Positions 1-64,000 of a DNA stretch of 64,000 nucleotides are shown here, in pieces (position 1 is the first letter of the stretch; every line of letters begins with the position of its first letter). The notes beneath the pieces were generated by a model. The model worked only from the letters and a program-made list of their open reading frames with translations. It made no database searches and had not been told where the DNA came from. The stretch is from assembly GCA_018715595.1 (NCBI GenBank), contig DVLI01000007.1, positions 62,001-126,000 of the forward strand, given 5' to 3'. The DNA is from Candidatus Caccoplasma merdavium. Its GTDB lineage: Bacteria > Bacteroidota > Bacteroidia > Bacteroidales > UBA11471. Both the position numbers and the translations under genes were made by a program.

Positions 1-18
1 GGGTATCGACGTTTATGG

Positions 19-50
19 GCGGAGGTGCATGATGCGCTTCCGCTTTTTTT
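19..50 (+). terminator. Intrinsic terminator of an upstream gene outside the window
   Basis: An 11-bp stem (19-29 with 33-43, two G-U pairs) has a TGA loop and is followed by seven T. It would end a rightward transcript coming from before the window. No part of that gene is visible. Confidence 0.8.
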
Positions 51-140
51 GTGATGCGCCGGGCGGTAACGAATGGCCGGGCTAAACAATTTCGCATCGG
101 GCGATGTTCGTTATAAACAATCGTTTGTAGCTGTCGCGAT

Positions 141-608
141 ATGAAAGAGAATGTAGGTGTGATTTATGATTCCTCGTCCCGTGTTGCCGACGTGGTTGCC
201 TTGTTGCGCGACCGGTTGTCGCTGAGACGTCGGCAGGTGCGGCCGGTGGCCGGGGTTTCGGCAGGGTGCTTGTTGCCCTGCGAGGTGTTGATGCTGGTTT
301 CGTGCCGTTGGAGCGAGCCGTTGCTCCCGGGTGAATGGCATGCATTTTTTGAGCATTTCGGTGTCTCGGCGTTTTCGGGGCGGACGTTGGTGCCTGTGGC
401 GACATCGGTGCCGTTGGCGGTGAGTCTGGCGCCGGCCTTGCGGCGTATGTTGCGGCCGGTGTGCGTGCGCATCATTTCTCCGGTGGAGGTCTTTTTCATA
501 CCTGAGGGACATTTTGCCGAGGCCGGAAATGATGCGGGAGCGACGCGTCAGGTCGATGAGTGGTTGTCGGTCTTTGTCCGTTGCGGAGAGCCGGCCGATG
601 AGCGTTAG
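141..608 (+). CDS. Hypothetical small protein, flavodoxin-like pattern
   Basis: A 155-residue ORF beginning at ATG 141. The N-terminus (VGVIYDSSSRVADVVALL) resembles the first strand and phosphate-binding loop of flavodoxins, and later hydrophobic strands (VLMLVSC, VCVRIISPVEVFFI) alternate with helices. The match is weak, and the usual acidic and aromatic FMN-binding positions cannot be identified. Codon choice looks like the neighbouring real genes. The ORF converges on the GH3 fusion gene and overlaps its stop by four bases. No good promoter was found upstream. It could be a diverged flavodoxin-family protein that no longer binds FMN, or a spurious ORF. The two opposite-strand ORFs over the same bases have Arg/His-rich translations and look like shadows. 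Confidence 0.55.
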   Translation: MKENVGVIYDSSSRVADVVALLRDRLSLRRRQVRPVAGVSAGCLLPCEVLMLVSCRWSEPLLPGEWHAFFEHFGVSAFSGRTLVPVATSVPLAVSLAPALRRMLRPVCVRIISPVEVFFIPEGHFAEAGNDAGATRQVDEWLSVFVRCGEPADER

Positions 609-3604
609 TGTTTCGTCTCAGCGGCGGACGTGAGCGATTGATAGATGACCGATTGTATGCGGGTGCGGATATTCATGTCGAAAAGACGGGTGTTCCATCG
701 GTGGGGATAGACCCGGTTGCTGAGAAAAATGTAGATGATGTCGTTGTCGGGGTCGACCCAGAAGGCTGTTCCCGTGTAGCCGGTGTGCCCGTAGACCGAG
801 CAGGGGGCTTCTTCGCAAGTAGGGCTTTTCTGCGGGCTTTCGGTGTCGGGCTTGTCAAAGCCCAGGCCGCGCCGGCTCAGCGTGCTTTTTTCGGTGGTGA
901 ATTTCTGCACGGTGGTCGGCTCGAAGTAGTCTTCCATGCCATAGCTTCCTCCATTTTGGAGCATCTGCAACACTTTGGCCATGTCCCGGGCGTTGGAAAA
1001 CAATCCGGCATTCCCGCTTACGCCGCCCAGGAAGCAGGCCAGTTCGTCATGGGGGTACCCCACGACGAGTTGCTGCCTGAACAGCCGGTCGTCCTCGGTG
1101 GGGGCTATGGCCGATAGGGGAAATTTCTCTCTCGGTCGAAAGGTCATGTGGTAGGCGCCGAGCGGTTGCAACAGCCGGCGGTCGATAAAGCGGTCGAGCG
1201 GTTCGCCCGAGACTCGCTCGGTGAGCTTTTGCAGAATGACGAAGTTGAGGTCGCTGTATCGGTAGCGGCGGTCACTGCGCGATACCGACAAGATTTTGTG
1301 CCAAATGCTGTCAGCAAGGGTCGGTGTGGCATAAATGCTGTCGGCGATGAGCCGGGGAAAATCCCGCCGTGCGTGGTTGTCGAAGAGCCACGGTTTGAGC
1401 CGGCACCCCTGTTGCACATACCACTCTTTGTCGACTTGTATCGGGTAGTTGCTGTCGCGTCCCCTTTTCAGGAGGGGGGCCGAGTAGCTGTCGGGGTCGA
1501 TGAGCAACCGGCGCAGGGAGATGCCGGCGGGCAGTCCGCTCTCGTGCATCAAGGTCTGGCGCAGCGAGATGGCCGAGAGTCCGTAATCGCGCATCTCGGG
1601 CAGATAGAAGCAGAGCGGGGCGTTGAGGCTCACCTGCTCGTGGTCGTTGAGCCACATGATGGCGGGCAGGGTGCCCATGGCCTTGGTGATGGAGGCCAGG
1701 TCGTAGAGGTCGTTGGTGCTTACCGGGTGGGTTTTCTCATAGTCGAAATGGCCGAAAGCCTTGTCATAGACAATCTTTCCGTGGCGTGTAATGATGATTT
1801 GGCAGCCGGGAAAGGCCATGCTGTCGATGCCTTCGTGTACGATGCTGTCGATGCGAACGAGGGCGCGGCTGTCCATGCCGACCTCTTCGGGGTAGGCGTG
1901 TCCCAGCCGGCATTCGGGAATATATAGGCCGTGTCCCATCGGATAGCGGCCTGTGCTTACCGGGAGCTTACCGTCGGCCGAACTTCCCCCGAAAAGCACT
2001 TCGGCGGCGCATTCCTGCATGACGCGATTGTTTTCATAGGCCATGATTACCGCTTCGGACTCATCGATGAGGTCGTCGTAGGCGGCGAGAAGATAGGGCG
2101 ACGTGAAAAAGACCAATGCCTTGTTTTGGGCTTTTTTCAGTATTTTCTGGGCGACTCTTATATCTTCGTCTTTGGAGGAGAAGATGGCGACGATGGTGTG
2201 GGTGCTGTTCGACAGGACATCGATGAACTGTTTTATCTCCTGGTCGCTCGATTGGGCGTGCAGGCGGCATGTGCGCTCTATCGGGGCATATTCTCGCAGC
2301 CGGGCGATAAATGGTTCGGCATTTTGCCGGCCGACGGTGACGACACCGAACGTTTGCCGGCCGAGACCGGTGAAGGGTAGAATCTCTTCCCGGTTTTCGA
2401 GCACGGTGATGGCTTGTGCCGAGAGTTGCCGAATGAGCCGGTGGGCTTCGAGGCTGTTCAACTCTTCGAGGAGGGAGTCGGTCTTCACCTCTTGTCGGGC
2501 GTTGAGGCCGAGCACATATTTATATTGCAGCACCTTCCGGCAGTGGCGGTCGATGACCTCTTGCGGCAGGGTGCCTTCGTTGTAGCTCTTCACCAGCTGG
2601 TCATACTCTTCTCGGGGTTTTAGCGGTTTCAGCAGAATGTCGTTGCCGGCCAGCAGGGCATCGAGGGCCGGGGTTTCCGAGAGCGCCCCTTTCATTTCGA
2701 GGGCGTCGGTAAATACCAGACCCTCGAAACCCATCTCATTTTGCAGTAATCCGGTGACGATGCGTTCCGAGAGAGAGGTCGGCTTGCCGCTTGTGCTGTC
2801 GAGTGCCGGCACGGAAAGGTGTCCTACCATGAGCCCCGAAAAGCCGGCACGGATATAGCGGTCGAAAGTCGATAATTCGCACGAGTCGAGTTGTGCGCGG
2901 TTGCGACCGACGGCGGGAACGGTGAGATGCGAGTCTTCGTGCGTGTCGCCGTGTCCCGGGAAATGCTTGCCGACGGCCATGACGCCTTCGTCTTCGAGCC
3001 CTTGGGCATAGAGGCGGGCTTTGCGGCTCACGTTGTCGGGGCTCTCTCCGAATGAGCGGTTGCCGATGACGGGATTTTGGGGGTTGCTGTTGACGTCGAG
3101 GTCCGGGGCGAAGTTCACCTGTATGCCCATGCGGCGGCAGGCGCGACCCATTTCACGCCCGTAGGCATAGATGAGCGAGTCGTCGGCAACGGCTCCCAGC
3201 GTCATGTTGCGGGGGAAGGAAGGCGTCTCTTTCAGCCGCATGGCCAATCCCCACTCGCCGTCCATGGTAATCATCAGCGGCACGCGCGAGAGCGACTGGG
3301 CGAGATGGGTGAGGGTCGCCTGGTCGATGGCCGAGCCTTTTGAGAAGAGAAGGCCGCCCACATGGCACTGCTCGATGAGATTTTTGAGTTGCTCCTTGTT
3401 GCGGTCGGTCAGGTTGTTTTCGACCCCGACGACAAACAGCTGCCCGATGCGTTCGGGTACCGAGAGCCGTTGCATGACCGAGTCGACCCAATGGTTCATG
3501 GCTTGTCGGTCGGTCTCCCGCATCAGTCGGGGCATTTGGGCAGCCTGCATCGGGCCGAGGAAGAAGACTCCCAGTGTGAGCAGGAAAAAGATTTTTAGCT
3601 TCAT
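605..3604 (-). CDS. Exported GH3 (NagZ-like) / serine beta-lactamase-fold fusion
   Basis: A 999-residue protein with a signal peptide (about 1-22), so probably periplasmic or surface-exposed. Residues 40-370 are a glycoside hydrolase family 3 domain of the NagZ type. The diagnostic loop KHFPGHGDTHEDSH at about 213-226 carries the His/Asp acid-base pair, and FTDALEMKG near 298-306 holds the presumed Asp nucleophile. Residues 370-560 look like the GH3 C-terminal domain. Residues 575-990 are a class C beta-lactamase/DD-peptidase-like fold with Ser638-x-x-Lys641 (SITK), a Tyr motif near 783 (YSDLN) and an HTG box near 950 in place of KTG. The likely role is trimming GlcNAc- or muropeptide-containing glycans. 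Its ATG overlaps the stop of the upstream 5'-nucleotidase (ATGA), so the two are translationally coupled. Fusions of this kind are known in Bacteroidota. The substrate is inferred. Confidence 0.93.
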   Translation of the reverse strand: MKLKIFFLLTLGVFFLGPMQAAQMPRLMRETDRQAMNHWVDSVMQRLSVPERIGQLFVVGVENNLTDRNKEQLKNLIEQCHVGGLLFSKGSAIDQATLTHLAQSLSRVPLMITMDGEWGLAMRLKETPSFPRNMTLGAVADDSLIYAYGREMGRACRRMGIQVNFAPDLDVNSNPQNPVIGNRSFGESPDNVSRKARLYAQGLEDEGVMAVGKHFPGHGDTHEDSHLTVPAVGRNRAQLDSCELSTFDRYIRAGFSGLMVGHLSVPALDSTSGKPTSLSERIVTGLLQNEMGFEGLVFTDALEMKGALSETPALDALLAGNDILLKPLKPREEYDQLVKSYNEGTLPQEVIDRHCRKVLQYKYVLGLNARQEVKTDSLLEELNSLEAHRLIRQLSAQAITVLENREEILPFTGLGRQTFGVVTVGRQNAEPFIARLREYAPIERTCRLHAQSSDQEIKQFIDVLSNSTHTIVAIFSSKDEDIRVAQKILKKAQNKALVFFTSPYLLAAYDDLIDESEAVIMAYENNRVMQECAAEVLFGGSSADGKLPVSTGRYPMGHGLYIPECRLGHAYPEEVGMDSRALVRIDSIVHEGIDSMAFPGCQIIITRHGKIVYDKAFGHFDYEKTHPVSTNDLYDLASITKAMGTLPAIMWLNDHEQVSLNAPLCFYLPEMRDYGLSAISLRQTLMHESGLPAGISLRRLLIDPDSYSAPLLKRGRDSNYPIQVDKEWYVQQGCRLKPWLFDNHARRDFPRLIADSIYATPTLADSIWHKILSVSRSDRRYRYSDLNFVILQKLTERVSGEPLDRFIDRRLLQPLGAYHMTFRPREKFPLSAIAPTEDDRLFRQQLVVGYPHDELACFLGGVSGNAGLFSNARDMAKVLQMLQNGGSYGMEDYFEPTTVQKFTTEKSTLSRRGLGFDKPDTESPQKSPTCEEAPCSVYGHTGYTGTAFWVDPDNDIIYIFLSNRVYPHRWNTRLFDMNIRTRIQSVIYQSLTSAAETKH

Positions 3605-5103
3605 GGACGATGCGATTTTTTATGCGGTAATTCTTGACTGGTTTTGTTCCAGGAGCCCTCTCTCTTGGCCGTGATTTCACCGATGTACCGGGCCATCAGG
3701 TCGCAGAGGAGCATCTCCGTGTCGATGCGCCGACGGCAACGGGCGAGGGGCGTCAGGTCGCTGCCACCGTTGGCGAGGTAATCGGTCGTGGCAATATGGT
3801 AGAGGCGGCGGTGTGAAATTTTCTCTCCGCCGATGGTGAGATGTTTTATCCGCTTACTGGGGGTGACGACACACTCGACTTCGCGGCTCACACCCTGGCG
3901 TCCGACCGCGGCAATGATTTTGAAGAGCCGTTTTACCTCTTTCCCCGACAGGGTGATGTAACAGAGCCGGTTCTCAAAAGGATAGCACGCCAGTATATCT
4001 CCCCGGGTGATTTCTCCCGCGCCGAGGTCGCAGCGCATGGCCCCCGGGTTGATGATGCCGAAGTCGCAGGGCCGCCCTTCCCGCCGGGCTTGTTGCACGA
4101 GGGCTTCGGCCGTGAGGTCGGGGAGGTCGTTTTTGCGTGTCAGGGTGACGGGAGATTTCCCGACAACCTCTCCATATCGCTCCTCCATCGGGCGACGGTA
4201 TGACTCGATGAGGGCGACTGTCGTGGAATCGGCTCTCCCGTCGTAACGGGCCGAAAGGTCGATGAGGTAGCCCTGCCGGCTGTTTTCCTGGCATTCGATG
4301 ACTCCGACATAGAGACCTCTTTTCCCCGTTTGGCCGATGAGTACCTTCTCCCCCGCTTGGTTGATGACCGGGAGCGGAGCCGGCAGGAGGGTGTGGGAAT
4401 GTCCTCCGATGATGATGTCGATGGCTCGGCTGGACCGGGCCAGTTTCCGGTCGTCGTCGATGCCCAGATGGGAGAGTACCACGACGATTTCGGCTCCGTG
4501 GCGTTTCAGACTGTCGGCCGTGCGTGATGCCGCCGCGATGGCATCGCGATAGACGACGCCGGCATTTTTTTGCGGGTCGACCAGCGTTTTCAGGTCGACA
4601 CCGACGCCTGTGATGCCCACTTTCCAGCCACCGATTTCTTTGATGACTCCTGCCGAGAAACAACCCTCCAACGGCGTTCCTGACACTCCGTAGTTGCAAT
4701 TCACGATGGTGGGCTGCGCCTTTGCATACATGGCGGCCAGCGATGCCGGGCCATAGTCGAACTCGTGGTTTCCCGGTGTGATGAAGTCATATCCCAAATG
4801 GTTCATGAGGGCCATTTCGGCCGCGCCGTGGTAGGTGGGGTAGAACGCTGTTCCCTGCACGGCATCGCCGGCATCGACGAGGAGCACGGCCTTGCCCGTG
4901 TGGCGCAGGCTGTCGATAAGCGCTTGGCGTCGTAGTGCACCGCCCAGGTCGGGCAGGGTATCGTGGCGGTCGGTGGGGAGAATCTGGCTGTGAATGTCGT
5001 TGGTGTGGACAATCAGCAAGGCTTTCTTTTCTCCGTAGGCCCCTATGGAGAGGAGGCAAAAACAGAGTCCCACGATGAATGTCTGTGGTCGGAAACGCAA
5101 CAT
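3601..5103 (-). CDS. Exported 5'-nucleotidase / UshA-type metallophosphatase
   Basis: A 500-residue protein with a signal peptide (about 1-24). The N-terminal calcineurin-like metallophosphatase domain has all the metal-binding blocks in order: HTNDIHS (about 33-39), DAGDAVQGT, GNHEFDYG, LSHLGIDDD and GGHSHT. The C-terminal 5'-nucleotidase substrate-binding domain covers about 310-480, with the INPGAMRCDL and ACYPFENRL segments. It probably hydrolyses nucleotides or related phosphoesters in the periplasm to salvage nucleosides and phosphate. It is the first gene of a two-gene operon with the GH3 fusion, with a four-base overlap. Many Bacteroidota split the two domains into separate genes; here they are in one chain of normal UshA length. 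The exact substrate is unknown. Confidence 0.93.
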   Translation of the reverse strand: MLRFRPQTFIVGLCFCLLSIGAYGEKKALLIVHTNDIHSQILPTDRHDTLPDLGGALRRQALIDSLRHTGKAVLLVDAGDAVQGTAFYPTYHGAAEMALMNHLGYDFITPGNHEFDYGPASLAAMYAKAQPTIVNCNYGVSGTPLEGCFSAGVIKEIGGWKVGITGVGVDLKTLVDPQKNAGVVYRDAIAAASRTADSLKRHGAEIVVVLSHLGIDDDRKLARSSRAIDIIIGGHSHTLLPAPLPVINQAGEKVLIGQTGKRGLYVGVIECQENSRQGYLIDLSARYDGRADSTTVALIESYRRPMEERYGEVVGKSPVTLTRKNDLPDLTAEALVQQARREGRPCDFGIINPGAMRCDLGAGEITRGDILACYPFENRLCYITLSGKEVKRLFKIIAAVGRQGVSREVECVVTPSKRIKHLTIGGEKISHRRLYHIATTDYLANGGSDLTPLARCRRRIDTEMLLCDLMARYIGEITAKREGSWNKTSQELPHKKSHRP

Positions 5104-5252
5104 GGTTTTGCAATAAATAACGTATAAGCGAAATTACGAAACTTTGCCTCGCCAATGTCATACTTCGTAACGATTAACATTTATTAGGCGCTCTCCGTTT
5201 TGCCTTGAAGCGACAGAAAATGGGACGGAGGAGCGAAAAAACACGTTTTCAT

Positions 5253-5283
5253 TTTGTTATCCCGTAAAAAAATCGTTACTTTG
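5253..5283 (+). promoter_or_regulatory. rplS promoter (Bacteroidota type)
   Basis: TTTG at 5253-5256, a 19-base spacer, then TTACTTTG at 5276-5283, close to the TAnnTTTG -7 box. A transcript would start near 5290 and give an A/T-rich leader of about 80 bases before the rplS ATG. Confidence 0.7.
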
Positions 5284-5368
5284 CCCCGCTTTTCGTAATC
5301 TCTGGCAGGGAAAAGTGTTACCTGTTTATATTACGTTTCAATACAAACATTTTAAATAGCTATTAAAA

Positions 5369-5716
5369 ATGGACTTGATTAAAGTTGCAGAAGAGGCATT
5401 TGCTACGGGCAAACAACACCCCTCGTTCAAGAGTGGTGATACCGTAACGGTGGCCTACCGCATCAAAGAGGGTAACAAAGAGCGTATACAGCAGTATCGC
5501 GGTGTTGTTATTCGCATCTCGGGTTGCGGTGAGAAAAAGCGTTTTACGGTGCGCAAAATGTCGGACAACGTGGGTGTGGAACGTATCTTCCCCATCGAAT
5601 CGCCGTTTATCGACAGCATTACCGTAAATAAAGTGGGTAAAGTTCGTCGCGCCAAATTGTACTATTTGCGTGACTTGACCGGTAAGAAAGCCCGCATCAA
5701 GGAAAAAAGAGGATAA
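5369..5716 (+). CDS. rplS: Large ribosomal subunit protein bL19
   Basis: A 115-residue protein that matches bL19 over its full length, with the conserved core [27 protein letters not shown] and a basic C-terminus ([19 protein letters not shown]). bL19 sits at the 30S-50S interface of the ribosome. The gene is monocistronic here, with its own promoter upstream and a strong terminator 27 bases after the stop. The usual trmD/rimM neighbours of many other bacteria are absent, as is common in Bacteroidales. Confidence 0.98.
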
Positions 5717-5742
5717 GGCTATCCCTGTTCCCTCTATACTGA

Positions 5743-5770
5743 CCCCGTTTTCGAAAGAGAACGGGGTTTT
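5743..5770 (+). terminator. rplS intrinsic terminator
   Basis: Stem CCCCGTT (5743-5749) pairs with AACGGGG (5760-5766), with a 10-base loop and a TTTT tail. Confidence 0.85.
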
Positions 5771-6095
5771 GTATTTCCTGCCTTTCCCTTGCCGTGTTGT
5801 CGTGCCGCAAACACTCTCTCTTTGCGGAAGTCATTTCGACTCAGAGGGTTCGCGGGGGATACCCTGTCTTCGCCTCTGGGCCATCTGCCTCGTCGGGACT
5901 TCTCCTTCCCGGCCGTGCAGAACCTTTTCCTGCGGCAACGTTTCGACCTTCTCCGCCTGCCTTGTTTACTCGTCAACGGGGCCTTCGCAATTGTTCCCGC
6001 ATTAGCGTTGAGAACATTTTCTCCGGGTCTCGGCGGTTATCCCTTCTTTGACCTCCGGTGTACAGCTTCGGGCTGGGTTTTGTCGTGCCGAGAGG
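5771..6095. other. GC-rich intergenic stretch without a supported gene
   Basis: This stretch lies between the rplS terminator and the terminator of the opposing DUF5723 operon. All six frames give Arg/Ser/Cys-rich translations with no family resemblance. An 11-base direct repeat, TTGTCGTGCCG, occurs at 5797-5807 and 6080-6090, near both ends. No promoter, RNA gene or decayed protein was recognised. Confidence 0.5.
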
Positions 6096-6135
6096 CAAAA
6101 ACACAGCGACACCGCCTGAGGCGGTGTCGCTGTGT
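6096..6135 (-). terminator. Strong terminator of the DUF5723 operon
   Basis: A perfect 16-bp stem (6101-6116 with 6120-6135) with a three-base loop. Read on the minus strand it is followed by five T (plus-strand AAAAA at 6097-6101). It ends the leftward transcript from 9.7 kb. Confidence 0.85.
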
Positions 6136-6169
6136 TGGTATGGGAAGAATACAGGTCTTGGTTGTTGCG

Positions 6170-7606
6170 TTACATGTTTTCGGGGACGCTGTTGTAGACC
6201 TTTTGTTCTTTCAGTTTGGGGTCTTTACCCAGCGGGATAGAGATGCCGAAATTGAAGTTGGCGGCAATTTCACCTATGGGTATGTAGTCGGGCGTTACAC
6301 GCAGGGAGGAGAAGTCGGCTCCGATGAAGAGCGGCCCGAAATTGAGTACGGCACCGAAGGAGTTGGCAAAGTTCGAAACGGTTCCGTTTATTCCCAACAT
6401 AAACCAGCGTACCGGTTTTAAGTTGATGCTGCCCATGAGTGAAGTCTGGGTGTTGTTGGCATAAAAACGGGTGGTCGAGAGGAGACCTACCGAGATGTGG
6501 TTTCTGAGCAGTTGATATTCAGCACCTACGGTGAGAGTGGGGGCAAGCCATACCTTTCGTTTTGACGGAGCTTTTCCTTCGTTGAATTTGGCAAGGGCTT
6601 CAAGGTCGTCGGTCAAGTCGTCGACTTGGTCGTCGAACGTATTTCTCGATTCTCCCAGTTCATCGGTGTAATCATCGCTGCCGATTCCGGTAAACCCGTC
6701 GTAAATGATTTCACCATCGGGCGTGACGCCGCGCAAGTTCTTGTTCCACGATATAAATCCGATATTGGTAATCGCCGCCGATACGATGAGGTTTTTGACG
6801 GGAGTGTAGGTGGCACCCAAATCGAGCCCTACACCGCCGCCGGCAAGGCCCAATCCGTCGGTGTCGAAATCGAAGCCGGTGATTTCCCCGGTTTCGGGGT
6901 CGGTTTCGAGGCTGGCTCCGCCTACCGAAAGGTCGGCTCCGCCGTAGCTCTCGATTTTCCATTGGTCTTCGGCCATGGTAAGGGTGAGCTTGTCGAAGTG
7001 TGCATCGGCTTGTGCGGCACCCAGCAAAGCCTTGATCTTGGCACCGACCGTCAGTCGGTCGTTGATGCGGTGGGAGTGTCCCAAGGCTATCTCGACATAG
7101 GAGTTGGCTGTCGCCGAGAAATCTTTCAGGTCATATTGTGTGACGACTCCTTCGCTACCGTTTTTCAGGAATCGGAACAGGTCGCCGGGGATTGCCATCG
7201 ACATGCGTGTGTGCAGCGACACGTCGAGAGTGTTGAATCCGTTCCATTTGTGGAAACCGAATGAGAGAATCGAGAGGTCGGCATTGATGTTGAAGGCATT
7301 TTTGTCTTTGATGTTTTTCTCGAATTCTTCTGCCGATACCTCGGAACTGAGAAAGGTGTTGAGTTTGTCGCCGTCGGAGGGATAGATAAAGGTGTTGTAT
7401 CCGAAATTGGTCGACGTCCCGAACGAGATGTTTCCGAGCATGGGTATGGCCAAATAACCTCTTTCGGGAATCAAGGCGGGGTTAAGCTGGTGGCGCATGG
7501 GGGCACGTTCGAGAAAATAGGCGCTTTGCAGGGGTTGGGCCGACGCACCGGCTATCAGGAAACTGAACAACCCGGTCGTCAATATCTGTTTTATGGAGGA
7601 TTTCAT
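6170..7606 (-). CDS. DUF5723 family envelope protein
   Basis: A 478-residue protein with a signal peptide ending at ASAQ (about 23). The rest has alternating short hydrophobic strands and glycines typical of outer-membrane beta-barrels. The N-terminal block (YFLERAPMRHQLNPALIPE) and the repeated TVGAKIKALLG / PTLTVGAEYQLL strands fit the Bacteroidota family DUF5723, which resembles the PorV/FadL-like barrels. Its function is unknown. It lies 33 bases after the large lipoprotein gene, in the same direction, and the pair ends at the strong terminator at 6.1 kb, so it is probably an operon. A joint role at the outer membrane is inferred from the pairing alone. Confidence 0.8.
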   Translation of the reverse strand: MKSSIKQILTTGLFSFLIAGASAQPLQSAYFLERAPMRHQLNPALIPERGYLAIPMLGNISFGTSTNFGYNTFIYPSDGDKLNTFLSSEVSAEEFEKNIKDKNAFNINADLSILSFGFHKWNGFNTLDVSLHTRMSMAIPGDLFRFLKNGSEGVVTQYDLKDFSATANSYVEIALGHSHRINDRLTVGAKIKALLGAAQADAHFDKLTLTMAEDQWKIESYGGADLSVGGASLETDPETGEITGFDFDTDGLGLAGGGVGLDLGATYTPVKNLIVSAAITNIGFISWNKNLRGVTPDGEIIYDGFTGIGSDDYTDELGESRNTFDDQVDDLTDDLEALAKFNEGKAPSKRKVWLAPTLTVGAEYQLLRNHISVGLLSTTRFYANNTQTSLMGSINLKPVRWFMLGINGTVSNFANSFGAVLNFGPLFIGADFSSLRVTPDYIPIGEIAANFNFGISIPLGKDPKLKEQKVYNSVPENM

Positions 7607-7639
7607 GTTGTCTTGTTTTAGGTGTATTCAGTACTGATG

Positions 7640-9631
7640 TTATAATGTGTCGAGGTCGACTTCGATTTTTGCGAGTCTTGCACTGAGTTTCAGTTGCAGG
7701 TATTGTGTGCTGCGCAGAGCCCCGCTTTCGAGACCTTCACTCAGGCTTCCATCGATGCGGTATCGCAAGTCAGTGATCGATTTCAGGGCACCGTTGCTGT
7801 TCTCGGTGAGTCGAATGACGATTTTCCCGGTTGAGGGTGTCGGGTCGTAGAGGCTCATGTCGGTTGCCCCGGCGATGATTCCCTTGCCGTTTTCATCGCT
7901 GTTGAGGACTTCGAGGTCGATGCCTTTGATGATGCGGTAGTATTCGGGATTGTTGTCCTCTTCATCATCGATGACTCTCTCGTCGGCGGGAAGTTGCAGA
8001 TATTCTTCGGCCGAAATCTTTTGCAGTGGTTCGAGGGTAAATTCGAGGTCCAGCGGGAGGGTAGTCGTGTAGCTGGCGATAATGGCGGCCTCTTGCATGG
8101 AGAAGTCGGCGAATATGTCGTCGAGCCCGCCCTCAATCTCGGAGAAGTTGATGGCGAAGTTCTCACCGAACTCCATGGGTACGGTGATGTCGCAACTGAC
8201 CGAGACTTCACTGGGCTGGTTGTTGAGCAGTGCAATGTGTTCGACATTTTTGTCGGTTTGGGCCGAAACCGTGGCTTCGAGTGATGAGGGTATCTTGTTG
8301 TTGAGCAGGGCGGGAAGGTCGCCTTGTGCCCAGGTGTAGAGGGTGTCGTTGAGCCAGAATGTTTTCTTCTCGGCGTCGACCCAACTTGTGGTCGGCTCGC
8401 GTTGAGAAATGTAGATGTTGTTCTCGCTGGGAATCATTACATGGTTTGTCGCATCGTATGTGGCTTGGGCCATGTAGATGGTGTCGACGGTGATGGGTTC
8501 GGCGTTGAGACTTTCGCCATTACTGTCTTTGGGGTCGATAGTGAGGTGCGTCTTTACGGGAATACCCATGGGGTTGGTGGCGCATAGCTTGATGTAGGGG
8601 TTGGACAGGTCGAGGGTGATGTCGTTGCCTTCGAGGAAGTCGGGCATCGACCCGATTTCTATTGAGAACGATTCGTGGGCCGAAGCGTCGATGATACCGG
8701 CAATGCGGGTTATTTCAAGTTCTTCGATGGAGAAGTCGGTGCGTACTTGGGGTTGTGCGGCAAGGATTGTTCCCGCTCCATTCAACTCGATTTCTACCGA
8801 TGCGTTTCCGTCGAGCGTGAATTTGTTATTGACGATGTCGAGTATGTTTTCGTCCTCGCTGCTGGGCAGGAGAAGGAAATCGTTGGTCCCGTCGGGGCGG
8901 ATTTCACCACCACACAATCCGTAGATTTTGACGCTGATCGTGAATATTCCTTTTTCGGCGTTCTTTTGGGGAATGTAGAGGACATGGTCCCTGATGGCCA
9001 GCGGGTTTCCGTTGTCGTCGGTGTCTTCGAGCGTGACATCACCGATGTTGCCTGAGGGGGCGAGCATCAGCATGTGGGGCAGCGACATGGTCATGTCGGA
9101 GAGTTGCAATGCGAAATTGGCCGGGCCTTGCTCTTCATAAATTTCGGTGGTGATGGTGAGAACGGCCTCTTTGGGAGCATCGAAGAGAATCGTGTCGATG
9201 CGTTCGATTTCTTTCGAGATATTCAGTTCCGATGGGTCGACCGGAACGTCGGCCGATAAAGTGAGGGGTATCGAAGTGTTGAATTTGATACCATTTTCGA
9301 CCGCTGAAATGACTTCTTCGGGAAGTAAAATCTTCGTCGGTTCGATATTGGGAGCCAAACCGTTGCTTTGGTCGATGGCGACGCTCTGTATGGCTGCAAA
9401 CTCGGTTGTGGAACGGGTCGATTCGGAAATGTAATAAACGCTGTCGCCATTGATTTTCAAATTGTCATCGGTGCTGATGAGTTTCGACAATGTGAATTTG
9501 TCGGTTTCTCCGATGGGAATTGATATTCCATTCTCGGCAATCGTCACGTTCATGTCGATTTCCTTGTCATATTTGTTGTCTACGCAATTTGTCAACAACA
9601 AAAGACAGCAGGGAATGAGTAGTTTTTTCAT
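7640..9631 (-). CDS. Large lipoprotein of unknown function
   Basis: A 663-residue protein with a lipoprotein signal (lipobox LLTNC, Cys16). No catalytic motif is visible. The chain is acidic, rich in Thr/Ser/Asp and built of many predicted beta-strands, like the surface lipoproteins of Bacteroidales. Residues 120-330 and 400-600 contain repeated segments of the type IPLTLSADVPVDPSEL / LPLDLEFTLEPL, which suggest two or more related beta-sandwich units. It is the first gene of an operon with the DUF5723 barrel protein, and its promoter is about 70 bases upstream. It could be a partner or substrate of that barrel; this is inference from context. Confidence 0.75.
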   Translation of the reverse strand: MKKLLIPCCLLLLTNCVDNKYDKEIDMNVTIAENGISIPIGETDKFTLSKLISTDDNLKINGDSVYYISESTRSTTEFAAIQSVAIDQSNGLAPNIEPTKILLPEEVISAVENGIKFNTSIPLTLSADVPVDPSELNISKEIERIDTILFDAPKEAVLTITTEIYEEQGPANFALQLSDMTMSLPHMLMLAPSGNIGDVTLEDTDDNGNPLAIRDHVLYIPQKNAEKGIFTISVKIYGLCGGEIRPDGTNDFLLLPSSEDENILDIVNNKFTLDGNASVEIELNGAGTILAAQPQVRTDFSIEELEITRIAGIIDASAHESFSIEIGSMPDFLEGNDITLDLSNPYIKLCATNPMGIPVKTHLTIDPKDSNGESLNAEPITVDTIYMAQATYDATNHVMIPSENNIYISQREPTTSWVDAEKKTFWLNDTLYTWAQGDLPALLNNKIPSSLEATVSAQTDKNVEHIALLNNQPSEVSVSCDITVPMEFGENFAINFSEIEGGLDDIFADFSMQEAAIIASYTTTLPLDLEFTLEPLQKISAEEYLQLPADERVIDDEEDNNPEYYRIIKGIDLEVLNSDENGKGIIAGATDMSLYDPTPSTGKIVIRLTENSNGALKSITDLRYRIDGSLSEGLESGALRSTQYLQLKLSARLAKIEVDLDTL

Positions 9632-9698
9632 AGAGGAAATAACGTAAAAGGAAATATGCCTGTTTTTAGATTATATTACACACTCTATTAAAGGTTTA

Positions 9699-9706
9699 CA
9701 AAGTTA
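9699..9706 (-). promoter_or_regulatory. -7 box for the lipoprotein/DUF5723 operon
   Basis: Minus strand TAACTTTG matches TAnnTTTG. No good TTTG lies 19-21 bases further upstream; a candidate is 25 bases away. The predicted leader is about 60 bases and AT-rich. Confidence 0.5.
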
Positions 9707-10245
9707 AAGCTAATTTCTCAGATACGTGGTACAAATGGGGCGGTAATTTGTTGTGTTAACTTTATTTATATATTTTTGAATAAAAGAAAAGAACTCGTCG
9801 CCTCTGTGACCGGGGCGGGAGCTCTTTGAGAAACCGGAAGCGACATAGGCTCATGTTGGCCACCGAGTTTTCGCCCCGGAATGTGCCGGCATAAAATGAG
9901 GCGGCGGCTAAGACCAGAACATTGATTCTTGCCATTGAAAGAGCATTCTCGATGCGATACAGGGGCTTTTATGGTTGTTTTTTTGTAAAGTTTCCATGTT
10001 GTATATATTTGATTGTCTGGGTGATGAATAAATATGATTGCTCCATGTCGAATGAACCCGCCGGCTTGCTTCTGCGTCGGCAGGTAAAAGGTGGCACGCC
10101 ATGTCGGCGCGTGTAAAAATTGGAAAAGAGAGGCGGCCGGCAAACGCCATGCACTCTTGCCTATGTGTGGCAAGAGAAGGAAGAGGAGCGCAGTGAACAG
10201 ACCCCGGGCGACAGGGTGTGGCGGGTCTTCTTCATCGGGCGAACA
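9707..10245. other. Intergenic stretch, no supported gene
   Basis: About 540 bases between two leftward operons. A minus-strand ORF of 135 codons (9766-10173) has no recognisable family and an odd composition, so it is not called. An 8-bp hairpin (10154-10161 with 10169-10176) lies just after the ABC exporter gene but has no T-run. The right half is GC-rich and the left half AT-rich. Confidence 0.5.
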
Positions 10246-12072
10246 TCAGAATTGTTGCATGTCGACCAGGTGTTTGTAGTAGCCGTTGAGGGCAATCAGC
10301 TCTTCGTGGCGGCCGGCCTCCACGATTCGGCCCTCCTGCATCACGCAGATGAGGTCGGCATCTTTGATGGTCGACAGGCGGTGGGCGATGACTAAGGTCG
10401 TGCGGTTTTTCATGAGGTTTTCGAGGGCCTCCTGCACGAGCCGTTCCGACTCGGTGTCGAGAGCCGAGGTTGCCTCGTCGAGAATGAGAATGGGCGGGTT
10501 TTTGAGAATGGCGCGGGCGATGCTCACGCGTTGGCGTTGGCCACCCGAAAGCCGGCAGCCCCGGTCGCCGATGGGGGTGTCGTAACCTTGCTCGGTGGCC
10601 ATGATGAAGTCGTGTGCGTTGGCGATGCGGGCAGCCTCCTCGACCTCCTCCTGGGTGGCGTCGCTCACTCCGAAGGTGATGTTGTTGTAGAAGGTGTCGT
10701 TGAACAGTATGGCCTCTTGGTTCACATTGCCCATCATGGCGCGCAGGTCGAATACCTTCATGTCCTTGATGTTGACGCCGTCGATGTAGATACCCCCCTT
10801 GTCGACGTCGTAGAAGCGGGGCAGGAGGTCGGCCATGGTCGATTTTCCCGAGCCCGATTGGCCGACGAGGGCTACCGTCTGCCCTTTCTTTATGGTCAGG
10901 TTCACGTCTTTGATAACCCACTCTTCGTTGTACTTGAACCATACGTTGCGGTATTCGATGGCGTTGTTCAGGACCACGTCGGTTACCGGCTTTTCGGGGT
11001 TCTTGATGGGGTTCTCGGTCGAGAGGATTTTGTCGACACGCTCCATGGCGGCCAATCCGCGTTGTATGGTGTAGGCGGCCTTGGTGAGGTCTTTGGCGGG
11101 GTTGATGATGCTGTAAAAGATGATGAGGTAGTAGATAAATTCTCCGGCGTTGATGACGCTGTTGCCGCGCAAGATGAGGGCGCCGCCAAACCACAGCACG
11201 ATGGCGATGGTCGTGGTACCCAGGAATTCGCTCATCGGGTGGGCGAGAGCCTGCCGGCGTCCGATGCGGTTGGTCGTGCGGTAGAAGAGGTTGTTGGCCG
11301 ATGAAAACCGTTGGTAGATGCGGTTCTCGGCATTGAAGGCTTTGATGATGCGCAAGCCGCCCAGCGTCTCTTCGATTTGGGCCATCAGGCCGCCCCATTG
11401 CTGTTGGGCGTCGAGCGAGGTGCGTTTCAGCGATTTGCCCACACGGCCCATGACAAATCCCGCCAGCGGCAGCAGCACCAGGACGAAGAGGGTGAGTTGC
11501 CAACTGAGAATGAACATGGTGGTGAGGTAGCTGATAATCATGATGGGGTTCTTGAATATCATGTCGAGCGAGGTCATGATGGAGTTCTCGACCTCGGCCA
11601 CGTCGCCGGTCATGCGCGACATGATGTCGCCCTTGCGTTCGGTGGTGAAGAAGCCGATGGGCAGGCTCACCACTTTGCGGTAGACAAAGTTGCGAATGTC
11701 GCGGACGACGCCACCGCGTAGGGGTATGATGCAGGCCGAGCTCAGGTAGCTCGTCATGGTCTTGGCGAAAGTCATGACGATGAGCCACACGCCGAGCAGC
11801 ATGAGAGTCCAGATGGCGCCGTGGACCTTGATTTGTTCCGACACCAGCCAGTAGAAGTTGTTGATGACGACATCTTTCAAGTCGCCTTCGCCCCAAGGTA
11901 TGAAAGAGTAAGTGGCTTCGCTCGTCTTGAAGAGAATTTCCAAGATGGGGATAATCAACATAAACGAGAAGATGCTCAGCAGGGTCGAAAGCAGGTTGAA
12001 AAATATATTGAGAATCAGGTATTTCTTGTAGGGGGGGACAAACCGCAGCAGGAGTTTGAAAAGCTCTTTCAT
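10246..12072 (-). CDS. MsbA-type ABC exporter (half-transporter)
   Basis: A 608-residue protein with an N-terminal six-helix ABC exporter domain (about 15-325) and a C-terminal ATPase domain (about 375-600). The ATPase carries Walker A GQSGSGKST, signature LSGGQRQR, Walker B LILDEATSALD and the H-loop AHRLS. It works as a homodimer in the inner membrane; lipid A or another lipid is the usual MsbA-type substrate, but drug export is equally possible. The open frame extends upstream to 12177. ATG 12072 is chosen because the protein then begins like the family (MKELFKLLLRF) and because the -7 promoter box (12099-12106) lies inside the extension, which would not be transcribed. It stands alone, with no adjacent lipid A gene. 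Confidence 0.93.
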   Translation of the reverse strand: MKELFKLLLRFVPPYKKYLILNIFFNLLSTLLSIFSFMLIIPILEILFKTSEATYSFIPWGEGDLKDVVINNFYWLVSEQIKVHGAIWTLMLLGVWLIVMTFAKTMTSYLSSACIIPLRGGVVRDIRNFVYRKVVSLPIGFFTTERKGDIMSRMTGDVAEVENSIMTSLDMIFKNPIMIISYLTTMFILSWQLTLFVLVLLPLAGFVMGRVGKSLKRTSLDAQQQWGGLMAQIEETLGGLRIIKAFNAENRIYQRFSSANNLFYRTTNRIGRRQALAHPMSEFLGTTTIAIVLWFGGALILRGNSVINAGEFIYYLIIFYSIINPAKDLTKAAYTIQRGLAAMERVDKILSTENPIKNPEKPVTDVVLNNAIEYRNVWFKYNEEWVIKDVNLTIKKGQTVALVGQSGSGKSTMADLLPRFYDVDKGGIYIDGVNIKDMKVFDLRAMMGNVNQEAILFNDTFYNNITFGVSDATQEEVEEAARIANAHDFIMATEQGYDTPIGDRGCRLSGGQRQRVSIARAILKNPPILILDEATSALDTESERLVQEALENLMKNRTTLVIAHRLSTIKDADLICVMQEGRIVEAGRHEELIALNGYYKHLVDMQQF

Positions 12073-12098
12073 AACATCTACGTCTTTATTTGGCGCCG

Positions 12099-12106
12099 CA
12101 AAGATA
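12099..12106 (-). promoter_or_regulatory. -7 box for the ABC exporter gene
   Basis: Minus strand TATCTTTG matches TAnnTTTG exactly. It places the transcript start about 20 bases before ATG 12072 and so fixes that start codon. The -33 element is weak. Confidence 0.6.
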
Positions 12107-12166
12107 CGATAAAATATGCAGGATAAAATTTTTTTTGCATCTCTTTTCTTTCTTCTCCGGCCGATG

Positions 12167-12174
12167 TATCTTTG
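12167..12174 (+). promoter_or_regulatory. -7 box upstream of the structured leader
   Basis: TATCTTTG matches TAnnTTTG. It gives a transcript start near 12181, exactly where the base-paired leader begins. The nearest TTTG is 29 bases upstream, so the -33 element is poor. Confidence 0.55.
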
Positions 12175-12180
12175 CATGCT

Positions 12181-12290
12181 CTATGGAGCGGTTCCCATGC
12201 GGCAGCGATTATATACACATGGGCTCCCGGGGAGCCTCTCCGTTTTGCCGCTGGGCAGGTGATTTTATTCTGTGCTCGGAACCGCTTTGG
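12181..12290 (+). ncRNA. Candidate structured leader or small RNA
   Basis: A 9-bp long-range stem pairs AGCGGTTCC (12187-12195) with GGAACCGCT (12278-12286) around an 82-base interior. Inside it, GCGGCA (12199-12204) pairs with TGCCGC (12246-12251), and GGCTCC...GGAGCC near 12222-12236 forms a short GC-rich hairpin. CCCATG (12194-12199) could instead pair with CATGGG (12218-12223), which would compete with the other two. It does not match riboswitch classes that I could recall. It may be the 5' leader of the beta-barrel gene at 12414 or an independent RNA. Confidence 0.4.
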
Positions 12291-12413
12291 AATGCCGGCG
12301 TGTTACCATCTGTTAAATCCCATCAAAAAACAACCTCCGCCATTAAACCCTTTTCTGTTTAAAACGTCAAAGCAACAAAAATCGAAAACAACATTTAAGA
12401 AATCGCGAGACAA

Positions 12414-15335
12414 ATGAAACAATATCTTCTTCTCGGCTTGCTCTTTTGTATAAGTGTGTCGAGTTTCGCTCAATTTCCCGGACGTCCTCCCATGCGAATG
12501 GAAGGGGGTGGCCCAGATGCCGAAGACCCGAATCAGTCGGAATATTTTATCGCGGGGCAGGTGTATGACGAGAAAAACGCCCCCATGGTGGCCGTCTCGG
12601 TGCGATTGCTCTCGGCCGCCGACAGTTCGTTGATAAACGGCACCGGGACGATGACCGATGAGATGGGAAAGTTTACCATCAAGAACCTGAAACGGGGCGA
12701 TTATCTTGTCAATGTCTCTTTCTTGGGTTACAAGCCTATATATAAGCCGGTAAAACTGTTGCGGGTACAGCCCTCGGCATCGTTGGGAGCCATGCAGATG
12801 GAACCTGACGCCATACTCTTGGGCGAAGCCGTGGTTACGGCCGTCGTGCCTCCCGTGGTGGCCAAGGAAGATACGTTGGAGTTCAATGCCGACTCCTACA
12901 AGACGCAGCCCAATGCCGTCGTGGAAGACATGTTCAAGAAATTGCCCGGCGTCGAGGTCGATGAAGACGGGAAAATTACCGTGCAAGGGAAAGAGGTGAC
13001 AAAAATTCTTATCGATGGCGAGGAATTCTTTACCGATGACCCCAAAGTGGCTTCGAAAAACCTCCCGGCCAACATGGTGGAGAAAATCCAGGTTGTCGAC
13101 CGCAAATCCGATGAAGCCCGTTTTTCGGGGGTCGATGACGGGGAAGAAGAGACCGTGATAAATCTCACCGTGAAAGAAGGCATGAAACAGGGTTGGTTCG
13201 GTACGGGACAAGCCGGTGGCGGTACCGAGATGAATGATCTCAAAGGCATGTATGAGCTCAATGCCATGGCCAACCGCTTTATCGACAACAACCAGTACTC
13301 TTTCCTTGGAAGTCTCAACAATACCAATAACCAAGGAGCCAGCGACCTCGGCTCTTCGATGTTCTCGGGCAGCAGCCGCATGATGAGCGGTGGAAACCGG
13401 GGAACCGGAACGGCAGGAATGGTCGGTGGAAATTTCAATGTGGGAAATAAGGAGAAGACTTTCCGCATCGGAGGAGATGTGGGGTATATGGGTAACGACC
13501 GTTATTACAAGAGCCGCAGCGAGCAGCAGAATTTCCTCACCAACGACAGTTCGTCATTTGTCAAACGCGAAGGCGAGAACATCAACCGCAGTCATAACTT
13601 CCGGGTGAATTTGCGCTTGCGCTGGGAAATCGATACTCTCACGAGGTTGGAGTTTATGCCCCGCTTCGGATTCAATAAGTCGCATTTTGAAAATAACGGT
13701 TATTCCGAAACCATGGGCGGATATCGAGATGCAGAGTTGGCCGACCGCGACAGCGTCAACGACCAACGTACCAATTCTTGGAGCGATGCGCACGGGTATA
13801 ATTTCTCGGGACGGTTCAGTTTCAGCCGGGCGTTCAAGAGCGACCCGCGCCGCCGGTTCAGTTTCAGTTTCAATTACAGCACCAACCGTTATGAAGAGAA
13901 CGGACACACTGACGATGTCTTGAATTTCTACCGGACCGGCATCCTCGACTCTACCCGCCTGCAAAACGACGACAACATTCAGTCGGGAGCTTCCTACAAT
14001 GCGCGCGTTACTTATGTGGAGCCGCTGTCGGACCACTACTACCTCAACTTCGTCTACCAATATCGCTACAACAACAGCAACTCCGACGCCTATACCTACA
14101 ATGTCGATGAAGATGGCTTTTTTGTCGACCTCGATTCGCTCGGAATGCCGTTGGCCGACGAGAATTACAGCAACGTTTCCCGCAGCCGCTACAAGACGCA
14201 TCGCGGTGAAGTGTCCATTCGCGGTGTCTACACCAAGATGAATTTCAACGTGGGCGTCAACCTCGAACACCAGAAACGGGAAACCCGTTACCTCTTCGGC
14301 GCGAATACCGGGAACGACATTACCCAGTATGCCCTCAATTTCTCGCCGACTTTCCGCCTGCGTTACCGCATTACAAAGCACAAGAATTTGAGGTTCGACT
14401 ACCGGGGCAGTACCTCGCAACCATCGGCTCGCCAGTTGCAGGCGACACCCGATATTACCAACCCTCTCAATATATATATTGGTAATCCCGAGTTGAAATC
14501 GGAGTTCTCTCACCGGGTTTGGATGCGTTATAACTCCTACAACATCGACACCTACCAGTCGTTCTCCATCGGAGTCGATGCCCGTGCCACACAGAACGGT
14601 ATCGTGGAGAAAACCATCTATAATGCCGATGGAGGCCGCACCCGCACTCCTGTCAATGTCAACGGTGAATGGAACGCATCGTTGTGGGCTTTCTACAACA
14701 TGCCGTTCAAACGCAATAAAAAATTCAGTTTCAATTCAAGCACGCGTTTGGCTTATGACAATTCTGTGGGTTTTGTCTCTTTGAACCGCGATGCCAACAG
14801 CGAGAAAAACATTTCCCGCAATACCAATATCCGCGAGAATCTCTCGTTGCGCTACTCTTCGGAACTGTTCAATGCCAGCATCGGCGGAAACTATGCTCTC
14901 TCGTATGTGACAAATACCATGCAGACCGACAATAACCAGACGACCATGGATTTCGGTGCACGGGCCGAGATAGACTGGTTCCTCCCCTGTGGTGTTTCCA
15001 TCGGCTCGGATTGCCGCTACCGGGGTACCGCCGGTTATGCCGAAGGGTATAACCAGCACAAGGTCATCTGGAATGCCTCCATTGCCTACTCGTTCCTCGA
15101 AAAGAAAAATGCCACGATTCGGTTCAAGGTCTATGACATTCTGCAACAGAATACCAACATCAGCCGTTCGGTGACCGGTACCTATATCCAAGACCAGGAG
15201 ACCAACGCCATAGGCAGCTACTGCATGCTCTATTTTGCCTACCAGTTCAATACCATCGGAGGCCGGGGCAATGGCGGAGGCGGCGGCCCGCAAGGCCCCG
15301 GTGGATATGGTCCTCGTGGATATGGACGTTTCTAA
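12414..15335 (+). CDS. Outer-membrane beta-barrel protein, TonB-receptor-like
   Basis: A 973-residue protein with a signal peptide (about 1-20). A carboxypeptidase-regulatory-like beta-sandwich covers about 43-125 (IAGQVYDEKNAPMVAVSV ... GKFTIKNLKRGDYLVNVSF). A TonB-dependent-receptor plug-like region follows at about 150-260 (VVEDMFKKLPGVEVDEDG, ILIDGEEFFTDDP). The rest is a large beta-barrel of the outer-membrane beta-barrel family common in Bacteroidota. The last residues after about 945 are a Gly/Pro-rich tail ending in a C-terminal Phe, as in barrel-assembly signals. No SusD partner is adjacent, so it is not a classical SusC gene. Substrate unknown. It is preceded by a 230-base leader with a candidate RNA structure and followed by a terminator. 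Confidence 0.88.
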   Translation: MKQYLLLGLLFCISVSSFAQFPGRPPMRMEGGGPDAEDPNQSEYFIAGQVYDEKNAPMVAVSVRLLSAADSSLINGTGTMTDEMGKFTIKNLKRGDYLVNVSFLGYKPIYKPVKLLRVQPSASLGAMQMEPDAILLGEAVVTAVVPPVVAKEDTLEFNADSYKTQPNAVVEDMFKKLPGVEVDEDGKITVQGKEVTKILIDGEEFFTDDPKVASKNLPANMVEKIQVVDRKSDEARFSGVDDGEEETVINLTVKEGMKQGWFGTGQAGGGTEMNDLKGMYELNAMANRFIDNNQYSFLGSLNNTNNQGASDLGSSMFSGSSRMMSGGNRGTGTAGMVGGNFNVGNKEKTFRIGGDVGYMGNDRYYKSRSEQQNFLTNDSSSFVKREGENINRSHNFRVNLRLRWEIDTLTRLEFMPRFGFNKSHFENNGYSETMGGYRDAELADRDSVNDQRTNSWSDAHGYNFSGRFSFSRAFKSDPRRRFSFSFNYSTNRYEENGHTDDVLNFYRTGILDSTRLQNDDNIQSGASYNARVTYVEPLSDHYYLNFVYQYRYNNSNSDAYTYNVDEDGFFVDLDSLGMPLADENYSNVSRSRYKTHRGEVSIRGVYTKMNFNVGVNLEHQKRETRYLFGANTGNDITQYALNFSPTFRLRYRITKHKNLRFDYRGSTSQPSARQLQATPDITNPLNIYIGNPELKSEFSHRVWMRYNSYNIDTYQSFSIGVDARATQNGIVEKTIYNADGGRTRTPVNVNGEWNASLWAFYNMPFKRNKKFSFNSSTRLAYDNSVGFVSLNRDANSEKNISRNTNIRENLSLRYSSELFNASIGGNYALSYVTNTMQTDNNQTTMDFGARAEIDWFLPCGVSIGSDCRYRGTAGYAEGYNQHKVIWNASIAYSFLEKKNATIRFKVYDILQQNTNISRSVTGTYIQDQETNAIGSYCMLYFAYQFNTIGGRGNGGGGGPQGPGGYGPRGYGRF

Positions 15336-15366
15336 TCGACAAGACAATCTCGGGTCATAGGAAAAA

Positions 15367-15403
15367 GAAGGCCGTGAAACATTTTGAAATCACGGCCTTC
15401 TTT
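15367..15403 (+). terminator. Terminator after the beta-barrel gene
   Basis: An 11-bp perfect stem (15367-15377 with 15390-15400) with a 12-base loop. A short T-run follows on the plus strand and a longer one on the minus strand. The apbE promoter overlaps it. Confidence 0.8.
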
Positions 15404-15412
15404 GTATCTTTG
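15383..15412 (+). promoter_or_regulatory. apbE promoter nested in the upstream terminator
   Basis: TTTG at 15383-15386 lies in the terminator loop. An 18-base spacer follows, then TATCTTTG at 15405-15412. The predicted leader is about 90 bases before ATG 15510. Confidence 0.65.
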
Positions 15413-15509
15413 CTCGTGTATCTTTTCTCCCGGGTGACGGAGGCTTTTCTCCTTCGATGCAGAGAGGGAAGCGACGTGCTTGCACCGGGATCGGAAAAAA
15501 CAGAAGCGT

Positions 15510-16535
15510 ATGAGAAACAAGAGAGGCTGGTTGGCCTGTGTTGCGTGTCTGCTGGTTTTTGCCGGCATTGCCCTTTGGCGGCAATGCGATGCCCCGGCGG
15601 CTTCGTCCTATCGGCACAACGAAGGACTGGTGTTCAATACCATTTACCACTTTACCTATCAATCCGATGAGGATTATCAGTCGCAAATCGAGGAAGAATT
15701 GAGGCGTTTCGATGCTTCACTCTCGCCGTTCAATCCCACCTCGATTATCTCCCGCTTCAACCGCAATGATACGGCGGTGGTTGCCGACGCATGGTTTGAG
15801 CGGGTCTTCGACCGTTCCAAGGAGATATGGCGCGATACCGAAGGCGCGTTCGACCCTACCGTTTCACCTCTCATCAACGCATGGGGCTTCGGCTTCAAGA
15901 GCGGTGTCGCCGTGACACCCGAGGTCGTTGACAGCTTGTGGCACTTGGTGGGTATGGAGCGTATGGAACTCGTCGACGGGCGCCTTTACAAGGACGACCC
16001 CCGCATGACGCTCAATTTCTCGGCCATAGCCAAAGGCTATGCTGTCGATGTGGTCGCTTCGTTCCTGCGCGGGAAAGGGGTCGAGAATTACCTGGTCGAG
16101 ATCGGCGGAGAAATTGCCGCCCGTGGGCGCAACAGCCGTGGAGAAGCCTGGCGGGTGGGGATTGACACCCCCGACGAGTCGAATGTTGCCGGCGGGCAAA
16201 TCGAGGCGGTCGTGCTGCTCGATGATGCCGCCCTGGCCACCTCGGGCAATTATCGCAACTTCCGCATCGTCGACGGCCATCGGGTCGCCCACACCATCAA
16301 TCCGGCCACGGGTTACCCCGTGCAACATAGCCTGTTGAGCGCCACTGTGCTGGCCTCGGATTGCATGACGGCCGATGCCTATGCCACGGCGTTTATGGTG
16401 CTGGGTGTCGAGAAGAGTCTCGAAATTGCCGCCCGTCACCCCGGAATGGAAGCCTACCTGATCTATGCCGTCGATACGGCGACGACAGCGGTGGCCATGA
16501 CGCCCGGCATGAAGACATTTCTTTTCGGTGAGTGA
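15510..16535 (+). CDS. apbE: FAD:protein FMN transferase ApbE
   Basis: About 341 residues from ATG 15510; a TTG ten codons earlier is less likely. A hydrophobic N-terminal segment (about 5-25) exports or anchors the protein, as usual for ApbE. Conserved parts are EELRRFDASLSPFNP, the FAD-binding core FSAIAKGYAVDVVA and EIGGEIAARG, and the C-terminal HTINPATGYPVQ. ApbE uses FAD to attach FMN to threonines of flavoproteins such as the Na+-translocating NADH:quinone oxidoreductase and Rnf subunits; no such target gene is nearby. The gene has its own promoter. Confidence 0.95.
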   Translation: MRNKRGWLACVACLLVFAGIALWRQCDAPAASSYRHNEGLVFNTIYHFTYQSDEDYQSQIEEELRRFDASLSPFNPTSIISRFNRNDTAVVADAWFERVFDRSKEIWRDTEGAFDPTVSPLINAWGFGFKSGVAVTPEVVDSLWHLVGMERMELVDGRLYKDDPRMTLNFSAIAKGYAVDVVASFLRGKGVENYLVEIGGEIAARGRNSRGEAWRVGIDTPDESNVAGGQIEAVVLLDDAALATSGNYRNFRIVDGHRVAHTINPATGYPVQHSLLSATVLASDCMTADAYATAFMVLGVEKSLEIAARHPGMEAYLIYAVDTATTAVAMTPGMKTFLFGE

Positions 16536-16604
16536 CAAATTGTTGTCAAATAGTCTAGGCGGCTCTCTTTTTGTCGCGAGCGATACGAAACGGGAATAAA
16601 ATTC

Positions 16605-16634
16605 TTTATATAACGAATAATCTTTGTATATTTG
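16605..16634 (+). promoter_or_regulatory. Promoter of the aminotransferase gene
   Basis: TATATTTG at 16627-16634 matches TAnnTTTG. A weak TTTA lies at 16605-16608, with an 18-base spacer. The box covers the upstream alternative start (16632), so translation must begin at ATG 16665. Confidence 0.6.
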
Positions 16635-16664
16635 CAATCTCGAACAATACAAAAACTTAGAAAG

Positions 16665-17858
16665 ATGAATCCAGTATCAGATCGTTTGGCAAGCCTTTCT
16701 CCGTCGGAGACTCTGGCTATGTCGCAAAAGAGCAACGAACTAAAAGCGCAAGGCATCGATATTATCAACCTGAGCGTGGGTGAGCCCGATTTCTTTACCC
16801 CCGACCACATCAAAGCCGCAGCCAAAAAGGCCATCGACGACAATTTCTCGTTCTATTCGCCGGTGCCCGGTTACATGGATTTGCGCAAAGCCATCTGTTC
16901 GAAGCTCAAAAATGAAAATCACCTCGATTTCACTCCCGAGCAGATTGTCGTTTCCAACGGAGCCAAACAGTCGATATGCAACGCCATACTCTGTGTCGTC
17001 AACCCCGGCGATGAGGTCATCATTCCGGCACCCTGCTGGGTGAGCTATGTCGAGATGGTGAAACTGGCCGAGGGCAAGAGCATCGTGGTGCCTTCGAGCA
17101 TCGACACCGATTTCAAGATAACGCCGGCCCAGCTCGAAGCCGCCATTACGCCCAAAACAAAGGCCATTATTCTCTGCTCGCCGTCGAATCCTACCGGTAG
17201 CGTATATTCGCGCGAGGAATTGAAGGCATTGGCCGACGTTCTGGCCAAATATCCCCAAATCATCATCTTGGCCGATGAAATCTATGAGCATATCAATTAC
17301 ATCGGCGGTCACCAGAGTATCGCCCAGTTCGAGAATGTGCGTGATCGGGTAGCCATTATCAACGGTGTGTCCAAGGCTTATGCCATGACCGGTTGGCGTA
17401 TCGGTTTCATCGCCGCCCCCCTGTGGCTGGCCAAGGCATGCAACAAATTGCAGAGCCAGTACACGTCGGGCCCCAGCTCCATAGCCCAAAAGGCTTCGGT
17501 GGCAGCGTTTACGGGCGACCAAAGTTGTGTAGAAGAGATGCGCCGGGCATTTGAGCGCCGTCGCGACCTGGTGGTCGAGCTGGCTCGTCAGATACCCGGT
17601 TTCAAGGTCAATGTACCCCATGGCGCCTTCTATCTCTTCCCCGACGTATCGTATTATTACGGAAAGAAGTTCGGTGACAAGGTCATTGCCAATTCGGCCG
17701 ACTTGGCCATGTACCTCCTCGAAGAAGGCCATGTGGCCACTGTGGGTGGTGCTGCCTTCTGTGCCCCCGAGTGCCTGCGTTTCTCGTATGCCACTTCCGA
17801 TGAAAACCTCAAAGAGGCTATGCGTCGTATCAAAGAGGCTTTGGCCAAACTGAAATAG
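16665..17858 (+). CDS. aspC: Pyridoxal-phosphate aminotransferase, aspartate type
   Basis: A 397-residue class I/II aminotransferase. Visible landmarks are SVGEPDFFTP near the start, the PLP-phosphate region SNGAKQSICN, substrate-loop SPSNPTGSVYS, LADEIYEH with the PLP-ring Asp, the Schiff-base lysine in NGVSKAYAMTGWR, and the C-terminal carboxylate-binding Arg in LRFSYATSD. This pattern is that of the aspartate aminotransferase subgroup common in Bacteroidales: L-aspartate and 2-oxoglutarate to oxaloacetate and glutamate. Specificity for other amino acids cannot be excluded. The gene is monocistronic, with a promoter 31 bases upstream and a long terminator hairpin after it. Confidence 0.92.
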   Translation: MNPVSDRLASLSPSETLAMSQKSNELKAQGIDIINLSVGEPDFFTPDHIKAAAKKAIDDNFSFYSPVPGYMDLRKAICSKLKNENHLDFTPEQIVVSNGAKQSICNAILCVVNPGDEVIIPAPCWVSYVEMVKLAEGKSIVVPSSIDTDFKITPAQLEAAITPKTKAIILCSPSNPTGSVYSREELKALADVLAKYPQIIILADEIYEHINYIGGHQSIAQFENVRDRVAIINGVSKAYAMTGWRIGFIAAPLWLAKACNKLQSQYTSGPSSIAQKASVAAFTGDQSCVEEMRRAFERRRDLVVELARQIPGFKVNVPHGAFYLFPDVSYYYGKKFGDKVIANSADLAMYLLEEGHVATVGGAAFCAPECLRFSYATSDENLKEAMRRIKEALAKLK

Positions 17859-17890
17859 GAACAACGCGCGATTGTCAATCGTTGAAAACA

Positions 17891-17930
17891 AAAGGAAGGG
17901 GGCTCCCGAGGAGCCCCCTTCCTTTTGTTT
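17891..17930. terminator. Bidirectional terminator
   Basis: A perfect 16-bp stem (17891-17906 with 17910-17925) with a three-base loop. T-rich tracts lie on both sides, so it can end both the aminotransferase transcript and the opposing Crp-type regulator transcript. Confidence 0.85.
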
Positions 17931-17973
17931 TATTATGCTTGTGGCATGGCCGCAGGTGCCGGGTGGCGAGGGG

Positions 17974-18663
17974 TTAATCGTCTGTGTCGGTCGAGAGGAT
18001 TTCGTTCAGTTTGTGGCGGTTGAGCAACTCGATGCCCTGCGAAGAGTAGGTTATGATGCCTTCGTCGCATAATTCGTTGAGGGCCGTCATGAAGACCGAA
18101 CGCTGTACGCCGAAGAAGGTGTACAGGTCTTTGAGCTTGCAGATAATCTGCACATCGGTGGCGCTGCGCTGGGTGAAACTCAGAATCCAGAATGCCAGGC
18201 GCTCTTTTACGCTGCCCGACGACAGGGCCAGGAATGTTTCGAGGCTCTTTTGCGAGTGGCGAGAGAGAATGTTCAGCAGGTTGATGATGAAGATGGGACT
18301 TTGCTGTATGAGCGTGACGAAAGCCTGTTTGTCGATTTGCATGATGCCGCAGTTTTCTTTGGCGGTCACTTCGCTGGGATAGGTGGTGTTGCGACCGAAG
18401 AGGTGGTTGGGGTAGAGAATGTTGGGGGCATGCAGGGTTTCGGTGACGCGTATTTTCCCATTGATGTTTTTTAACTCCGCCCGGGCGCTACCCGATACGA
18501 TAAATTTCATGTGCGTGCACTCCTCGCCTCGGCGGGCAATGATTTCATTGTCCTGGTATTTTAAGAAATGGAAGCGGGTCTTTTCTATGATTTCCGACAT
18601 TTTTGCGCGGCTTACTCCCTGAAAGAGCGGGAGTTGCAGCAATACGTCATACATGCTGTCCAT
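17974..18663 (-). CDS. Crp/Fnr family transcriptional regulator
   Basis: A 229-residue protein. The N-terminal cyclic-nucleotide-binding-type beta-roll (about 20-125) is followed by a long dimerisation helix (about 125-150). The C-terminal winged helix (about 165-220) includes LYTFFGVQRSVFMTALNELCDEG. The Arg and Glu that bind cAMP in E. coli CRP are not obvious in the beta-roll, so the ligand is probably different or absent, as in many Bacteroidota members. There is no cysteine cluster like that of FNR. It is divergent from the MarC-type gene, with about 170 bases between the two starts. Targets are unknown. Confidence 0.9.
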   Translation of the reverse strand: MDSMYDVLLQLPLFQGVSRAKMSEIIEKTRFHFLKYQDNEIIARRGEECTHMKFIVSGSARAELKNINGKIRVTETLHAPNILYPNHLFGRNTTYPSEVTAKENCGIMQIDKQAFVTLIQQSPIFIINLLNILSRHSQKSLETFLALSSGSVKERLAFWILSFTQRSATDVQIICKLKDLYTFFGVQRSVFMTALNELCDEGIITYSSQGIELLNRHKLNEILSTDTDD

Positions 18664-18773
18664 GAGTTTTTTCGTTTAGTCATTCAAAAATAACAAGAAT
18701 TATCCAAATCTCTAACGAATAAACATAAAATCAAATTCTTTGTTTAGAAAGAATTGTGTTCTTTCTTTTTTCT

Positions 18774-18781
18774 TAACTTTG
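18774..18781 (+). promoter_or_regulatory. -7 box for the MarC-type gene
   Basis: TAACTTTG matches TAnnTTTG. It lies downstream of the first possible ATG (18740) of the open frame, so that ATG cannot be the start. Confidence 0.55.
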
Positions 18782-18832
18782 TGGTCGATACGGATTATGA
18801 CCGCTTTAACCTTAACCATGATTCTTTCTGTT

Positions 18833-19444
18833 ATGGAAAACACGTCATTTTATTTCGATTTGCAGGAGATTGTCAGTGCCTTTGTCGTACTCTTCGCCGT
18901 CATCGATGTGACCGGCCTGCTGCCTGTCTTTATCGATTACCAAAACAAGGGATTGAAAATCTCCCCCGCCAAGGCCGCCATTTATTCCCTGATCACCTTC
19001 GTGGCCTTCCTTTTTGCGGGAAATGCGATTCTGCAACTTTTCCAGGTCGACATCTCTTCCTTTGCCGTTGCCGGTTCGCTGGTGATATTTGTGATGGCCA
19101 TCGAGATGATATTCGGGGTCGAGATTTTTCATAACGACGGCCCCGGCGGGTCGGCTACGCTGGTTCCCATCGTTTTCCCGCTCATTGCCGGAGCCGGCTC
19201 TTTCACGGCCTTGCTGTCGTTGCGCGCCCTGTATAGCTTGCCCGATATTCTCATCGCGTTGGTGCTGAACATCATCATCGTCTACCTCGTGTTGCGCTAT
19301 GCCTTCTTGGTCGAGAAAATCTTCGGCAAGGCGTTTGTCTATGTGCTGCGTAAATTGTTCGGCGTCATCCTGCTGGCCATTTCGGTGCGTATGTTTGTCA
19401 GCAACCTCACCAAGTTGCTCGAATCTTTTGCTACCCAGCAATAA
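18833..19444 (+). CDS. MarC family integral membrane protein
   Basis: About 203 residues from ATG 18833, the normal MarC length, with six hydrophobic membrane segments. Signature pieces are the first helix with FAVIDVTGLLPVF (a variant of the family's DPxGxxPxF), and GSATLVPIVFPLIAGAGSFTALL. The family is conserved but its transport role is unproven; the old link to multiple antibiotic resistance in E. coli has been withdrawn. The frame is open back to 18740, but a promoter box at 18774-18781 and the family alignment favour 18833; ATGs at 18797 and 18818 remain possible. Confidence 0.88.
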   Translation: MENTSFYFDLQEIVSAFVVLFAVIDVTGLLPVFIDYQNKGLKISPAKAAIYSLITFVAFLFAGNAILQLFQVDISSFAVAGSLVIFVMAIEMIFGVEIFHNDGPGGSATLVPIVFPLIAGAGSFTALLSLRALYSLPDILIALVLNIIIVYLVLRYAFLVEKIFGKAFVYVLRKLFGVILLAISVRMFVSNLTKLLESFATQQ

Positions 19445-19470
19445 CGCTCCGTGTTCCGTTTGAAAAACAA

Positions 19471-19503
19471 AAACAGGCCGGGAAATGTCTCCGGCCTGTT
19501 TTC
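19471..19503 (+). terminator. Terminator of the MarC-type gene
   Basis: An 11-bp stem (19471-19481 with 19491-19501), a 9-base loop and a T-rich 3' arm. Confidence 0.8.
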
Positions 19504-19504
19504 G

Positions 19505-19753
19505 GACGTTGTCAATATGATGATGAAATGGGGTTTTCTTGAATACCAAATTTCGCTCAAAAATAATAAGAAAAAAGTAAAATTCCAATCAAAAGCCATT
19601 TTTTTGAAAGAAAAGACAGAAATATTGAAAAATTGTTATTTCTCAGATAAATATCTCCTGTAAAAATTTGGAATATTAAAAATCATTTTATATATTCGGA
19701 AGTCAATTTCTACCTGTTTCGGTCAGGAAGTTAATAATATTTTGAGATAAGAT
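19505..19753 (+). other. AT-rich leader of the alpha-glucan operon
   Basis: About 250 bases with strikingly low GC compared with the genes around it. No ORF of note and no clear TAnnTTTG box; AAAATTTG near 19660-19670 is the closest. It presumably holds the operon promoter and regulatory sites. Confidence 0.4.
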
Positions 19754-21703
19754 ATGAGTTATTTAAAGTTTGATAAGAATGCGATGACCAATCTGGTGCA
19801 GTCTCTGCCCAAAGAGATGTTGCGCACCAATCGGTCGGGGGCATACCATTGTACGACGATAGTCGACTGCAATACCCGCAAGCAACACGGTTTGCTGGTG
19901 ATACCCATTCCCGAGATGGACGATGATAACCATGTGCTTCTTTCGTCGTTCGATGAGACCGTTATCCAGCATGGCGCCCCCTTCAATCTGGGATTGCACA
20001 AGTATCAAGGCGATTGTTTCAGTCCCAACGGTCACAAGTATATCCGCGAGTTTACTTGCGAGACCGTGCCGCAGACGACCTATCGCGTGGGCGGTGTCAT
20101 CTTCTCCAAGGAGAAGGTTTTCATTTCGCACGAGAACCGTATCCTTATTCGTTACACCCTTCTCGATGCCCATTCCGACACGACGTTGCAGTTCCGCCCG
20201 TTCCTGGCATTCCGCAATGCCAACGCCCTCTGTATGGCCAACGACAAGCTCAATGGCCATTTCGATGTCGTGGAAAACGGTATCAGCTGCTGTCTCTATC
20301 CCGGCTACCCGACTCTCTATATGCAGTTCAACAAGCCGGTGCAATTTGTCTCGCAGCCCAACTGGTACAAAGGCATCGAGTATATCAAGGACCAGGAGCG
20401 CGGGTATGATTACAAAGAAGACCTGTATGTTCCCGGCTATTTTGAGCTCCCGATAAAGAAAGGCGAAAAAATCATTTTCTCGGCCGGAACGAGCGAGATA
20501 AAGACCCGTTCGCTCACTTCGCTCTACACCAAGGAAATGGGCGTACGCACGAGTCGGACCAGTTTCTATAACTGCCTCAAAAATTCAGCACAGCAATTCT
20601 ATTACAAGCGGGGCAAGGAAAATTACCTCCTGGCCGGTTATCCTTGGTTCAAGGTCTCGGCGCGCGACATGTTTGTGGCTTTGCCCGGTTGTACCTTGGC
20701 CGTCGACGATGTCGAGATGTTCCATTCCATCATGGCCACGGCACAGAAAGCCCTGCGTTGCTGGATAGAGAAAGGCGAACGCGATGCGGTCATTAAAGAC
20801 ATCGATAAGCCCGATGTCCTCTTGTGGGCCATTTGGGCCTTGCAACAATATGCCAAGATGGTTTCGATAGAGGAGTGCCGGGCCCGTTATGGCGAGTTCA
20901 TCGTCGACATGGTGCAGGCCATCGAGCGCGGCAAAATCGCCAACCTTTTCCTCCAAGACAACGGCCTGTTGTATGCCAACGGGCGTGATACCGCGATTTC
21001 CTGGATCGACGCTGTCGATGCCTCGGGTCGCCCCATCACCCCGCGCACCGGCTACCTGTCGGAGTATAACGCCTTGTGGTATAATGCCCTGCTCTTCACG
21101 GCCGACCAGATACTCGTCGACCCCGATAAAGCCGCCGAGGCCGACCGCTTGAAGAACCTGGCCGCCAAGGCGGCTGTGGCTTTCAAGGAGATGTTCCTCA
21201 ACGACTACGGCTATCTGTTCGATTATGTCGATGCCAACTTCGCCGATTGGAGCGTGCGGCCCAACATGCTCTTCGCCCTCTCGCTCGACTATTCTCCTCT
21301 TGACAAGAGCGAGCGCAAGAAAGCCCTCGATGTCGTTACGCGGGAGTTGCTTACCCCCAAGGGCATACGCACCCTCAGTCCGAAGAGCCACGGCTATTCG
21401 CCCATCTATGTCGGCAATGAGGAACAGCGGGCTCATGCCTATTTCCAAGGACCGTCGCGTCCGTGGCTCATGGGCGCTTATGCCGACGCCTATCTCAAAC
21501 TCTTTGGCATCAGCGGCGTTTCGTTCCTGGAACGTATGCTTATCGGGTATGAAGAGGAGATGTCGAATACCTGCATCGGTACGATTTCGGAACTTTTCGA
21601 CGGCAATCCCCCCTATGCGGGACGAGGAGGCATCAGCCTGGCCGCCAATGTGGGCGAAATCCTGCGGGTATTGCGAATGCTGAAAAAATACAACCATATA
21701 TAA
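19754..21703 (+). CDS. Glycogen debranching enzyme (amylo-alpha-1,6-glucosidase type)
   Basis: A 649-residue cytoplasmic protein. The N-terminal domain (about 15-250) matches the bacterial/archaeal glycogen debranching enzyme N-terminal domain (LRTNRSGAYHCTTIVDCNTRKQHGLLV). The C-terminal (alpha/alpha)6 domain (about 290-640) includes GYPWFKVSARDMFVALPG, and YLLDYVDANF-type and RPNMLFALSL segments. Here the common motif W-F-x-x-W-G-R-D is WFKVSARD. It should remove alpha-1,6 branches from glycogen or limit dextrins. It is the first gene of a three-gene operon with a glycosyltransferase and a GH57 enzyme, spaced 28 and 37 bases apart, an arrangement widespread in Bacteroidales. Confidence 0.93.
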   Translation: MSYLKFDKNAMTNLVQSLPKEMLRTNRSGAYHCTTIVDCNTRKQHGLLVIPIPEMDDDNHVLLSSFDETVIQHGAPFNLGLHKYQGDCFSPNGHKYIREFTCETVPQTTYRVGGVIFSKEKVFISHENRILIRYTLLDAHSDTTLQFRPFLAFRNANALCMANDKLNGHFDVVENGISCCLYPGYPTLYMQFNKPVQFVSQPNWYKGIEYIKDQERGYDYKEDLYVPGYFELPIKKGEKIIFSAGTSEIKTRSLTSLYTKEMGVRTSRTSFYNCLKNSAQQFYYKRGKENYLLAGYPWFKVSARDMFVALPGCTLAVDDVEMFHSIMATAQKALRCWIEKGERDAVIKDIDKPDVLLWAIWALQQYAKMVSIEECRARYGEFIVDMVQAIERGKIANLFLQDNGLLYANGRDTAISWIDAVDASGRPITPRTGYLSEYNALWYNALLFTADQILVDPDKAAEADRLKNLAAKAAVAFKEMFLNDYGYLFDYVDANFADWSVRPNMLFALSLDYSPLDKSERKKALDVVTRELLTPKGIRTLSPKSHGYSPIYVGNEEQRAHAYFQGPSRPWLMGAYADAYLKLFGISGVSFLERMLIGYEEEMSNTCIGTISELFDGNPPYAGRGGISLAANVGEILRVLRMLKKYNHI

Positions 21704-21731
21704 TTAGGTAATATTAAATCTTGAAATACAC

Positions 21732-22994
21732 ATGAAAGCACTCATGTTCGGTTGGGAATTCCCTCCGCATATTCTGGGAGGTTTAGGCACGGCGAGCTAT
21801 GGCCTTACAAAAGGTATGGCCGAGTGCGGCGATATGGATATCACTTTTGTCATACCCAAACCATACGGTGATGAAGACAAAAGTTTTGCCCACATCGTCG
21901 GTGCCGGAAACACACCCGTCGCATGGCGCGATGTCTCGTGGGACTATGTCGCCGGGCGGCTTGGCTACTGCATGAACCCGCAAGAATATTTCGATTTGAG
22001 AGACCATATTTATGCCGACTTCAATTACTTGCACACCAATGATTTGGGTTGCATCGAGTTCTCGGGTCGTTATCCCGACAACCTGCTCGAAGAAATCAAC
22101 AACTATTCGATTGTGGCCGGTGTGATTGCTCGCACCTATCCTTGCGATGTCATTCACTCGCACGACTGGCTGACCTATCCGGCCGGCATACATGCCAAGC
22201 AGATTACCGGTAAACCGCTGGTCATTCATGTGCATGCCACCGATTTCGACCGTAGCCGCGGCAATGTCAATCCCACGGTTTTCGCTATCGAGAAAGACGG
22301 CATGAACTGGGCCGACCACATCATTACCGTTAGTAACCTGACGCGGCGCACCGTCATCGAGAAATACGGCATCGACCCCTCCAAAGTGACGACCGTGCAC
22401 AACGCCGTGGAGCCCCTCAGCCCCGAAATCATGGCCATACAGATGCCGCACAACCCCAAAGAGAAGGTGGTGACCTTCCTGGGCCGCATCACCATGCAGA
22501 AAGGTCCCGAGTATTTCGTCGAGGCCGCCGCGCAAGTCTTGCGCAAGACCAATCGGGTGCGCTTCGTCATGGCCGGTAGTGGCGACATGATGAACAAGAT
22601 GATACGGCTGGCCGCCCAGCGCAACATCTCCGACCACTTCCATTTCACGGGCTTCCTGCGCGGGAAGCAGGTCTATGAGATGCTCAAAGCCAGTGACGTG
22701 TATGTCATGCCGTCGGTATCGGAGCCTTTCGGCATCTCCCCGCTCGAAGCCATGCAGGTAGGTGTGCCCTCGATTATTTCCAAGCAATCGGGTTGTGCCG
22801 AGATTCTCAATCACGTCATCAAAATCGACTATTGGGACGTGTATGCAATGGCCGATGCCATATATTCCATCATCACCTATCCCGCCATGTACCAGCAGCT
22901 CAAAGAAGAAGGCAAGCGCGAGGTCGATGAAATCAAATGGATATATGCCGGTAAAAAAGTCATCGACATCTACCACAAAGTCATGCAGCGATAA
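21732..22994 (+). CDS. Glycosyltransferase, glycogen/starch synthase-like (GT-B)
   Basis: A 420-residue GT-B glycosyltransferase. The N-terminal half has the glucan-synthase-like FGWEFPPHILGGLGTASYGL, a variant of the Lys-x-Gly-Gly loop that binds ADP-glucose, and DVIHSHDWLTYPAG. The C-terminal half has FLGRITMQKGPEYF, MAGSGD and the acidic motif SVSEPFGISPLEAM. Placed between a debranching enzyme and a GH57 enzyme, it probably builds alpha-1,4-glucan. It is closer to the GT4-type synthases than to GlgA, so the sugar donor (UDP- or ADP-glucose) is uncertain. Confidence 0.88.
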   Translation: MKALMFGWEFPPHILGGLGTASYGLTKGMAECGDMDITFVIPKPYGDEDKSFAHIVGAGNTPVAWRDVSWDYVAGRLGYCMNPQEYFDLRDHIYADFNYLHTNDLGCIEFSGRYPDNLLEEINNYSIVAGVIARTYPCDVIHSHDWLTYPAGIHAKQITGKPLVIHVHATDFDRSRGNVNPTVFAIEKDGMNWADHIITVSNLTRRTVIEKYGIDPSKVTTVHNAVEPLSPEIMAIQMPHNPKEKVVTFLGRITMQKGPEYFVEAAAQVLRKTNRVRFVMAGSGDMMNKMIRLAAQRNISDHFHFTGFLRGKQVYEMLKASDVYVMPSVSEPFGISPLEAMQVGVPSIISKQSGCAEILNHVIKIDYWDVYAMADAIYSIITYPAMYQQLKEEGKREVDEIKWIYAGKKVIDIYHKVMQR

Positions 22995-23031
22995 AGAAAT
23001 GTTTTATTCGAGAAAATAAAGATTACTATAT

Positions 23032-24396
23032 ATGAAAACCATCTGTTTTTACTTTCAGATTCACCAGCCGTTCAGACTGAAACGTTATCGTTTCTTCGAC
23101 ATCGGTAACGACCACTATTACTACGACGATTACAACAATGACGAGATCATCACCCGCATTGCCCATCGTTCTTACCTGCCGGCCAATCAGACCTTGCTCG
23201 AAATGATAAAGAACTCCAACGGCAAGTTCAAGGTGGCATTTTCCATTTCGGGTGTCGCTCTCGAACAGCTCGAAATCTATGTCCCCGAATTTATCGACTC
23301 GATGAAGGAGTTGGCGCGTACCGGTTGTGTGGAGTTCCTCTCGGAGACCTATGCCCACTCGCTGGCTTCGCTGCGTGATCCCGAGGAATTTGCCTTGCAG
23401 GTGAAGGAGCACGACGACAAAATCGAGGAACTCTTCGGGCAACGTCCCAAGGTATTCCGCAATACCGAGTTGATTTACTCCGACGAGATTGCCTGCATGG
23501 TGGCCGACATGGGTTTCAAAGGCTGCATCACCGAAGGTGCCAAGCACATTCTCGGCTGGAAGAGCCCCAACTACCTCTACTGCTCGACCGCCGTTCCCAA
23601 GCTGAAACTTTTGCTCAAAAACTACAAGTTGAGCGATGATATTACTTTCCGCTTCTCCAACTACGAGTGGAACGAATATCCTCTCACGGCCGACAAATAC
23701 ATGGGTTGGATCAACTCCCTGCCCGAGACCGAGCAAGTGGTGAACCTCTTCATGAACTACGAGACCTTGGGTGAGTTGCAGCCCCGTGAAAGCGGCATTT
23801 TCGAGTTTATGAAAGCTCTGCCTTACTTCGCCGAGCAGATGGGTATTACCTTCTCGACCCCGACCGAAGTCATTTCCAAGCTCAAACCCGTCGATTCCCT
23901 CTCGGTGAGCTATCCCATCTCGTGGGCCGATGAAGAGCGCGATACCAGCGCCTGGTTGGGTAACCTGTTGCAAAACGAGGCGTTCGACAAGCTCTACTCC
24001 GTGGCCGAACGCGTGCGTCTCTGCGATGACCGTCGCCTCAAACAGGACTGGCTTTACTTGCAGACCAGCGACCACTTCTATTACATGTGTACCAAATTCC
24101 TCTCCGATGGTGCCATACACAGCCATTACAGCCCCTATGACTCGGCTTACGAGGCATTTACCAATTACATGAATGTGTTGAGCGACTTCATCGTGCGGGT
24201 ACAGGAGCAATATCCCGATACCATTGAGAACGAAGAGCTCAACTCGCTGATTACGACCATTCGTAACCAGGCTGCCGAGATAGAGGTTTTGCAGAAGGAG
24301 TTGAAAATAGCCAAAGAGGAACGCGCTGCCAAGAAGGCAGCTGCCAAGCAACCGGCCAAACCCGCTGCCCGCAAGACGACAGCCAAGAAGGCATAA
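23032..24396 (+). CDS. GH57 alpha-glucan enzyme with Lys/Ala-rich tail
   Basis: A 454-residue protein. Residues 1-375 match glycoside hydrolase family 57, starting with CFYFQIHQPFRL (family motif 1, HQPxR). FRNTELIYSD (about 144-153) would contain the catalytic Glu nucleophile, and a conserved Asp region follows in WADEERDTSAW. The family includes alpha-amylases, 4-alpha-glucanotransferases and branching enzymes; the context points to glycogen turnover. From about 395 a short coiled coil (LITTIRNQAAEIEVLQKELK) leads into a tail made almost only of Lys, Ala, Pro and Thr, like histone-H1-type tails. The tail is not part of the GH57 fold. Last gene of the operon. Confidence 0.9.
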   Translation: MKTICFYFQIHQPFRLKRYRFFDIGNDHYYYDDYNNDEIITRIAHRSYLPANQTLLEMIKNSNGKFKVAFSISGVALEQLEIYVPEFIDSMKELARTGCVEFLSETYAHSLASLRDPEEFALQVKEHDDKIEELFGQRPKVFRNTELIYSDEIACMVADMGFKGCITEGAKHILGWKSPNYLYCSTAVPKLKLLLKNYKLSDDITFRFSNYEWNEYPLTADKYMGWINSLPETEQVVNLFMNYETLGELQPRESGIFEFMKALPYFAEQMGITFSTPTEVISKLKPVDSLSVSYPISWADEERDTSAWLGNLLQNEAFDKLYSVAERVRLCDDRRLKQDWLYLQTSDHFYYMCTKFLSDGAIHSHYSPYDSAYEAFTNYMNVLSDFIVRVQEQYPDTIENEELNSLITTIRNQAAEIEVLQKELKIAKEERAAKKAAAKQPAKPAARKTTAKKA

Positions 24397-24436
24397 TGAT
24401 TGCTCAATCTAATCCTCCAATTTAAGTTTATTGCAG

Positions 24437-24473
24437 GAAAGGCCGCCCCGACATCGGGGCGGCCTTTCTCTTT
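24437..24473 (+). terminator. Terminator of the alpha-glucan operon
   Basis: A perfect 14-bp stem (24437-24450 with 24455-24468), loop ACAT, followed by TCTTTA. Confidence 0.85.
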
Positions 24474-24515
24474 ATGGGGGATATGGCCTTGTGTGCGGTG
24501 GTTATTGGGCCTCGC

Positions 24516-25622
24516 TCAACTCTGTGCCTCTCGGTCGAGGTAGAGGTAGTCGTAGTGGACAAACGGCTTGGCACCTTGCTTGCCGATGAGGGTGCGGGCT
24601 TTCTCGCTGTCGCAGCTGATGCGGCCTACGCCGATGGGGCTCCCGTCGGGCGCGCATATCCGCACGATGTCGTCTTTCTCAAAGTCCCCCTCTATGGCCG
24701 TGACACCGATGGGCAACAGGCTCACGGCGCGGTGTGAGAGCAACCGGTCGGCGGCTCCGGCGTTGATGTGCAGCGCCCCTTTGGCAAACCCTTCGGAGTG
24801 GGCAATCCATTTCTTGACGCTCGACGTCGTTTTGGTTGCCGGCAGGAAACGGGTGCAGAGCACGGGTCCTCCGTCGCACAGGAGGTCGGTGAGAATGTTG
24901 TCGCGCTTGCCGTTGGCGATGATTACCTCGATGCCTTCCTGGGCCACTTTGCGGGCGATGTTGCATTTGGTGAGCATGCCGCCACGGCCGAACGACGATT
25001 TCCCCACTTGTATGTATTGGGACAACTCCGCGCGGCTGTCGGCCGCAATCTCGGTGATGACCCGGCTGTCGGGGTCGTCGGGTTTCCCGTCGTAGATGCC
25101 GTCGATGTTGCTGAGAATGATAAGGGCCTCGGCACCCATCATGGTGGCAATCATGCCCGAGAGTTCGTCGTTGTCGGTGAACATGAGCTCGGTAACCGAC
25201 ACGGTGTCGTTTTCGTTGACGATGGGTATGACGTTGTTGTCGAGCATGACCTCCATGCAGTGTTTCTGGTTGAGGTAATGGCGGCGGGTGGCGAAGTTCT
25301 CTTTCATGGTGAGCACTTGGCCGCAGGCAATGCCGTGTTCGCGGAACAACTCATAATACCGGTTGATGAGTTTGGCTTGCCCTACGGCCGAGAAGAGCTG
25401 GCGTGCCGACACGGCATCGAGTTTCTTGTTGTGCTCGATGTCCAGTTCACTGCGACCCGAAGCCACGGCTCCCGAGGAGACCAGAATGACTTCGATGCCG
25501 CGGCGGCGCAGGTCGGCGACCTGGTCGACCAGCGCCGAGATGCGGGTCACGTCGAGCGTGCCGTCTCGTCGGGTGAGCACGTTGCTGCCTATTTTTACGG
25601 TGATGCGCTTGAAACGGGGCAT
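24516..25622 (-). CDS. proB: Glutamate 5-kinase
   Basis: A 368-residue protein from ATG 25622; the frame's earlier TTG is not needed. The amino-acid kinase domain (about 1-255) shows KIGSNVLTRRDGTLD, LVSSGAVASGR, NENDTVSV and the loop GKSSFGRGGMLTKCNIA. A C-terminal PUA domain (about 275-360) is present, as in E. coli ProB. The enzyme makes glutamyl-5-phosphate, the first step to proline. It is the last gene of an operon behind an acyl-CoA synthetase (12-base gap); proA, the usual partner, is not in the window. Confidence 0.96.
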   Translation of the reverse strand: MPRFKRITVKIGSNVLTRRDGTLDVTRISALVDQVADLRRRGIEVILVSSGAVASGRSELDIEHNKKLDAVSARQLFSAVGQAKLINRYYELFREHGIACGQVLTMKENFATRRHYLNQKHCMEVMLDNNVIPIVNENDTVSVTELMFTDNDELSGMIATMMGAEALIILSNIDGIYDGKPDDPDSRVITEIAADSRAELSQYIQVGKSSFGRGGMLTKCNIARKVAQEGIEVIIANGKRDNILTDLLCDGGPVLCTRFLPATKTTSSVKKWIAHSEGFAKGALHINAGAADRLLSHRAVSLLPIGVTAIEGDFEKDDIVRICAPDGSPIGVGRISCDSEKARTLIGKQGAKPFVHYDYLYLDREAQS

Positions 25623-25634
25623 GGGCAAGGACGG

Positions 25635-27290
25635 TTAGTGGTTCGATTTTTCGCGTATCTCGACCCGGCGTATTTTCCCGCTGATGGTCTTGGGCAGTTC
25701 GTCGACAAATTCCACGATACGGGGATATTTATAGGGAGCCGTCACATGTTTCACATGGTCTTGTATCTCCTTGATGAGTTCCTCGCCGGCACGGGCCTTG
25801 TACTCTTTCGAGAGGACGATGGTGGCTTTTACCACCTGGCCGCGTATTTCGTCGGGTACGCCGGTGATGGCACATTCCACGACGGCGGGGTGGGTCATGA
25901 GGGCGCTCTCGACCTCGAACGGGCCGATGCGGTAACCCGACGACTTGATGACGTCGTCGGCACGTCCCACAAACCAGTAGTATCCGTCTTCATCGCGCCA
26001 AGCCACATCGCCCGTGTAGTAGATGTTGTCGTGGTAGGCTTCGCGGGTCTTTGCCTCGTCGCGGTAGTACTCCTTGAAGAGCCCGATGGGTTTGCCCTTG
26101 TCGGTGCGGATAACGATTTGCCCCTGTTCGCCGTCTTCGGCCCAGCGGCCGTCGGAGGTGAGCAGGTCGACGTCGTATTGCGGGTTGGGTATGCCCATTG
26201 AGCCCGGTTTGGGTTCGACCCAGGGATAGGTGGCGATGGTGAGTGTGGTCTCGGTCTGCCCGAAACCTTCCATGAGCTTGATGCCCGTGATGCGGTAAAA
26301 CTCCTCGTAGACTTTGGGGTTGAGGGCTTCTCCTGCTATGGTGCAATAACGCAGCGAGGAGATGTCATACTTGGAGATGTCTTCGCGTATGAGGAACCGG
26401 AACACGGTGGGCGGCGCGCAGAACGAGGTGATGTGGTATTTCTCTATCATGGCAAGCACATGTGCCGGCACAAATTTCCCGAAGTCATAGACAAAGACGT
26501 TGGCACCGGCAATCCATTGCCCGTAGAGCTTGCCCCAAACGGCTTTTCCCCAGCCGGTGTCGGCGAGGGTGAGGTGCAGGCTCTCTTCGTTGAGGTTGTG
26601 CCAGTATGAGCCGGTGACGATGTGTCCCAGCGGGTAGGTGAAGTCGTGGGCTACCATTTTGGGGTTGCCGGTCGTGCCCGAGGTGAAATAGAGCAGCGAG
26701 GTGTCGTCGTTGGTATTGGCCAGGGCGGGACGCTCGAAGGGGGCGGCGGCTTCGATGCCGGCATGGAAATCGAGCCAGCCTTCGGGTATGGTGGGGCCTA
26801 TCGACACGCGGTATTGCAGCGAGGGGGAGTCGGCGACCGAGCGGTTGATGTGCCCGATGACGGGTTCTTCGCCTACGGCGACAATCATCTTTATGTCGGC
26901 CGCGTTGCAGCGGTAGATGATGTCTTTCTCGGTGAGCAGGTGGGTGGCGGGTATGCACACGGCTCCGATTTTGTGCAGTGCGATAATCGAGAACCAGAAC
27001 TCATAGCGGCGTTTGAGTATGAGCATCACCATGTCGCCGCGTTTGATGCCGAGCGACAGGAAGAACGAGGCGGTCTTGTCGCTTTCGCGCTTGATGTCGG
27101 CAAAGGTGAAGTCGATGTGGTGGTCTTCCTCGTTGGTCCAGCAAAGGGCTTTTTTGTCGGGCGCGATGCGGGCCCATTCGTCTACGACGTCGTATCCGAA
27201 GTTGAAATTCTCGGGTACGTTTATGTGGAAGTTTTTGATGAAATCTTCTTGCGAGGAAAATTTCGTCTGTTTCAGAAATTTCTCTAACAT
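25635..27290 (-). CDS. Acyl-CoA synthetase (AMP-forming), acetyl/medium-chain type
   Basis: A 551-residue ANL-superfamily ligase. Core motifs in order: [15 protein letters not shown] (phosphate loop), [22 protein letters not shown] (adenylate), [34 protein letters not shown]-type hinge region, and the C-terminal catalytic lysine in [13 protein letters not shown]. It forms an acyl-AMP and then an acyl-CoA. The closest pattern is the medium-chain/acetyl-CoA synthetase group found in Bacteroidales; the acid used cannot be read from the sequence. It lies 14 bases after an XRE-cupin regulator gene, a pairing that suggests that the regulator senses the acid or its CoA product. Confidence 0.92.
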
Positions 27291-27304
27291 GGGGTTGATG
27301 ATGA

Positions 27305-27859
27305 TTAAAAGATGATGGCAAGGAATTGTACCCGTTTCCCGTCGAGCGCTTTCATGCCGTGGGGGCGGTTGGCGTCGAAGTAGATGCTGTCTCCTTCGTT
27401 GAGCGTGAGTTGCTTGTTGCCGATTTGCAGGGTCATGCGGCCTTCGAGAATGTAGTTGAATTCCTGTCCCGGGTGCGTGTTGAGGTAGATGGGGGTCGCA
27501 TCGTCTTTGGGTTCTACGGTGACGACGAAGGGGTCGGCCTTGCGGTTCATGAATCCGGCGGCGAGCGACTGGTATTTGTAGGCTTTGGTCCGCTGCACGC
27601 TGGCGCCCATGCCCTTGCGGGTGAGGAAGTAGCTGTTCATGCGGGGTTCTTCGCCAAACATCAGTGCCGTGAGGTCTATCTCGTAGTGGGTCCCGATTTG
27701 GTGCAAGATGCTCACGGGAATGTCGATGTTGCCCGATTCCATTAGTTCATATTCCCGGGGTTCGATACCGCACACGGCGGCCACATCGGCCGTCGTGAGA
27801 TCGAGTACTTCGCGCAGCCCTTTCAGTCGGGAAGCGATTTGTTTGATTTGTTCGTTCAT
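27305..27859 (-). CDS. XRE-family regulator with C-terminal cupin sensor domain
   Basis: A 184-residue protein. The N-terminal helix-turn-helix (about 10-65) has [29 protein letters not shown]-type spacing, and a cupin barrel (about 110-184) contains the metal-binding-like segments [21 protein letters not shown] and [13 protein letters not shown]. Regulators of this build usually control the next operon genes in response to a small molecule bound in the cupin. It heads an operon with the acyl-CoA synthetase and proB, so self-regulation of that operon is likely. Confidence 0.92.
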
Positions 27860-28024
27860 AAAAACTCTATTTTATACGCCCGGGGAGCTGTTGCGGCCAC
27901 TCTCCGGAGAGGGTTGTTGTTTGTTGCGGGCGGGCCCGGCAGGGGGTGCCGACTTGTTGTGGGCCGCGTGCCGTCCCGGTTACCATGGGGGCAACGGCTT
28001 GTTGCGTACGGTCGCATTGCACCT
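27860..28024 (-). other. Long GC-rich leader of the XRE-cupin operon
   Basis: About 165 bases between the predicted transcript start and ATG 27859. They contain several CAACAA and GGC-rich repeats and a short GC-rich palindrome near the middle. No known riboswitch was recognised. It may hold the operator for self-control. Confidence 0.4.
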
Positions 28025-28032
28025 GTTGTTGA

Positions 28033-28063
28033 CAAAGATACGACAAAGCGCAAAAAAAACAAT
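28033..28063 (-). promoter_or_regulatory. Promoter of the XRE-cupin operon
   Basis: Minus strand TATCTTTG (28040-28033) matches TAnnTTTG; ATTG lies upstream at 28063-28060 with a 19-base spacer. Confidence 0.6.
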
Positions 28064-28108
28064 CATTCCGCCACGAAAAACCGATTTTTTCTTCTCTTTT
28101 GCCGAGCG

Positions 28109-28140
28109 TTTGTTTCTCTGCCGAATATCTTCTAACTTTG
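28109..28140 (+). promoter_or_regulatory. Promoter of the FHA-protein gene
   Basis: TTTG at 28109-28112, a 20-base spacer, TAACTTTG at 28133-28140: a full consensus match. The transcript starts about 12 bases before ATG 28160. Confidence 0.75.
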
Positions 28141-28159
28141 TAGAAAAGTTTATGTCCCT

Positions 28160-28663
28160 ATGAAACGAGTCTTATGTCCCCGCTGCGACGGCCATGTGAC
28201 TTTCGACGAGCAACGTTGCCGCGCCGGAGAGTCGCTCTTCCTGGTCTGTCCGCATTGTGGAAAAAGTTTTTCGCTCTCCTATGAAGAGATTGTCCGTCAG
28301 CCCGATACCGCCGATTGCGGCAAGATTGTCGTGCTCGAAAACAACTGTTGCGAGCGGCAGGAATTCCCGCTGGCCCTTGGCGACAACGTGATAGGCCGAC
28401 GCAACAAGGGCACCGACGTGGATATTGCCATCGAGAGCAGCGATGCCGACCTCGAACGCCGCCATTGCATCATCAATGTCCGTCGCAACAAAAATGGCGA
28501 GTTGGTATATACCCTCCGCGACTGTTCTGCACGTTCGGGCACTTATTTGCGGCAAGACCGTTTGGGCAAACGCGACCAGGTGCGTCTCGACTCGGCCGAT
28601 GTCGTTTCGATAGGAGGCACCACCTTTATCCTTCACGTTCCCGGAGGCGACGAGGAGGAGTAA
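28160..28663 (+). CDS. FHA-domain protein with N-terminal zinc ribbon
   Basis: A 167-residue protein. Residues 5-37 hold a Cys4 zinc-ribbon pattern (CPRCDG ... CPHCGK). Residues 75-160 form a forkhead-associated domain, with VIGRRNKGTDVDI, the phosphothreonine-contacting SDADLERRHCIIN segment and the loop SARSGTYL. FHA domains bind phosphothreonine peptides. No Ser/Thr kinase is in the window. The gene lies about 70 bases before the GlmU-like gene in the same direction, without a terminator between them, so they may be cotranscribed. Role unknown. Confidence 0.85.
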   Translation: MKRVLCPRCDGHVTFDEQRCRAGESLFLVCPHCGKSFSLSYEEIVRQPDTADCGKIVVLENNCCERQEFPLALGDNVIGRRNKGTDVDIAIESSDADLERRHCIINVRRNKNGELVYTLRDCSARSGTYLRQDRLGKRDQVRLDSADVVSIGGTTFILHVPGGDEEE

Positions 28664-28732
28664 TCCCCGGCCGGAAAGCCCTCTCCCCTCCCGTGACAAA
28701 AAACAAAAACCGAACTTATAAATGCGTAGTAT

Positions 28733-29929
28733 ATGAAAAATATCGTCCTCTTCGATACCCGCGATGTGCATTGCGCCTGCTTGCCCATCACCTTCACCCG
28801 CGCGGTGAGCGACGTGAGGGTGGGTATTCTCACCATCAAGGAAAAATGGCAACATTACATTCCGGGAGACTACACGGCTCTCACGGCCGAATACTTGGCC
28901 GTGAAATATCCGGCACTCCCCGATGAGGCCCTCTTCATTGCCGGGAACCTCTGTCCCGATGCCGAACTGCTGGCCGCCGTGACGGCTCTGACGCCCGGTA
29001 TGGCCCTGCTCGATGCCGATGCCCGCCTGTTGGCCTTCTGCGGGACATGCAGCGACATGCAATCGGCCCGTTACGCTCGCACGCTCACCTATACCGGTGT
29101 GCCCGTGCGCATCGCCGCGGCCTATGACATTTTCAGGGAGAACGGCCGGGAACTCGAAAAAGACTTCCGCCTTCTCACCGCCGGCCGCACTTCGCAACCG
29201 CTGCCCGAGTCGTGCCGTCTCGTGGGCGAACCGACTTTCCCCGACGGCACCCCACGACTCTTTATCGAAGAGGGAGCCAAGCTCGAATGCGTCATTATCA
29301 ACGTCAACAACGGCCCGGTGTATATAGGCCGCGACGCCGAGGTGATGGAAGGCGTGTGCATACGCGCCCCGTTTGCCGCCTGCACCCATGCCACGGTGAA
29401 CATGAATGCCAAAATCTACGGTGCCACCACCCTTGGTCCCTATTGCAAGGTGGGAGGAGAGTTGAGCAATGTCGTCATGCAAGCCTATTCCAACAAAGGC
29501 CACGACGGCTACCTGGGCAACGCCGTCATCGGCGAGTGGTGCAACCTCGGTGCCGACACCAACTGCTCCAACCTCAAAAACAACTATGCCGAAATCAAGC
29601 TTTGGGATTATGTCTCGCACCGCTTCAAACCCACCGGCATGCAGTTTTGCGGACTGCTCATGGGCGACCACTCCCGTTCGGGCATCAATACGATGTTCAA
29701 CACCGCCACCGTTGTGGGGGTAGGCGCCAACGTCTACGGGCCGGGATTCCCCTGCACCGTCATCGACTCCTTTGTGCAGGGCGGAGCCGAAGGGTTCACC
29801 TCCGTTCCCGTGGCAAAGGTCATGGAGATGGCCCAGCGCATGATGGCCCGTCGCGGCAAGTCGCTCACCGACGCCGAGCGTCAGGTACTGCAATCGCTCG
29901 CCGACAATCCCTATCCCGCACAAAAATAA
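28733..29929 (+). CDS. Alternative GlmU-like sugar nucleotidyl/acetyltransferase
   Basis: A 398-residue protein of the Bacteroidota GlmU-like family. The N-terminal part begins with LPITFTRAVSDVRVGILTI, the family's own start, instead of the L-x-x-G-x-G-T-R-M loop of classical GlmU. From about 190 a left-handed beta-helix built of hexapeptide repeats runs to about 350 (VYIGRDAEVMEGVCI, NMNAKIYGATTLGP, GEWCNLGADTNCSN). It is expected to handle GlcN-1-phosphate acetylation and UDP-GlcNAc formation, but the uridylyl step is less certain because the canonical residues are absent. Cytoplasmic. Confidence 0.85.
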   Translation: MKNIVLFDTRDVHCACLPITFTRAVSDVRVGILTIKEKWQHYIPGDYTALTAEYLAVKYPALPDEALFIAGNLCPDAELLAAVTALTPGMALLDADARLLAFCGTCSDMQSARYARTLTYTGVPVRIAAAYDIFRENGRELEKDFRLLTAGRTSQPLPESCRLVGEPTFPDGTPRLFIEEGAKLECVIINVNNGPVYIGRDAEVMEGVCIRAPFAACTHATVNMNAKIYGATTLGPYCKVGGELSNVVMQAYSNKGHDGYLGNAVIGEWCNLGADTNCSNLKNNYAEIKLWDYVSHRFKPTGMQFCGLLMGDHSRSGINTMFNTATVVGVGANVYGPGFPCTVIDSFVQGGAEGFTSVPVAKVMEMAQRMMARRGKSLTDAERQVLQSLADNPYPAQK

Positions 29930-29934
29930 GGTTT

Positions 29935-29976
29935 AGAGGGGGCTCCGCGATAGGAGCGTACCCCTCTTTCCTTTTT
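29935..29976 (+). terminator. Terminator after the GlmU-like gene
   Basis: A two-part stem, 29935-29941 with 29961-29967 and GCTCC (29942-29946) with GGAGC (29953-29957), followed by TTTCCTTTTTT. Confidence 0.8.
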
Positions 29977-30007
29977 TACCGTTTTAATTTGAGTTGAGAC
30001 CAAGGCC

Positions 30008-30205
30008 ATGAAATATACAGTCACCATCGAAGAGACCGTGGTAAAAGATTTTGAGGTTGAAGCCGAGTCGATGGAGCGTGCCATAGATGCAGCTATCATA
30101 AATTACAAGTCGGGAGAATTTGTTCTTGACCCCGGCGAGGTTATTCACAAGCAGATAAGAGCTTCTTATCATTCTCAAAAAGACTCCGGTTGGAGGGAGT
30201 TTTGA
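30008..30205 (+). CDS. DpnD/PcfM-like small protein
   Basis: A 65-residue protein. The pattern MKYTVTIEETVVKDFEVEA, then residues A-x-x-A-I followed by Y-x-x-G-E-F-V-L-D, fits the DpnD/PcfM-like family. DpnD is the second product of the pneumococcal DpnI restriction cassette, and PcfM belongs to an enterococcal conjugative plasmid; neither has a known function. The gene sits 13 bases before a nuclease-like gene in the same direction. Codons are richer in A/T than in the flanking genes. A weak -7-like box, TTAATTTG, is at 29984-29991. No enzyme motif is visible. Confidence 0.75.
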   Translation: MKYTVTIEETVVKDFEVEAESMERAIDAAIINYKSGEFVLDPGEVIHKQIRASYHSQKDSGWREF

Positions 30206-30218
30206 TATTTTTGCGATT

Positions 30219-30959
30219 ATGAAACAATACGAAGCCGTAATACAGACCATCGAAAAATTGGGTGGAGTAGCCACCCTCGGGCAGTTGAATCAAGAAGTTT
30301 TTAAAATAGAAGCGTGCAAGTGGGAAACAAAAACCCCTTTTGCCAGTATTCGGCGCATCGTACAAACGACAAAAGGAATATACAAAATAAAGCCGGGATT
30401 GTATGGGTTGGAAAAAATGAGACACATCAACGAAGAGAATGGCTTCATGGTTGAAACTGATAAAAACAGAGACTCGAAAGCGTATCTGTTGTTTACCCAT
30501 ACCTATTACCAAGGACTGTTGTTGGAGGTAGGCAATCTCCGTGGTCTTGGCACCTACTCTCCTCATCAGGACAAGAACCATCGTTTCTCCGATGGCCGGC
30601 GGTTGAGTGAGATTTCCAGTCTTGGCGGGTTGCCCTCTTTTTCATACCCACACATGGTAAAGCGATGCTCTACCGTCGACGTCGTGTGGATAAACGGCCG
30701 GGGCATGCCCGATTCGCTTTTTGAAGTGGAACATTCGACCGACATACAAAATTCGCTGTTGAAATACAGCGACCTGCAAGATTTTAATGCGAGAATGGTT
30801 ATCGTGGCCGACAAGCGGCGGAAAGAGGAGTATTTGCAAAAAATAAGGTGCTCTGCTTTTGGCGCCATTTCGCAAAGAGTGCATTTTCTCGATTATGAAT
30901 CGCTCAATGCCCAATATATGCAAGAACTTGCAAAAAAAGATTTTTCATTCAATCTTTGA
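30219..30959 (+). CDS. Winged-helix plus PD-(D/E)XK-like putative endonuclease
   Basis: A 246-residue protein of unrecognised family. Residues 1-70 look like a winged helix of the HARE-HTH kind (YEAVIQTIEKLGGVATLGQL ... KGIYKIKPGLYGL). Residues 85-235 carry a restriction-enzyme-like core: a helix with Glu near 103 (LLLEVG), then VDVVW near 153-157 and FEVEHSTDI near 167-175. Together these imitate the E...D...ExK order with E-V-E in place of E-x-K. GC content is lower than in the neighbours, suggesting transfer. It follows the DpnD/PcfM-like gene by 13 bases, and a terminator follows. A TATTTTTG box at 30206-30213 might give an extra internal start. A DNA-binding nuclease in defence is inferred, not shown. 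Confidence 0.6.
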   Translation: MKQYEAVIQTIEKLGGVATLGQLNQEVFKIEACKWETKTPFASIRRIVQTTKGIYKIKPGLYGLEKMRHINEENGFMVETDKNRDSKAYLLFTHTYYQGLLLEVGNLRGLGTYSPHQDKNHRFSDGRRLSEISSLGGLPSFSYPHMVKRCSTVDVVWINGRGMPDSLFEVEHSTDIQNSLLKYSDLQDFNARMVIVADKRRKEEYLQKIRCSAFGAISQRVHFLDYESLNAQYMQELAKKDFSFNL

Positions 30960-30979
30960 CCGATACGCCGGTATCAAGG

Positions 30980-31014
30980 AGGGGAGAGACCCGGAAGGGT
31001 TTCTCCCCTCTTTC
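30980..31014 (+). terminator. Terminator of the DpnD-like cassette
   Basis: AGGGGAGA (30980-30987) pairs with TCTCCCCT (31002-31009), with an inner ACCC/GGGT, followed by CTTTCG. Confidence 0.7.
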
Positions 31015-31074
31015 GTATGAGGCGGTCGCGACAGCGGAGAGGTCTGTTGCTGTGGGGCCGGGTGACAACTCCCG

Positions 31075-34000
31075 TCATCGGGCGAGGTCGAGTTTGATGG
31101 TGATGCCGATGTCGCTGTTGAGGGTGGGGTAGCTGCTCGACGAGATGAGCGGCGTGGTGATTTGCAGGTCGTAGTAGGCTTGCAGGGTGATGTAGCGGCT
31201 CAGTTTGTACTCGGCCGAGTATTTCATGTTGATGGCTTTGTTTCCGGCTGTGGCCTGGGTATATTCCTGCTCGATGCGGCGTATGAGGGAGTGGGTCTTG
31301 GCAAAGGAGAAGTCGCCCCGCAGGTTGATGTCGTTGCTGTATGTGCCTTGTTTCCCCCCTTTGCCCGAGAAGAAGCCGCGCAAGCCGGTGATTTTGTAGC
31401 CGATGCCTACGGTCACGTCCTGGGTGACGGCTTCGACGATTTGTACCGAGGAGATGCTCAGGTTGAGGTTGCGGCTGTTTTTGTAGGCCAGGCTTCCCGA
31501 GAGGTTGTTTTTGAGGGTGAAGTCGATGCCCAGCAGGGGAGAGAAGCTCTCGATGATGGTGACCGATGAGATGTCGTAGGGCGATGAGGGTACGGGATAG
31601 CCCGTCTGTGAGTCTTTGACAAATCCCATGTCGCTATCGCCGCCGATGCTCACCCAGTTGAGGTAGGAGGAGAAACTGTTGACGTTGTAGGTGCATTTGT
31701 AGGCGTGGGAGATGATGAAACTCTTGAAGACTTTCTGCATCTTTTTCAGTTTCGACAATCCGTCGTAGGTCAGTTTCCAGTTGGGGATAAGTTGCGTCCA
31801 CGAGGGGAAGGCGGTGAGGTCGATTGTACGGGCGTCGCCTCCGGTGTAGGCGGCGATGAATGAGGGTATCAGCACGTCGGCCGAGCTGATGTTGACGCCG
31901 CCATACAGGGTGTTGTAGGGTTGTCCCGCCAGGTTGGCTTCGCCGATGAAGTCGGCTGCGGGGTAGAAGGTGTTGCGGTAGTTGCTTTCGAGGCGGTTGG
32001 CGACAATCTGACGGTTTTGCAGGAACTGGTCGAAGGCGTCGGACTGGTATCCGTTCTCGGCCGAGAGTTTCTTGAAGGCCGTGGACAGGGCCATGTGCGT
32101 CATGGTGAAGCTGCCGCCCTGTATGGTGGGCTTGTTGTCGTACATGAAGTAGATTTGGTTGTTGTGGCTCTGGCTGCGTGCGATGTTGAGGGTGATTTTG
32201 AGCCCGTTCAGCGGTTCGAGCACGATGTCGGCCTGCAAGTCGTTGGTGCGGTTGTGTATGGCCGGGCTTATGAGCGACGAGTCCTGGGTCATGAGCCAGT
32301 TGTTCTCGACGGCATGGTCGATGTAGTCGCTGCCCACGGTGGCGAAGGCAAATCCCAACCCCGGCGCCATGGCGCCGTAACCGGTCGATTGGCCGAGCAT
32401 GTCGCCGACTGAGGGCGCGAACGACGGCAGTGTCATCGAACGGGTGTTGCTGTATTGTATGTTGGCGCTGCGCAGCATCATGGCGAAACGGGTAGCATAC
32501 ATGCCCACCTGGTACCACTTGTTTTCTTCGCGTCGCTTGCCCGGGAGCACCGTGATGATGATGCGCTCGTCGGATCGTGTCTCGACGCGTATGGTGTTGG
32601 CGTCGACGACTTTGTATTCGATGGGGTAGACTTTGCCTTTGAGGGTGGCCGATACGATGGGCTTTTTACTGTCGAGGTTGTGCTTTACCAGGGTCGAGGT
32701 GTCGGCGCGCAGGGTGATGGTGCGCTGGTAGCGGTTGCGCTTTTGCGGGGTGCGGCTGTTGCTGCCGCGGTTGTTGAATTTCTGGTTGACCGACTTCAAG
32801 AATTTCGATTTGTTGTAGAGGGTCTCGAAGTTGAACCGTCCGTTGACCGAGAGGCGCCCCTGGTTGCTGATGCTGTTGCCCACCGAGGTGGTGTCGTCAA
32901 TGGAGGCTCCGCGATTCCAGTTGTAGGTGGCGTTGTAGGTCGAGGAGAGGCTTATCCAGTTGAGCGAGGGTATGTTGTTGAGCGGCACGTTGAAGGTGGC
33001 GTTGAAGCTCTGCTGGTATTCCCACGGGGTTCCGAAGTCGCGCAGGCTGTTCTTTACCGAGTCTTTCCACAGGGTGTATTCTTCGGCAAACAACTGTTTG
33101 TTGACGGCTCCCGACGGCTCTTCGATGCGGGCGTTGGTGGCTGTCGAGAGGTTCATCGAGAGGCTTTGCAGGAGGTTCCACTGTATGGCGAACTGGCGGT
33201 CCCACAGGAAACTTTTGCTCACCGACACCGGCAAGGTCACGTCGCTCTCGTCGATGCTGCGCAGCTGTTGTTCGTAGTAGTAACGCGATATGCTGGTGCC
33301 GAACGAGAGGTTGTTGGGCAGGTAGTTGATGCCCATTTTTTTGAGGACGTCGAGGCTTTTCGATTTCGATTTTATTTTCTCGAAGGGTTTCCACGGTTTG
33401 ATGAGCGGCGAGTAGCTGTATATGAGGTTCCCGTTGTAGGTGTTGGTATTCTCATAGGCTGTCGTCGGGTCGTTCTCGTGCTGCTTGTTTTGCGAGTAGC
33501 TGAATGTGAAGTTGCCCGGGTCGTAGGGCATGGGATTTTTGCTCTTGATGTCGACCTTGAAGCCCGAGAGGCTGAGGCTTTTCACGGTCGACTGGGTGAT
33601 GGAGAGCTGCTTTATCGAGTCGCGGGCGGCGTCGTTGGCGGCGGCTTCGAGGGCGTCGGAGAGCAAGATGTCCTGGTCGAGCGGGTTGTATTTGGGCAGG
33701 GATTTCTCCATCGTGTAGGAGTAGAAGAAGGGGGCTTTGATTTTGGCTTTCTCGGGGAAGAAGCGGCCCAGGTCGACCATGGCGGCGAAGTTGTACTGGT
33801 AGAGGTCGTCGAGACGGCGTTCGCTCAGGCTCTGGTCGATGCCGCCGAAGCCCGTGGTCTCGACCAGCCCGCTCATGTTGAGGGTGGCGATGTCCGACAC
33901 GGCCAGGTTGAGGTTGCCCTTGGCCGCCCAGCCGCCCTCTTCGTTGAAGCCTTTGAGCCGCAGTTCGTTTATCCACACGGTGGCGCTTTTCTTGCGTCCC

Positions 34001-37000
34001 GAGTTGTTGCGCACGCCCACGAGTATGGTTTTCACGTTGGAGAGCGACGGGTTACCCATGACGGTAATCTTGTTGGTCGGCTTGTCGGGGTCGTAGCTCG
34101 AATAGGGGGTGGTGCTGCTCACTCCCGAGCCGTTGGTGTTCTGGGCGACGTTGCGCTCCTGTTTCAGGGAGGTGAGCAGTTCGAGCGGGAAGTCAAACAT
34201 GTTGGCCTCGGGCCACACCTTTTCCTGGTCGGCCGAGCTGTATGTGTTGTAGCGGCCGGCCGGGGTGAGCTGCAAGGGTATCTCATACTCGTAGTAGTTG
34301 TTGCAATAGTCCGAGCCCAAGCGTATGAAGATGGACAATTCGTTGTTTTTGAGGTCAGTATCATCGTCGATGAGCTGCTCGGCGTGGGTAAACATTTGCA
34401 GCCGTTTGTAGTTGCGCATGTCGGTACCGGAGGTCTTGTATATGGCACGGGCGTTTTTCGAGGGCAGGTCTCTGATGGTGAGTGAGATGGCCTGCTCGTT
34501 GAGTTGGGTGATCTGCGACTGGTCGGGAGAGATGATGCGGGTCACGCCGGGGGGGAGCACATAGTTGACGGGCGTCTGGCCGGCATTCTCTTCGATGTTG
34601 ACCACCGACACGTCGATGTCGCCCTCGGCGGGGGCATTGCTGCTGCCGCTGATGTCGGAGTGCAGTTTGTATTCATAGGTACGCCATTCGCCGCGCACCA
34701 GTTCGAGCGTGGCAAAGCGCAGATGGGTTTCTTTGTTGAAGCCCGTGAGGAAAATGCGGGCAAACCGTATGCTCGAAAAGTCTTGTATCGAGCCTACGGT
34801 CTGGCGCGGTTCGTGCGAAGCGTCTTCGCTGTCGTCGCGCAAGGGTATCTTGAACTGGTACCAGCGCACGGTCGATGACTCGCCGTTGCGCAGCGGTACC
34901 GTCACGGTGCGCATGTCGGTGATGTAGTTGCTTCCCACCTGCAAGTCTTCGGGGGTGATTTTCACGGCATACTGGTAGTAGCGCTCATACTCGTCGAGCG
35001 TGTTGTCCTGGTTGATGTCCTCGACGTCGGGGACACTGCGCGACGACTGGTAGTAGCGGTCGTCGACTTCGCTGGAAGATAGTGAGTTGCCTTCTGTTCC
35101 GTTGTAGTATTTATACCGGGTGAGAATGTCGGTTTCTTCTTCATTGAACCGTTCGCTCAGGAAGTATTGGTAATTGTCTCGGGCGGGGTCGTTGAGCGGG
35201 GAGTGGGGGTCGGCCAGCATGCGGTTGAGTGCCGTGCCCGAGAGTTTGGCGCGGAGACCCTCGACAAATCCTTGGTAAGAGGAGAAGTTGAGCTCGTCCT
35301 CGTCGGAGAGGCCGTCGAGACCTGCGTCCTGCCGCACGCGGGCGCCGCTGCTGTTGTCGAAGGCGTAGGTGAGCGATTGCTGCCGCGAGACGCGTCCCCA
35401 CACCGTGGTCGAGAGGTATGAGGTGTCGTTGTTGATGGGAAGGCCGTTTTCGTAGGACTTCATGCCGTCTTTGAGAATGTCTTCCGACACTTCGCCGAAG
35501 TTGAAGTAGAGCATGCCCCCCTTGTTGCTGCCGTCTTCGTTGTAGAGGAAGGGGTCCATGAGCCAGAATTGCAGGTACTCGATGTTGGAGTTGTCAAAGT
35601 CGGTGATGTCCATCTTGCGCATGATGCCGGCCCACCGTTTCTCGGGATTGAGCAGGTGCCCTTCCTCGTCGATGTTTTGGGCGTCGGTGTTGTAGGGCCC
35701 GTGTTCCTGCGGATAGTAGGAGAGGTTGAGAACCTGCATGACCGACGACTCGCCGTAGTTGAGCTCCTTGTTGGGGAATACCTCGGTGTATTCGACCTCG
35801 CGCACATAGTGGTTCGAGAGTTGTTCGAGGTCGTTTTTGATGTGTGCCGGGGTGGCCGATGAGTTGCGTTGCGTGAAGATGCGGTCGATGTAATACCAGG
35901 CGAGCAGGGCGCGGTTTTTGCCGTAGTCGAGGTTGTTCGACAGGGCCGATTCCACAAACATCGACGGGGTGGCCGACAATGTCCAGGAGTAGGGCGTGCG
36001 TATGTCGATGGTCGTCTGTGACCCTTCAAAGTCATCGAGATAGGAGAGGGTCGAGGCGTTTTTCTTTTCGCCGGGAATGAGCTGGGCAAACTCGGCGGTG
36101 AGCGACAGCCGCGACGGGACGGTGGCCGTCACGGTGGGTATCTTGTTGAGCCACGAGGTGAGCCACTGGAACTCGGTGTTGTAGGAGGTGTTGAATCCCC
36201 ACAGCGTGTTGTTGAGCACCTCACTGCCCATGTTCACCTTCTCGGTGAGGGCTTTTTCTTTCATGTGCATGAGGGTGAGCCCCAGGTTGAAGTCGGGCGT
36301 GAAGGCGTAATTGAGGTCGAGACCTACCAGCGTTTTGCGTTGCATGCTCAGGCTTTGGTTCTCGAACGAGACGTCGATGTTGGTGCCCGAGTCGATGTAA
36401 CTCTGGTTGAGAATCGTTACGACACCCATGTTGTAGTCGACCGTGTAGTCGACATTCTCGGTGAGTGTCACGCCGCCGGCCGTTACGCGCACCGAGCCGC
36501 GCGGAATGTTGAAGGCGTTGAGGTGTATCTCGGCGCTGTTCGATGCCTGGTATTCGCCTTTGAGTATGAACTTGTTCTTGTCGGCAAACTGCTTGGCCAC
36601 CGTGAGGGTCGAGTCGTAGAGCTCCTGGTAGGCGTAGCGGGCACCTTCGGGGCCTCCGATGGCTTGTTGCAGGTGGGAGCCGAAGGGCTCGACCACGGGA
36701 AAGATGATGCGCCCCGACGAGGGGAGTATCGTGTAGCCCGAGACGTAGTCGAAGATACCGTCGGAGTTGGTCTCCTGGTTGTTGTCGAGCCGGTCGAGGT
36801 TCATGACTTGCAGCAGGGTCTTTTCCTTGATGTTGCCCACCGGCAGGTAGGCGGTGTTGGTGCCCACCGAGTCGTTTTGGTAGTAGATGTTGAGGCGGAA
36901 GTTCTCTTGTTCCACCTGGTAGGCGCCCAATGAATAGACGTTTTTCATCATCAGGTGCCAAATGGGTTTCTTGTTGGTGACGGTCGACCCTTTGAGCATT

Positions 37001-38499
37001 TTCACATAGAGGCTCTGTTCGGTGTCGGTGATGTCGCTTGCAAACTCGCCCACCTGGTAGGTCTGCCCGTTCTTGGTGTATTCAAAGGCCACGGCCAGCA
37101 CCTCGTCGCTGGTGAGTTGGCTGTTGAGCGACACATAACCGAGCTGGCTGTTGAGGGTGTATTCCGAGGACGAGAGCAACCGGGCGCTCTCTATCTTGGC
37201 ATAGTCTTCTCCGCCGTAGATGCCATAGGCTTCGAGGGGGCTCAGTGCCTGTGTCGCCTGGTTGATGTATCGGGCATCGGGGTAGGAGGTGATGATTTCG
37301 TTGTAGAGCGAGTTGGCCGAGTTGGTCGGGTATTGTGCGCCACTGGTCGTCCAGTGGTCGCTGGCCAGGTTGCCGGCCTGGGTCTCTCCCAAGTCGGCAA
37401 AGGCAACGATGTTGCGCGCGTTGTCGTAGGAGCCCTGTTTGTTGGTGACCCATATCTCGATGCGGTTGATGGTGATGCCCGAGGTGATGTAGGGCAGCCG
37501 CGCGATGAACTGGTCGTAGTTGTCGCGGAAGTAGTGGGCCAGGAAGAAGTGCCGGTTTTGGTCGTAGGCGTCGACTCCGATTTCAAATTCGGTGGTCTGG
37601 CTGCCCCCTTCGCTGCTTACGGTCTTGGAGTCGGTCTCCTGTTGCGATACGAGGCCGGTAACGGTGAGTTTGCCAAATTGCAGCGTGGTTTTCAGACCGA
37701 AGAGCGAGGTCCCGCCCCGAATGAGGGTCGAGCCGGTGGTCATGCTGATGTTGCCGCCCTCGATGGTCTTGATGATTTGGTCTTCGTCGCCTTCGTATTT
37801 GAGGCTCATTTTCTGGGCGTCGAAGTCGAAGGTGGCGTCGGTGTTGTAGGTCATGTTGAAGCCCACCTTCGTGCCCACCGAGGCGTTGATGGTGGCCTGT
37901 ATCTTCTCGTCGAAGTCGAAGTAGGTTTTCTTGCGGGCGCTCTCGGCGAGGGCCGGGTTGTCGATTTTGTTGGTGACGAGGCTCAGGGTGAGGCTCATCG
38001 ACCCGCTGGTTTTCAGTCTCACGCCGCCCGGGCCGAATACCTTGTCGAGGGCTTGCACGTTGAATTGCATGTCGAGAAAGTCAAACTCGTTGTCTCCTTT
38101 GGCAAAATTCTCGGCATTCTTGGCGCGATAATATTCCTGCATCGACTTCTTGAAGGTGTAGTCGCTGTACTCGTCGGCTGTGAGCATGAAGGGGGTCGAG
38201 ACCGTCATGTCGCCCACTTTGGTGCGTACGACGTAGCAGTTGGTCTTGGCGTCGTATTCGAAGTCGGTATGTACGTTTTCGGGTGTTTTCAGGTCGGCCG
38301 GCGGGAGTGTGTGCAGGTCGTCGAAGGTCTCTATCGAGGTCTTGGCCACCGGGAACCGAGACGGCGTGCGGGGTATGGTGTCGCTTGCCGGCGTTTGGCC
38401 GGCGGGACGGACAGCCTGTGATGCGGCAAAAGCGGAATAAAGGCTTATCCCGCTTATAACCAAAAGAATATATATCGAAAAAATTCTCTTTCCCATCAT
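31075..38499 (-). CDS. sprA: Type IX secretion outer-membrane translocon SprA/Sov
   Basis: A 2474-residue protein with a signal peptide (about 1-26). It matches SprA of Flavobacterium and Sov of Porphyromonas in length (about 2400-2500) and in the family's N-terminal region (FDFLDMQFNVQALDKVFGPG, VGTKVGFNMTYNTDATFDFD, LIRGGTSLFGLKT). A repeated SprA N-terminal-type module occurs again around residues 1000-1200. The C-terminus is barrel-like, ending LDLAR. SprA forms the very large 36-strand barrel through which T9SS cargo crosses the outer membrane. The gene follows ruvA by 57 bases on the same strand, a conserved order in this phylum. The T9SS plug and gldH genes lie 2-17 kb further on. Confidence 0.95.
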   Translation of the reverse strand: MMGKRIFSIYILLVISGISLYSAFAASQAVRPAGQTPASDTIPRTPSRFPVAKTSIETFDDLHTLPPADLKTPENVHTDFEYDAKTNCYVVRTKVGDMTVSTPFMLTADEYSDYTFKKSMQEYYRAKNAENFAKGDNEFDFLDMQFNVQALDKVFGPGGVRLKTSGSMSLTLSLVTNKIDNPALAESARKKTYFDFDEKIQATINASVGTKVGFNMTYNTDATFDFDAQKMSLKYEGDEDQIIKTIEGGNISMTTGSTLIRGGTSLFGLKTTLQFGKLTVTGLVSQQETDSKTVSSEGGSQTTEFEIGVDAYDQNRHFFLAHYFRDNYDQFIARLPYITSGITINRIEIWVTNKQGSYDNARNIVAFADLGETQAGNLASDHWTTSGAQYPTNSANSLYNEIITSYPDARYINQATQALSPLEAYGIYGGEDYAKIESARLLSSSEYTLNSQLGYVSLNSQLTSDEVLAVAFEYTKNGQTYQVGEFASDITDTEQSLYVKMLKGSTVTNKKPIWHLMMKNVYSLGAYQVEQENFRLNIYYQNDSVGTNTAYLPVGNIKEKTLLQVMNLDRLDNNQETNSDGIFDYVSGYTILPSSGRIIFPVVEPFGSHLQQAIGGPEGARYAYQELYDSTLTVAKQFADKNKFILKGEYQASNSAEIHLNAFNIPRGSVRVTAGGVTLTENVDYTVDYNMGVVTILNQSYIDSGTNIDVSFENQSLSMQRKTLVGLDLNYAFTPDFNLGLTLMHMKEKALTEKVNMGSEVLNNTLWGFNTSYNTEFQWLTSWLNKIPTVTATVPSRLSLTAEFAQLIPGEKKNASTLSYLDDFEGSQTTIDIRTPYSWTLSATPSMFVESALSNNLDYGKNRALLAWYYIDRIFTQRNSSATPAHIKNDLEQLSNHYVREVEYTEVFPNKELNYGESSVMQVLNLSYYPQEHGPYNTDAQNIDEEGHLLNPEKRWAGIMRKMDITDFDNSNIEYLQFWLMDPFLYNEDGSNKGGMLYFNFGEVSEDILKDGMKSYENGLPINNDTSYLSTTVWGRVSRQQSLTYAFDNSSGARVRQDAGLDGLSDEDELNFSSYQGFVEGLRAKLSGTALNRMLADPHSPLNDPARDNYQYFLSERFNEEETDILTRYKYYNGTEGNSLSSSEVDDRYYQSSRSVPDVEDINQDNTLDEYERYYQYAVKITPEDLQVGSNYITDMRTVTVPLRNGESSTVRWYQFKIPLRDDSEDASHEPRQTVGSIQDFSSIRFARIFLTGFNKETHLRFATLELVRGEWRTYEYKLHSDISGSSNAPAEGDIDVSVVNIEENAGQTPVNYVLPPGVTRIISPDQSQITQLNEQAISLTIRDLPSKNARAIYKTSGTDMRNYKRLQMFTHAEQLIDDDTDLKNNELSIFIRLGSDYCNNYYEYEIPLQLTPAGRYNTYSSADQEKVWPEANMFDFPLELLTSLKQERNVAQNTNGSGVSSTTPYSSYDPDKPTNKITVMGNPSLSNVKTILVGVRNNSGRKKSATVWINELRLKGFNEEGGWAAKGNLNLAVSDIATLNMSGLVETTGFGGIDQSLSERRLDDLYQYNFAAMVDLGRFFPEKAKIKAPFFYSYTMEKSLPKYNPLDQDILLSDALEAAANDAARDSIKQLSITQSTVKSLSLSGFKVDIKSKNPMPYDPGNFTFSYSQNKQHENDPTTAYENTNTYNGNLIYSYSPLIKPWKPFEKIKSKSKSLDVLKKMGINYLPNNLSFGTSISRYYYEQQLRSIDESDVTLPVSVSKSFLWDRQFAIQWNLLQSLSMNLSTATNARIEEPSGAVNKQLFAEEYTLWKDSVKNSLRDFGTPWEYQQSFNATFNVPLNNIPSLNWISLSSTYNATYNWNRGASIDDTTSVGNSISNQGRLSVNGRFNFETLYNKSKFLKSVNQKFNNRGSNSRTPQKRNRYQRTITLRADTSTLVKHNLDSKKPIVSATLKGKVYPIEYKVVDANTIRVETRSDERIIITVLPGKRREENKWYQVGMYATRFAMMLRSANIQYSNTRSMTLPSFAPSVGDMLGQSTGYGAMAPGLGFAFATVGSDYIDHAVENNWLMTQDSSLISPAIHNRTNDLQADIVLEPLNGLKITLNIARSQSHNNQIYFMYDNKPTIQGGSFTMTHMALSTAFKKLSAENGYQSDAFDQFLQNRQIVANRLESNYRNTFYPAADFIGEANLAGQPYNTLYGGVNISSADVLIPSFIAAYTGGDARTIDLTAFPSWTQLIPNWKLTYDGLSKLKKMQKVFKSFIISHAYKCTYNVNSFSSYLNWVSIGGDSDMGFVKDSQTGYPVPSSPYDISSVTIIESFSPLLGIDFTLKNNLSGSLAYKNSRNLNLSISSVQIVEAVTQDVTVGIGYKITGLRGFFSGKGGKQGTYSNDINLRGDFSFAKTHSLIRRIEQEYTQATAGNKAINMKYSAEYKLSRYITLQAYYDLQITTPLISSSSYPTLNSDIGITIKLDLAR

Positions 38500-38556
38500 C
38501 GAGCGGCCGCCGTGAGGCGAACGTTTTTTAGTCTCTTCCGGCCGCCGATGGAGAGG

Positions 38557-39141
38557 TTACAGCATTTTCAGTGCGGTTTTTATGACCTCTTCGACTTTCA
38601 GGGCCGGGTTCTCTTTAAGCAGCTTCTGCACGACCTTTTGGGAGGCAGCCTGGGCAAATCCCAGCATCACCAGGGCGGCGACGGCTTCGTCCTGCAACTC
38701 TTGCTGTTGGGTCGTGTGGCTTATAAGTAACGTATCACCCCCTGCTTTTATTTTATCTTTGAGGTCAACAATTATGCGTTCGGCGGTTTTTGCCCCGATT
38801 CCTTTGACCGATTTGAGCAGGTTCACTTGTCCCGAGGCAATGACCTGTTCGAGTTCGGCCGGAGAAAGAGAGGAGAGAATCATGCGGGCGGTGTTGGGAC
38901 CCACGCCCGAGACCGAGATGAGCAATAAGAAGAGTTCCCGTTCGCGGCGGTCGATGAATCCGTAGAGGAGATGGGCGTCTTCGCGTATGGCTTCGTAGAC
39001 ATACAAGCGAGTTTCCCGGCCGACGGCCAGCGTGCTGTATGTGGTGAGTGAGATGTTGAGGCCGTAGCCTACGCCTTGGCAATCGATGACGGCCAGGGTG
39101 GGGGTGAGTTCGACGACTTCGCCGCGAATGTATTCGATCAT
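38557..39141 (-). CDS. ruvA: Holliday junction helicase subunit RuvA
   Basis: A 194-residue protein, the usual length, from ATG 39141; the frame is open to 39204 but the family starts at [12 protein letters not shown]. The N-terminal OB fold binds the junction, two helix-hairpin-helix units follow ([20 protein letters not shown] and [20 protein letters not shown]), and a C-terminal three-helix domain contacts RuvB. RuvA loads the RuvB motor on Holliday junctions. It is the first visible gene of an operon with sprA. Confidence 0.97.
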
Positions 39142-39322
39142 GGGTCGATGTTTTTTATGGAAATTCTTGTCTGTCGGCGTTCGGTTGCCGGGAATTGCCC
39201 GCATCTCGGTCCGGCCGGCCGGCTAAAAAAACAGAACGGTCTCCGTTGGTGGGGGTGATGGTTCTGTGACGTTGTGCCCCGAGCCGGTTCCCGTCAAGGA
39301 AAAAGACCGGTCTTCCGGGTAC

Positions 39323-39688
39323 TTATTTGCTTTCTTTTCCGGCTCGTTTGGGGTCTTGCATTTTGCAGCTGCCGTTGAGTACGGCTTTCGGTTCGATGAT
39401 GAGTATCTGGGTGGTGATGTCGCCCTCGACGGTCGAGGTCGCTTTCAGGGTAAGGGTGTCCTGTATGGTGAGATTGCCATTGACCTTGCCGTTGATTTCG
39501 GCATTGGCGGCCATGATGTTGCCCTGTATATGGGACTGTTCGCCGATGATGACTTTCCCCGCGCATTCGATGTTTCCTTGCAATGAACCGTCGATGCGTA
39601 TGTCGCTGCCGGCGTTGATGTTCCCTACGATGGCGGTATTGACCGAGAAATTATTGTGGACCATTCCGTTTGATGTCTCTTTGCTCAT
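39323..39688 (-). CDS. Bactofilin-family cytoskeletal protein
   Basis: A 121-residue protein whose centre (about 20-100) is a run of right-handed beta-helix repeats: IVGNINAGSDIRIDGSLQGN, AGKVIIGEQSHIQGNI, AEINGKVNGNLTIQD, LKATSTVEGDI. Short flexible ends flank the core, the standard bactofilin plan. Bactofilins polymerise into membrane-associated filaments involved in shape and polarity. It has its own promoter and stands alone between ruvA and folB. Confidence 0.92.
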   Translation of the reverse strand: MSKETSNGMVHNNFSVNTAIVGNINAGSDIRIDGSLQGNIECAGKVIIGEQSHIQGNIMAANAEINGKVNGNLTIQDTLTLKATSTVEGDITTQILIIEPKAVLNGSCKMQDPKRAGKESK

Positions 39689-39716
39689 ATCGTTTTTCTA
39701 AAAACAAGTTTCTATG

Positions 39717-39724
39717 CAAAAATA
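39717..39724 (-). promoter_or_regulatory. -7 box for the bactofilin gene
   Basis: Minus strand TATTTTTG matches TAnnTTTG, about 29 bases before ATG 39688. No convincing -33 element. Confidence 0.5.
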
Positions 39725-39877
39725 CAATTTCCCGACAGAATAACACGCTTTTCCGTCAAAAAGATTTGTGAAGTCGTCTTATGCCTTTTGTAATCAAACT
39801 CCTTGCAGGAACTGCGCCTCGAAACATTTTTATTGCTCCGTGCCCCTCCCGGGGCGGGCGCCGCCGGGACAGGACGT

Positions 39878-39907
39878 GAGGGAAAGCGGCTCTTTTCCCT
39901 CCTTTTT
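39878..39907 (+). terminator. Orphan plus-strand terminator
   Basis: GAGGGAAA (39878-39885) pairs with TTTCCCTC (39894-39901), followed by CTTTTT. There is no plus-strand gene before it within the window region 39.0-39.9 kb. A second GC hairpin (39842-39846 with 39851-39855) precedes it. It may end an unannotated small RNA. Confidence 0.6.
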
Positions 39908-39963
39908 ATCGTGGGGGAGGATAAACGGGTGGGGTGCTTGCATGGTTGTCTCGATAATATCTT

Positions 39964-39971
39964 TATCTTTG
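39964..39971 (+). promoter_or_regulatory. -7 box for folB
   Basis: TATCTTTG matches TAnnTTTG. The predicted start lies just before ATG 39995 and excludes the longer upstream frame beginning at 39803. Confidence 0.6.
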
Positions 39972-39994
39972 TGAGTAAATCATGCCTTGGAAAT

Positions 39995-40348
39995 ATGAAA
40001 ACATCGATAGAACTGAATGAGATGCGTTTCTTTGCCTATCATGGTGTCGGCTCGCAAGAGCGTCGGGTGGGCAATGATTATGTGGTGTCGTTGCGCGTCG
40101 ATTGCCCCATAGAAAGATCCATGGAGAGCGATGCCCTCGAAGATACCCTCGACTATGCCGCCCTCTATGCGCTTGTGGCGGCCGAGATGGCGACCCCTTC
40201 GTTGCTGCTCGAACATGTGGCCGGCCGCATTTGCCGGGCGCTCACTCGCACGTTCCCTGCCGTTTCGGGCGGACGTCTGCGCATTGCCAAGCTCACGCCC
40301 CCCATTCCGGGTGAAATCGGTGAGGCGGCGGTGGTCGTGGAGTGGTGA
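39995..40348 (+). CDS. folB: Dihydroneopterin aldolase
   Basis: A 117-residue protein, the standard FolB length, with IELNEMRFFAYHGVGSQERRVGNDYVV. This includes the FxxxHGxxxxE start motif with the active-site Glu region, then DTLDYAALYALV and HVAGRICRAL. It converts 7,8-dihydroneopterin to 6-hydroxymethyl-dihydropterin in folate synthesis. The frame is open 64 codons further upstream, but the translation there is GC-rich nonsense and includes the orphan terminator and the promoter. The T9SS plug gene follows after 88 bases. Confidence 0.93.
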   Translation: MKTSIELNEMRFFAYHGVGSQERRVGNDYVVSLRVDCPIERSMESDALEDTLDYAALYALVAAEMATPSLLLEHVAGRICRALTRTFPAVSGGRLRIAKLTPPIPGEIGEAAVVVEW

Positions 40349-40436
40349 CGCCGTAGCCTTTTTATTACCGCCGGAGGCCGGTCTTATACGTCCGGCTTGT
40401 CCCCGGCACAAGAATCTGTCGGAGTAAACTTGTCTT

Positions 40437-41681
40437 ATGCGTTATATCTTTTCCCTTGTTCTTCTGGTGGCGGCTTTGACCGGCCTGTCGGCTGCCCGCC
40501 CTTATCGTACCGAAGTATTCAACCCCAGCGTGCACACGTTGCAGGTGCGCCTCTCGGGCGACCGCCTTGCTCCTCCCGTGGCGTTGTTGGGCAGTGACAA
40601 CGGAGTCGTGGTTTCCTTCGACATGCTCGAAGACAACCCGCAATATCTCTATTACCGGGTGGTGCATTGCAATGCCGACTGGACGCCTTCGCTGCTCTCC
40701 GAGGTCGAATATCTTAACGGTTTCAACGGTTTGCCGGTCGACGATTACGCCCTCTCGTTCAATACCTATTGCAACTATGTGCACTACCGCATAGCCTTGC
40801 CCAACGACGACCTGCGGTTCCGCGTCTCGGGCAATTACGCCTTGCTCGTCTATCCCGAAGGGAATCCCGACTCGTTGCTGCTTACCGCCTGTTTTTCTCT
40901 CACCGAGAACCTCGTTGCCATCGCTTGTGAAATAACCACCCGCACCGATGTCGATTATAACAAGGCGCACCAGCAACTCTCGTTCAAGGTGATGTATCCG
41001 CAATATGAGATACGCAACCCGCGCGAAGAAGTCAAAGCCTATGTGACCGCCAATGTCGACGAGACCGGCGTGCTGCTGCCGCAGCCGTTGTATGTGCGCA
41101 ACCAGGAAATCGAGTATGCCCATGTGCCGGCTCTCATTTTCCCGGCGGGGAACGAATATCGCCGTTTCGAGACGGTCTCGCGGCATTACAACACGATAGG
41201 TGTCGAGAGCATGCGCTATTTCGACCCCTATTACCATGCCCTGTTGCGTCCCGACGAGCCGAGAGCCGGAGGCATGTACGCTTATGACGAGACGCAAAAC
41301 GGGCGCTTCTTTATTCGCACCGACGAAAGCGAAGAGGCCGACACCGAGGCCGATTACTTCGTGGTGCATTTCACCTTGGCGACGGGAGCTCCGGTCGACG
41401 GGGAGATTTATATCGATGGCGAGTTTACCCGCGGACGCCGTGACGAGACGACCCGCATGACCTATAATGCGGAGACGCGGGCCTACGAAAAAGTCATGTT
41501 GCTCAAACAAGGAGCCTATAATTACCGCTATCTTTTGCAACGTCCCGGCACCAAGGCCGATGCCGCACCCATAGAGGGCAATTTCTACGAAACCCGCAAC
41601 GAGTACCAGTTGCGGGTATATCACCGTCCGCAAGGAGCCCGTTACGACCGTCTTGTCGGGTACTCCCGTTGTCGCATGTGA
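40437..41681 (+). CDS. Type IX secretion system plug protein (DUF5103)
   Basis: A 414-residue protein with a signal peptide ending near LSAARP (about 20). It matches the DUF5103 family, now named the T9SS Plug protein because it closes the periplasmic side of the SprA channel in Flavobacterium. Signature segments are FNPSVHTLQVRL, YYRVVHCNADWTPS, YLNGFNG, GNYALLVYPEGNPDSLL, and YDETQNGRFFIRTDES. An N-terminal beta domain (about 20-140) precedes the family core. The SprA gene is 2 kb away on the other strand, so the window encodes both a channel and its plug. Confidence 0.9.
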   Translation: MRYIFSLVLLVAALTGLSAARPYRTEVFNPSVHTLQVRLSGDRLAPPVALLGSDNGVVVSFDMLEDNPQYLYYRVVHCNADWTPSLLSEVEYLNGFNGLPVDDYALSFNTYCNYVHYRIALPNDDLRFRVSGNYALLVYPEGNPDSLLLTACFSLTENLVAIACEITTRTDVDYNKAHQQLSFKVMYPQYEIRNPREEVKAYVTANVDETGVLLPQPLYVRNQEIEYAHVPALIFPAGNEYRRFETVSRHYNTIGVESMRYFDPYYHALLRPDEPRAGGMYAYDETQNGRFFIRTDESEEADTEADYFVVHFTLATGAPVDGEIYIDGEFTRGRRDETTRMTYNAETRAYEKVMLLKQGAYNYRYLLQRPGTKADAAPIEGNFYETRNEYQLRVYHRPQGARYDRLVGYSRCRM

Positions 41682-41787
41682 TGGGAGCGGGACGTGTCGC
41701 CTTGCCCGTGACGGGGGTGTCGTTTCTGCCAGCCGAAAGGCGGGCGACTCCGTGTAGCGGTGGCCGGCTGCCTGTCGAAAAATGACG

Positions 41788-41827
41788 TAAAAAAGGCGCC
41801 TTGCAAGAGCATGCTCTTGCAAGGCGC
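41788..41827 (-). terminator. tRNA-Arg terminator (32-bp palindrome)
   Basis: A perfect palindrome at 41796-41827 (each arm 16 bases), followed on the minus strand by TTTTTT. It directly follows the tRNA-Arg 3' end and can also serve the plug gene from the other side. Confidence 0.85.
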
Positions 41828-41837
41828 TTTCTCGTAG

Positions 41838-41910
41838 TGACCCCGACAGGACTCAAACCTGTGACCTTCAGAACCGGAATCTGACGTTCTATTCACTAAA
41901 CTACGGGGCC
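41838..41910 (-). tRNA. tRNA-Arg (anticodon CCG)
   Basis: 73 bases, reading leftward. The acceptor stem GGCCCCG pairs with CGGGGTC with one G-U; the D stem is GTTT/GAAC, the anticodon stem TCAGA/TCTGA with loop TTCCGGT (anticodon CCG, reading CGG), and the T stem ACAGG/CCTGT. The discriminator is A and the CCA end is not encoded. The D loop has GA where GG is normal at 18-19, and the T loop has TTTG instead of TTCG. It has a full promoter 12 bases upstream and a strong terminator after it. Confidence 0.95.
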
Positions 41911-41916
41911 TTTTCG

Positions 41917-41948
41917 GTTGGCAAAAGTAAGAATTATTTGTAGCTTTG
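41917..41948 (+). promoter_or_regulatory. ung promoter
   Basis: GTTG at 41917-41920, a 20-base spacer, TAGCTTTG at 41941-41948. It overlaps the tRNA promoter on the other strand. Confidence 0.65.
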
Positions 41949-41953
41949 CCAAA
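41922..41953 (-). promoter_or_regulatory. tRNA-Arg promoter
   Basis: Minus strand TTTG (41953-41950), a 20-base spacer, TACTTTTG (41929-41922): a full consensus match. Confidence 0.75.
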
Positions 41954-41977
41954 CGAAACGATTTAAATCTTTGAAAA

Positions 41978-42640
41978 ATGAATGTCCGTATCGAGGAGAG
42001 TTGGCGAGAGAAGCTGCAATCGGAGTTCGATGCCCCCTATTTTGCCCAACTCACCGATTTTGTGCGTCACGAGTATGCCACGACGCGTGTCTATCCGCCC
42101 GGGAGCCAGATGTTTGCCGCCTTCGATGCCTGTCCGTTCGACAAGGTGAAGGTGGTCATTCTCGGTCAGGACCCCTACCATGAGCCGGGTCAGGCCCACG
42201 GCCTTTGTTTCTCGGTAAACGACGGAGTGCCGTTTCCGCCCTCGTTGCAGAATATTTTCAAGGAGATACACGACGACATCGGCACCCCTATCCCTATGAG
42301 CGGCGACCTTTCCCGGTGGGCACATCAAGGGGTGTTGCTGCTCAATGCCACCCTCACGGTGCGGGCACATCAGGCCGGGTCGCACCAGAACAAGGGGTGG
42401 GAGCAGTTTACCGATGCGGTGATACACCGTTTGGCACAGGACCGTGAGCATCTTGTCTTTATCCTCTGGGGGGCGTATGCCCAGCGCAAAGGCGAGTTTA
42501 TCGACCGCTCCCGCCACTTGGTGTTGCAGTCGCCCCACCCGTCGCCCCTCTCGGCGCATCGGGGATTTTTCGGAAACCGCCATTTCAGCCGCGCCAACGA
42601 ATATCTCGTGGCTCACGGCATCGAACCTGTTTTATGGTAA
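41978..42640 (+). CDS. ung: Uracil-DNA glycosylase, family 1
   Basis: A 220-residue protein with all family-1 motifs: the catalytic GQDPYHEPGQAHGL, PPSLQNIF, LLLNATLTV, and HPSPLSAHRGFFG. It removes uracil from DNA as the first step of base-excision repair. Start ATG 41978 fits the family and lies about 25 bases after the predicted transcript start. The next gene begins six bases after its stop, so both are probably in one transcript. Confidence 0.98.
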   Translation: MNVRIEESWREKLQSEFDAPYFAQLTDFVRHEYATTRVYPPGSQMFAAFDACPFDKVKVVILGQDPYHEPGQAHGLCFSVNDGVPFPPSLQNIFKEIHDDIGTPIPMSGDLSRWAHQGVLLLNATLTVRAHQAGSHQNKGWEQFTDAVIHRLAQDREHLVFILWGAYAQRKGEFIDRSRHLVLQSPHPSPLSAHRGFFGNRHFSRANEYLVAHGIEPVLW

Positions 42641-42646
42641 TTGCAT

Positions 42647-43120
42647 ATGGAAAAAATTGATGTAGAAGCGCGTGCCCGTCATGCCCGGGAACTTTTCAAA
42701 GAAGGTTATAACTGTTCCCAATCGGTATTTTTGGCTTATGCCGACCTGTATGGTCTCGATCCGGTCGTGGCTGCGACGTTGGTGGCCCCGCTTGGCGGCG
42801 GCATGGGACGTTTGCGCGAAGTGTGTGGAGCCGTGAGCGCGGCGTTTATGCTTACGGGATTGAAATATCCCAATCCCACGCCCGACGACAAGGCGGCCAA
42901 GACCCGTTCTTACACGGCGGTGCAGGAGTTGGCCGAGCGGTTCCGCCGCGAAAACGGCTCTATCATCTGCCGGGAATTGTTGGGGTTGGGCAAAGGTCCC
43001 GACTCGCCCGTGCCGTCGGAGCGTACCGAGGCTTATTACAAGCGTCGCCCGTGTGCCGATTATGTGGAGCTCGCGGCTCGTTTCATTGGCGAGAAACTCA
43101 ACGAGCCCGACGAGATATAG
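42647..43120 (+). CDS. C_GCAxxG_C_C family redox-type protein
   Basis: 157 residues from ATG 42647. Four conserved cysteine positions are visible: GYNCSQSVF, REVCGAVSAAFMLTG, SIICRELLG and RRPCADYVE, the pattern that names the C_GCAxxG_C_C family. These proteins are thought to bind a metal or an iron-sulphur cluster or take part in redox chemistry; no function is proven. It starts six bases after ung and is closed by a terminator, so the two form a small operon. Confidence 0.9.
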   Translation: MEKIDVEARARHARELFKEGYNCSQSVFLAYADLYGLDPVVAATLVAPLGGGMGRLREVCGAVSAAFMLTGLKYPNPTPDDKAAKTRSYTAVQELAERFRRENGSIICRELLGLGKGPDSPVPSERTEAYYKRRPCADYVELAARFIGEKLNEPDEI

Positions 43121-43145
43121 TGCCCGGGTCGGTTGATGTAAATGA

Positions 43146-43183
43146 CAAGGCGGCCTCCCTTATGGGGGAGGCCGCCTTGTTTG
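43146..43183. terminator. Terminator between convergent genes
   Basis: A perfect 14-bp stem (43146-43159 with 43166-43179) followed by TTTG on the plus strand. It separates the C_GCAxxG_C_C gene from the leftward DUF4890-like gene. Confidence 0.75.
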
Positions 43184-43199
43184 TGCTGTTGCCGTGGGG

Positions 43200-43772
43200 T
43201 TATTTGTCGGAATTAGGTTTTTCTGCCGGTTTGAGAGGCAGGGGGCCTTGTTTGCGAGCACGAAGATCATGCTGTTTTTGGGCTTCTGCCTGCATGATTT
43301 TTTGCCATCGGGCAAATTTCTCTTCGCCTAAAATCTTTTTCACCTTTTTTTCGCGTTTCTCGACATTCTTTTTCAACTGTTCGGGCGAGAGCCGTTCCGG
43401 GCCGAAAGCTCCGGGTCCCATGCCTTCACGAGGGGGACGGGCAGGCCCATTTGCACCGATCATGCCTCTTTCGCCGCGGGGTCCTTCCGGACGTATGCCG
43501 TTGGCAGGGCGTTCCCCTCTCGGTCCTCTGGGTTGCATGGCTTGTAGCTCTTGTGCCTCTTTCAAGTTGATTTTGTAGAGTTTCTTGTATTGTTTGTCGG
43601 AGAGGCCGAGTTCGGCTTTCATTTTGTCGGTTTTGATTTGAGCCGTTGTCTCGGGTTTGACCTGTTGATGCGTCACTCTGTCGCGGCGCATTTCGTGACC
43701 GGGAGTTTGAGCCGTAGCCGAGAATGTGATTGTGCCGGCGAGTAAAAGGCCGGCGAATAGCATTTTTTTCAT
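43200..43772 (-). CDS. DUF4890-like exported protein with Gly/Pro/Arg-rich centre
   Basis: A 190-residue protein with a signal peptide ending at ATAQ (about 22). Residues 50-80 (KMKAELGLSDKQYKKLYKIN) look like the helical repeat of the DUF4890/Spy-like periplasmic families, and a second similar unit follows near 130-160 (LSPEQLKKNVEKREKKVKKI). Between them, residues 80-125 are a Gly-Pro-Arg-rich stretch with collagen-like GERGMIGANGPARP spacing. Basic and probably periplasmic. A chaperone-like or envelope-stress role is a guess from the Spy resemblance. Confidence 0.75.
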   Translation of the reverse strand: MKKMLFAGLLLAGTITFSATAQTPGHEMRRDRVTHQQVKPETTAQIKTDKMKAELGLSDKQYKKLYKINLKEAQELQAMQPRGPRGERPANGIRPEGPRGERGMIGANGPARPPREGMGPGAFGPERLSPEQLKKNVEKREKKVKKILGEEKFARWQKIMQAEAQKQHDLRARKQGPLPLKPAEKPNSDK

Positions 43773-43860
43773 AAGCTTTTGTTGTTAAGTGGTTTTGTCG
43801 TTTGGATATTTGTCCGGGTGAAAGGTTTAACGGCATTCGACAGGGAGTCGTATTCTCTCG

Positions 43861-43901
43861 ATAAAAGCAGCCGCCCTGTCGATGAATCGGCAGGGCGGCT
43901 G
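43861..43901 (-). terminator. Terminator of the RND efflux / LpxA-like operon
   Basis: A perfect 11-bp stem (43868-43878 with 43891-43901) and a 12-base loop, followed on the minus strand by TTTTAT. Confidence 0.8.
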
Positions 43902-43924
43902 ATATAGGGAAGGAGGAGATAGGG

Positions 43925-44713
43925 TTACAATCCTTCTTCTCCGTAGGTGGCGATGATACCCATCTTCGACTCTTGTATAAAGTTCAGGATATAATCGATT
44001 TCGGGTGTGGCGGCACATACGTCCTTGATACGCAGTATGGCATTTTCCAAACTGGTGCCGGAACCATAGATTTGGCGATAGGCCAAGGCGATGTTTTCGA
44101 TTGTGGCTTCTTCGAACCCGTTGCGTCGCATCACAAAGGCATCGATGCCTTTGTAGGTGATGGGGTTGTGAGCAGCCAGGATATAGGGCGGAATGTCTTT
44201 GCCGGTGCGGCAGCCGCTCTTGATGAGGGCCCAACTGCCAACACGGCAATTCTCCTTGATGATGACACGTCCGCCCAAGATGGCTTTGCTGTGTATGTGG
44301 CAATCGCCCGAGAGGTCGCATTCGATACCGAGAATGCAATCGTCGTCGATGCGGCAGTCGTGGCCGATGCGGGTACCTTTGAGCAGGTAGTTGCGGTTAC
44401 CGATGACGGTTTCTCCGTCGGGTAGGGTGGCACGGTTGATGACGACGTATTCGCGTATGACATTGTTGTTGCCGATGGTGAGGCGAGTGGTTTCTCCTTT
44501 GAAGCGGAAGTCTTGCGGTTCGGCACCGAGAATGGCTCCTTGGAACACGCGGTTGTTCTTGCCCAGGGTGGTTCCTGCCAATACGCTGGCGTAAGGCAGT
44601 ATCTCACAGTTGTCACCGATGACAACATTCTTGTCGACATAGGCAAAGGGGTGAATGGTGACATTGTTCCCGATTTGCGCTTTGGCGTCGACGTATGCTA
44701 ATGGACTGATCAT
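43925..44713 (-). CDS. LpxA-like left-handed beta-helix acyltransferase, divergent
   Basis: A 262-residue protein with the LpxA length and architecture: about ten hexapeptide-repeat coils (1-190) and a C-terminal helical cap. The histidine aligned with the catalytic base of LpxA is kept (RIGHDCRI), and QDFRFKGE and NVIREYVVINRAT follow the LpxA pattern. However, the AGH motif reads SGD and the HQF motif of the active-site wall is missing (IKSGCRTG). It starts 19 bases after the efflux outer-membrane gene, so it is probably the last gene of that operon. It may be a second LpxA paralogue with another acyl or nucleotide substrate; lpxD/fabZ/lpxC neighbours are absent. Confidence 0.8.
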   Translation of the reverse strand: MISPLAYVDAKAQIGNNVTIHPFAYVDKNVVIGDNCEILPYASVLAGTTLGKNNRVFQGAILGAEPQDFRFKGETTRLTIGNNNVIREYVVINRATLPDGETVIGNRNYLLKGTRIGHDCRIDDDCILGIECDLSGDCHIHSKAILGGRVIIKENCRVGSWALIKSGCRTGKDIPPYILAAHNPITYKGIDAFVMRRNGFEEATIENIALAYRQIYGSGTSLENAILRIKDVCAATPEIDYILNFIQESKMGIIATYGEEGL

Positions 44714-44732
44714 AGTATGACGTTTTAAGGTT

Positions 44733-46139
44733 TTACTTGGCGTTTTCCTCTATTTCACGGCCGCCACCCAAGGCGTGGTACAGGCTCACGACAGCTACCA
44801 TGCATTGGTAGGTGTCGGAGACTTCCGAGAGTTGGGCGCTCAGCAGAGACTGTTGGGCGGTCAAAACTTCGAGGTAGGTCGAGGTTCCCAGCTTCATGAG
44901 CGACTCGGTCGATTCCACGGCTCTTTGCAGAGCTTCGACCTGGCGGGTGCGTTGGGATAAAATTTCCTTGTTGGCTTGGAACTCATAGAGGGCGTCGCTT
45001 ACCTCTTTGCCGGCATTGAGAATCGTTTGCTGGAAGTTGATGGCGGCGATTTCCTGTTGGGCTTTGGCGGCTTTCAAGTTGGCGATGTTGCTACCGTGGT
45101 TGAACAGGGGCTGCACGAGCGAAGCCGCAGCCGAAAGGAGAATTTTCCCGGGATTGACAATGGCACTACCGGCCGAATTGGTCCATCCGGCCGAACCCGA
45201 GATGACCAAGTTGGGATAGAGGGCCGAGCGAGCAATGTTGGCGCTGTAATAGGCCGCAGCCAAGCTTAGTTCGGCCGATTGTACGTCGGGTCGGTTGGCG
45301 AGCATCTGCACCGGTACGCCCACATGCAGAATTTCGGGCAACACCTGGTCTTCGAAGTTGCCCCGCTCGATGGTTTGTGGGGCTTTGTAGAGGAGGGTTG
45401 CCAAGCTGTTCTCGGTCTCTCTGATTTGTTGGCGCAACGAGGGTATCGATGCGGCAATGGCATGACAGTTGGCCTCGCTTTGGGCAACGGCGGCTTCATT
45501 GGTCATGCCGGCCTCTTTCATCGATTTCATCATCTCGACGCTTTGTTGCCACAGCAGGGCTGTCTCTTCGGTGATGGCGAGTTGCTTGTCGAGCATGAGC
45601 AGCGTGTAGTACCCGTTGGCGATGGTGGCGATAAGTTGTGTGCGCACGGCTTGTTGGTAGGCTCGGCTTTGCATCAGCGCGGCTTTTGCGTTGCGTTTGG
45701 AGTTGAGCACGCGGCCGAAGATGTCGATTTCCCAACTGGCCGATACCGGCACGTTATAGGTCCAAGTGCCTTTCGACCCATCGAAACTGCTCACCCCTCC
45801 TTGGGGCGTCAGGTTGAGAGATGGCAGGAATGCAAGTTGGGCGGCACGGAAACTGGCTTGGGCCGATTCGACTTGCAACATGGCCGTTCTCAGGTCGCTG
45901 TTGTTTTCAAGACCTTGTCGGATAAGGTCTTGCAGAATGGGGTCTGTGAAGATGTCGGTCCAAGGGAGGTCGCCGATGTTCAGGCTGTCGGCCGCGAGGG
46001 TATCGGTAACCGATACCGTGTCGCGGAACAGTCCTTGGACGTCCATGTCGGGACGTTCGTATTTTTTATATATGTGGCAACTGTTGAGCGTGGTCGCCAA
46101 CAAGATGCCGCATACCGTATAGGAGATGATTCGTTTCAT
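44733..46139 (-). CDS. RND efflux outer-membrane channel lipoprotein (OprM/NodT type)
   Basis: A 468-residue protein with lipobox TLNSC (Cys21). Two TolC-type outer-membrane efflux repeats cover about 50-250 and 270-460, with conserved stretches DLRTAMLQVESAQASFRAAQ, SWEIDIFGRVLNSKR, LLYKAPQTIERG, VLANRPDVQSAE-like LANRPDVQSAELSLAA and TYLEVLTAQQSLL. It forms the trimeric exit duct of the tripartite pump. It follows the permease gene by 29 bases in an adaptor-permease-channel operon. Confidence 0.94.
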   Translation of the reverse strand: MKRIISYTVCGILLATTLNSCHIYKKYERPDMDVQGLFRDTVSVTDTLAADSLNIGDLPWTDIFTDPILQDLIRQGLENNSDLRTAMLQVESAQASFRAAQLAFLPSLNLTPQGGVSSFDGSKGTWTYNVPVSASWEIDIFGRVLNSKRNAKAALMQSRAYQQAVRTQLIATIANGYYTLLMLDKQLAITEETALLWQQSVEMMKSMKEAGMTNEAAVAQSEANCHAIAASIPSLRQQIRETENSLATLLYKAPQTIERGNFEDQVLPEILHVGVPVQMLANRPDVQSAELSLAAAYYSANIARSALYPNLVISGSAGWTNSAGSAIVNPGKILLSAAASLVQPLFNHGSNIANLKAAKAQQEIAAINFQQTILNAGKEVSDALYEFQANKEILSQRTRQVEALQRAVESTESLMKLGTSTYLEVLTAQQSLLSAQLSEVSDTYQCMVAVVSLYHALGGGREIEENAK

Positions 46140-46168
46140 TCGTTTCGTTTTAGAGGGTTTCGGCGAAC

Positions 46169-49100
46169 TTATTTCGCATATTGTTCGATTTCAGAAATAA
46201 CGTCCTTGTTGTCGAGGTCGTCCCATACGAGCGGTTTGAAGCGTTCTTGTATGCTTTGGAAGACGACAAACAGGGCCGGCACGATGAATATCTGGCAAAT
46301 CATACCGATGAGCATACCGCCCACGGCACCTGCACCGAGGGTGCTGTTACCGTTGGCACCTACACCGGAGGCAAACATCATGGGCAACAGACCGATGACC
46401 ATGGCCAGAGAGGTCATGAGGATAGGACGCAGACGGGCTGCGGCACCGTCGATGGCGGCATTGATGATGGGCATACCGGTGCGCCGGCGGTCGAGGGCGA
46501 ACTCAACGATAAGAATGGCGTTCTTGGCCAACAGACCGATAAGCATGATCAAGGCGATTTGCAGGTAGATGTTGTTTTCGACACCCATAATCCATGCGAA
46601 GATGAAGCTGCCGGCAAGGCCGAACGGTATCGACATGATAACGGAGAGCGGCAGAATGTAGCTTTCGTATTGGGCGCTCAACAAGAGGTAGACGAAGACG
46701 AGGCAGAGCAGGAAGATGATGGCGGTAGTTCCGCTGCTCGAACTTTGCTCCTCACGGGTCATACCCGAGAATTCGTATCCGTAACCTACCGGCAGCGTCT
46801 GGGCTGCCACTTCCTCTATGGCCTTGATGGCTTCACCCGAGCTGTATCCGTCGGCGGGGTTACCGTTTACGCTGATGGAGGTGAACATGTTGAACCGCTT
46901 GATGTTGTCGGGCCCATACACTTTCTGCAAGGTGATGAAGTTGGTGATGGGAGCCATTTCGCTTCCGTTGCGGATTTTGATTTTGTTGAGGCTTTCGGGA
47001 CTGACGCGGGCTTCGGGGTCGGCCTGGATCATGACACGATAGAGCTTACCGAACCGGTTGAAGTTCGACGAGTACATACCTCCCAAGTAGCCTTGCAGGG
47101 CGGCAAGTACGTCGCTGGGGCTGATGCCGGCCTGTTTGCACTTGGCCACATCTACATCGACGCGGTATTGCGGGAAGTTGGGGTTGAAGGTCGTCGAAGC
47201 CATGGCGATTTCGGGTCGTTTCAATAGCTCGGCGATGAATTCCTGGGCAACTTGGTAGAAATCGTCGAGCGAGCCTCCCGTCTTGTCTTGCAGGTTCAGT
47301 TCGAAACCGTTACTGATACTGTAACCGGGAATCATAGGCGGAGCGAAGCAGAGCACACGGGCATCTTTTACCTGCATGGCGCACTGGGCATAGATGGCGC
47401 CGATGACAGAGTTGGCGTCCATGCCTTCTCCGGTACGTTCTTCCCAAGGTTTCAGTTTGCAGATGAACGAACCGTAGGTGTTGCCTTGTCCGCCGAGGAA
47501 GCTGAACCCGATGATCTGGGTGCGGCTTTGCATGGCGGGCTGGGCGCCCAGTATCCGGTCGATTTGGGCCATCACCTCTTCGGTGCGTTCTTGGGATGTT
47601 CCCGGTTGTAGGTCGGCCGTAACCATGATGGTTCCCGTGTCTTCATTGGGCACGAATCCGGTAGGCGTGACGTTCATCAGCACAATAAGCACGATGATGC
47701 CGACAATGACTCCGGCAAACGAGAACTTCTTGTGATGGACGAAGATGGAAACACTCTTCTTGTAACGTGCCAACATATTGTTGTAGGCCACATTGAAGGC
47801 GGTGTGGAAACGGCTGATGAATGTCGTCTTGTGCTTACCGTCTTTATTGTGCGGCTTGAGGAACATGGCGCACAAGGCGGGGCTCAACGTCAAGGCGTTG
47901 ATGGCCGAGAAGCCGATGGCAAAAGCCATGGTGAGACCGAACTGGCGGTAGAAGGTTCCCGACGTGCCGGGCATGAAGCTCACGGGAATGAACACCGACA
48001 TCATCACAAGCGTGATGGAGATGATGGCACCCGAGAGCTCGCTCATGGCATCGATGGAGGCTTTGCGCGGAGACTGGTAACCCTGGTCGAGTTTGGCATG
48101 TACGCCCTCGACGACCACTATCGCGTCGTCGACCACAATGGCGATGGCCAATACCAAGGCGCAGAGGGTCAGCAGGTTGAGGCTGAATCCGATGAGGTAC
48201 AGGGCAAAGAACGTACCGATGAGCGATACGGGAATGGCGATGGTGGGAATAAGCGTGGAACGAATATCCTGCAAGAAGATATACACCACGAAGAACACGA
48301 GAATGAAGGCTTCGATGAGGGTCTTGATAACCTCGTAGATCGATGCGTAAAGGAAGTCATTGGAGTCCATCGTCACATCGATTTCGAGACCCGGGGGAAG
48401 TGTTGGCCTTATCTCGTCGAGCAGTTCGGTAATATCTTCGATGATGGCGGTGGCATTGGAGCCGGCGGTCTGGTATATCATGGCCGATACGGCGTTGTGC
48501 CCGTTCTGGAAGTTTTTGAAGTTGTAGTAGAGCCGGCCCAGTTCGATGTCGGCAACATCTTTGAGGTAAAGAATCTCGCCGTTATCGTTGGCGCTGATGA
48601 CCATGTTGCCGAATTCCTCGGGGGTGGTCAAGCGGCCTTTATAGGTCAGCACATACTGGAACGACTGGTCGCCTTGCGCACCAAATTGTCCCGGGGCAGC
48701 CTCTATGTTCTGTTCGGCCAATATGCCGGTAATGTCGCTGGGCATCAAGCCGTATTGGGCCATGACATCGGGTTTGAGCCAAATACGCATCGAGTAGTCC
48801 GATGCCATGACGTTGGCTTCACCTACACCCGAGACACGTTGAATCAAAGGAATGATATTGATTTTGGCGTAGTTTTCGATGAATTCTATGTCATAGCGGT
48901 CGTCGGGGCTGTACAACGAGAATACCATGAGCATGCTGGTCTGCCGCTTTTGCGTGGTCACACCCACTTGGGTTACCTCGCTGGGCAGCAGGTTTTGTGC
49001 TTGGGATACGCGGTTCTGTACTTTTACCGAGGCCATGTCGGGGTCGGTGCCCTGTTTGAAGTAAATCGTGATACTGGCCGAACCGGTGTTGGTGGCGGTA

Positions 49101-49342
49101 GAGGTCATGTAGGTCATGTCTTCCACACCGTTGATCGACTCTTCGAGCGGCGCGATGACACTGTTCAGAATCGTTTGGGCGTTTGCACCGGTGTAAGAGG
49201 TGGACACTTGGATTGTGGGCGGTGCAATATCGGGATATTGGGTGACGGGCAAGAAGAGGAGCCCCAAAATACCCAGTATGACCATGAATATCGAAATCAC
49301 GGTCGAGAGTACCGGGCGGTTGATAAATCTGTCTAACTTCAT
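46169..49342 (-). CDS. RND efflux pump permease (HAE-1/AcrB type)
   Basis: A 1057-residue inner-membrane transporter with 12 membrane helices and two large periplasmic loops. The start MKLDRFINRPVLSTVISIFM, the proton-relay Asp pair in LAIAIVVDDAIVVVEGVHA (TM4), and GLLAKNAILIVEFA (TM11) mark it as an AcrB/MexB-type drug:proton antiporter. Length matches the family. It lies between the adaptor (43-base gap) and the channel (29-base gap). Substrates cannot be read; drugs, bile salts and detergents are usual in gut Bacteroidales. Confidence 0.97.
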   Translation of the reverse strand: MKLDRFINRPVLSTVISIFMVILGILGLLFLPVTQYPDIAPPTIQVSTSYTGANAQTILNSVIAPLEESINGVEDMTYMTSTATNTGSASITIYFKQGTDPDMASVKVQNRVSQAQNLLPSEVTQVGVTTQKRQTSMLMVFSLYSPDDRYDIEFIENYAKINIIPLIQRVSGVGEANVMASDYSMRIWLKPDVMAQYGLMPSDITGILAEQNIEAAPGQFGAQGDQSFQYVLTYKGRLTTPEEFGNMVISANDNGEILYLKDVADIELGRLYYNFKNFQNGHNAVSAMIYQTAGSNATAIIEDITELLDEIRPTLPPGLEIDVTMDSNDFLYASIYEVIKTLIEAFILVFFVVYIFLQDIRSTLIPTIAIPVSLIGTFFALYLIGFSLNLLTLCALVLAIAIVVDDAIVVVEGVHAKLDQGYQSPRKASIDAMSELSGAIISITLVMMSVFIPVSFMPGTSGTFYRQFGLTMAFAIGFSAINALTLSPALCAMFLKPHNKDGKHKTTFISRFHTAFNVAYNNMLARYKKSVSIFVHHKKFSFAGVIVGIIVLIVLMNVTPTGFVPNEDTGTIMVTADLQPGTSQERTEEVMAQIDRILGAQPAMQSRTQIIGFSFLGGQGNTYGSFICKLKPWEERTGEGMDANSVIGAIYAQCAMQVKDARVLCFAPPMIPGYSISNGFELNLQDKTGGSLDDFYQVAQEFIAELLKRPEIAMASTTFNPNFPQYRVDVDVAKCKQAGISPSDVLAALQGYLGGMYSSNFNRFGKLYRVMIQADPEARVSPESLNKIKIRNGSEMAPITNFITLQKVYGPDNIKRFNMFTSISVNGNPADGYSSGEAIKAIEEVAAQTLPVGYGYEFSGMTREEQSSSSGTTAIIFLLCLVFVYLLLSAQYESYILPLSVIMSIPFGLAGSFIFAWIMGVENNIYLQIALIMLIGLLAKNAILIVEFALDRRRTGMPIINAAIDGAAARLRPILMTSLAMVIGLLPMMFASGVGANGNSTLGAGAVGGMLIGMICQIFIVPALFVVFQSIQERFKPLVWDDLDNKDVISEIEQYAK

Positions 49343-49385
49343 AATGGATATTTTGCGAAGTTTGTGTTATTGGTTATTTGGGGGC

Positions 49386-50528
49386 TTACTTTTGTGCGGG
49401 TTGAGCCTCTTGTGCCCCGGCCACTTTGATGGTCATGCCGTCTTTGAGCGAATTCACGCCTTCGATGACAATGCGGTCGCCTTCTTTCAATCCCGAAACG
49501 ACCATGTACTCTTTGCCGTTGTCGATCGATGCGATGCCTACTTCGGTCGATTTCACGGTGGAGTCATCGTTCAGTACATACACGAATTTCTTGTCCTGTA
49601 TTTCGTAGGTGGCCTTTTGGGGAATGAGAATGGCGTGGTCGTTTTTCATCGGAATGAGAATGTTGCCCGAGCCTCCGGTGCGCAGCAAGCGGTCGGGGTT
49701 CTTGAAGGTGGCGCGCATGCTCGACGAGCCCGTCTGGGTGTCGATGATACCGCTTACGGTCTCGATTTTACCTTTCAGCGGGTAGGTCGAGCCGTCGGCC
49801 AGTTGCAGCGATACGGCCGGCAGTTTCGACAGGAAGTTGTTGGCTCCGTACTGGGCGGCCATTTCCATGATTTGTTTCTCGGTCATCGAGAAGTAGACAT
49901 ACATCTCGGAGTTGTCCGACACCGTGGTGAGCGGCGTGGCCATGGCCGACGATACGAGGCTTCCTACCCGATAGGGAATCGAGCCTACGATGCCGCTGAG
50001 CGGGCTGGTCACGCGGGTGTAGGAGTCGTTGTTGCGGGCATTCACCAGTTGGGCTTCGCTCAGGGCCAGTTGGGCCAGCGCCGAAGCGTAGTCGTTCTCG
50101 GCCATTTGCAGGTCATATTCGCTGATGATGCCTTTCTGTTGCAGCACCCGTTTGTTCTCGGCCGTGAGACGTGCGGTCTCGGCCGTGGCTTTGGCCGATT
50201 CTACGGTGGCTTCGGCAATTTTCAAAGCGGCTTTGTAGGGAATCGTATCGACAACAAAAAGGACGTCGCCTTTCTTTACGAGAGAGCCTTCGTCGACAAG
50301 AAGCTCGGTGAGGAACCCGCTGACGTTGGGTCGTATCTCAATGTCTTGTTTACCTTTGATGCGGGCAGGATAGCTGGTGTACCACTCCATCGAGGAGGGT
50401 TGCAAAGTCATCACGGCATATTCGCGGGCAAATCCGCCCATGCCTTGTGAATTATTTCCTTCACAGGAAAACAACGAAATGCACAGTATCGCACAAGCGA
50501 TAGTCTGAATAGATGATTTCAATTTCAT
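49386..50528 (-). CDS. RND efflux periplasmic adaptor lipoprotein (AcrA type)
   Basis: About 380 residues from ATG 50528; a GTG four codons earlier is unlikely. Lipobox LFSC (Cys22). Order of parts: barrel-sandwich/lipoyl half-motif (IRPNVSGFLTELLVDEGSLV), a coiled-coil hairpin (about 85-165), second lipoyl half (YTRVTSPLSGIVGSIPYRVG), beta-barrel, and membrane-proximal domain (KEYMVVSGLKEGDRIVIEGV). It links the permease to the outer-membrane channel. First gene of the operon. Confidence 0.96.
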   Translation of the reverse strand: MKLKSSIQTIACAILCISLFSCEGNNSQGMGGFAREYAVMTLQPSSMEWYTSYPARIKGKQDIEIRPNVSGFLTELLVDEGSLVKKGDVLFVVDTIPYKAALKIAEATVESAKATAETARLTAENKRVLQQKGIISEYDLQMAENDYASALAQLALSEAQLVNARNNDSYTRVTSPLSGIVGSIPYRVGSLVSSAMATPLTTVSDNSEMYVYFSMTEKQIMEMAAQYGANNFLSKLPAVSLQLADGSTYPLKGKIETVSGIIDTQTGSSSMRATFKNPDRLLRTGGSGNILIPMKNDHAILIPQKATYEIQDKKFVYVLNDDSTVKSTEVGIASIDNGKEYMVVSGLKEGDRIVIEGVNSLKDGMTIKVAGAQEAQPAQK

Positions 50529-50777
50529 AGATAATTGCACTTTATTTTATCATTGATGTGTCTCATTCTGCAAAGTAGACGGATTCCGTATAGCCAACAA
50601 CTGTTAAATGAGGCCGTCCCGAACCCCTACTGCCTTAAACAAAAAGCACGGCAAAACTCCTCGTGAAGAGGGATTTTCCGGCCTTGTATAATACGGGACA
50701 AAGATAGGGATAATGTGTGTATAATAGAGAGAAATAATGAAAATAAAATGAAAAAAGTAGAGAAAAGCCGACAATAA
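50529..50777. other. Divergent regulatory region between efflux and zapA operons
   Basis: About 250 AT-rich bases. On the minus strand CTACTTTG (50578-50571) is a near-match to the -7 box for the efflux operon. A loose hairpin-like stretch with two AT-rich arms lies near 50650-50690. No regulator gene is adjacent and no clear operator was recognised. Confidence 0.4.
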
Positions 50778-50809
50778 GTTGCGTTATTGGAAATGAAACC
50801 CTATATTTG
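50778..50809 (+). promoter_or_regulatory. Promoter of the zapA operon
   Basis: GTTG at 50778-50781, a 20-base spacer, TATATTTG at 50802-50809. The start would lie about 12 bases before ATG 50828. Confidence 0.65.
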
Positions 50810-50827
50810 TATAGATTTTTGTGTGAA

Positions 50828-51121
50828 ATGGCAAGTAGCCCGAGAAATGCAGTCGACAGCTTGCGGAATCATGTGGCGGAGTTGATGTCTCGCCATACCG
50901 CGTTGGTAGAGCGATGTGCGCGTCTCGAAGCCTTGTTGCAGGAGCGAGAGCAGTCGATTGCCACCCTGCAACGGGAATTGGAAGAAATCCATGCCAAATA
51001 CAGAAGTCTGGCGATGGCGCAGGCCGTGACAACGCAAGAAGCCGATGTGGCCGCAGCGCGTAGCCGATTTGATAAGTTGGTGCGGGAAATCGACAAATGC
51101 ATCTCTCTCTTGAACGAATAG
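50828..51121 (+). CDS. Small coiled-coil protein upstream of zapA
   Basis: 97 residues from ATG 50828; the frame is open to 50807 but that overlaps the promoter. Almost the entire chain is predicted helical with heptad spacing of hydrophobic residues (ALVERCARLEALLQEREQSI), ending in a second helix (about 65-97). It has no other domain. It precedes zapA by ten bases, so it is probably cotranscribed and may act at the division ring like ZapB, but sequence similarity to ZapB is only that of a coiled coil. Confidence 0.8.
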   Translation: MASSPRNAVDSLRNHVAELMSRHTALVERCARLEALLQEREQSIATLQRELEEIHAKYRSLAMAQAVTTQEADVAAARSRFDKLVREIDKCISLLNE

Positions 51122-51131
51122 AACAGATGCG

Positions 51132-51473
51132 ATGAACGATAAACAAAGTAGACAACGTATAACTGTTACAATAGCCAACCGCTCTTACACCCTGTATGTC
51201 GAGCGTGACAAGCTCGCCGAGCAGGAACCTCTTGCGCGGAGAGCCGCCGAGTTGGTGGGAAAAAGAGCCGGTCAATATGAAACCCGTTTTGGAGAGTCGT
51301 CCAAGCTCGATGTGCAAGACTTGGTCTCCATGGCCGCTTGGGACATTGCTTATGACTTTCTGAAATTGCAGTCGACGCACGATGCCGACCTGATGGCGCG
51401 GGAATTAGAACGTATCGATACCGAACTGGAAAGCTATATGCAACATGCCGGAACTTCGCCGGAAGACGATTGA
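51132..51473 (+). CDS. zapA: Cell division protein ZapA
   Basis: A 113-residue protein with the ZapA pattern: an N-terminal small beta domain (ITVTIANRSYTLYVER) and a C-terminal helix (DVQDLVSMAAWDIAYDFLKL) that forms the coiled-coil tetramer stalk. It bundles FtsZ filaments. It lies ten bases after the coiled-coil gene and is followed by a terminator before rny. Confidence 0.9.
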   Translation: MNDKQSRQRITVTIANRSYTLYVERDKLAEQEPLARRAAELVGKRAGQYETRFGESSKLDVQDLVSMAAWDIAYDFLKLQSTHDADLMARELERIDTELESYMQHAGTSPEDD

Positions 51474-51498
51474 TAACATAAAAACAATACTTTATCCT

Positions 51499-51541
51499 GC
51501 ACTGCAACAAGACAATACGCTCTTGATGCGGTGCTTTTTTT
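51499..51541 (+). terminator. Terminator between zapA and rny
   Basis: GCACTGCA (51499-51506) pairs with TGCGGTGC (51527-51534, one G-U). An inner CAAGA/TCTTG stem extends it, and seven T follow. It is only 20 bases before the rny ATG, so rny needs read-through or a promoter inside the zapA region. Confidence 0.8.
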
Positions 51542-51560
51542 AACCTAAAAACACGAACAG

Positions 51561-53105
51561 ATGGAAATGATAACATTACTGTCGGCCGGTGCCTTGATAG
51601 GTCTTGTTGTGGGAGTGGTCATATGCTTGATACTCTACAAGGTACGTCTCAATGCCCGGTCCCGCTCGATTCTCGATGAGGCCCGAGCCGAAGCCGAAAC
51701 GATAAAAAGAGACAAAATGCTTGAAGTCAAAGAGAAATTTATCTCGATGAAAGCCGACCTCGAAAAGCAGATGGCCGTGCGCAGCGCCAAAGTGCAATCG
51801 GCCGAAGCCAAAGCCCGCCAGCGCGAGATGCAGCTCAATCAGCAACAACAAGAGTTGCAGCGCAAGAAAACCGAGGTTGAAGCCATTCGCACCAGTCTCA
51901 CCTCGCAGGTCGAAGTCGTGGAAAAAAAGAAAACCGAGCTCGAACGCCTGCACAAAGCCGAAATCGAAAAACTCGAACATATCTCGGGACTCTCGGCCGA
52001 AGAGGCCAAAGACCGTCTTGTGGAGTCGTTGAAAGAAGAGGCCAAGACACAGGCAGCCTCGTACATAAACGATATCATGGACGAAGCCCGCATGACGGCC
52101 AACAAGGAGGCCAAGAGCATCGTCATCAAGACAATCCAACGCGTGGCCACCGAAACGGCCATCGAAAACTCGGTCACCGTATTCCACATCGACTCCGATG
52201 AAATCAAGGGCCGCATCATCGGACGCGAAGGCCGCAACATACGCGCTCTCGAAGCCGCTACCGGCATCGAAATCATTGTCGACGACACCCCCGAAGCCAT
52301 CGTGCTGTCGGGCTTCGACCCCGTGCGTCGCGAAATCGCCCGCTTGGCCTTGCACCAGCTGGTGACCGACGGCCGCATACACCCGGCCCGCATCGAAGAG
52401 GTCGTGGCCAAGGTACGCAAGCAGGTCGAAGAAGAAATCGTCGAGACCGGTAAACGCACCGCCATCGACTTGGGTATCCACGGCCTGCACCCCGAACTTA
52501 TCCGCCTCGTCGGAAAGATGAAATACCGCTCGTCCTACGGACAGAACCTCTTGCAGCACTCACGCGAGACCGCCAACCTCTGCGCCATCATGGCCTCGGA
52601 GCTCGGCCTCAATCCCAAGAAGGCCAAACGTGCCGGTCTCCTGCACGACATCGGTAAAGTACCCGACGACGAGCCCGAGTTGCCACACGCCCTGCTGGGT
52701 ATGAAACTCGCCGAGAAGTACAAGGAGAAACCCGAAATTTGCAATGCCATCGGTGCCCACCACGACGAGACCGAAATGACCAGCCTGCTGGCACCCATCG
52801 TGCAGGTGTGCGACGCCATTTCGGGAGCCCGTCCCGGTGCCCGTCGCGAGATTGTCGAGGCATACATCAAGCGTCTCAATGACCTCGAACAGCTGGCGCT
52901 CTCTTATCCCGGTGTGCTCAAAACCTATGCCATTCAGGCCGGTCGTGAATTGCGTGTCATCGTGGGCGCCGACAAAATCGACGACTCCGAGATAGAAACC
53001 CTCTCGGCCGAAATCGCCAAACGCATTCAAGACGAGATGACCTATCCCGGGCAGGTGAAAATCACCGTCATTCGCGAGACCCGCGCCGTAAGTTTTGCCA
53101 AGTAA
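51561..53105 (+). CDS. rny: Ribonuclease Y
   Basis: A 514-residue protein, the family length. An N-terminal membrane anchor (about 5-27) is followed by a long coiled coil (about 30-170), a KH RNA-binding domain (about 205-265, [19 protein letters not shown]) and an HD phosphohydrolase domain (about 330-425, with [14 protein letters not shown] and GAHHDE metal ligands). It starts mRNA decay by endonucleolytic cleavage at the membrane. The next gene begins 67 bases later. Confidence 0.97.
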
Positions 53106-53172
53106 GAACAGCCATTCACCCGCGCCTGTGCGTACCGACCCGTGCGCACAGGTGGGTATATAAGTTATCAAC

Positions 53173-54627
53173 ATGGACAATAAACAACCCGAAAACCTCA
53201 ACCATACCCTGCCCGAGCAGCAACCCACACCCGACGAGTCGGCCGCTGTCGTGGCACAGTGCGGCGGGAAGCTCCATTGCTACGACTGGCTGTCGGATAT
53301 ACCCGAGTCGCACGATGACACCGAGATGGTCGAGGTGCAATTCAAGAATACGCGTAAGGGATACTATAAAAACTCGGTGCACCTGCGTCTCGAAAAAGGC
53401 GACATCGTCGCCGTCGAGGGCAATCCCGGCCATGACATCGGGGTCGTTTCGCTCACCGGCCGTCTCGTTCTCTTGCAGATGAGGAAAAACGGCGTGAGAA
53501 TCGACAATCCCGACCTCAAACGGGTCTATCGCAAAGCCAAACCCAACGACCTCGAAAAATACCGAGAGGCCAAGGCCAAGGAACACTCCACCATGCTGCG
53601 GGCCCGCAAAATTGCCGAAGACCTTCATCTGAATATGAAAATCGGCGATGTCGAGTATCAGGGCGACGGCAACAAGGCCATCTTCTATTACATCGCCGAT
53701 GACCGGGTCGACTTCCGCCAGCTCATCAAGGTCTTGGCCGAAGTCTTTCGCGTGCGCATCGAGATGAAGCAGATCGGTGCCCGGCAGGAGGCCGGCCGCA
53801 TCGGCGGTATCGGCCCTTGCGGACGACAACTCTGTTGCTCGTCGTGGATGAGCAATTTCGTGTCGGTAGCCACCAGTGCCGCCCGTTTCCAGGACATCTC
53901 GCTCAACCCGCAAAAGTTGGCCGGGCAATGTGCCAAGCTCAAATGTTGCCTCAACTTCGAGGTCGACGCCTACGTCGAAGCGCAAAAACGGTTGCCCTCG
54001 CGTGAGATACCGCTTGAAACACAGGAAGGAACCTTCTTCCATTTCAAGACCGATATTTTCAAGAGGGAGATTACCTACTCCTCGTCCAAGGAGGTGGCCG
54101 CCAATCTCGTGACCATTGACGCCGGCCGGGCTTTTGAAGTGATTGCGCTCAACAAGCGGGGAATAAAACCCGACACACTGCTCGTCGAGAGTGGAAAAGA
54201 ACCCGTCCGCAAAGAGTTTGAAGATGTCGTCGGTCAGGACAGCGTTACCCGATTTGACAAGAAAAACCGCCCGAATACCGCCGGCAACCGCAAGAAAAAG
54301 AAGAAAGGCGGCGGCGAGAACCATGCTCCGGCATCGACCGACGCTTCCCGCTCGGGAAATCCGTCGGCCAACCAGACGGGTGCGGCTCCGTCACCGGCTC
54401 CTTCGTCATCGGGCACCGAGTCGCAACCTAATGCTCCTCAGCGGGAAAAGGGGCCGCGCTCCAACAACAACCGTCGACCCGATAACCGCCGCAATAATCC
54501 CCCCCGCCGGGACAACAACCGCCGGGGCAATGAAGGAAATCCCGAACGGGAGAATCGTCGCAATAATGAGGCGGCCTCCGGGCAAAATGCGCCCCGGCCC
54601 AAAAACGCACCCGAAAAAAATGAGTAG
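53173..54627 (+). CDS. RicT/PSP1-domain protein with Asn/Arg-rich tail
   Basis: A 484-residue protein. The PSP1/RicT core covers about 50-320, with ARKIAEDLHLNMKIGDVEYQ, VRIEMKQIGARQEAGRIGG and the cysteine group GIGPCGRQLCCSSW and KLKCCLNFE, which are the iron-sulphur ligand positions in Bacillus RicT. From about 370 the chain is low-complexity, rich in Lys, Asn, Arg, Pro and Ser. In Bacillus RicT acts with RicA/RicF on RNase Y-dependent mRNA maturation, and here it lies directly after rny, which supports a shared role. Its last eight bases overlap the gldH start. Confidence 0.9.
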   Translation: MDNKQPENLNHTLPEQQPTPDESAAVVAQCGGKLHCYDWLSDIPESHDDTEMVEVQFKNTRKGYYKNSVHLRLEKGDIVAVEGNPGHDIGVVSLTGRLVLLQMRKNGVRIDNPDLKRVYRKAKPNDLEKYREAKAKEHSTMLRARKIAEDLHLNMKIGDVEYQGDGNKAIFYYIADDRVDFRQLIKVLAEVFRVRIEMKQIGARQEAGRIGGIGPCGRQLCCSSWMSNFVSVATSAARFQDISLNPQKLAGQCAKLKCCLNFEVDAYVEAQKRLPSREIPLETQEGTFFHFKTDIFKREITYSSSKEVAANLVTIDAGRAFEVIALNKRGIKPDTLLVESGKEPVRKEFEDVVGQDSVTRFDKKNRPNTAGNRKKKKKGGGENHAPASTDASRSGNPSANQTGAAPSPAPSSSGTESQPNAPQREKGPRSNNNRRPDNRRNNPPRRDNNRRGNEGNPERENRRNNEAASGQNAPRPKNAPEKNE

Positions 54628-55084
54628 GCTGCCCCTCTGTTTGGTCGTGTTGATGGGGCTCGCGACGGCTTGCCGCTTTGCCCCGAACGAAGTGCAGGCC
54701 TACCGGCATATCGACCCGCAAGGTTGGTATGCCGATTCACTCGTGCAGATAGATTTTCCCGTCGTCGATACCCTCTCCCTCTACGATATGCGATTGGAGT
54801 TGCGTCATACCGATGACTACAACTATGCCAATCTCTGGCTTTTTATCACTACCGTCTCGCCCGACGGCGCGCAGCGTGTCGATACGCTCAATGCCACCTT
54901 GTGCGACACCTATGGGCGCTGGTTGGGTTCGGGCATAGGAGAGCGATTGCAGCAGGAAATCCCCATCAAGTCGGCTTTGCGCTTCGACCGGTCGGGGACG
55001 TGGCACATCGTCATACAGCAAGGCATGCGCGACAACTGCCTCCCCGGTATTACCGAGGTGGGCATAAAGCTATCGGCTCCATAA
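54620..55084 (+). CDS. gldH: Gliding-motility/T9SS-associated lipoprotein GldH
   Basis: A 154-residue lipoprotein from ATG 54620, in a different frame from the preceding gene and overlapping it by eight bases. Lipobox ATAC (Cys18). Beta-rich; WYADSLVQIDFPVVDTLSLY and DTYGRWLGSGIGERLQQEIP match GldH, a lipoprotein required for gliding and T9SS function in Flavobacterium but present in non-gliding relatives. The frame is open to 54191, but that part is antisense-like nonsense inside the RicT gene. The RicT-gldH order is conserved in the phylum. Confidence 0.9.
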   Translation: MSRLPLCLVVLMGLATACRFAPNEVQAYRHIDPQGWYADSLVQIDFPVVDTLSLYDMRLELRHTDDYNYANLWLFITTVSPDGAQRVDTLNATLCDTYGRWLGSGIGERLQQEIPIKSALRFDRSGTWHIVIQQGMRDNCLPGITEVGIKLSAP

Positions 55085-55117
55085 CGCGGCCGGTCAGGTA
55101 CCGGCTGGCCCGGTTGA

Positions 55118-55160
55118 AAAGCGAGGGGTGAGAATCGTGATTCTCACCCCTCGCTTTGGC
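55118..55160. terminator. Bidirectional terminator after gldH
   Basis: A perfect 18-bp stem (55118-55135 with 55140-55157), loop CGTG. It serves gldH and the opposing ABC-2 operon. Confidence 0.85.
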
Positions 55161-55161
55161 T

Positions 55162-56379
55162 TTATGTCGTTGCCATACGCTTGCGTTGTTTGTCTTTCCA
55201 TATCTGGTAGCTGTAAGCGATGCAGGTCGTTATGAAATAGAAAATCGTGAGTCCCCACAAGTGCAGGAAGGGGCCTTTGACATCGGAAATCGATGCCCCC
55301 TCGGTATTCATGCGGATAAAACCTTCAACGCCCCAGGTCGAGGGTATCAGGCTGCCCAGGACCTGCCATACGGCTGGCATGCGGTCATAGGGCCATGTGA
55401 TGCCGCTGACGAAGAGGAAAATCATCGACGTGAAGACGATGATGAGGAAGACGCTTTCCCGTTCGCGTACAAATACCGACAGGGTCATGCCGAAGAATAT
55501 CGTGGCGAGCAGGAACGGTGCCATGAAGGCATATATCTCCCACTGGTCGCCCAGTTGCGGGTAGTCGAAAAACCACGGTATGATGTGCAGCATATACATG
55601 GTCGTGACGATGTAGAGGCTGTAATAGCAAATGGCTTTTCCCAAAACGAGGTGCAGTATGTTGTTGCGGATTTTCTCACGCGTCTGGTAATAGTGCCGCA
55701 GCTTGCCGTGCTCGTAAAATCCGCCGGCAAGCATGCCGATGCCGAGTATGAGGCTTTGTTGTATGATGACGATGAGGAGAGCCGGAATCACAAACGAGGC
55801 AAATCCACCCGTGGGATTGTAGAGCGTGAACGAGAAAGACGGTATGGGGTCGGTTACCATGTCGATTTGTGCCGGCGTGGCGCCGGTGAGCGTGCGACTT
55901 TGCAATTCCCGACCCATATCGAGCGATACATCGGTGAGGGTAATCAGGAAATTCTTGTAGTTGAGCAGCAGGCTCATGTCGGAGTAGAAAACGACGGGAC
56001 TTTGTTCGCCCCGGGCCAGTTTCTTGTCGAAGTCGGCCGGAATTTCCAAAATACCGAAGCAGTCGCGTTGGTACATGAGCTCTTTGGCTTCGTCGAGGTT
56101 GGCGCAGTAGGAGAGGACTTTGGTGTTGGGCGAGGCATCGATGCGGCGGCACATTTCCCGGCTCAGTTGCGTGCGGGAGTTGTCAACCACGGCCAGCGGC
56201 ACGTCGTTGACGACTTCGGGGTTGTATATGAACGCATAGAGCAACGGGTAGGCAAAGGGCAGGGCAAAGAAGAAAAGCATCGCGCCCATGTCGCGGAATA
56301 CCGCCACATATTCCTTGCGCCAGATATAACATATATCGGCAAGGCCCGTTTTTATCGATTTCAAGAGTCTGTTTTCCAT
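55162..56379 (-). CDS. ABC-2 type permease (second of pair)
   Basis: About 405 residues from ATG 56379; the frame is open to 56646 but that lies inside the previous gene. Membrane helix near 30-50, a large periplasmic domain (about 55-185, with VPLAVVDNSRTQLSREMCRRID), then five helices (about 190-400, ending YQIWKDKQRKRMATT). This is the YhhJ/YbhS-type permease fold (ABC-2 membrane family). It starts 20 bases after the first permease. No ATPase is in the operon. Confidence 0.92.
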   Translation of the reverse strand: MENRLLKSIKTGLADICYIWRKEYVAVFRDMGAMLFFFALPFAYPLLYAFIYNPEVVNDVPLAVVDNSRTQLSREMCRRIDASPNTKVLSYCANLDEAKELMYQRDCFGILEIPADFDKKLARGEQSPVVFYSDMSLLLNYKNFLITLTDVSLDMGRELQSRTLTGATPAQIDMVTDPIPSFSFTLYNPTGGFASFVIPALLIVIIQQSLILGIGMLAGGFYEHGKLRHYYQTREKIRNNILHLVLGKAICYYSLYIVTTMYMLHIIPWFFDYPQLGDQWEIYAFMAPFLLATIFFGMTLSVFVRERESVFLIIVFTSMIFLFVSGITWPYDRMPAVWQVLGSLIPSTWGVEGFIRMNTEGASISDVKGPFLHLWGLTIFYFITTCIAYSYQIWKDKQRKRMATT

Positions 56380-56398
56380 TGCGGTGCATTCTTGGAGG

Positions 56399-57580
56399 TC
56401 AGGCAACATAGACTTGCCGGCGCAATGCCCGTTTGAGCAGCGGCAGGAAAGGTAGTGCCAAAAGTGTGTAAATAAACAAGACCATATAGTGCAATCGGCT
56501 GTAATAGAGGGGGACGCCGTTGAGAGCCTGGTCGGCATAGATGATGAAGTAATGCCGGAGAGGCAGCATGTCGGTGAGCAGGTGGAAGGCCGGATACATG
56601 GCTTCGGCCGGGAATGAGATGCCGGCCAAAGAGAACGAAACGACACCGAAGAGCCCGCCCATGCTCAGCGCGATGCGCAGCGACGGGGCAATGCAGACGA
56701 AAAAGATGCTCACACCTTGCAAGGCCGTGACAAAGAGCAACATGGCTGCCAGCATGGGCCAAATGCCGTTTTGCAACGGGAAGTGGAAGTACCCGTAGAG
56801 CAGCGACAGGCAAAAAGCTCCCATGATAAAGAAGAGAAGAGTCTGCGGCAGCAACTTGCCGGTTACGGCCAAGAGGATATTGTCGTCGGCTGTTCTCAGC
56901 CATTCTCGCGATGTGGCGTGTTTGATTTCCGAGCCGATGGAGAAAATCGTGGTGAGCAAGATGATGACCCCGAGAACTCCCGGCAGGAAGGTGTTGTTGA
57001 GATAGACCGAGTAGCTTATCCACGGGTTGCCCAGCGGGTGCATGTCTACGGTGATGGGTTGAATTTGCGGTATGATGTCGCGTTCGTATTCACCCCGGGC
57101 CAAGAGGGTCTGCTGCACGGCTGCGGCGGCCGCCAGGGTGGTGGTCGTCTTGAAGCTGCGAAATTCCAAGGCTCCCGGTATCAGGTAGGCGTTGGTGGTG
57201 TAGTACGATAGTTCGGGGCGACGGTTGGCCATGAGGTCGGCTTCGAAGTCGGGCGGAATGATGACAAATCCGAAGATCTGGCCTTTTTGCATGGCTTCCC
57301 GTGCTTCGGAAAAACTGGTGTATTCTGTGGTTACGGCGAGGGAACTGACGGTCGTGAATTGCCGGGTGAGGTTGCGCGACGTGGCCGAGTGGTCGAGGTC
57401 GATTACCGCGGTAGGCAGCTCCTCGGGCAGGCCTCCGGCCATGAGCGAGAGGAAGAACACATAGCTCACCAGCGGTGCTATGACGATGGAGAACAGGTAG
57501 ATGGGGCGCGACACAAGCTGGTGAAGCTCCCTGACGATAACCTGCCATAAGATTTTAGGCCCTGTTGCAAATGTTCCCAT
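56399..57580 (-). CDS. ABC-2 type permease (first of pair)
   Basis: A 393-residue paralogue of the next gene with the same plan: an N-terminal helix (LVSRPIYLFSIVIAPLVSYVFFL), periplasmic domain (PTAVIDLDHSATSRNLTRQF), then a five-helix ABC-2 membrane domain from about 215. Such pairs form the inner-membrane part of YbhFSR-like exporters. Follows the HlyD-family gene by 12 bases. Confidence 0.93.
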   Translation of the reverse strand: MGTFATGPKILWQVIVRELHQLVSRPIYLFSIVIAPLVSYVFFLSLMAGGLPEELPTAVIDLDHSATSRNLTRQFTTVSSLAVTTEYTSFSEAREAMQKGQIFGFVIIPPDFEADLMANRRPELSYYTTNAYLIPGALEFRSFKTTTTLAAAAAVQQTLLARGEYERDIIPQIQPITVDMHPLGNPWISYSVYLNNTFLPGVLGVIILLTTIFSIGSEIKHATSREWLRTADDNILLAVTGKLLPQTLLFFIMGAFCLSLLYGYFHFPLQNGIWPMLAAMLLFVTALQGVSIFFVCIAPSLRIALSMGGLFGVVSFSLAGISFPAEAMYPAFHLLTDMLPLRHYFIIYADQALNGVPLYYSRLHYMVLFIYTLLALPFLPLLKRALRRQVYVA

Positions 57581-57592
57581 GACGAGAAGTGT

Positions 57593-58597
57593 TTAATCGA
57601 GCGGTTTTTTTACCAGGACCGACATGCCCGGCCGCAAATTCTCGACCGGTTGGGTGGGCCGGGCCTTGATTTGGAACGTGCGGGCATCATATCCTCCCGT
57701 TGCTTTGGTGGCACGCCACACGGCATAGGAGCCCATGTCTTTGATATAGTAGATTTTGAGGGTGACGGTTCTGTCTCCGAGTGCCGGAATCTGGGCCGTA
57801 ATCTCTTTCCCCATGGTGAAGTATTGCAACAACTCCTCCCGCACGTTGAAGGTCACCCACATGTCGTCGAGTTGCAGCACGTTCATGATTGGGGCGCCGG
57901 TACCTACCAATTCGCTCACATGGGGGAATATCTCCGATATTTCACCGTCGACGGGTGCGGTGAGGTAAGAGTCGGCGAGGACCGATTTCACCTGTTCCAC
58001 GCCGCCTTGTGCGGCGGTTACCATGGCGGCAGCGGCTTCTTTGTCTTCGACTTGGGCGCCTGTGCGCACCATCTCATATTGTGAGCGGGCCGCGCTTTCG
58101 GTGGCGACCATGGCTTTGTATTGCGCTTCGGCTTCATCGCGTTTCTGTGCCGAGACGACCCCTTTGAGATAAAGGGCTTCCATGCGGTTGAATGATTTCT
58201 GGGCTATTTCGAGTCCTGCCAAAGCCTGTTGCCACATGTCATAGGCCGATTGTATGACTTCGCTGCGGGCGCCTTTGTCCACTTTTTCGTTGGTTGCCTT
58301 ATAAACATTTTCCATGGCCGTGGCTTGCCGGAGTTTGGCTTCTGCGTCGGGCGAAGAGATGCGCACCAGCGTGTCTCCGCTGTGTACCTGTTGTCCTTCT
58401 TCGACCCAGTATTCGGCGATGCGTCCCGGGAGTTTTCCCGAGATGCGTACCTGGGTGGCTTCGGCTTGTCCCTGTATGGTTTCGCTTTTCGGTTCGAGCA
58501 GGAAAAATCCGATAAGGGCTAAAATGATGATGACGATGATGACGGCAACCAATCCTATGGTTAAGCCTTTTTCTTTGTCTCTTTTGGGGGTGTCCAT
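57593..58597 (-). CDS. HlyD-family periplasmic adaptor (EmrA/YbhG type)
   Basis: A 334-residue protein with one N-terminal membrane helix (about 12-33), a lipoyl half-motif (RISGKLPGRIAEYWVEEGQQVHSGDTLVRI), a coiled-coil hairpin (about 90-200), the second half-motif (LTAPVDGEISEIFPHVSELV) and a beta-barrel (about 245-330). It bridges the two ABC-2 permeases to the TolC-type channel encoded just upstream. Confidence 0.94.
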   Translation of the reverse strand: MDTPKRDKEKGLTIGLVAVIIVIIILALIGFFLLEPKSETIQGQAEATQVRISGKLPGRIAEYWVEEGQQVHSGDTLVRISSPDAEAKLRQATAMENVYKATNEKVDKGARSEVIQSAYDMWQQALAGLEIAQKSFNRMEALYLKGVVSAQKRDEAEAQYKAMVATESAARSQYEMVRTGAQVEDKEAAAAMVTAAQGGVEQVKSVLADSYLTAPVDGEISEIFPHVSELVGTGAPIMNVLQLDDMWVTFNVREELLQYFTMGKEITAQIPALGDRTVTLKIYYIKDMGSYAVWRATKATGGYDARTFQIKARPTQPVENLRPGMSVLVKKPLD

Positions 58598-58628
58598 TGT
58601 ATGTCGTTTTTTTGTTTTTCCGTGAAGG

Positions 58629-60086
58629 TTAGTATTTCATTTCGCCCAGGGCTTTGGCCAGGTAGACTTTGCACAGCCGGAGTTCTATCTGGGCGTCGAT
58701 ATATTCCGAGCGGGCCTTCAACCAGGCGGTTTGGGCTTCGAGCACATTGTCGGTGGTGAGTACACCTTCTTCAAAACCGATTTGAGCGTTGCGCAGGTTT
58801 TCATCGGCTTTTGCGAGGTTTTTCTCTGTCATGCCGGTGCGTTTGCCGGCCTCGTCGATTTTGAAAGTGGCTTGATTTACCTGCAATTCGATTTTTTCTT
58901 TGGCCTCGTCGAGTTCGAGTTGGGTGATGAGGCTTTCCGACTTGGCGGCGCGGTATTTGTAGACGTTGTCGCCCCAGTGGAGCAGGGGAATGCGCACCAG
59001 TACGCCGACGTTGAAGAAGCCTTTGAACTCTTTTTCAAAACCGTTGAAGAGGTTGGGGTTGGAAATCATGTAATTGCCCGTGAGCGCAACGGTGGGCAGC
59101 ATGCCCGACAGGGCTATTTTTTGTTTGCTCCGGAAGATTTTCCCCGCCAGTGTGAGGCTTTGTATCTCGCTGCGGTTGGCATAGACGCTTTCCATGTCGG
59201 GCAACGGGGTATGCAACTGGGCCGAAGGTGTCTCCGGTTCCATTGTTTCATCGGCCAGTGAAAATTCTTGGTCGATGGGCATGCCGCACATTTGGGCGAG
59301 GACCATTTTGGCCAGGCTCAATCCGTTGTCGACTTGGGTGAGGGAGATTTGAGCTTCGTTGGATTTGACGGCGACGGTCAATCCGTCGGATTGGGTGGCG
59401 ACCCCCTCGTCGATCATGGCCTGCACGTTGTATTGGAGCGAGTCGAGGAGGGCGGCGTAGCTTTCGGCCAAACGTTTTTTATGGGTGAGCGAGACGACCT
59501 GCCAATAGAGTTCGTCGACCTGATAGACAATTTCTTGTGCGGCGGTGCTTTGTTGGCTCTGTGCCAGTTCTTCGGCATATCGGGTGATCTTGTTGTAGGC
59601 TCGCAACTTGCCTCCCAGATAGAGCGGCTGTGTGAGGGAGATGTTTCCTACCCACATGTTGCGGGTGTCGGTGCGGAACTCGTCGACAATCTGCTGCCCG
59701 ATGTTGTTGAGCGGTGTGGCCAGGTCGATGTTCCCGAGGGAAGCCAGTAATTGTCCCAAGGCGGGGTTGGTTGCCATGACCGCAGCTAGGGATTGTTGCA
59801 GGGCGGTACCCATTTGGGGCAATGTGCTTTTGAGGTTGTCGTTGAGCAAGGATATTTCTCGCGAGTTGTAGATGTATCCGCCGCTTGCGTCAATAGCGGG
59901 CAGGTAAGCCGAGAAAGCCGCTTTGCGGTTGTAGCGGGCTGCATTGATTTTAGCTTCGGCGATACGCAATTGCTTGTTGTTGTGCAAGGCCATCTGCCGG
60001 CAGGAGTCAAGGGTCAGCGGTTGCTGCGGTTGTGCCGACAGACTGATGAGCAGACCGAGAATTCCTATGACGATACGTTTTTTCAT
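58629..60086 (-). CDS. TolC-family outer-membrane channel
   Basis: A 485-residue protein with signal peptide (about 1-20; no lipobox). Two TolC repeats: LTLDSCRQMALHNNKQLRIA at the start of the first and LAGKIFRSKQKIALSGMLPT / VRIPLLHWGD in the second. Helical hairpins dominate about 40-240 and 300-470. First gene of a four-gene exporter operon. Confidence 0.93.
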   Translation of the reverse strand: MKKRIVIGILGLLISLSAQPQQPLTLDSCRQMALHNNKQLRIAEAKINAARYNRKAAFSAYLPAIDASGGYIYNSREISLLNDNLKSTLPQMGTALQQSLAAVMATNPALGQLLASLGNIDLATPLNNIGQQIVDEFRTDTRNMWVGNISLTQPLYLGGKLRAYNKITRYAEELAQSQQSTAAQEIVYQVDELYWQVVSLTHKKRLAESYAALLDSLQYNVQAMIDEGVATQSDGLTVAVKSNEAQISLTQVDNGLSLAKMVLAQMCGMPIDQEFSLADETMEPETPSAQLHTPLPDMESVYANRSEIQSLTLAGKIFRSKQKIALSGMLPTVALTGNYMISNPNLFNGFEKEFKGFFNVGVLVRIPLLHWGDNVYKYRAAKSESLITQLELDEAKEKIELQVNQATFKIDEAGKRTGMTEKNLAKADENLRNAQIGFEEGVLTTDNVLEAQTAWLKARSEYIDAQIELRLCKVYLAKALGEMKY

Positions 60087-60151
60087 TGTTCCGGAATAAT
60101 ATTGATATGTCTTTTTATATACAATTTTATGGGTCTGTTTGTTTGACGAAA

Positions 60152-60213
60152 CAGGAATATTTCGGGGCTTTGGACGCTCTCTTTTGTCGAATGTTTTTTA
60201 TGAAATATTCCTG
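60152..60213. repeat. 12-bp inverted repeat in the tolC-operon leader
   Basis: CAGGAATATTTC at 60152-60163 and its exact reverse complement at 60202-60213, 38 bases apart. It lies between the predicted transcript start (about 60237) and ATG 60086, so it could be an RNA hairpin in the leader or an operator site. The rest of 60087-60425 has no gene; a weak ACCCCC/GGGGGT hairpin near 60370-60396 lies after the next leftward gene. Confidence 0.5.
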
Positions 60214-60243
60214 AGTGAAGGCTCTTATACCTTATCGTGTAGG

Positions 60244-60251
60244 CAAATATA
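60244..60251 (-). promoter_or_regulatory. -7 box for the TolC/HlyD/ABC-2 operon
   Basis: Minus strand TATATTTG matches TAnnTTTG. The -33 element is weak. The leader is about 150 bases. Confidence 0.5.
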
Positions 60252-60425
60252 AGGTATTTGCATGTGATTTTCATTCAGATTTTAGCCTCGAATTTCGACT
60301 AATTTCAGAAATTTTTACAGATTTGTCCTCAAAAGAAAATACTATGCGATAAATTGAACAACAAACCGTCACCCCCTGGGTGTCGTGTTTGGGGGTTGGA
60401 ATTTCCGATGTTTGGTGAAAATTGA

Positions 60426-61322
60426 TCAATCATTGAGCTCGAACGGTTGGCTCCCGATGAGTTGTGTGTCGGCATAGATGATTACATCATAACGACCCGC
60501 GGTCAGATATTCTTCGACTTTCCAGTTGAAATACATTTTTTCGTTGTTACCCGTGTAATCGATGATTTGTTGCAAGGAATAATAACACTCTTTGCCGTCG
60601 AGGGTGAATGTGTTGCTGCGGTCTTTGACCAAGGTCGAGCCGTCGGGCTTTACGATGCACACATAGATTTTCTTTTCGCCTGTCGCGGCCATGATATTGC
60701 GGGCGATGGCAAAATTTATCCTCAGCCGCGACACTTTGTCTTTGTCGCCGGTTTTGCGGCCGCGCTTGTTGAGCGGTTGTATGTCGATGTCGATGGCTTC
60801 GAGGCGGGAAGCCTGCGATACCTTTTCGTTGAGCTCATGGTTGTCTTTTTGCAGTTTCGAGGCTTCGTCCGATGCTTTGCGGTAGCGTTGCAGGGCGTCG
60901 TTTTTCTCGGCTTGCAGCTGGCGGTTTTCCCGGTTGAGGGAGTCGATGGCTGCCTGGTATGTTTTGATGTTGCTGCGCAGGTCGTGCAACACCTCTTGCA
61001 GGGAGTCGATGGTGATGGCGTCGATGTTCTTGCGGTTGCGTAGCTCTTCGAGCAGCCGCTGCACGCGGGCCTTTTCGCGGTCGAGCCTCAATATGAGCGA
61101 GTCGTTGCGGAGCCACACGGGATTGTTTTCGTATTGCCTGTATTCGTCGAAGATGGCGGTATATTCTTCTTCGAGTTTGGCCCGTTCCTTTTCGATGTTC
61201 ACCTGCTCCTTGAAGTTCTTCATTTCCGAGCGTTGTAAGTAGACATAGGTCAGGAGCGCACCGATAAGTATTATCAGTACGGCACTGATAATAAGCCAAA
61301 TGACAGAAACCTGTTTTTTCAT
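60426..61322 (-). CDS. Membrane-anchored coiled-coil protein of unknown function
   Basis: A 298-residue protein with an N-terminal membrane helix (about 7-29), a long coiled coil (about 35-180) with heptads such as LRSNIKTYQAAIDSLNRENR, and a C-terminal beta-rich domain (about 195-298: RINFAIARNIMAATGEKKIY, VKDRSNTFTLDGKE, YLTAGRYDVIIYADTQLIGS). The C-terminal part resembles bacterial immunoglobulin-like or lipoprotein-type folds, but no family was recognised. It probably protrudes into the periplasm. It has its own promoter and a 100-base leader. Confidence 0.75.
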   Translation of the reverse strand: MKKQVSVIWLIISAVLIILIGALLTYVYLQRSEMKNFKEQVNIEKERAKLEEEYTAIFDEYRQYENNPVWLRNDSLILRLDREKARVQRLLEELRNRKNIDAITIDSLQEVLHDLRSNIKTYQAAIDSLNRENRQLQAEKNDALQRYRKASDEASKLQKDNHELNEKVSQASRLEAIDIDIQPLNKRGRKTGDKDKVSRLRINFAIARNIMAATGEKKIYVCIVKPDGSTLVKDRSNTFTLDGKECYYSLQQIIDYTGNNEKMYFNWKVEEYLTAGRYDVIIYADTQLIGSQPFELND

Positions 61323-61427
61323 TCTTTCTTGTTTTGAGATGCAGGTGAATCTTCCCGGAGACTTCGTCCGTAGGGGCTTGCGGAATTTTTAAGGCGTGTA
61401 TGGCTCGGGGGAAGAGACAATACAAGG

Positions 61428-61435
61428 CAAAGATA
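61428..61435 (-). promoter_or_regulatory. -7 box for the coiled-coil membrane protein
   Basis: Minus strand TATCTTTG matches TAnnTTTG; -33 element weak. Confidence 0.5.
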
Positions 61436-61551
61436 ATCACTTCTGTTACATGAAAAAAGCCGCAGCTCTCCTTTTTTTATAAAAAATACTTTTTAGGAAA
61501 TTCTTCACTAAAATAAAACTCCTGTTGCCCTTTATTCCTTTGAAAATATGT

Positions 61552-61559
61552 TATCTTTG
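61552..61559 (+). promoter_or_regulatory. -7 box for the PASTA gene
   Basis: TATCTTTG matches TAnnTTTG; the transcript would start about 20 bases before the GTG start at 61589. The -33 element is poor. Confidence 0.5.
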
Positions 61560-61588
61560 CAGCAATTCTTCGAAAAAAACAACTCCCT

Positions 61589-62230
61589 GTGAAAGTGCGT
61601 ATTCGTTTTTTGTCGCTCGGATTACATATCCTCATCATGTTGGCGGTCGCTGTCGTGGCTGTCGTGGCTCTTTTCTTTTGGCTCGGGCGGTACACCCGTC
61701 ACGGTGATGCTGTCGAGGTGCCCGATGTATGTGGCCTCTATTATCTCGATGCCGATGTGGCGTTGGCCGAGGGCGGCATGCATTCGATGGTCATCGACTC
61801 GATGTATATCGACGGGGTCGATAAAGGTCTTGTGCTCGACCAGGTGCCCCGGGCGGGAAGTACGGTGAAGAGCGGTCGCACGGTCTACCTCACCATCAAT
61901 GCCCTCAGTCCCCGCAAAGTGACGATACCCGAGTTGAAAAATCTCTCCTACCGTCAGGCCGAAGCCATTGTCAAAGGCTTGGGAATGGCCGCTCCGCAGA
62001 TTATCTATTGGAACTCCGAGTATAAGGATTTGGTCTTGAACGTCATGGCCGACGGGCGTCCCGTCGAGGCCGGTGACCGGTTGCCCGTGACGGCTCGCAT
62101 CACCTTCTCGGTGGGCAATGGCATATATGCACCCACTCGCAAGATGATTGCACCGAAAGACTCCCTGGCGGCCGATTCGCTGAGGGTCGATTCGCTCTCT
62201 CAGGTTCCCTCGTTGTTACCCCCGCTTTAA
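61589..62230 (+). CDS. Membrane-anchored PASTA-domain protein
   Basis: A 213-residue protein beginning with GTG. A membrane helix (about 10-32) is followed by two PASTA domains: about 43-108 (VEVPDVCGLYYLDADVAL ... VKSGRTVYLTIN) and 109-178 (VTIPELKNLSYRQAEAIV ... LPVTARITFSVG). PASTA domains bind peptidoglycan or beta-lactams in kinases and PBPs. Here no catalytic domain is attached. It sits ahead of an RluD-type gene and ddl, a conserved cluster in Bacteroidota, which hints at a cell-wall role. The next gene begins 12 bases after its stop. Confidence 0.9.
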   Translation: MKVRIRFLSLGLHILIMLAVAVVAVVALFFWLGRYTRHGDAVEVPDVCGLYYLDADVALAEGGMHSMVIDSMYIDGVDKGLVLDQVPRAGSTVKSGRTVYLTINALSPRKVTIPELKNLSYRQAEAIVKGLGMAAPQIIYWNSEYKDLVLNVMADGRPVEAGDRLPVTARITFSVGNGIYAPTRKMIAPKDSLAADSLRVDSLSQVPSLLPPL

Positions 62231-62241
62231 CTCGTTCCGAA

Positions 62242-63303
62242 ATGGAAGACGAGATCAGATACGATGAAGATATAGAGCTCGACGACGGGGATTCCCGGCA
62301 AATGTATGAGCATTACAAGTTTGTCGCCGACAAGGGGCAGGAGTTGTTGCGCATCGACAAGTTCCTCGTGGCCCGCACGGGCAATGTCTCCCGCAACCGC
62401 ATACAGCAAGCCGCCGAGGCCGGTTGCATTCTGGTCAACGGTAAACCGGTAAAATCGAACTACCGGGTCAAGCCCCTCGATGTCGTCTCCATCGTCATGG
62501 ACCGGCCTCCTTATGAAAACGAAATCCTTCCCGAAAACATTCCCCTCGATGTCGTGTATGAAGACCGTGACGTGCTGGTGGTGAACAAGCCCGCCGGCCT
62601 TGTCGTGCACCCCGGCCACGGAAATTACACGGGAACTCTCCTCAATGCGTTGGCCTACCGCTTCAAGGACGACCCCGACTTCGACGTTACCGACCCGCGG
62701 CTCGGCTTGGTGCATCGCATCGACAAAGACACCTCGGGACTGTTGGTCATCGCCAAGACTCCCGAGGCCAAGACCTCCCTCGGCAAACAATTCTTCGAGA
62801 AGACCACCCAGCGCAAGTATGTGGCTTTGGTGTGGGGCCGCATCGAAGAACCCGGTGGCCGCATCGAAGGAAACATCGGCCGCAATCCCAAGGACCGCTT
62901 GCAGATGACCGTCTTTCCCGACGGTTCGCAAGGGAAACCTGCCGTGACCCACTATACCGTGCTCGAACGCCTGGGTTATGTCACACTGGTCGAGTGCCGG
63001 CTCGAAACCGGGCGTACCCACCAGATTAGGGTGCACATGAAACACATCGGCCACACCCTCTTCAACGATGCCCGTTATGGCGGAAACGAGGTGCTCAAAG
63101 GAACGACCTTTGCCAAGTACAGGCAGTTTGTGCACAACTGTTTCGAAGTGTGTCCCCGTCAGGCGTTGCATGCCAAGACCTTGGGCTTTGTGCACCCCAC
63201 GACCGGAAAGCCTCTTTTCTTCGATTCGGAGTTGCCGGCCGACATGACGGCGCTCATCGAGCGCTGGCGCACCTATGTGTCTGGCCGCGAGACGATGGAA
63301 TGA
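62242..63303 (+). CDS. RluA/RluD-family rRNA pseudouridine synthase
   Basis: A 353-residue protein. N-terminal S4 RNA-binding domain (about 35-90), then the catalytic domain (about 100-330) with the family motif HRIDKDTSGLLVIAK holding the catalytic Asp, and RLETGRTHQIRVHMKHIGHT. The motif and length fit RluD, which modifies the helix 69 loop of 23S rRNA; RluA and RluC cannot be excluded. It lies between the PASTA gene and ddl in the same direction, likely one operon. Confidence 0.94.
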   Translation: MEDEIRYDEDIELDDGDSRQMYEHYKFVADKGQELLRIDKFLVARTGNVSRNRIQQAAEAGCILVNGKPVKSNYRVKPLDVVSIVMDRPPYENEILPENIPLDVVYEDRDVLVVNKPAGLVVHPGHGNYTGTLLNALAYRFKDDPDFDVTDPRLGLVHRIDKDTSGLLVIAKTPEAKTSLGKQFFEKTTQRKYVALVWGRIEEPGGRIEGNIGRNPKDRLQMTVFPDGSQGKPAVTHYTVLERLGYVTLVECRLETGRTHQIRVHMKHIGHTLFNDARYGGNEVLKGTTFAKYRQFVHNCFEVCPRQALHAKTLGFVHPTTGKPLFFDSELPADMTALIERWRTYVSGRETME

Positions 63304-63352
63304 ACCAGTAATTACCCTCTTATATAGTGTGTGAAAATTCAGCATTGAAACA

Positions 63353-64000
63353 ATGAAAAAACGTAATATCGCCGTCGTTTTCGGCGGCTATTCTTCCGAG
63401 AATGTAGTTTCTCGTCGCAGTGCGCAGGGTATCGCTTCGTTTCTCGATGCCCGGCGGTATGCCATCTATTTGGTCGACATAGAGCCTGACCGTTGGACGG
63501 TCGAGATGGAGGGCGCCGAAAGTATCGACATCGACCGCAGCGACTTCTCCTTTGTCAAGGACGGAGAAAAAATCTCCTTCGACCTGGCCTACATCACCAT
63601 ACATGGCAACCCCGGCGAAAACGGTATTTTGCAGGGATATTTCGACATGTTGGGCATTCCCTATTCCTGCTGTGATGTCTTTGCGGCGGCTCTCACGTTC
63701 AACAAGTTTGCCTGCAACCGCTATCTCTCGCAACTCGGGTTCCATGTCGCCAAGGCCGTGCGCATCGACGCCGGAGAAGAGGTCGACCCCCAATCAATCG
63801 CCGAGGCGGTGGGATTTCCCTGTTTTATCAAGCCCAACCAAGGCGGGTCGAGCTTTGGAACGACAAAAGTGAAGGCCGTCGACGAGATATTGCCCGCCAT
63901 AGCGGCCGCGCGAGCCGAAGACGACGGCGCGGTGCTTGCCGAGTCGTTTCTCGCCGGTACCGAGGTGTCGTGTGGCTGTTACAAGACACAGGCGGGTATG
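63353..64000 (+). CDS. ddl: D-alanine--D-alanine ligase (partial, cut by window end)
   Basis: The first 216 residues of Ddl from ATG 63353, 49 bases after the pseudouridine synthase gene; the rest lies beyond 64000. Visible parts are the N-terminal NIAVVFGGYSSENVVSRRSA, ITIHGNPGENGILQGYFDM, and the start of the ATP-grasp domain with FNKFACNRYLSQLG and FIKPNQGGSSFGTTKV. The enzyme joins two D-Ala for peptidoglycan precursors in the cytoplasm. No stop or frameshift is seen in the part present. Confidence 0.95.
   Translation, partial: MKKRNIAVVFGGYSSENVVSRRSAQGIASFLDARRYAIYLVDIEPDRWTVEMEGAESIDIDRSDFSFVKDGEKISFDLAYITIHGNPGENGILQGYFDMLGIPYSCCDVFAAALTFNKFACNRYLSQLGFHVAKAVRIDAGEEVDPQSIAEAVGFPCFIKPNQGGSSFGTTKVKAVDEILPAIAAARAEDDGAVLAESFLAGTEVSCGCYKTQAGM

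Follow-up and report, generated by a model that had tools for sequence, protein, structure and literature searches.

Two adjacent genes in the window, by which is meant the whole 64,000-nucleotide stretch of DNA that was analysed, on balance appear to form a mobile, stand-alone, methylation-dependent restriction cassette, probably directed against Gm6ATC, which would make it a functional analogue of DpnI from outside the DpnI family. Modification-dependent restriction had been raised as a possibility in the original prediction, and it gains support from the alternation of the nuclease with a DpnII-type cassette at one chromosomal site, from truncated dam genes, from purifying selection and from linkage to DpnD.

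The two open reading frames noted originally are present on the plus strand at 30008–30205 (65 aa) and 30219–30959 (246 aa), and are separated by 13 bp. The assignment of the 65-aa protein to DpnD/PcfM was confirmed by a match of residues 3–42 to PF14207 (E 3.9e-11, 43.2 bits against a Pfam gathering cut-off of 25), and this is the single PF14207 copy in its genome, G000. The 246-aa protein, predicted to carry a winged helix and a PD-(D/E)XK-type nuclease domain, belongs to a family of which 31 full-length homologues were found, and its gene is referred to below as the REase gene. The pair had been described as A/T-rich and foreign in composition, and its G+C content is indeed 43.9%, as against 54.2% for the window, placing it within the lowest 0.5% of 952-bp blocks; the third-position G+C content of the nuclease gene is 50%, as against 75–82% in neighbouring genes. 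A search with methylase references gave no match in window positions 25001–36000, as anticipated, and the cognate methylase of a type II restriction-modification system is thus lacking at the locus.

The left border of the insert is a plus-strand terminator (29938–29978) belonging to the upstream sugar nucleotidyltransferase gene (28733–29929), and the right border is a terminator-like hairpin (30978–31016, no strand assigned) downstream of a 2474-aa gene on the minus strand (31075–38499), which we take to be SprA-like from our own reading of the sequence. In the sister species G333 the same flanking genes and both terminators are present and the insert is absent; the terminators are therefore native, and the two genes represent an insertion between them. 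The earlier statement that terminators flank the pair is correct as to their existence, but they are a property of the flanking genes, shared with the insert-free relative.

The 246-aa protein is likely, from its sequence and a structural model, to be a nuclease with an N-terminal winged helix and a C-terminal PD-(D/E)XK-type core, the arrangement that had been read from the sequence originally and that was borne out by profile searches and structure prediction. An AF2 model built from 30 sequences (pLDDT 91.8, pTM 0.88), which superseded an earlier one built from 16 sequences (pLDDT 80), places a winged helix at residues 3–64, followed by a helix and the mixed sheet of a beta/alpha core. The HARE-HTH-like N-terminal domain is assigned to residues 1–73 (30219–30437, plus strand) and the nuclease core to residues 87–242 (30477–30944, plus strand), over which the pLDDT is mostly 90–97. 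In the model the putative catalytic aspartate D154 (codon 30678–30680) opens one core strand and the putative E-x-E motif E169-V170-E171 (codons 30723–30731) lies on the next (strands 155–158 and 164–170), which corresponds to the D...(D/E)-x-(K/E) pattern on adjacent strands that is expected of a PD-(D/E)XK nuclease. D154, E169, E171 and K182 are invariant in all 31 homologues; W35, P40, R45 and R46 of the winged helix are also invariant.

The HARE-HTH profile PF05066 matched 16 of 30 homologues (best E 8.2e-6) and did not match the window protein itself, while the PADLOC model REase_II matched all 30 (best 7.5e-11) as well as the window protein (8.5e-5). The window nuclease alone gave no match to Pfam (E < 10), NCBIfam or PHROG profiles, and no solved structure related by sequence was found. 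By Foldseek the winged helix resembled Rok (probability 0.98), an 84-residue RNA polymerase chain (0.95), presumably the delta subunit, and also a HARE-HTH protein. Foldseek matches to the core were weak (YaeQ, probability 0.84–0.95; BsoBI, 0.72; Ecl18kI; XPF/MUS81 type) and none had an E value below 1e-3. Membership of the DpnI (PF06044), Mrr and DpnII families was rejected, as neither the window protein nor the 30 homologues matched their profiles, and the order typical of the DpnI family, with the nuclease N-terminal and the winged helix C-terminal, is reversed in the model. The description 'DpnI-like' therefore stands for predicted function and for the cassette, but not for the family.

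The family has an accessory distribution: in addition to the absence of the pair from the same site in G333, the nuclease was found in three of seven genomes of the genus. Across the order it was detected in 23 of 393 sampled genomes (E ≤ 1e-3), with a full-length member in 14 of these, and in another order of Bacteroidota in 22 of 164 genomes (E ≤ 1e-20), 16 of which hold the close family. Distant homologues of ∼310 aa, with ∼30% identity confined to the nuclease core, were set aside; four of the genomes concerned carry DpnM-type genes on other contigs. Distant relatives of ∼300–415 aa (L046–L051, L169–L173) likewise match in the core alone (∼30% identity) and have a different N-terminal part, and several of them come from genomes with DpnM-type genes. 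A plasmid from the archaeon Halobacterium hubeiense carries a homologue with 47% identity (L028, 8001–8729) that has no methylase neighbour and represents transfer between domains of life. Phage or viral relatives were not detected by tblastn in phages or among viral contigs, and structural matches to viral proteins were weak.

The nuclease alternates with a DpnII-type cassette at one chromosomal site. In G173 and G266 the nuclease gene stands alone between the genes for enolase and PEPCK, and in G068 the same space is occupied by DpnM (PF02086), DpnII (PF04556, E 2.6e-99) and DpnA (PF01555); on either side the flanking sequence can be aligned right up to the insert. The space is empty in G000, G333 and G393, the last of which has a DpnII-type cassette at another site. 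This arrangement resembles that of pneumococcus, where the genes for DpnI and DpnII share one location (PMC3573125). REase fragments containing stops were found in G278, a genome with a DpnII cassette, and in G090.

The 31 full-length homologues were classed by their neighbours. No methylase adjoins 16 of them, that of the window included, and in seven loci a truncated DpnM lies directly 5′ of an intact REase gene. The DpnM remnants are 79 aa (G054), 115 aa (G242), 69 aa (G326), 92 aa (G318) and 88 aa (G859) in length; DpnM of G879 (283 aa) has lost its C-terminus, and so has that of G197, the start of which lies beyond the contig end. These loci are scattered over the tree, with seven changes needed for seven loci, and the truncations therefore look independent. 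As a control, 21 DpnM-type genes (at least 40% identity) from 164 genomes were considered; by our reading of the search listing, the only ones that are short inside a contig are two that lie beside an REase gene. Damage was also seen on the other side of the nuclease: in G197, G326 and G820 a DpnA without its N-terminus comes after the nuclease and a DpnD-like gene, and in G326 the catalytic DPPY of DpnA is changed to YPPY. A DpnA-type gene is the only methylase neighbour of two homologues (G114 and G820). The methylase-REase-methylase order around the broken genes matches the DpnII cassette in G068; it looks as though DpnII itself had been exchanged for the new pair, with damage to the methylase gene on either side.

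It is unlikely, in our estimate, that the protein is a classical type II enzyme, perhaps for GATC, that has lost its methylase, and that the gene is now unexpressed, without activity, or shielded by a methylase encoded at another place in the genome. Such an origin would suit the REase_II assignment by PADLOC, the intact methylases that adjoin some homologues (described below) and the other D12 methylases of the same genome. However, a cell that loses the methylase while its cognate enzyme is active should die, and at the seven truncated loci the REase is intact. Copies without a methylase neighbour are also under purifying selection, both in the G173/G266 pair (pN 0.0070 against pS 0.082) and in the L001/L002 pair (pN 0.019 against pS 0.58), which indicates that they have been kept functional and fits poorly with dead type II remains. 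The tandem D12 genes of the window's own genome, in turn, sit with an R gene of their own: the three-gene operon L112 (G000, contig C26, 8034–11361) encodes a tandem pair of D12 methylases together with a putative R protein of 462 aa, a layout like that of the GGATG systems of FokI type in Prevotella intermedia (PMC5608340).

Methylases elsewhere were sought by family searches covering types other than C5. By these searches the window's own genome has no DpnM-type gene, and unlinked DpnM-type methylases (E ≤ 1e-60) were found in none of 30 carriers of the nuclease as against 70 of 527 non-carriers (p = 0.016). The figure becomes one of 30 carriers (p = 0.08) when a linked intact D12 methylase in G369 is counted and, because the genomes are phylogenetically non-independent, the depletion lends weak support. 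Divergent D12-like adenine methylases lie beside phage-type genes in the window's own genome (L122, contig C19 of G000, 6926–7780) and in G266 (L118, contig C2, 7657–8481), and a distant D12 gene (36–40% identity) is present in G255.

These D12 genes and the weakly significant depletion of DpnM count against the reading of the pair as a Gm6ATC-dependent cassette, as do the absence of any Foldseek match below E 1e-3 and the homologues with apparently intact methylases beside them. In G369 (L041), the only such case among the 31, an intact D12 methylase lies directly upstream of the REase gene. Five homologues have a PF05869 Dam neighbour; in G526, a single-contig genome, this gene is frameshifted, and in the monophyletic clade of G542, G703, G845 and G836 it appears intact downstream of the REase gene. 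If the D12 of G369 or the Dam of this clade methylates GATC, the homologues beside them cannot cut Gm6ATC. As the clade is monophyletic, it may reflect a single switch, either to a classical restriction-modification pair or to another target. Loci with a phage-type PF05869 Dam after the nuclease are L165 of G703 (3203–3784), L202 (6228–6824), L164, L201 and L166; the gene is frameshifted in L166 and apparently intact in the other four.

A modification-dependent nuclease for another mark (5mC, 4mC or m6A outside GATC) would not conflict with some Dam genes, and would account for the intact methylases that adjoin L041 and members of the PF05869 clade. It would also accord with the argument that HARE-HTH domains sense cytosine modification (discussed in PMC11037411). 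The repeated truncation of DpnM and DpnA, which are of GATC type, and the alternation with DpnII at one site nevertheless point to GATC adenine methylation, and another mark is considered distinctly improbable.

Avoidance of GATC was dropped as a test of the target. Over 108 kb of the window's own genome, 55 GATC sites were seen against 388 expected (observed/expected 0.14), but the site is depleted across the genus (0.11–0.30), with or without the nuclease. CTAG is depleted too (ratio about 0.02), both in this genome and in every sampled congener, whether or not it carries the nuclease.

PF14207 was found in seven of 28 genomes searched, always as a single copy, and five of these seven copies adjoin the nuclease, a linkage for which chance is an unlikely explanation. 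DpnD accompanies true DpnI as well, and so seems to be tied to nucleases of this kind. The order with DpnD first, given in the original prediction, is that of the window, but most relatives that have DpnD carry it after the nuclease. Other small open reading frames occupy similar positions in other relatives. That the nuclease is held in check by its DpnD-like partner and released on infection, as an abortive defence or toxin-antitoxin system independent of modification, would draw on this linkage and on the similarly placed small genes, but is very unlikely, as many homologues have no DpnD neighbour (for example in G173, G266, G582 and G722) and the broken methylases would be left unexplained.

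Under the favoured explanation, that of a methylation-dependent cassette, the HARE-HTH-like winged helix would recognise methylated DNA, m6A in GATC being the likeliest mark, and the PD-(D/E)XK-type domain would cut it, with DpnD as a co-inherited partner. Host DNA would be safe because the host would lack a DpnM/Dam-type GATC methylase. Entry of the cassette into a DpnII-type cell would need simultaneous loss of the methylase, and this requirement would explain both the homologues that have taken the position of DpnII, flanked by truncated dpnM and dpnA genes, and the alternation at one site.

A broader proposal is that the DpnI principle was invented a second time, non-orthologously, as a reversed-order HARE-HTH/PD-(D/E)XK nuclease for Gm6ATC, that DpnII-type loci were converted several times across Bacteroidota and that DpnD assists methyl-directed nucleases in general; this we put forward tentatively, leaning slightly against it as a whole. 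If it is true, a general evolutionary switch would underlie the DpnI/DpnII alternation in pneumococcus and the exchange of dam for drg in Neisseria, and would have been reached in Bacteroidota by an unrelated enzyme with a new reader-nuclease architecture for m6A. The role of DpnD would be open to a tractable test, and the possible failure of Dam-methylated E. coli plasmids to enter bacteria of this kind would be explained.

Among known systems, Mrr (EcoKMrr) shares with the window protein an N-terminal winged helix and a C-terminal nuclease of the PD-(D/E)XK superfamily, and it restricts methylated DNA. The active site of Mrr is PD-QxK, and the window protein and the 30 homologues, unlike Mrr, have no Mrr_N or Mrr_cat match in Pfam. 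The DpnII-type cassette (DpnM-DpnII-DpnA) shares a chromosomal site with the nuclease in congeners, and its methylase remains flank several homologues in methylase-REase-methylase order, but DpnII (PF04556) is unrelated in sequence and the window locus has no methylase.

The m6A-dependent winged-helix nucleases of Helbrecht et al. (PMC11037411), type IV fusions such as FcyTI, HhiV4I and Ahi29725I, are likewise stand-alone enzymes, mostly without methylase neighbours, and an adjacent methylase is occasionally inactivated by a frameshift. The characterised PD-(D/E)XK members differ in having the DpnI order, and a text search of that 2024 paper turned up no PD-(D/E)XK domain of the present kind with a winged helix at its N-terminus.

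Close parallels for the predicted function are the methyl-directed Gm6ATC nucleases DpnI and NmeBII (drg). The window protein differs from both in its reversed domain order, in having no detectable sequence relation to them, in the HARE-HTH-like subtype of its winged helix and in an E-x-E in place of E-x-K, and its function is predicted. Like them, it combines a PD-(D/E)XK-type domain with a winged helix in about 250 aa and is of low G+C content. With DpnI it shares the DpnD partner and the alternation with DpnII at one site that is known from pneumococcus. With Neisseria drg it shares the replacement of dam: that DpnI-like gene is inserted at dam, is mutually exclusive with it, has a lower G+C content and is under stabilising selection (PMC516771).
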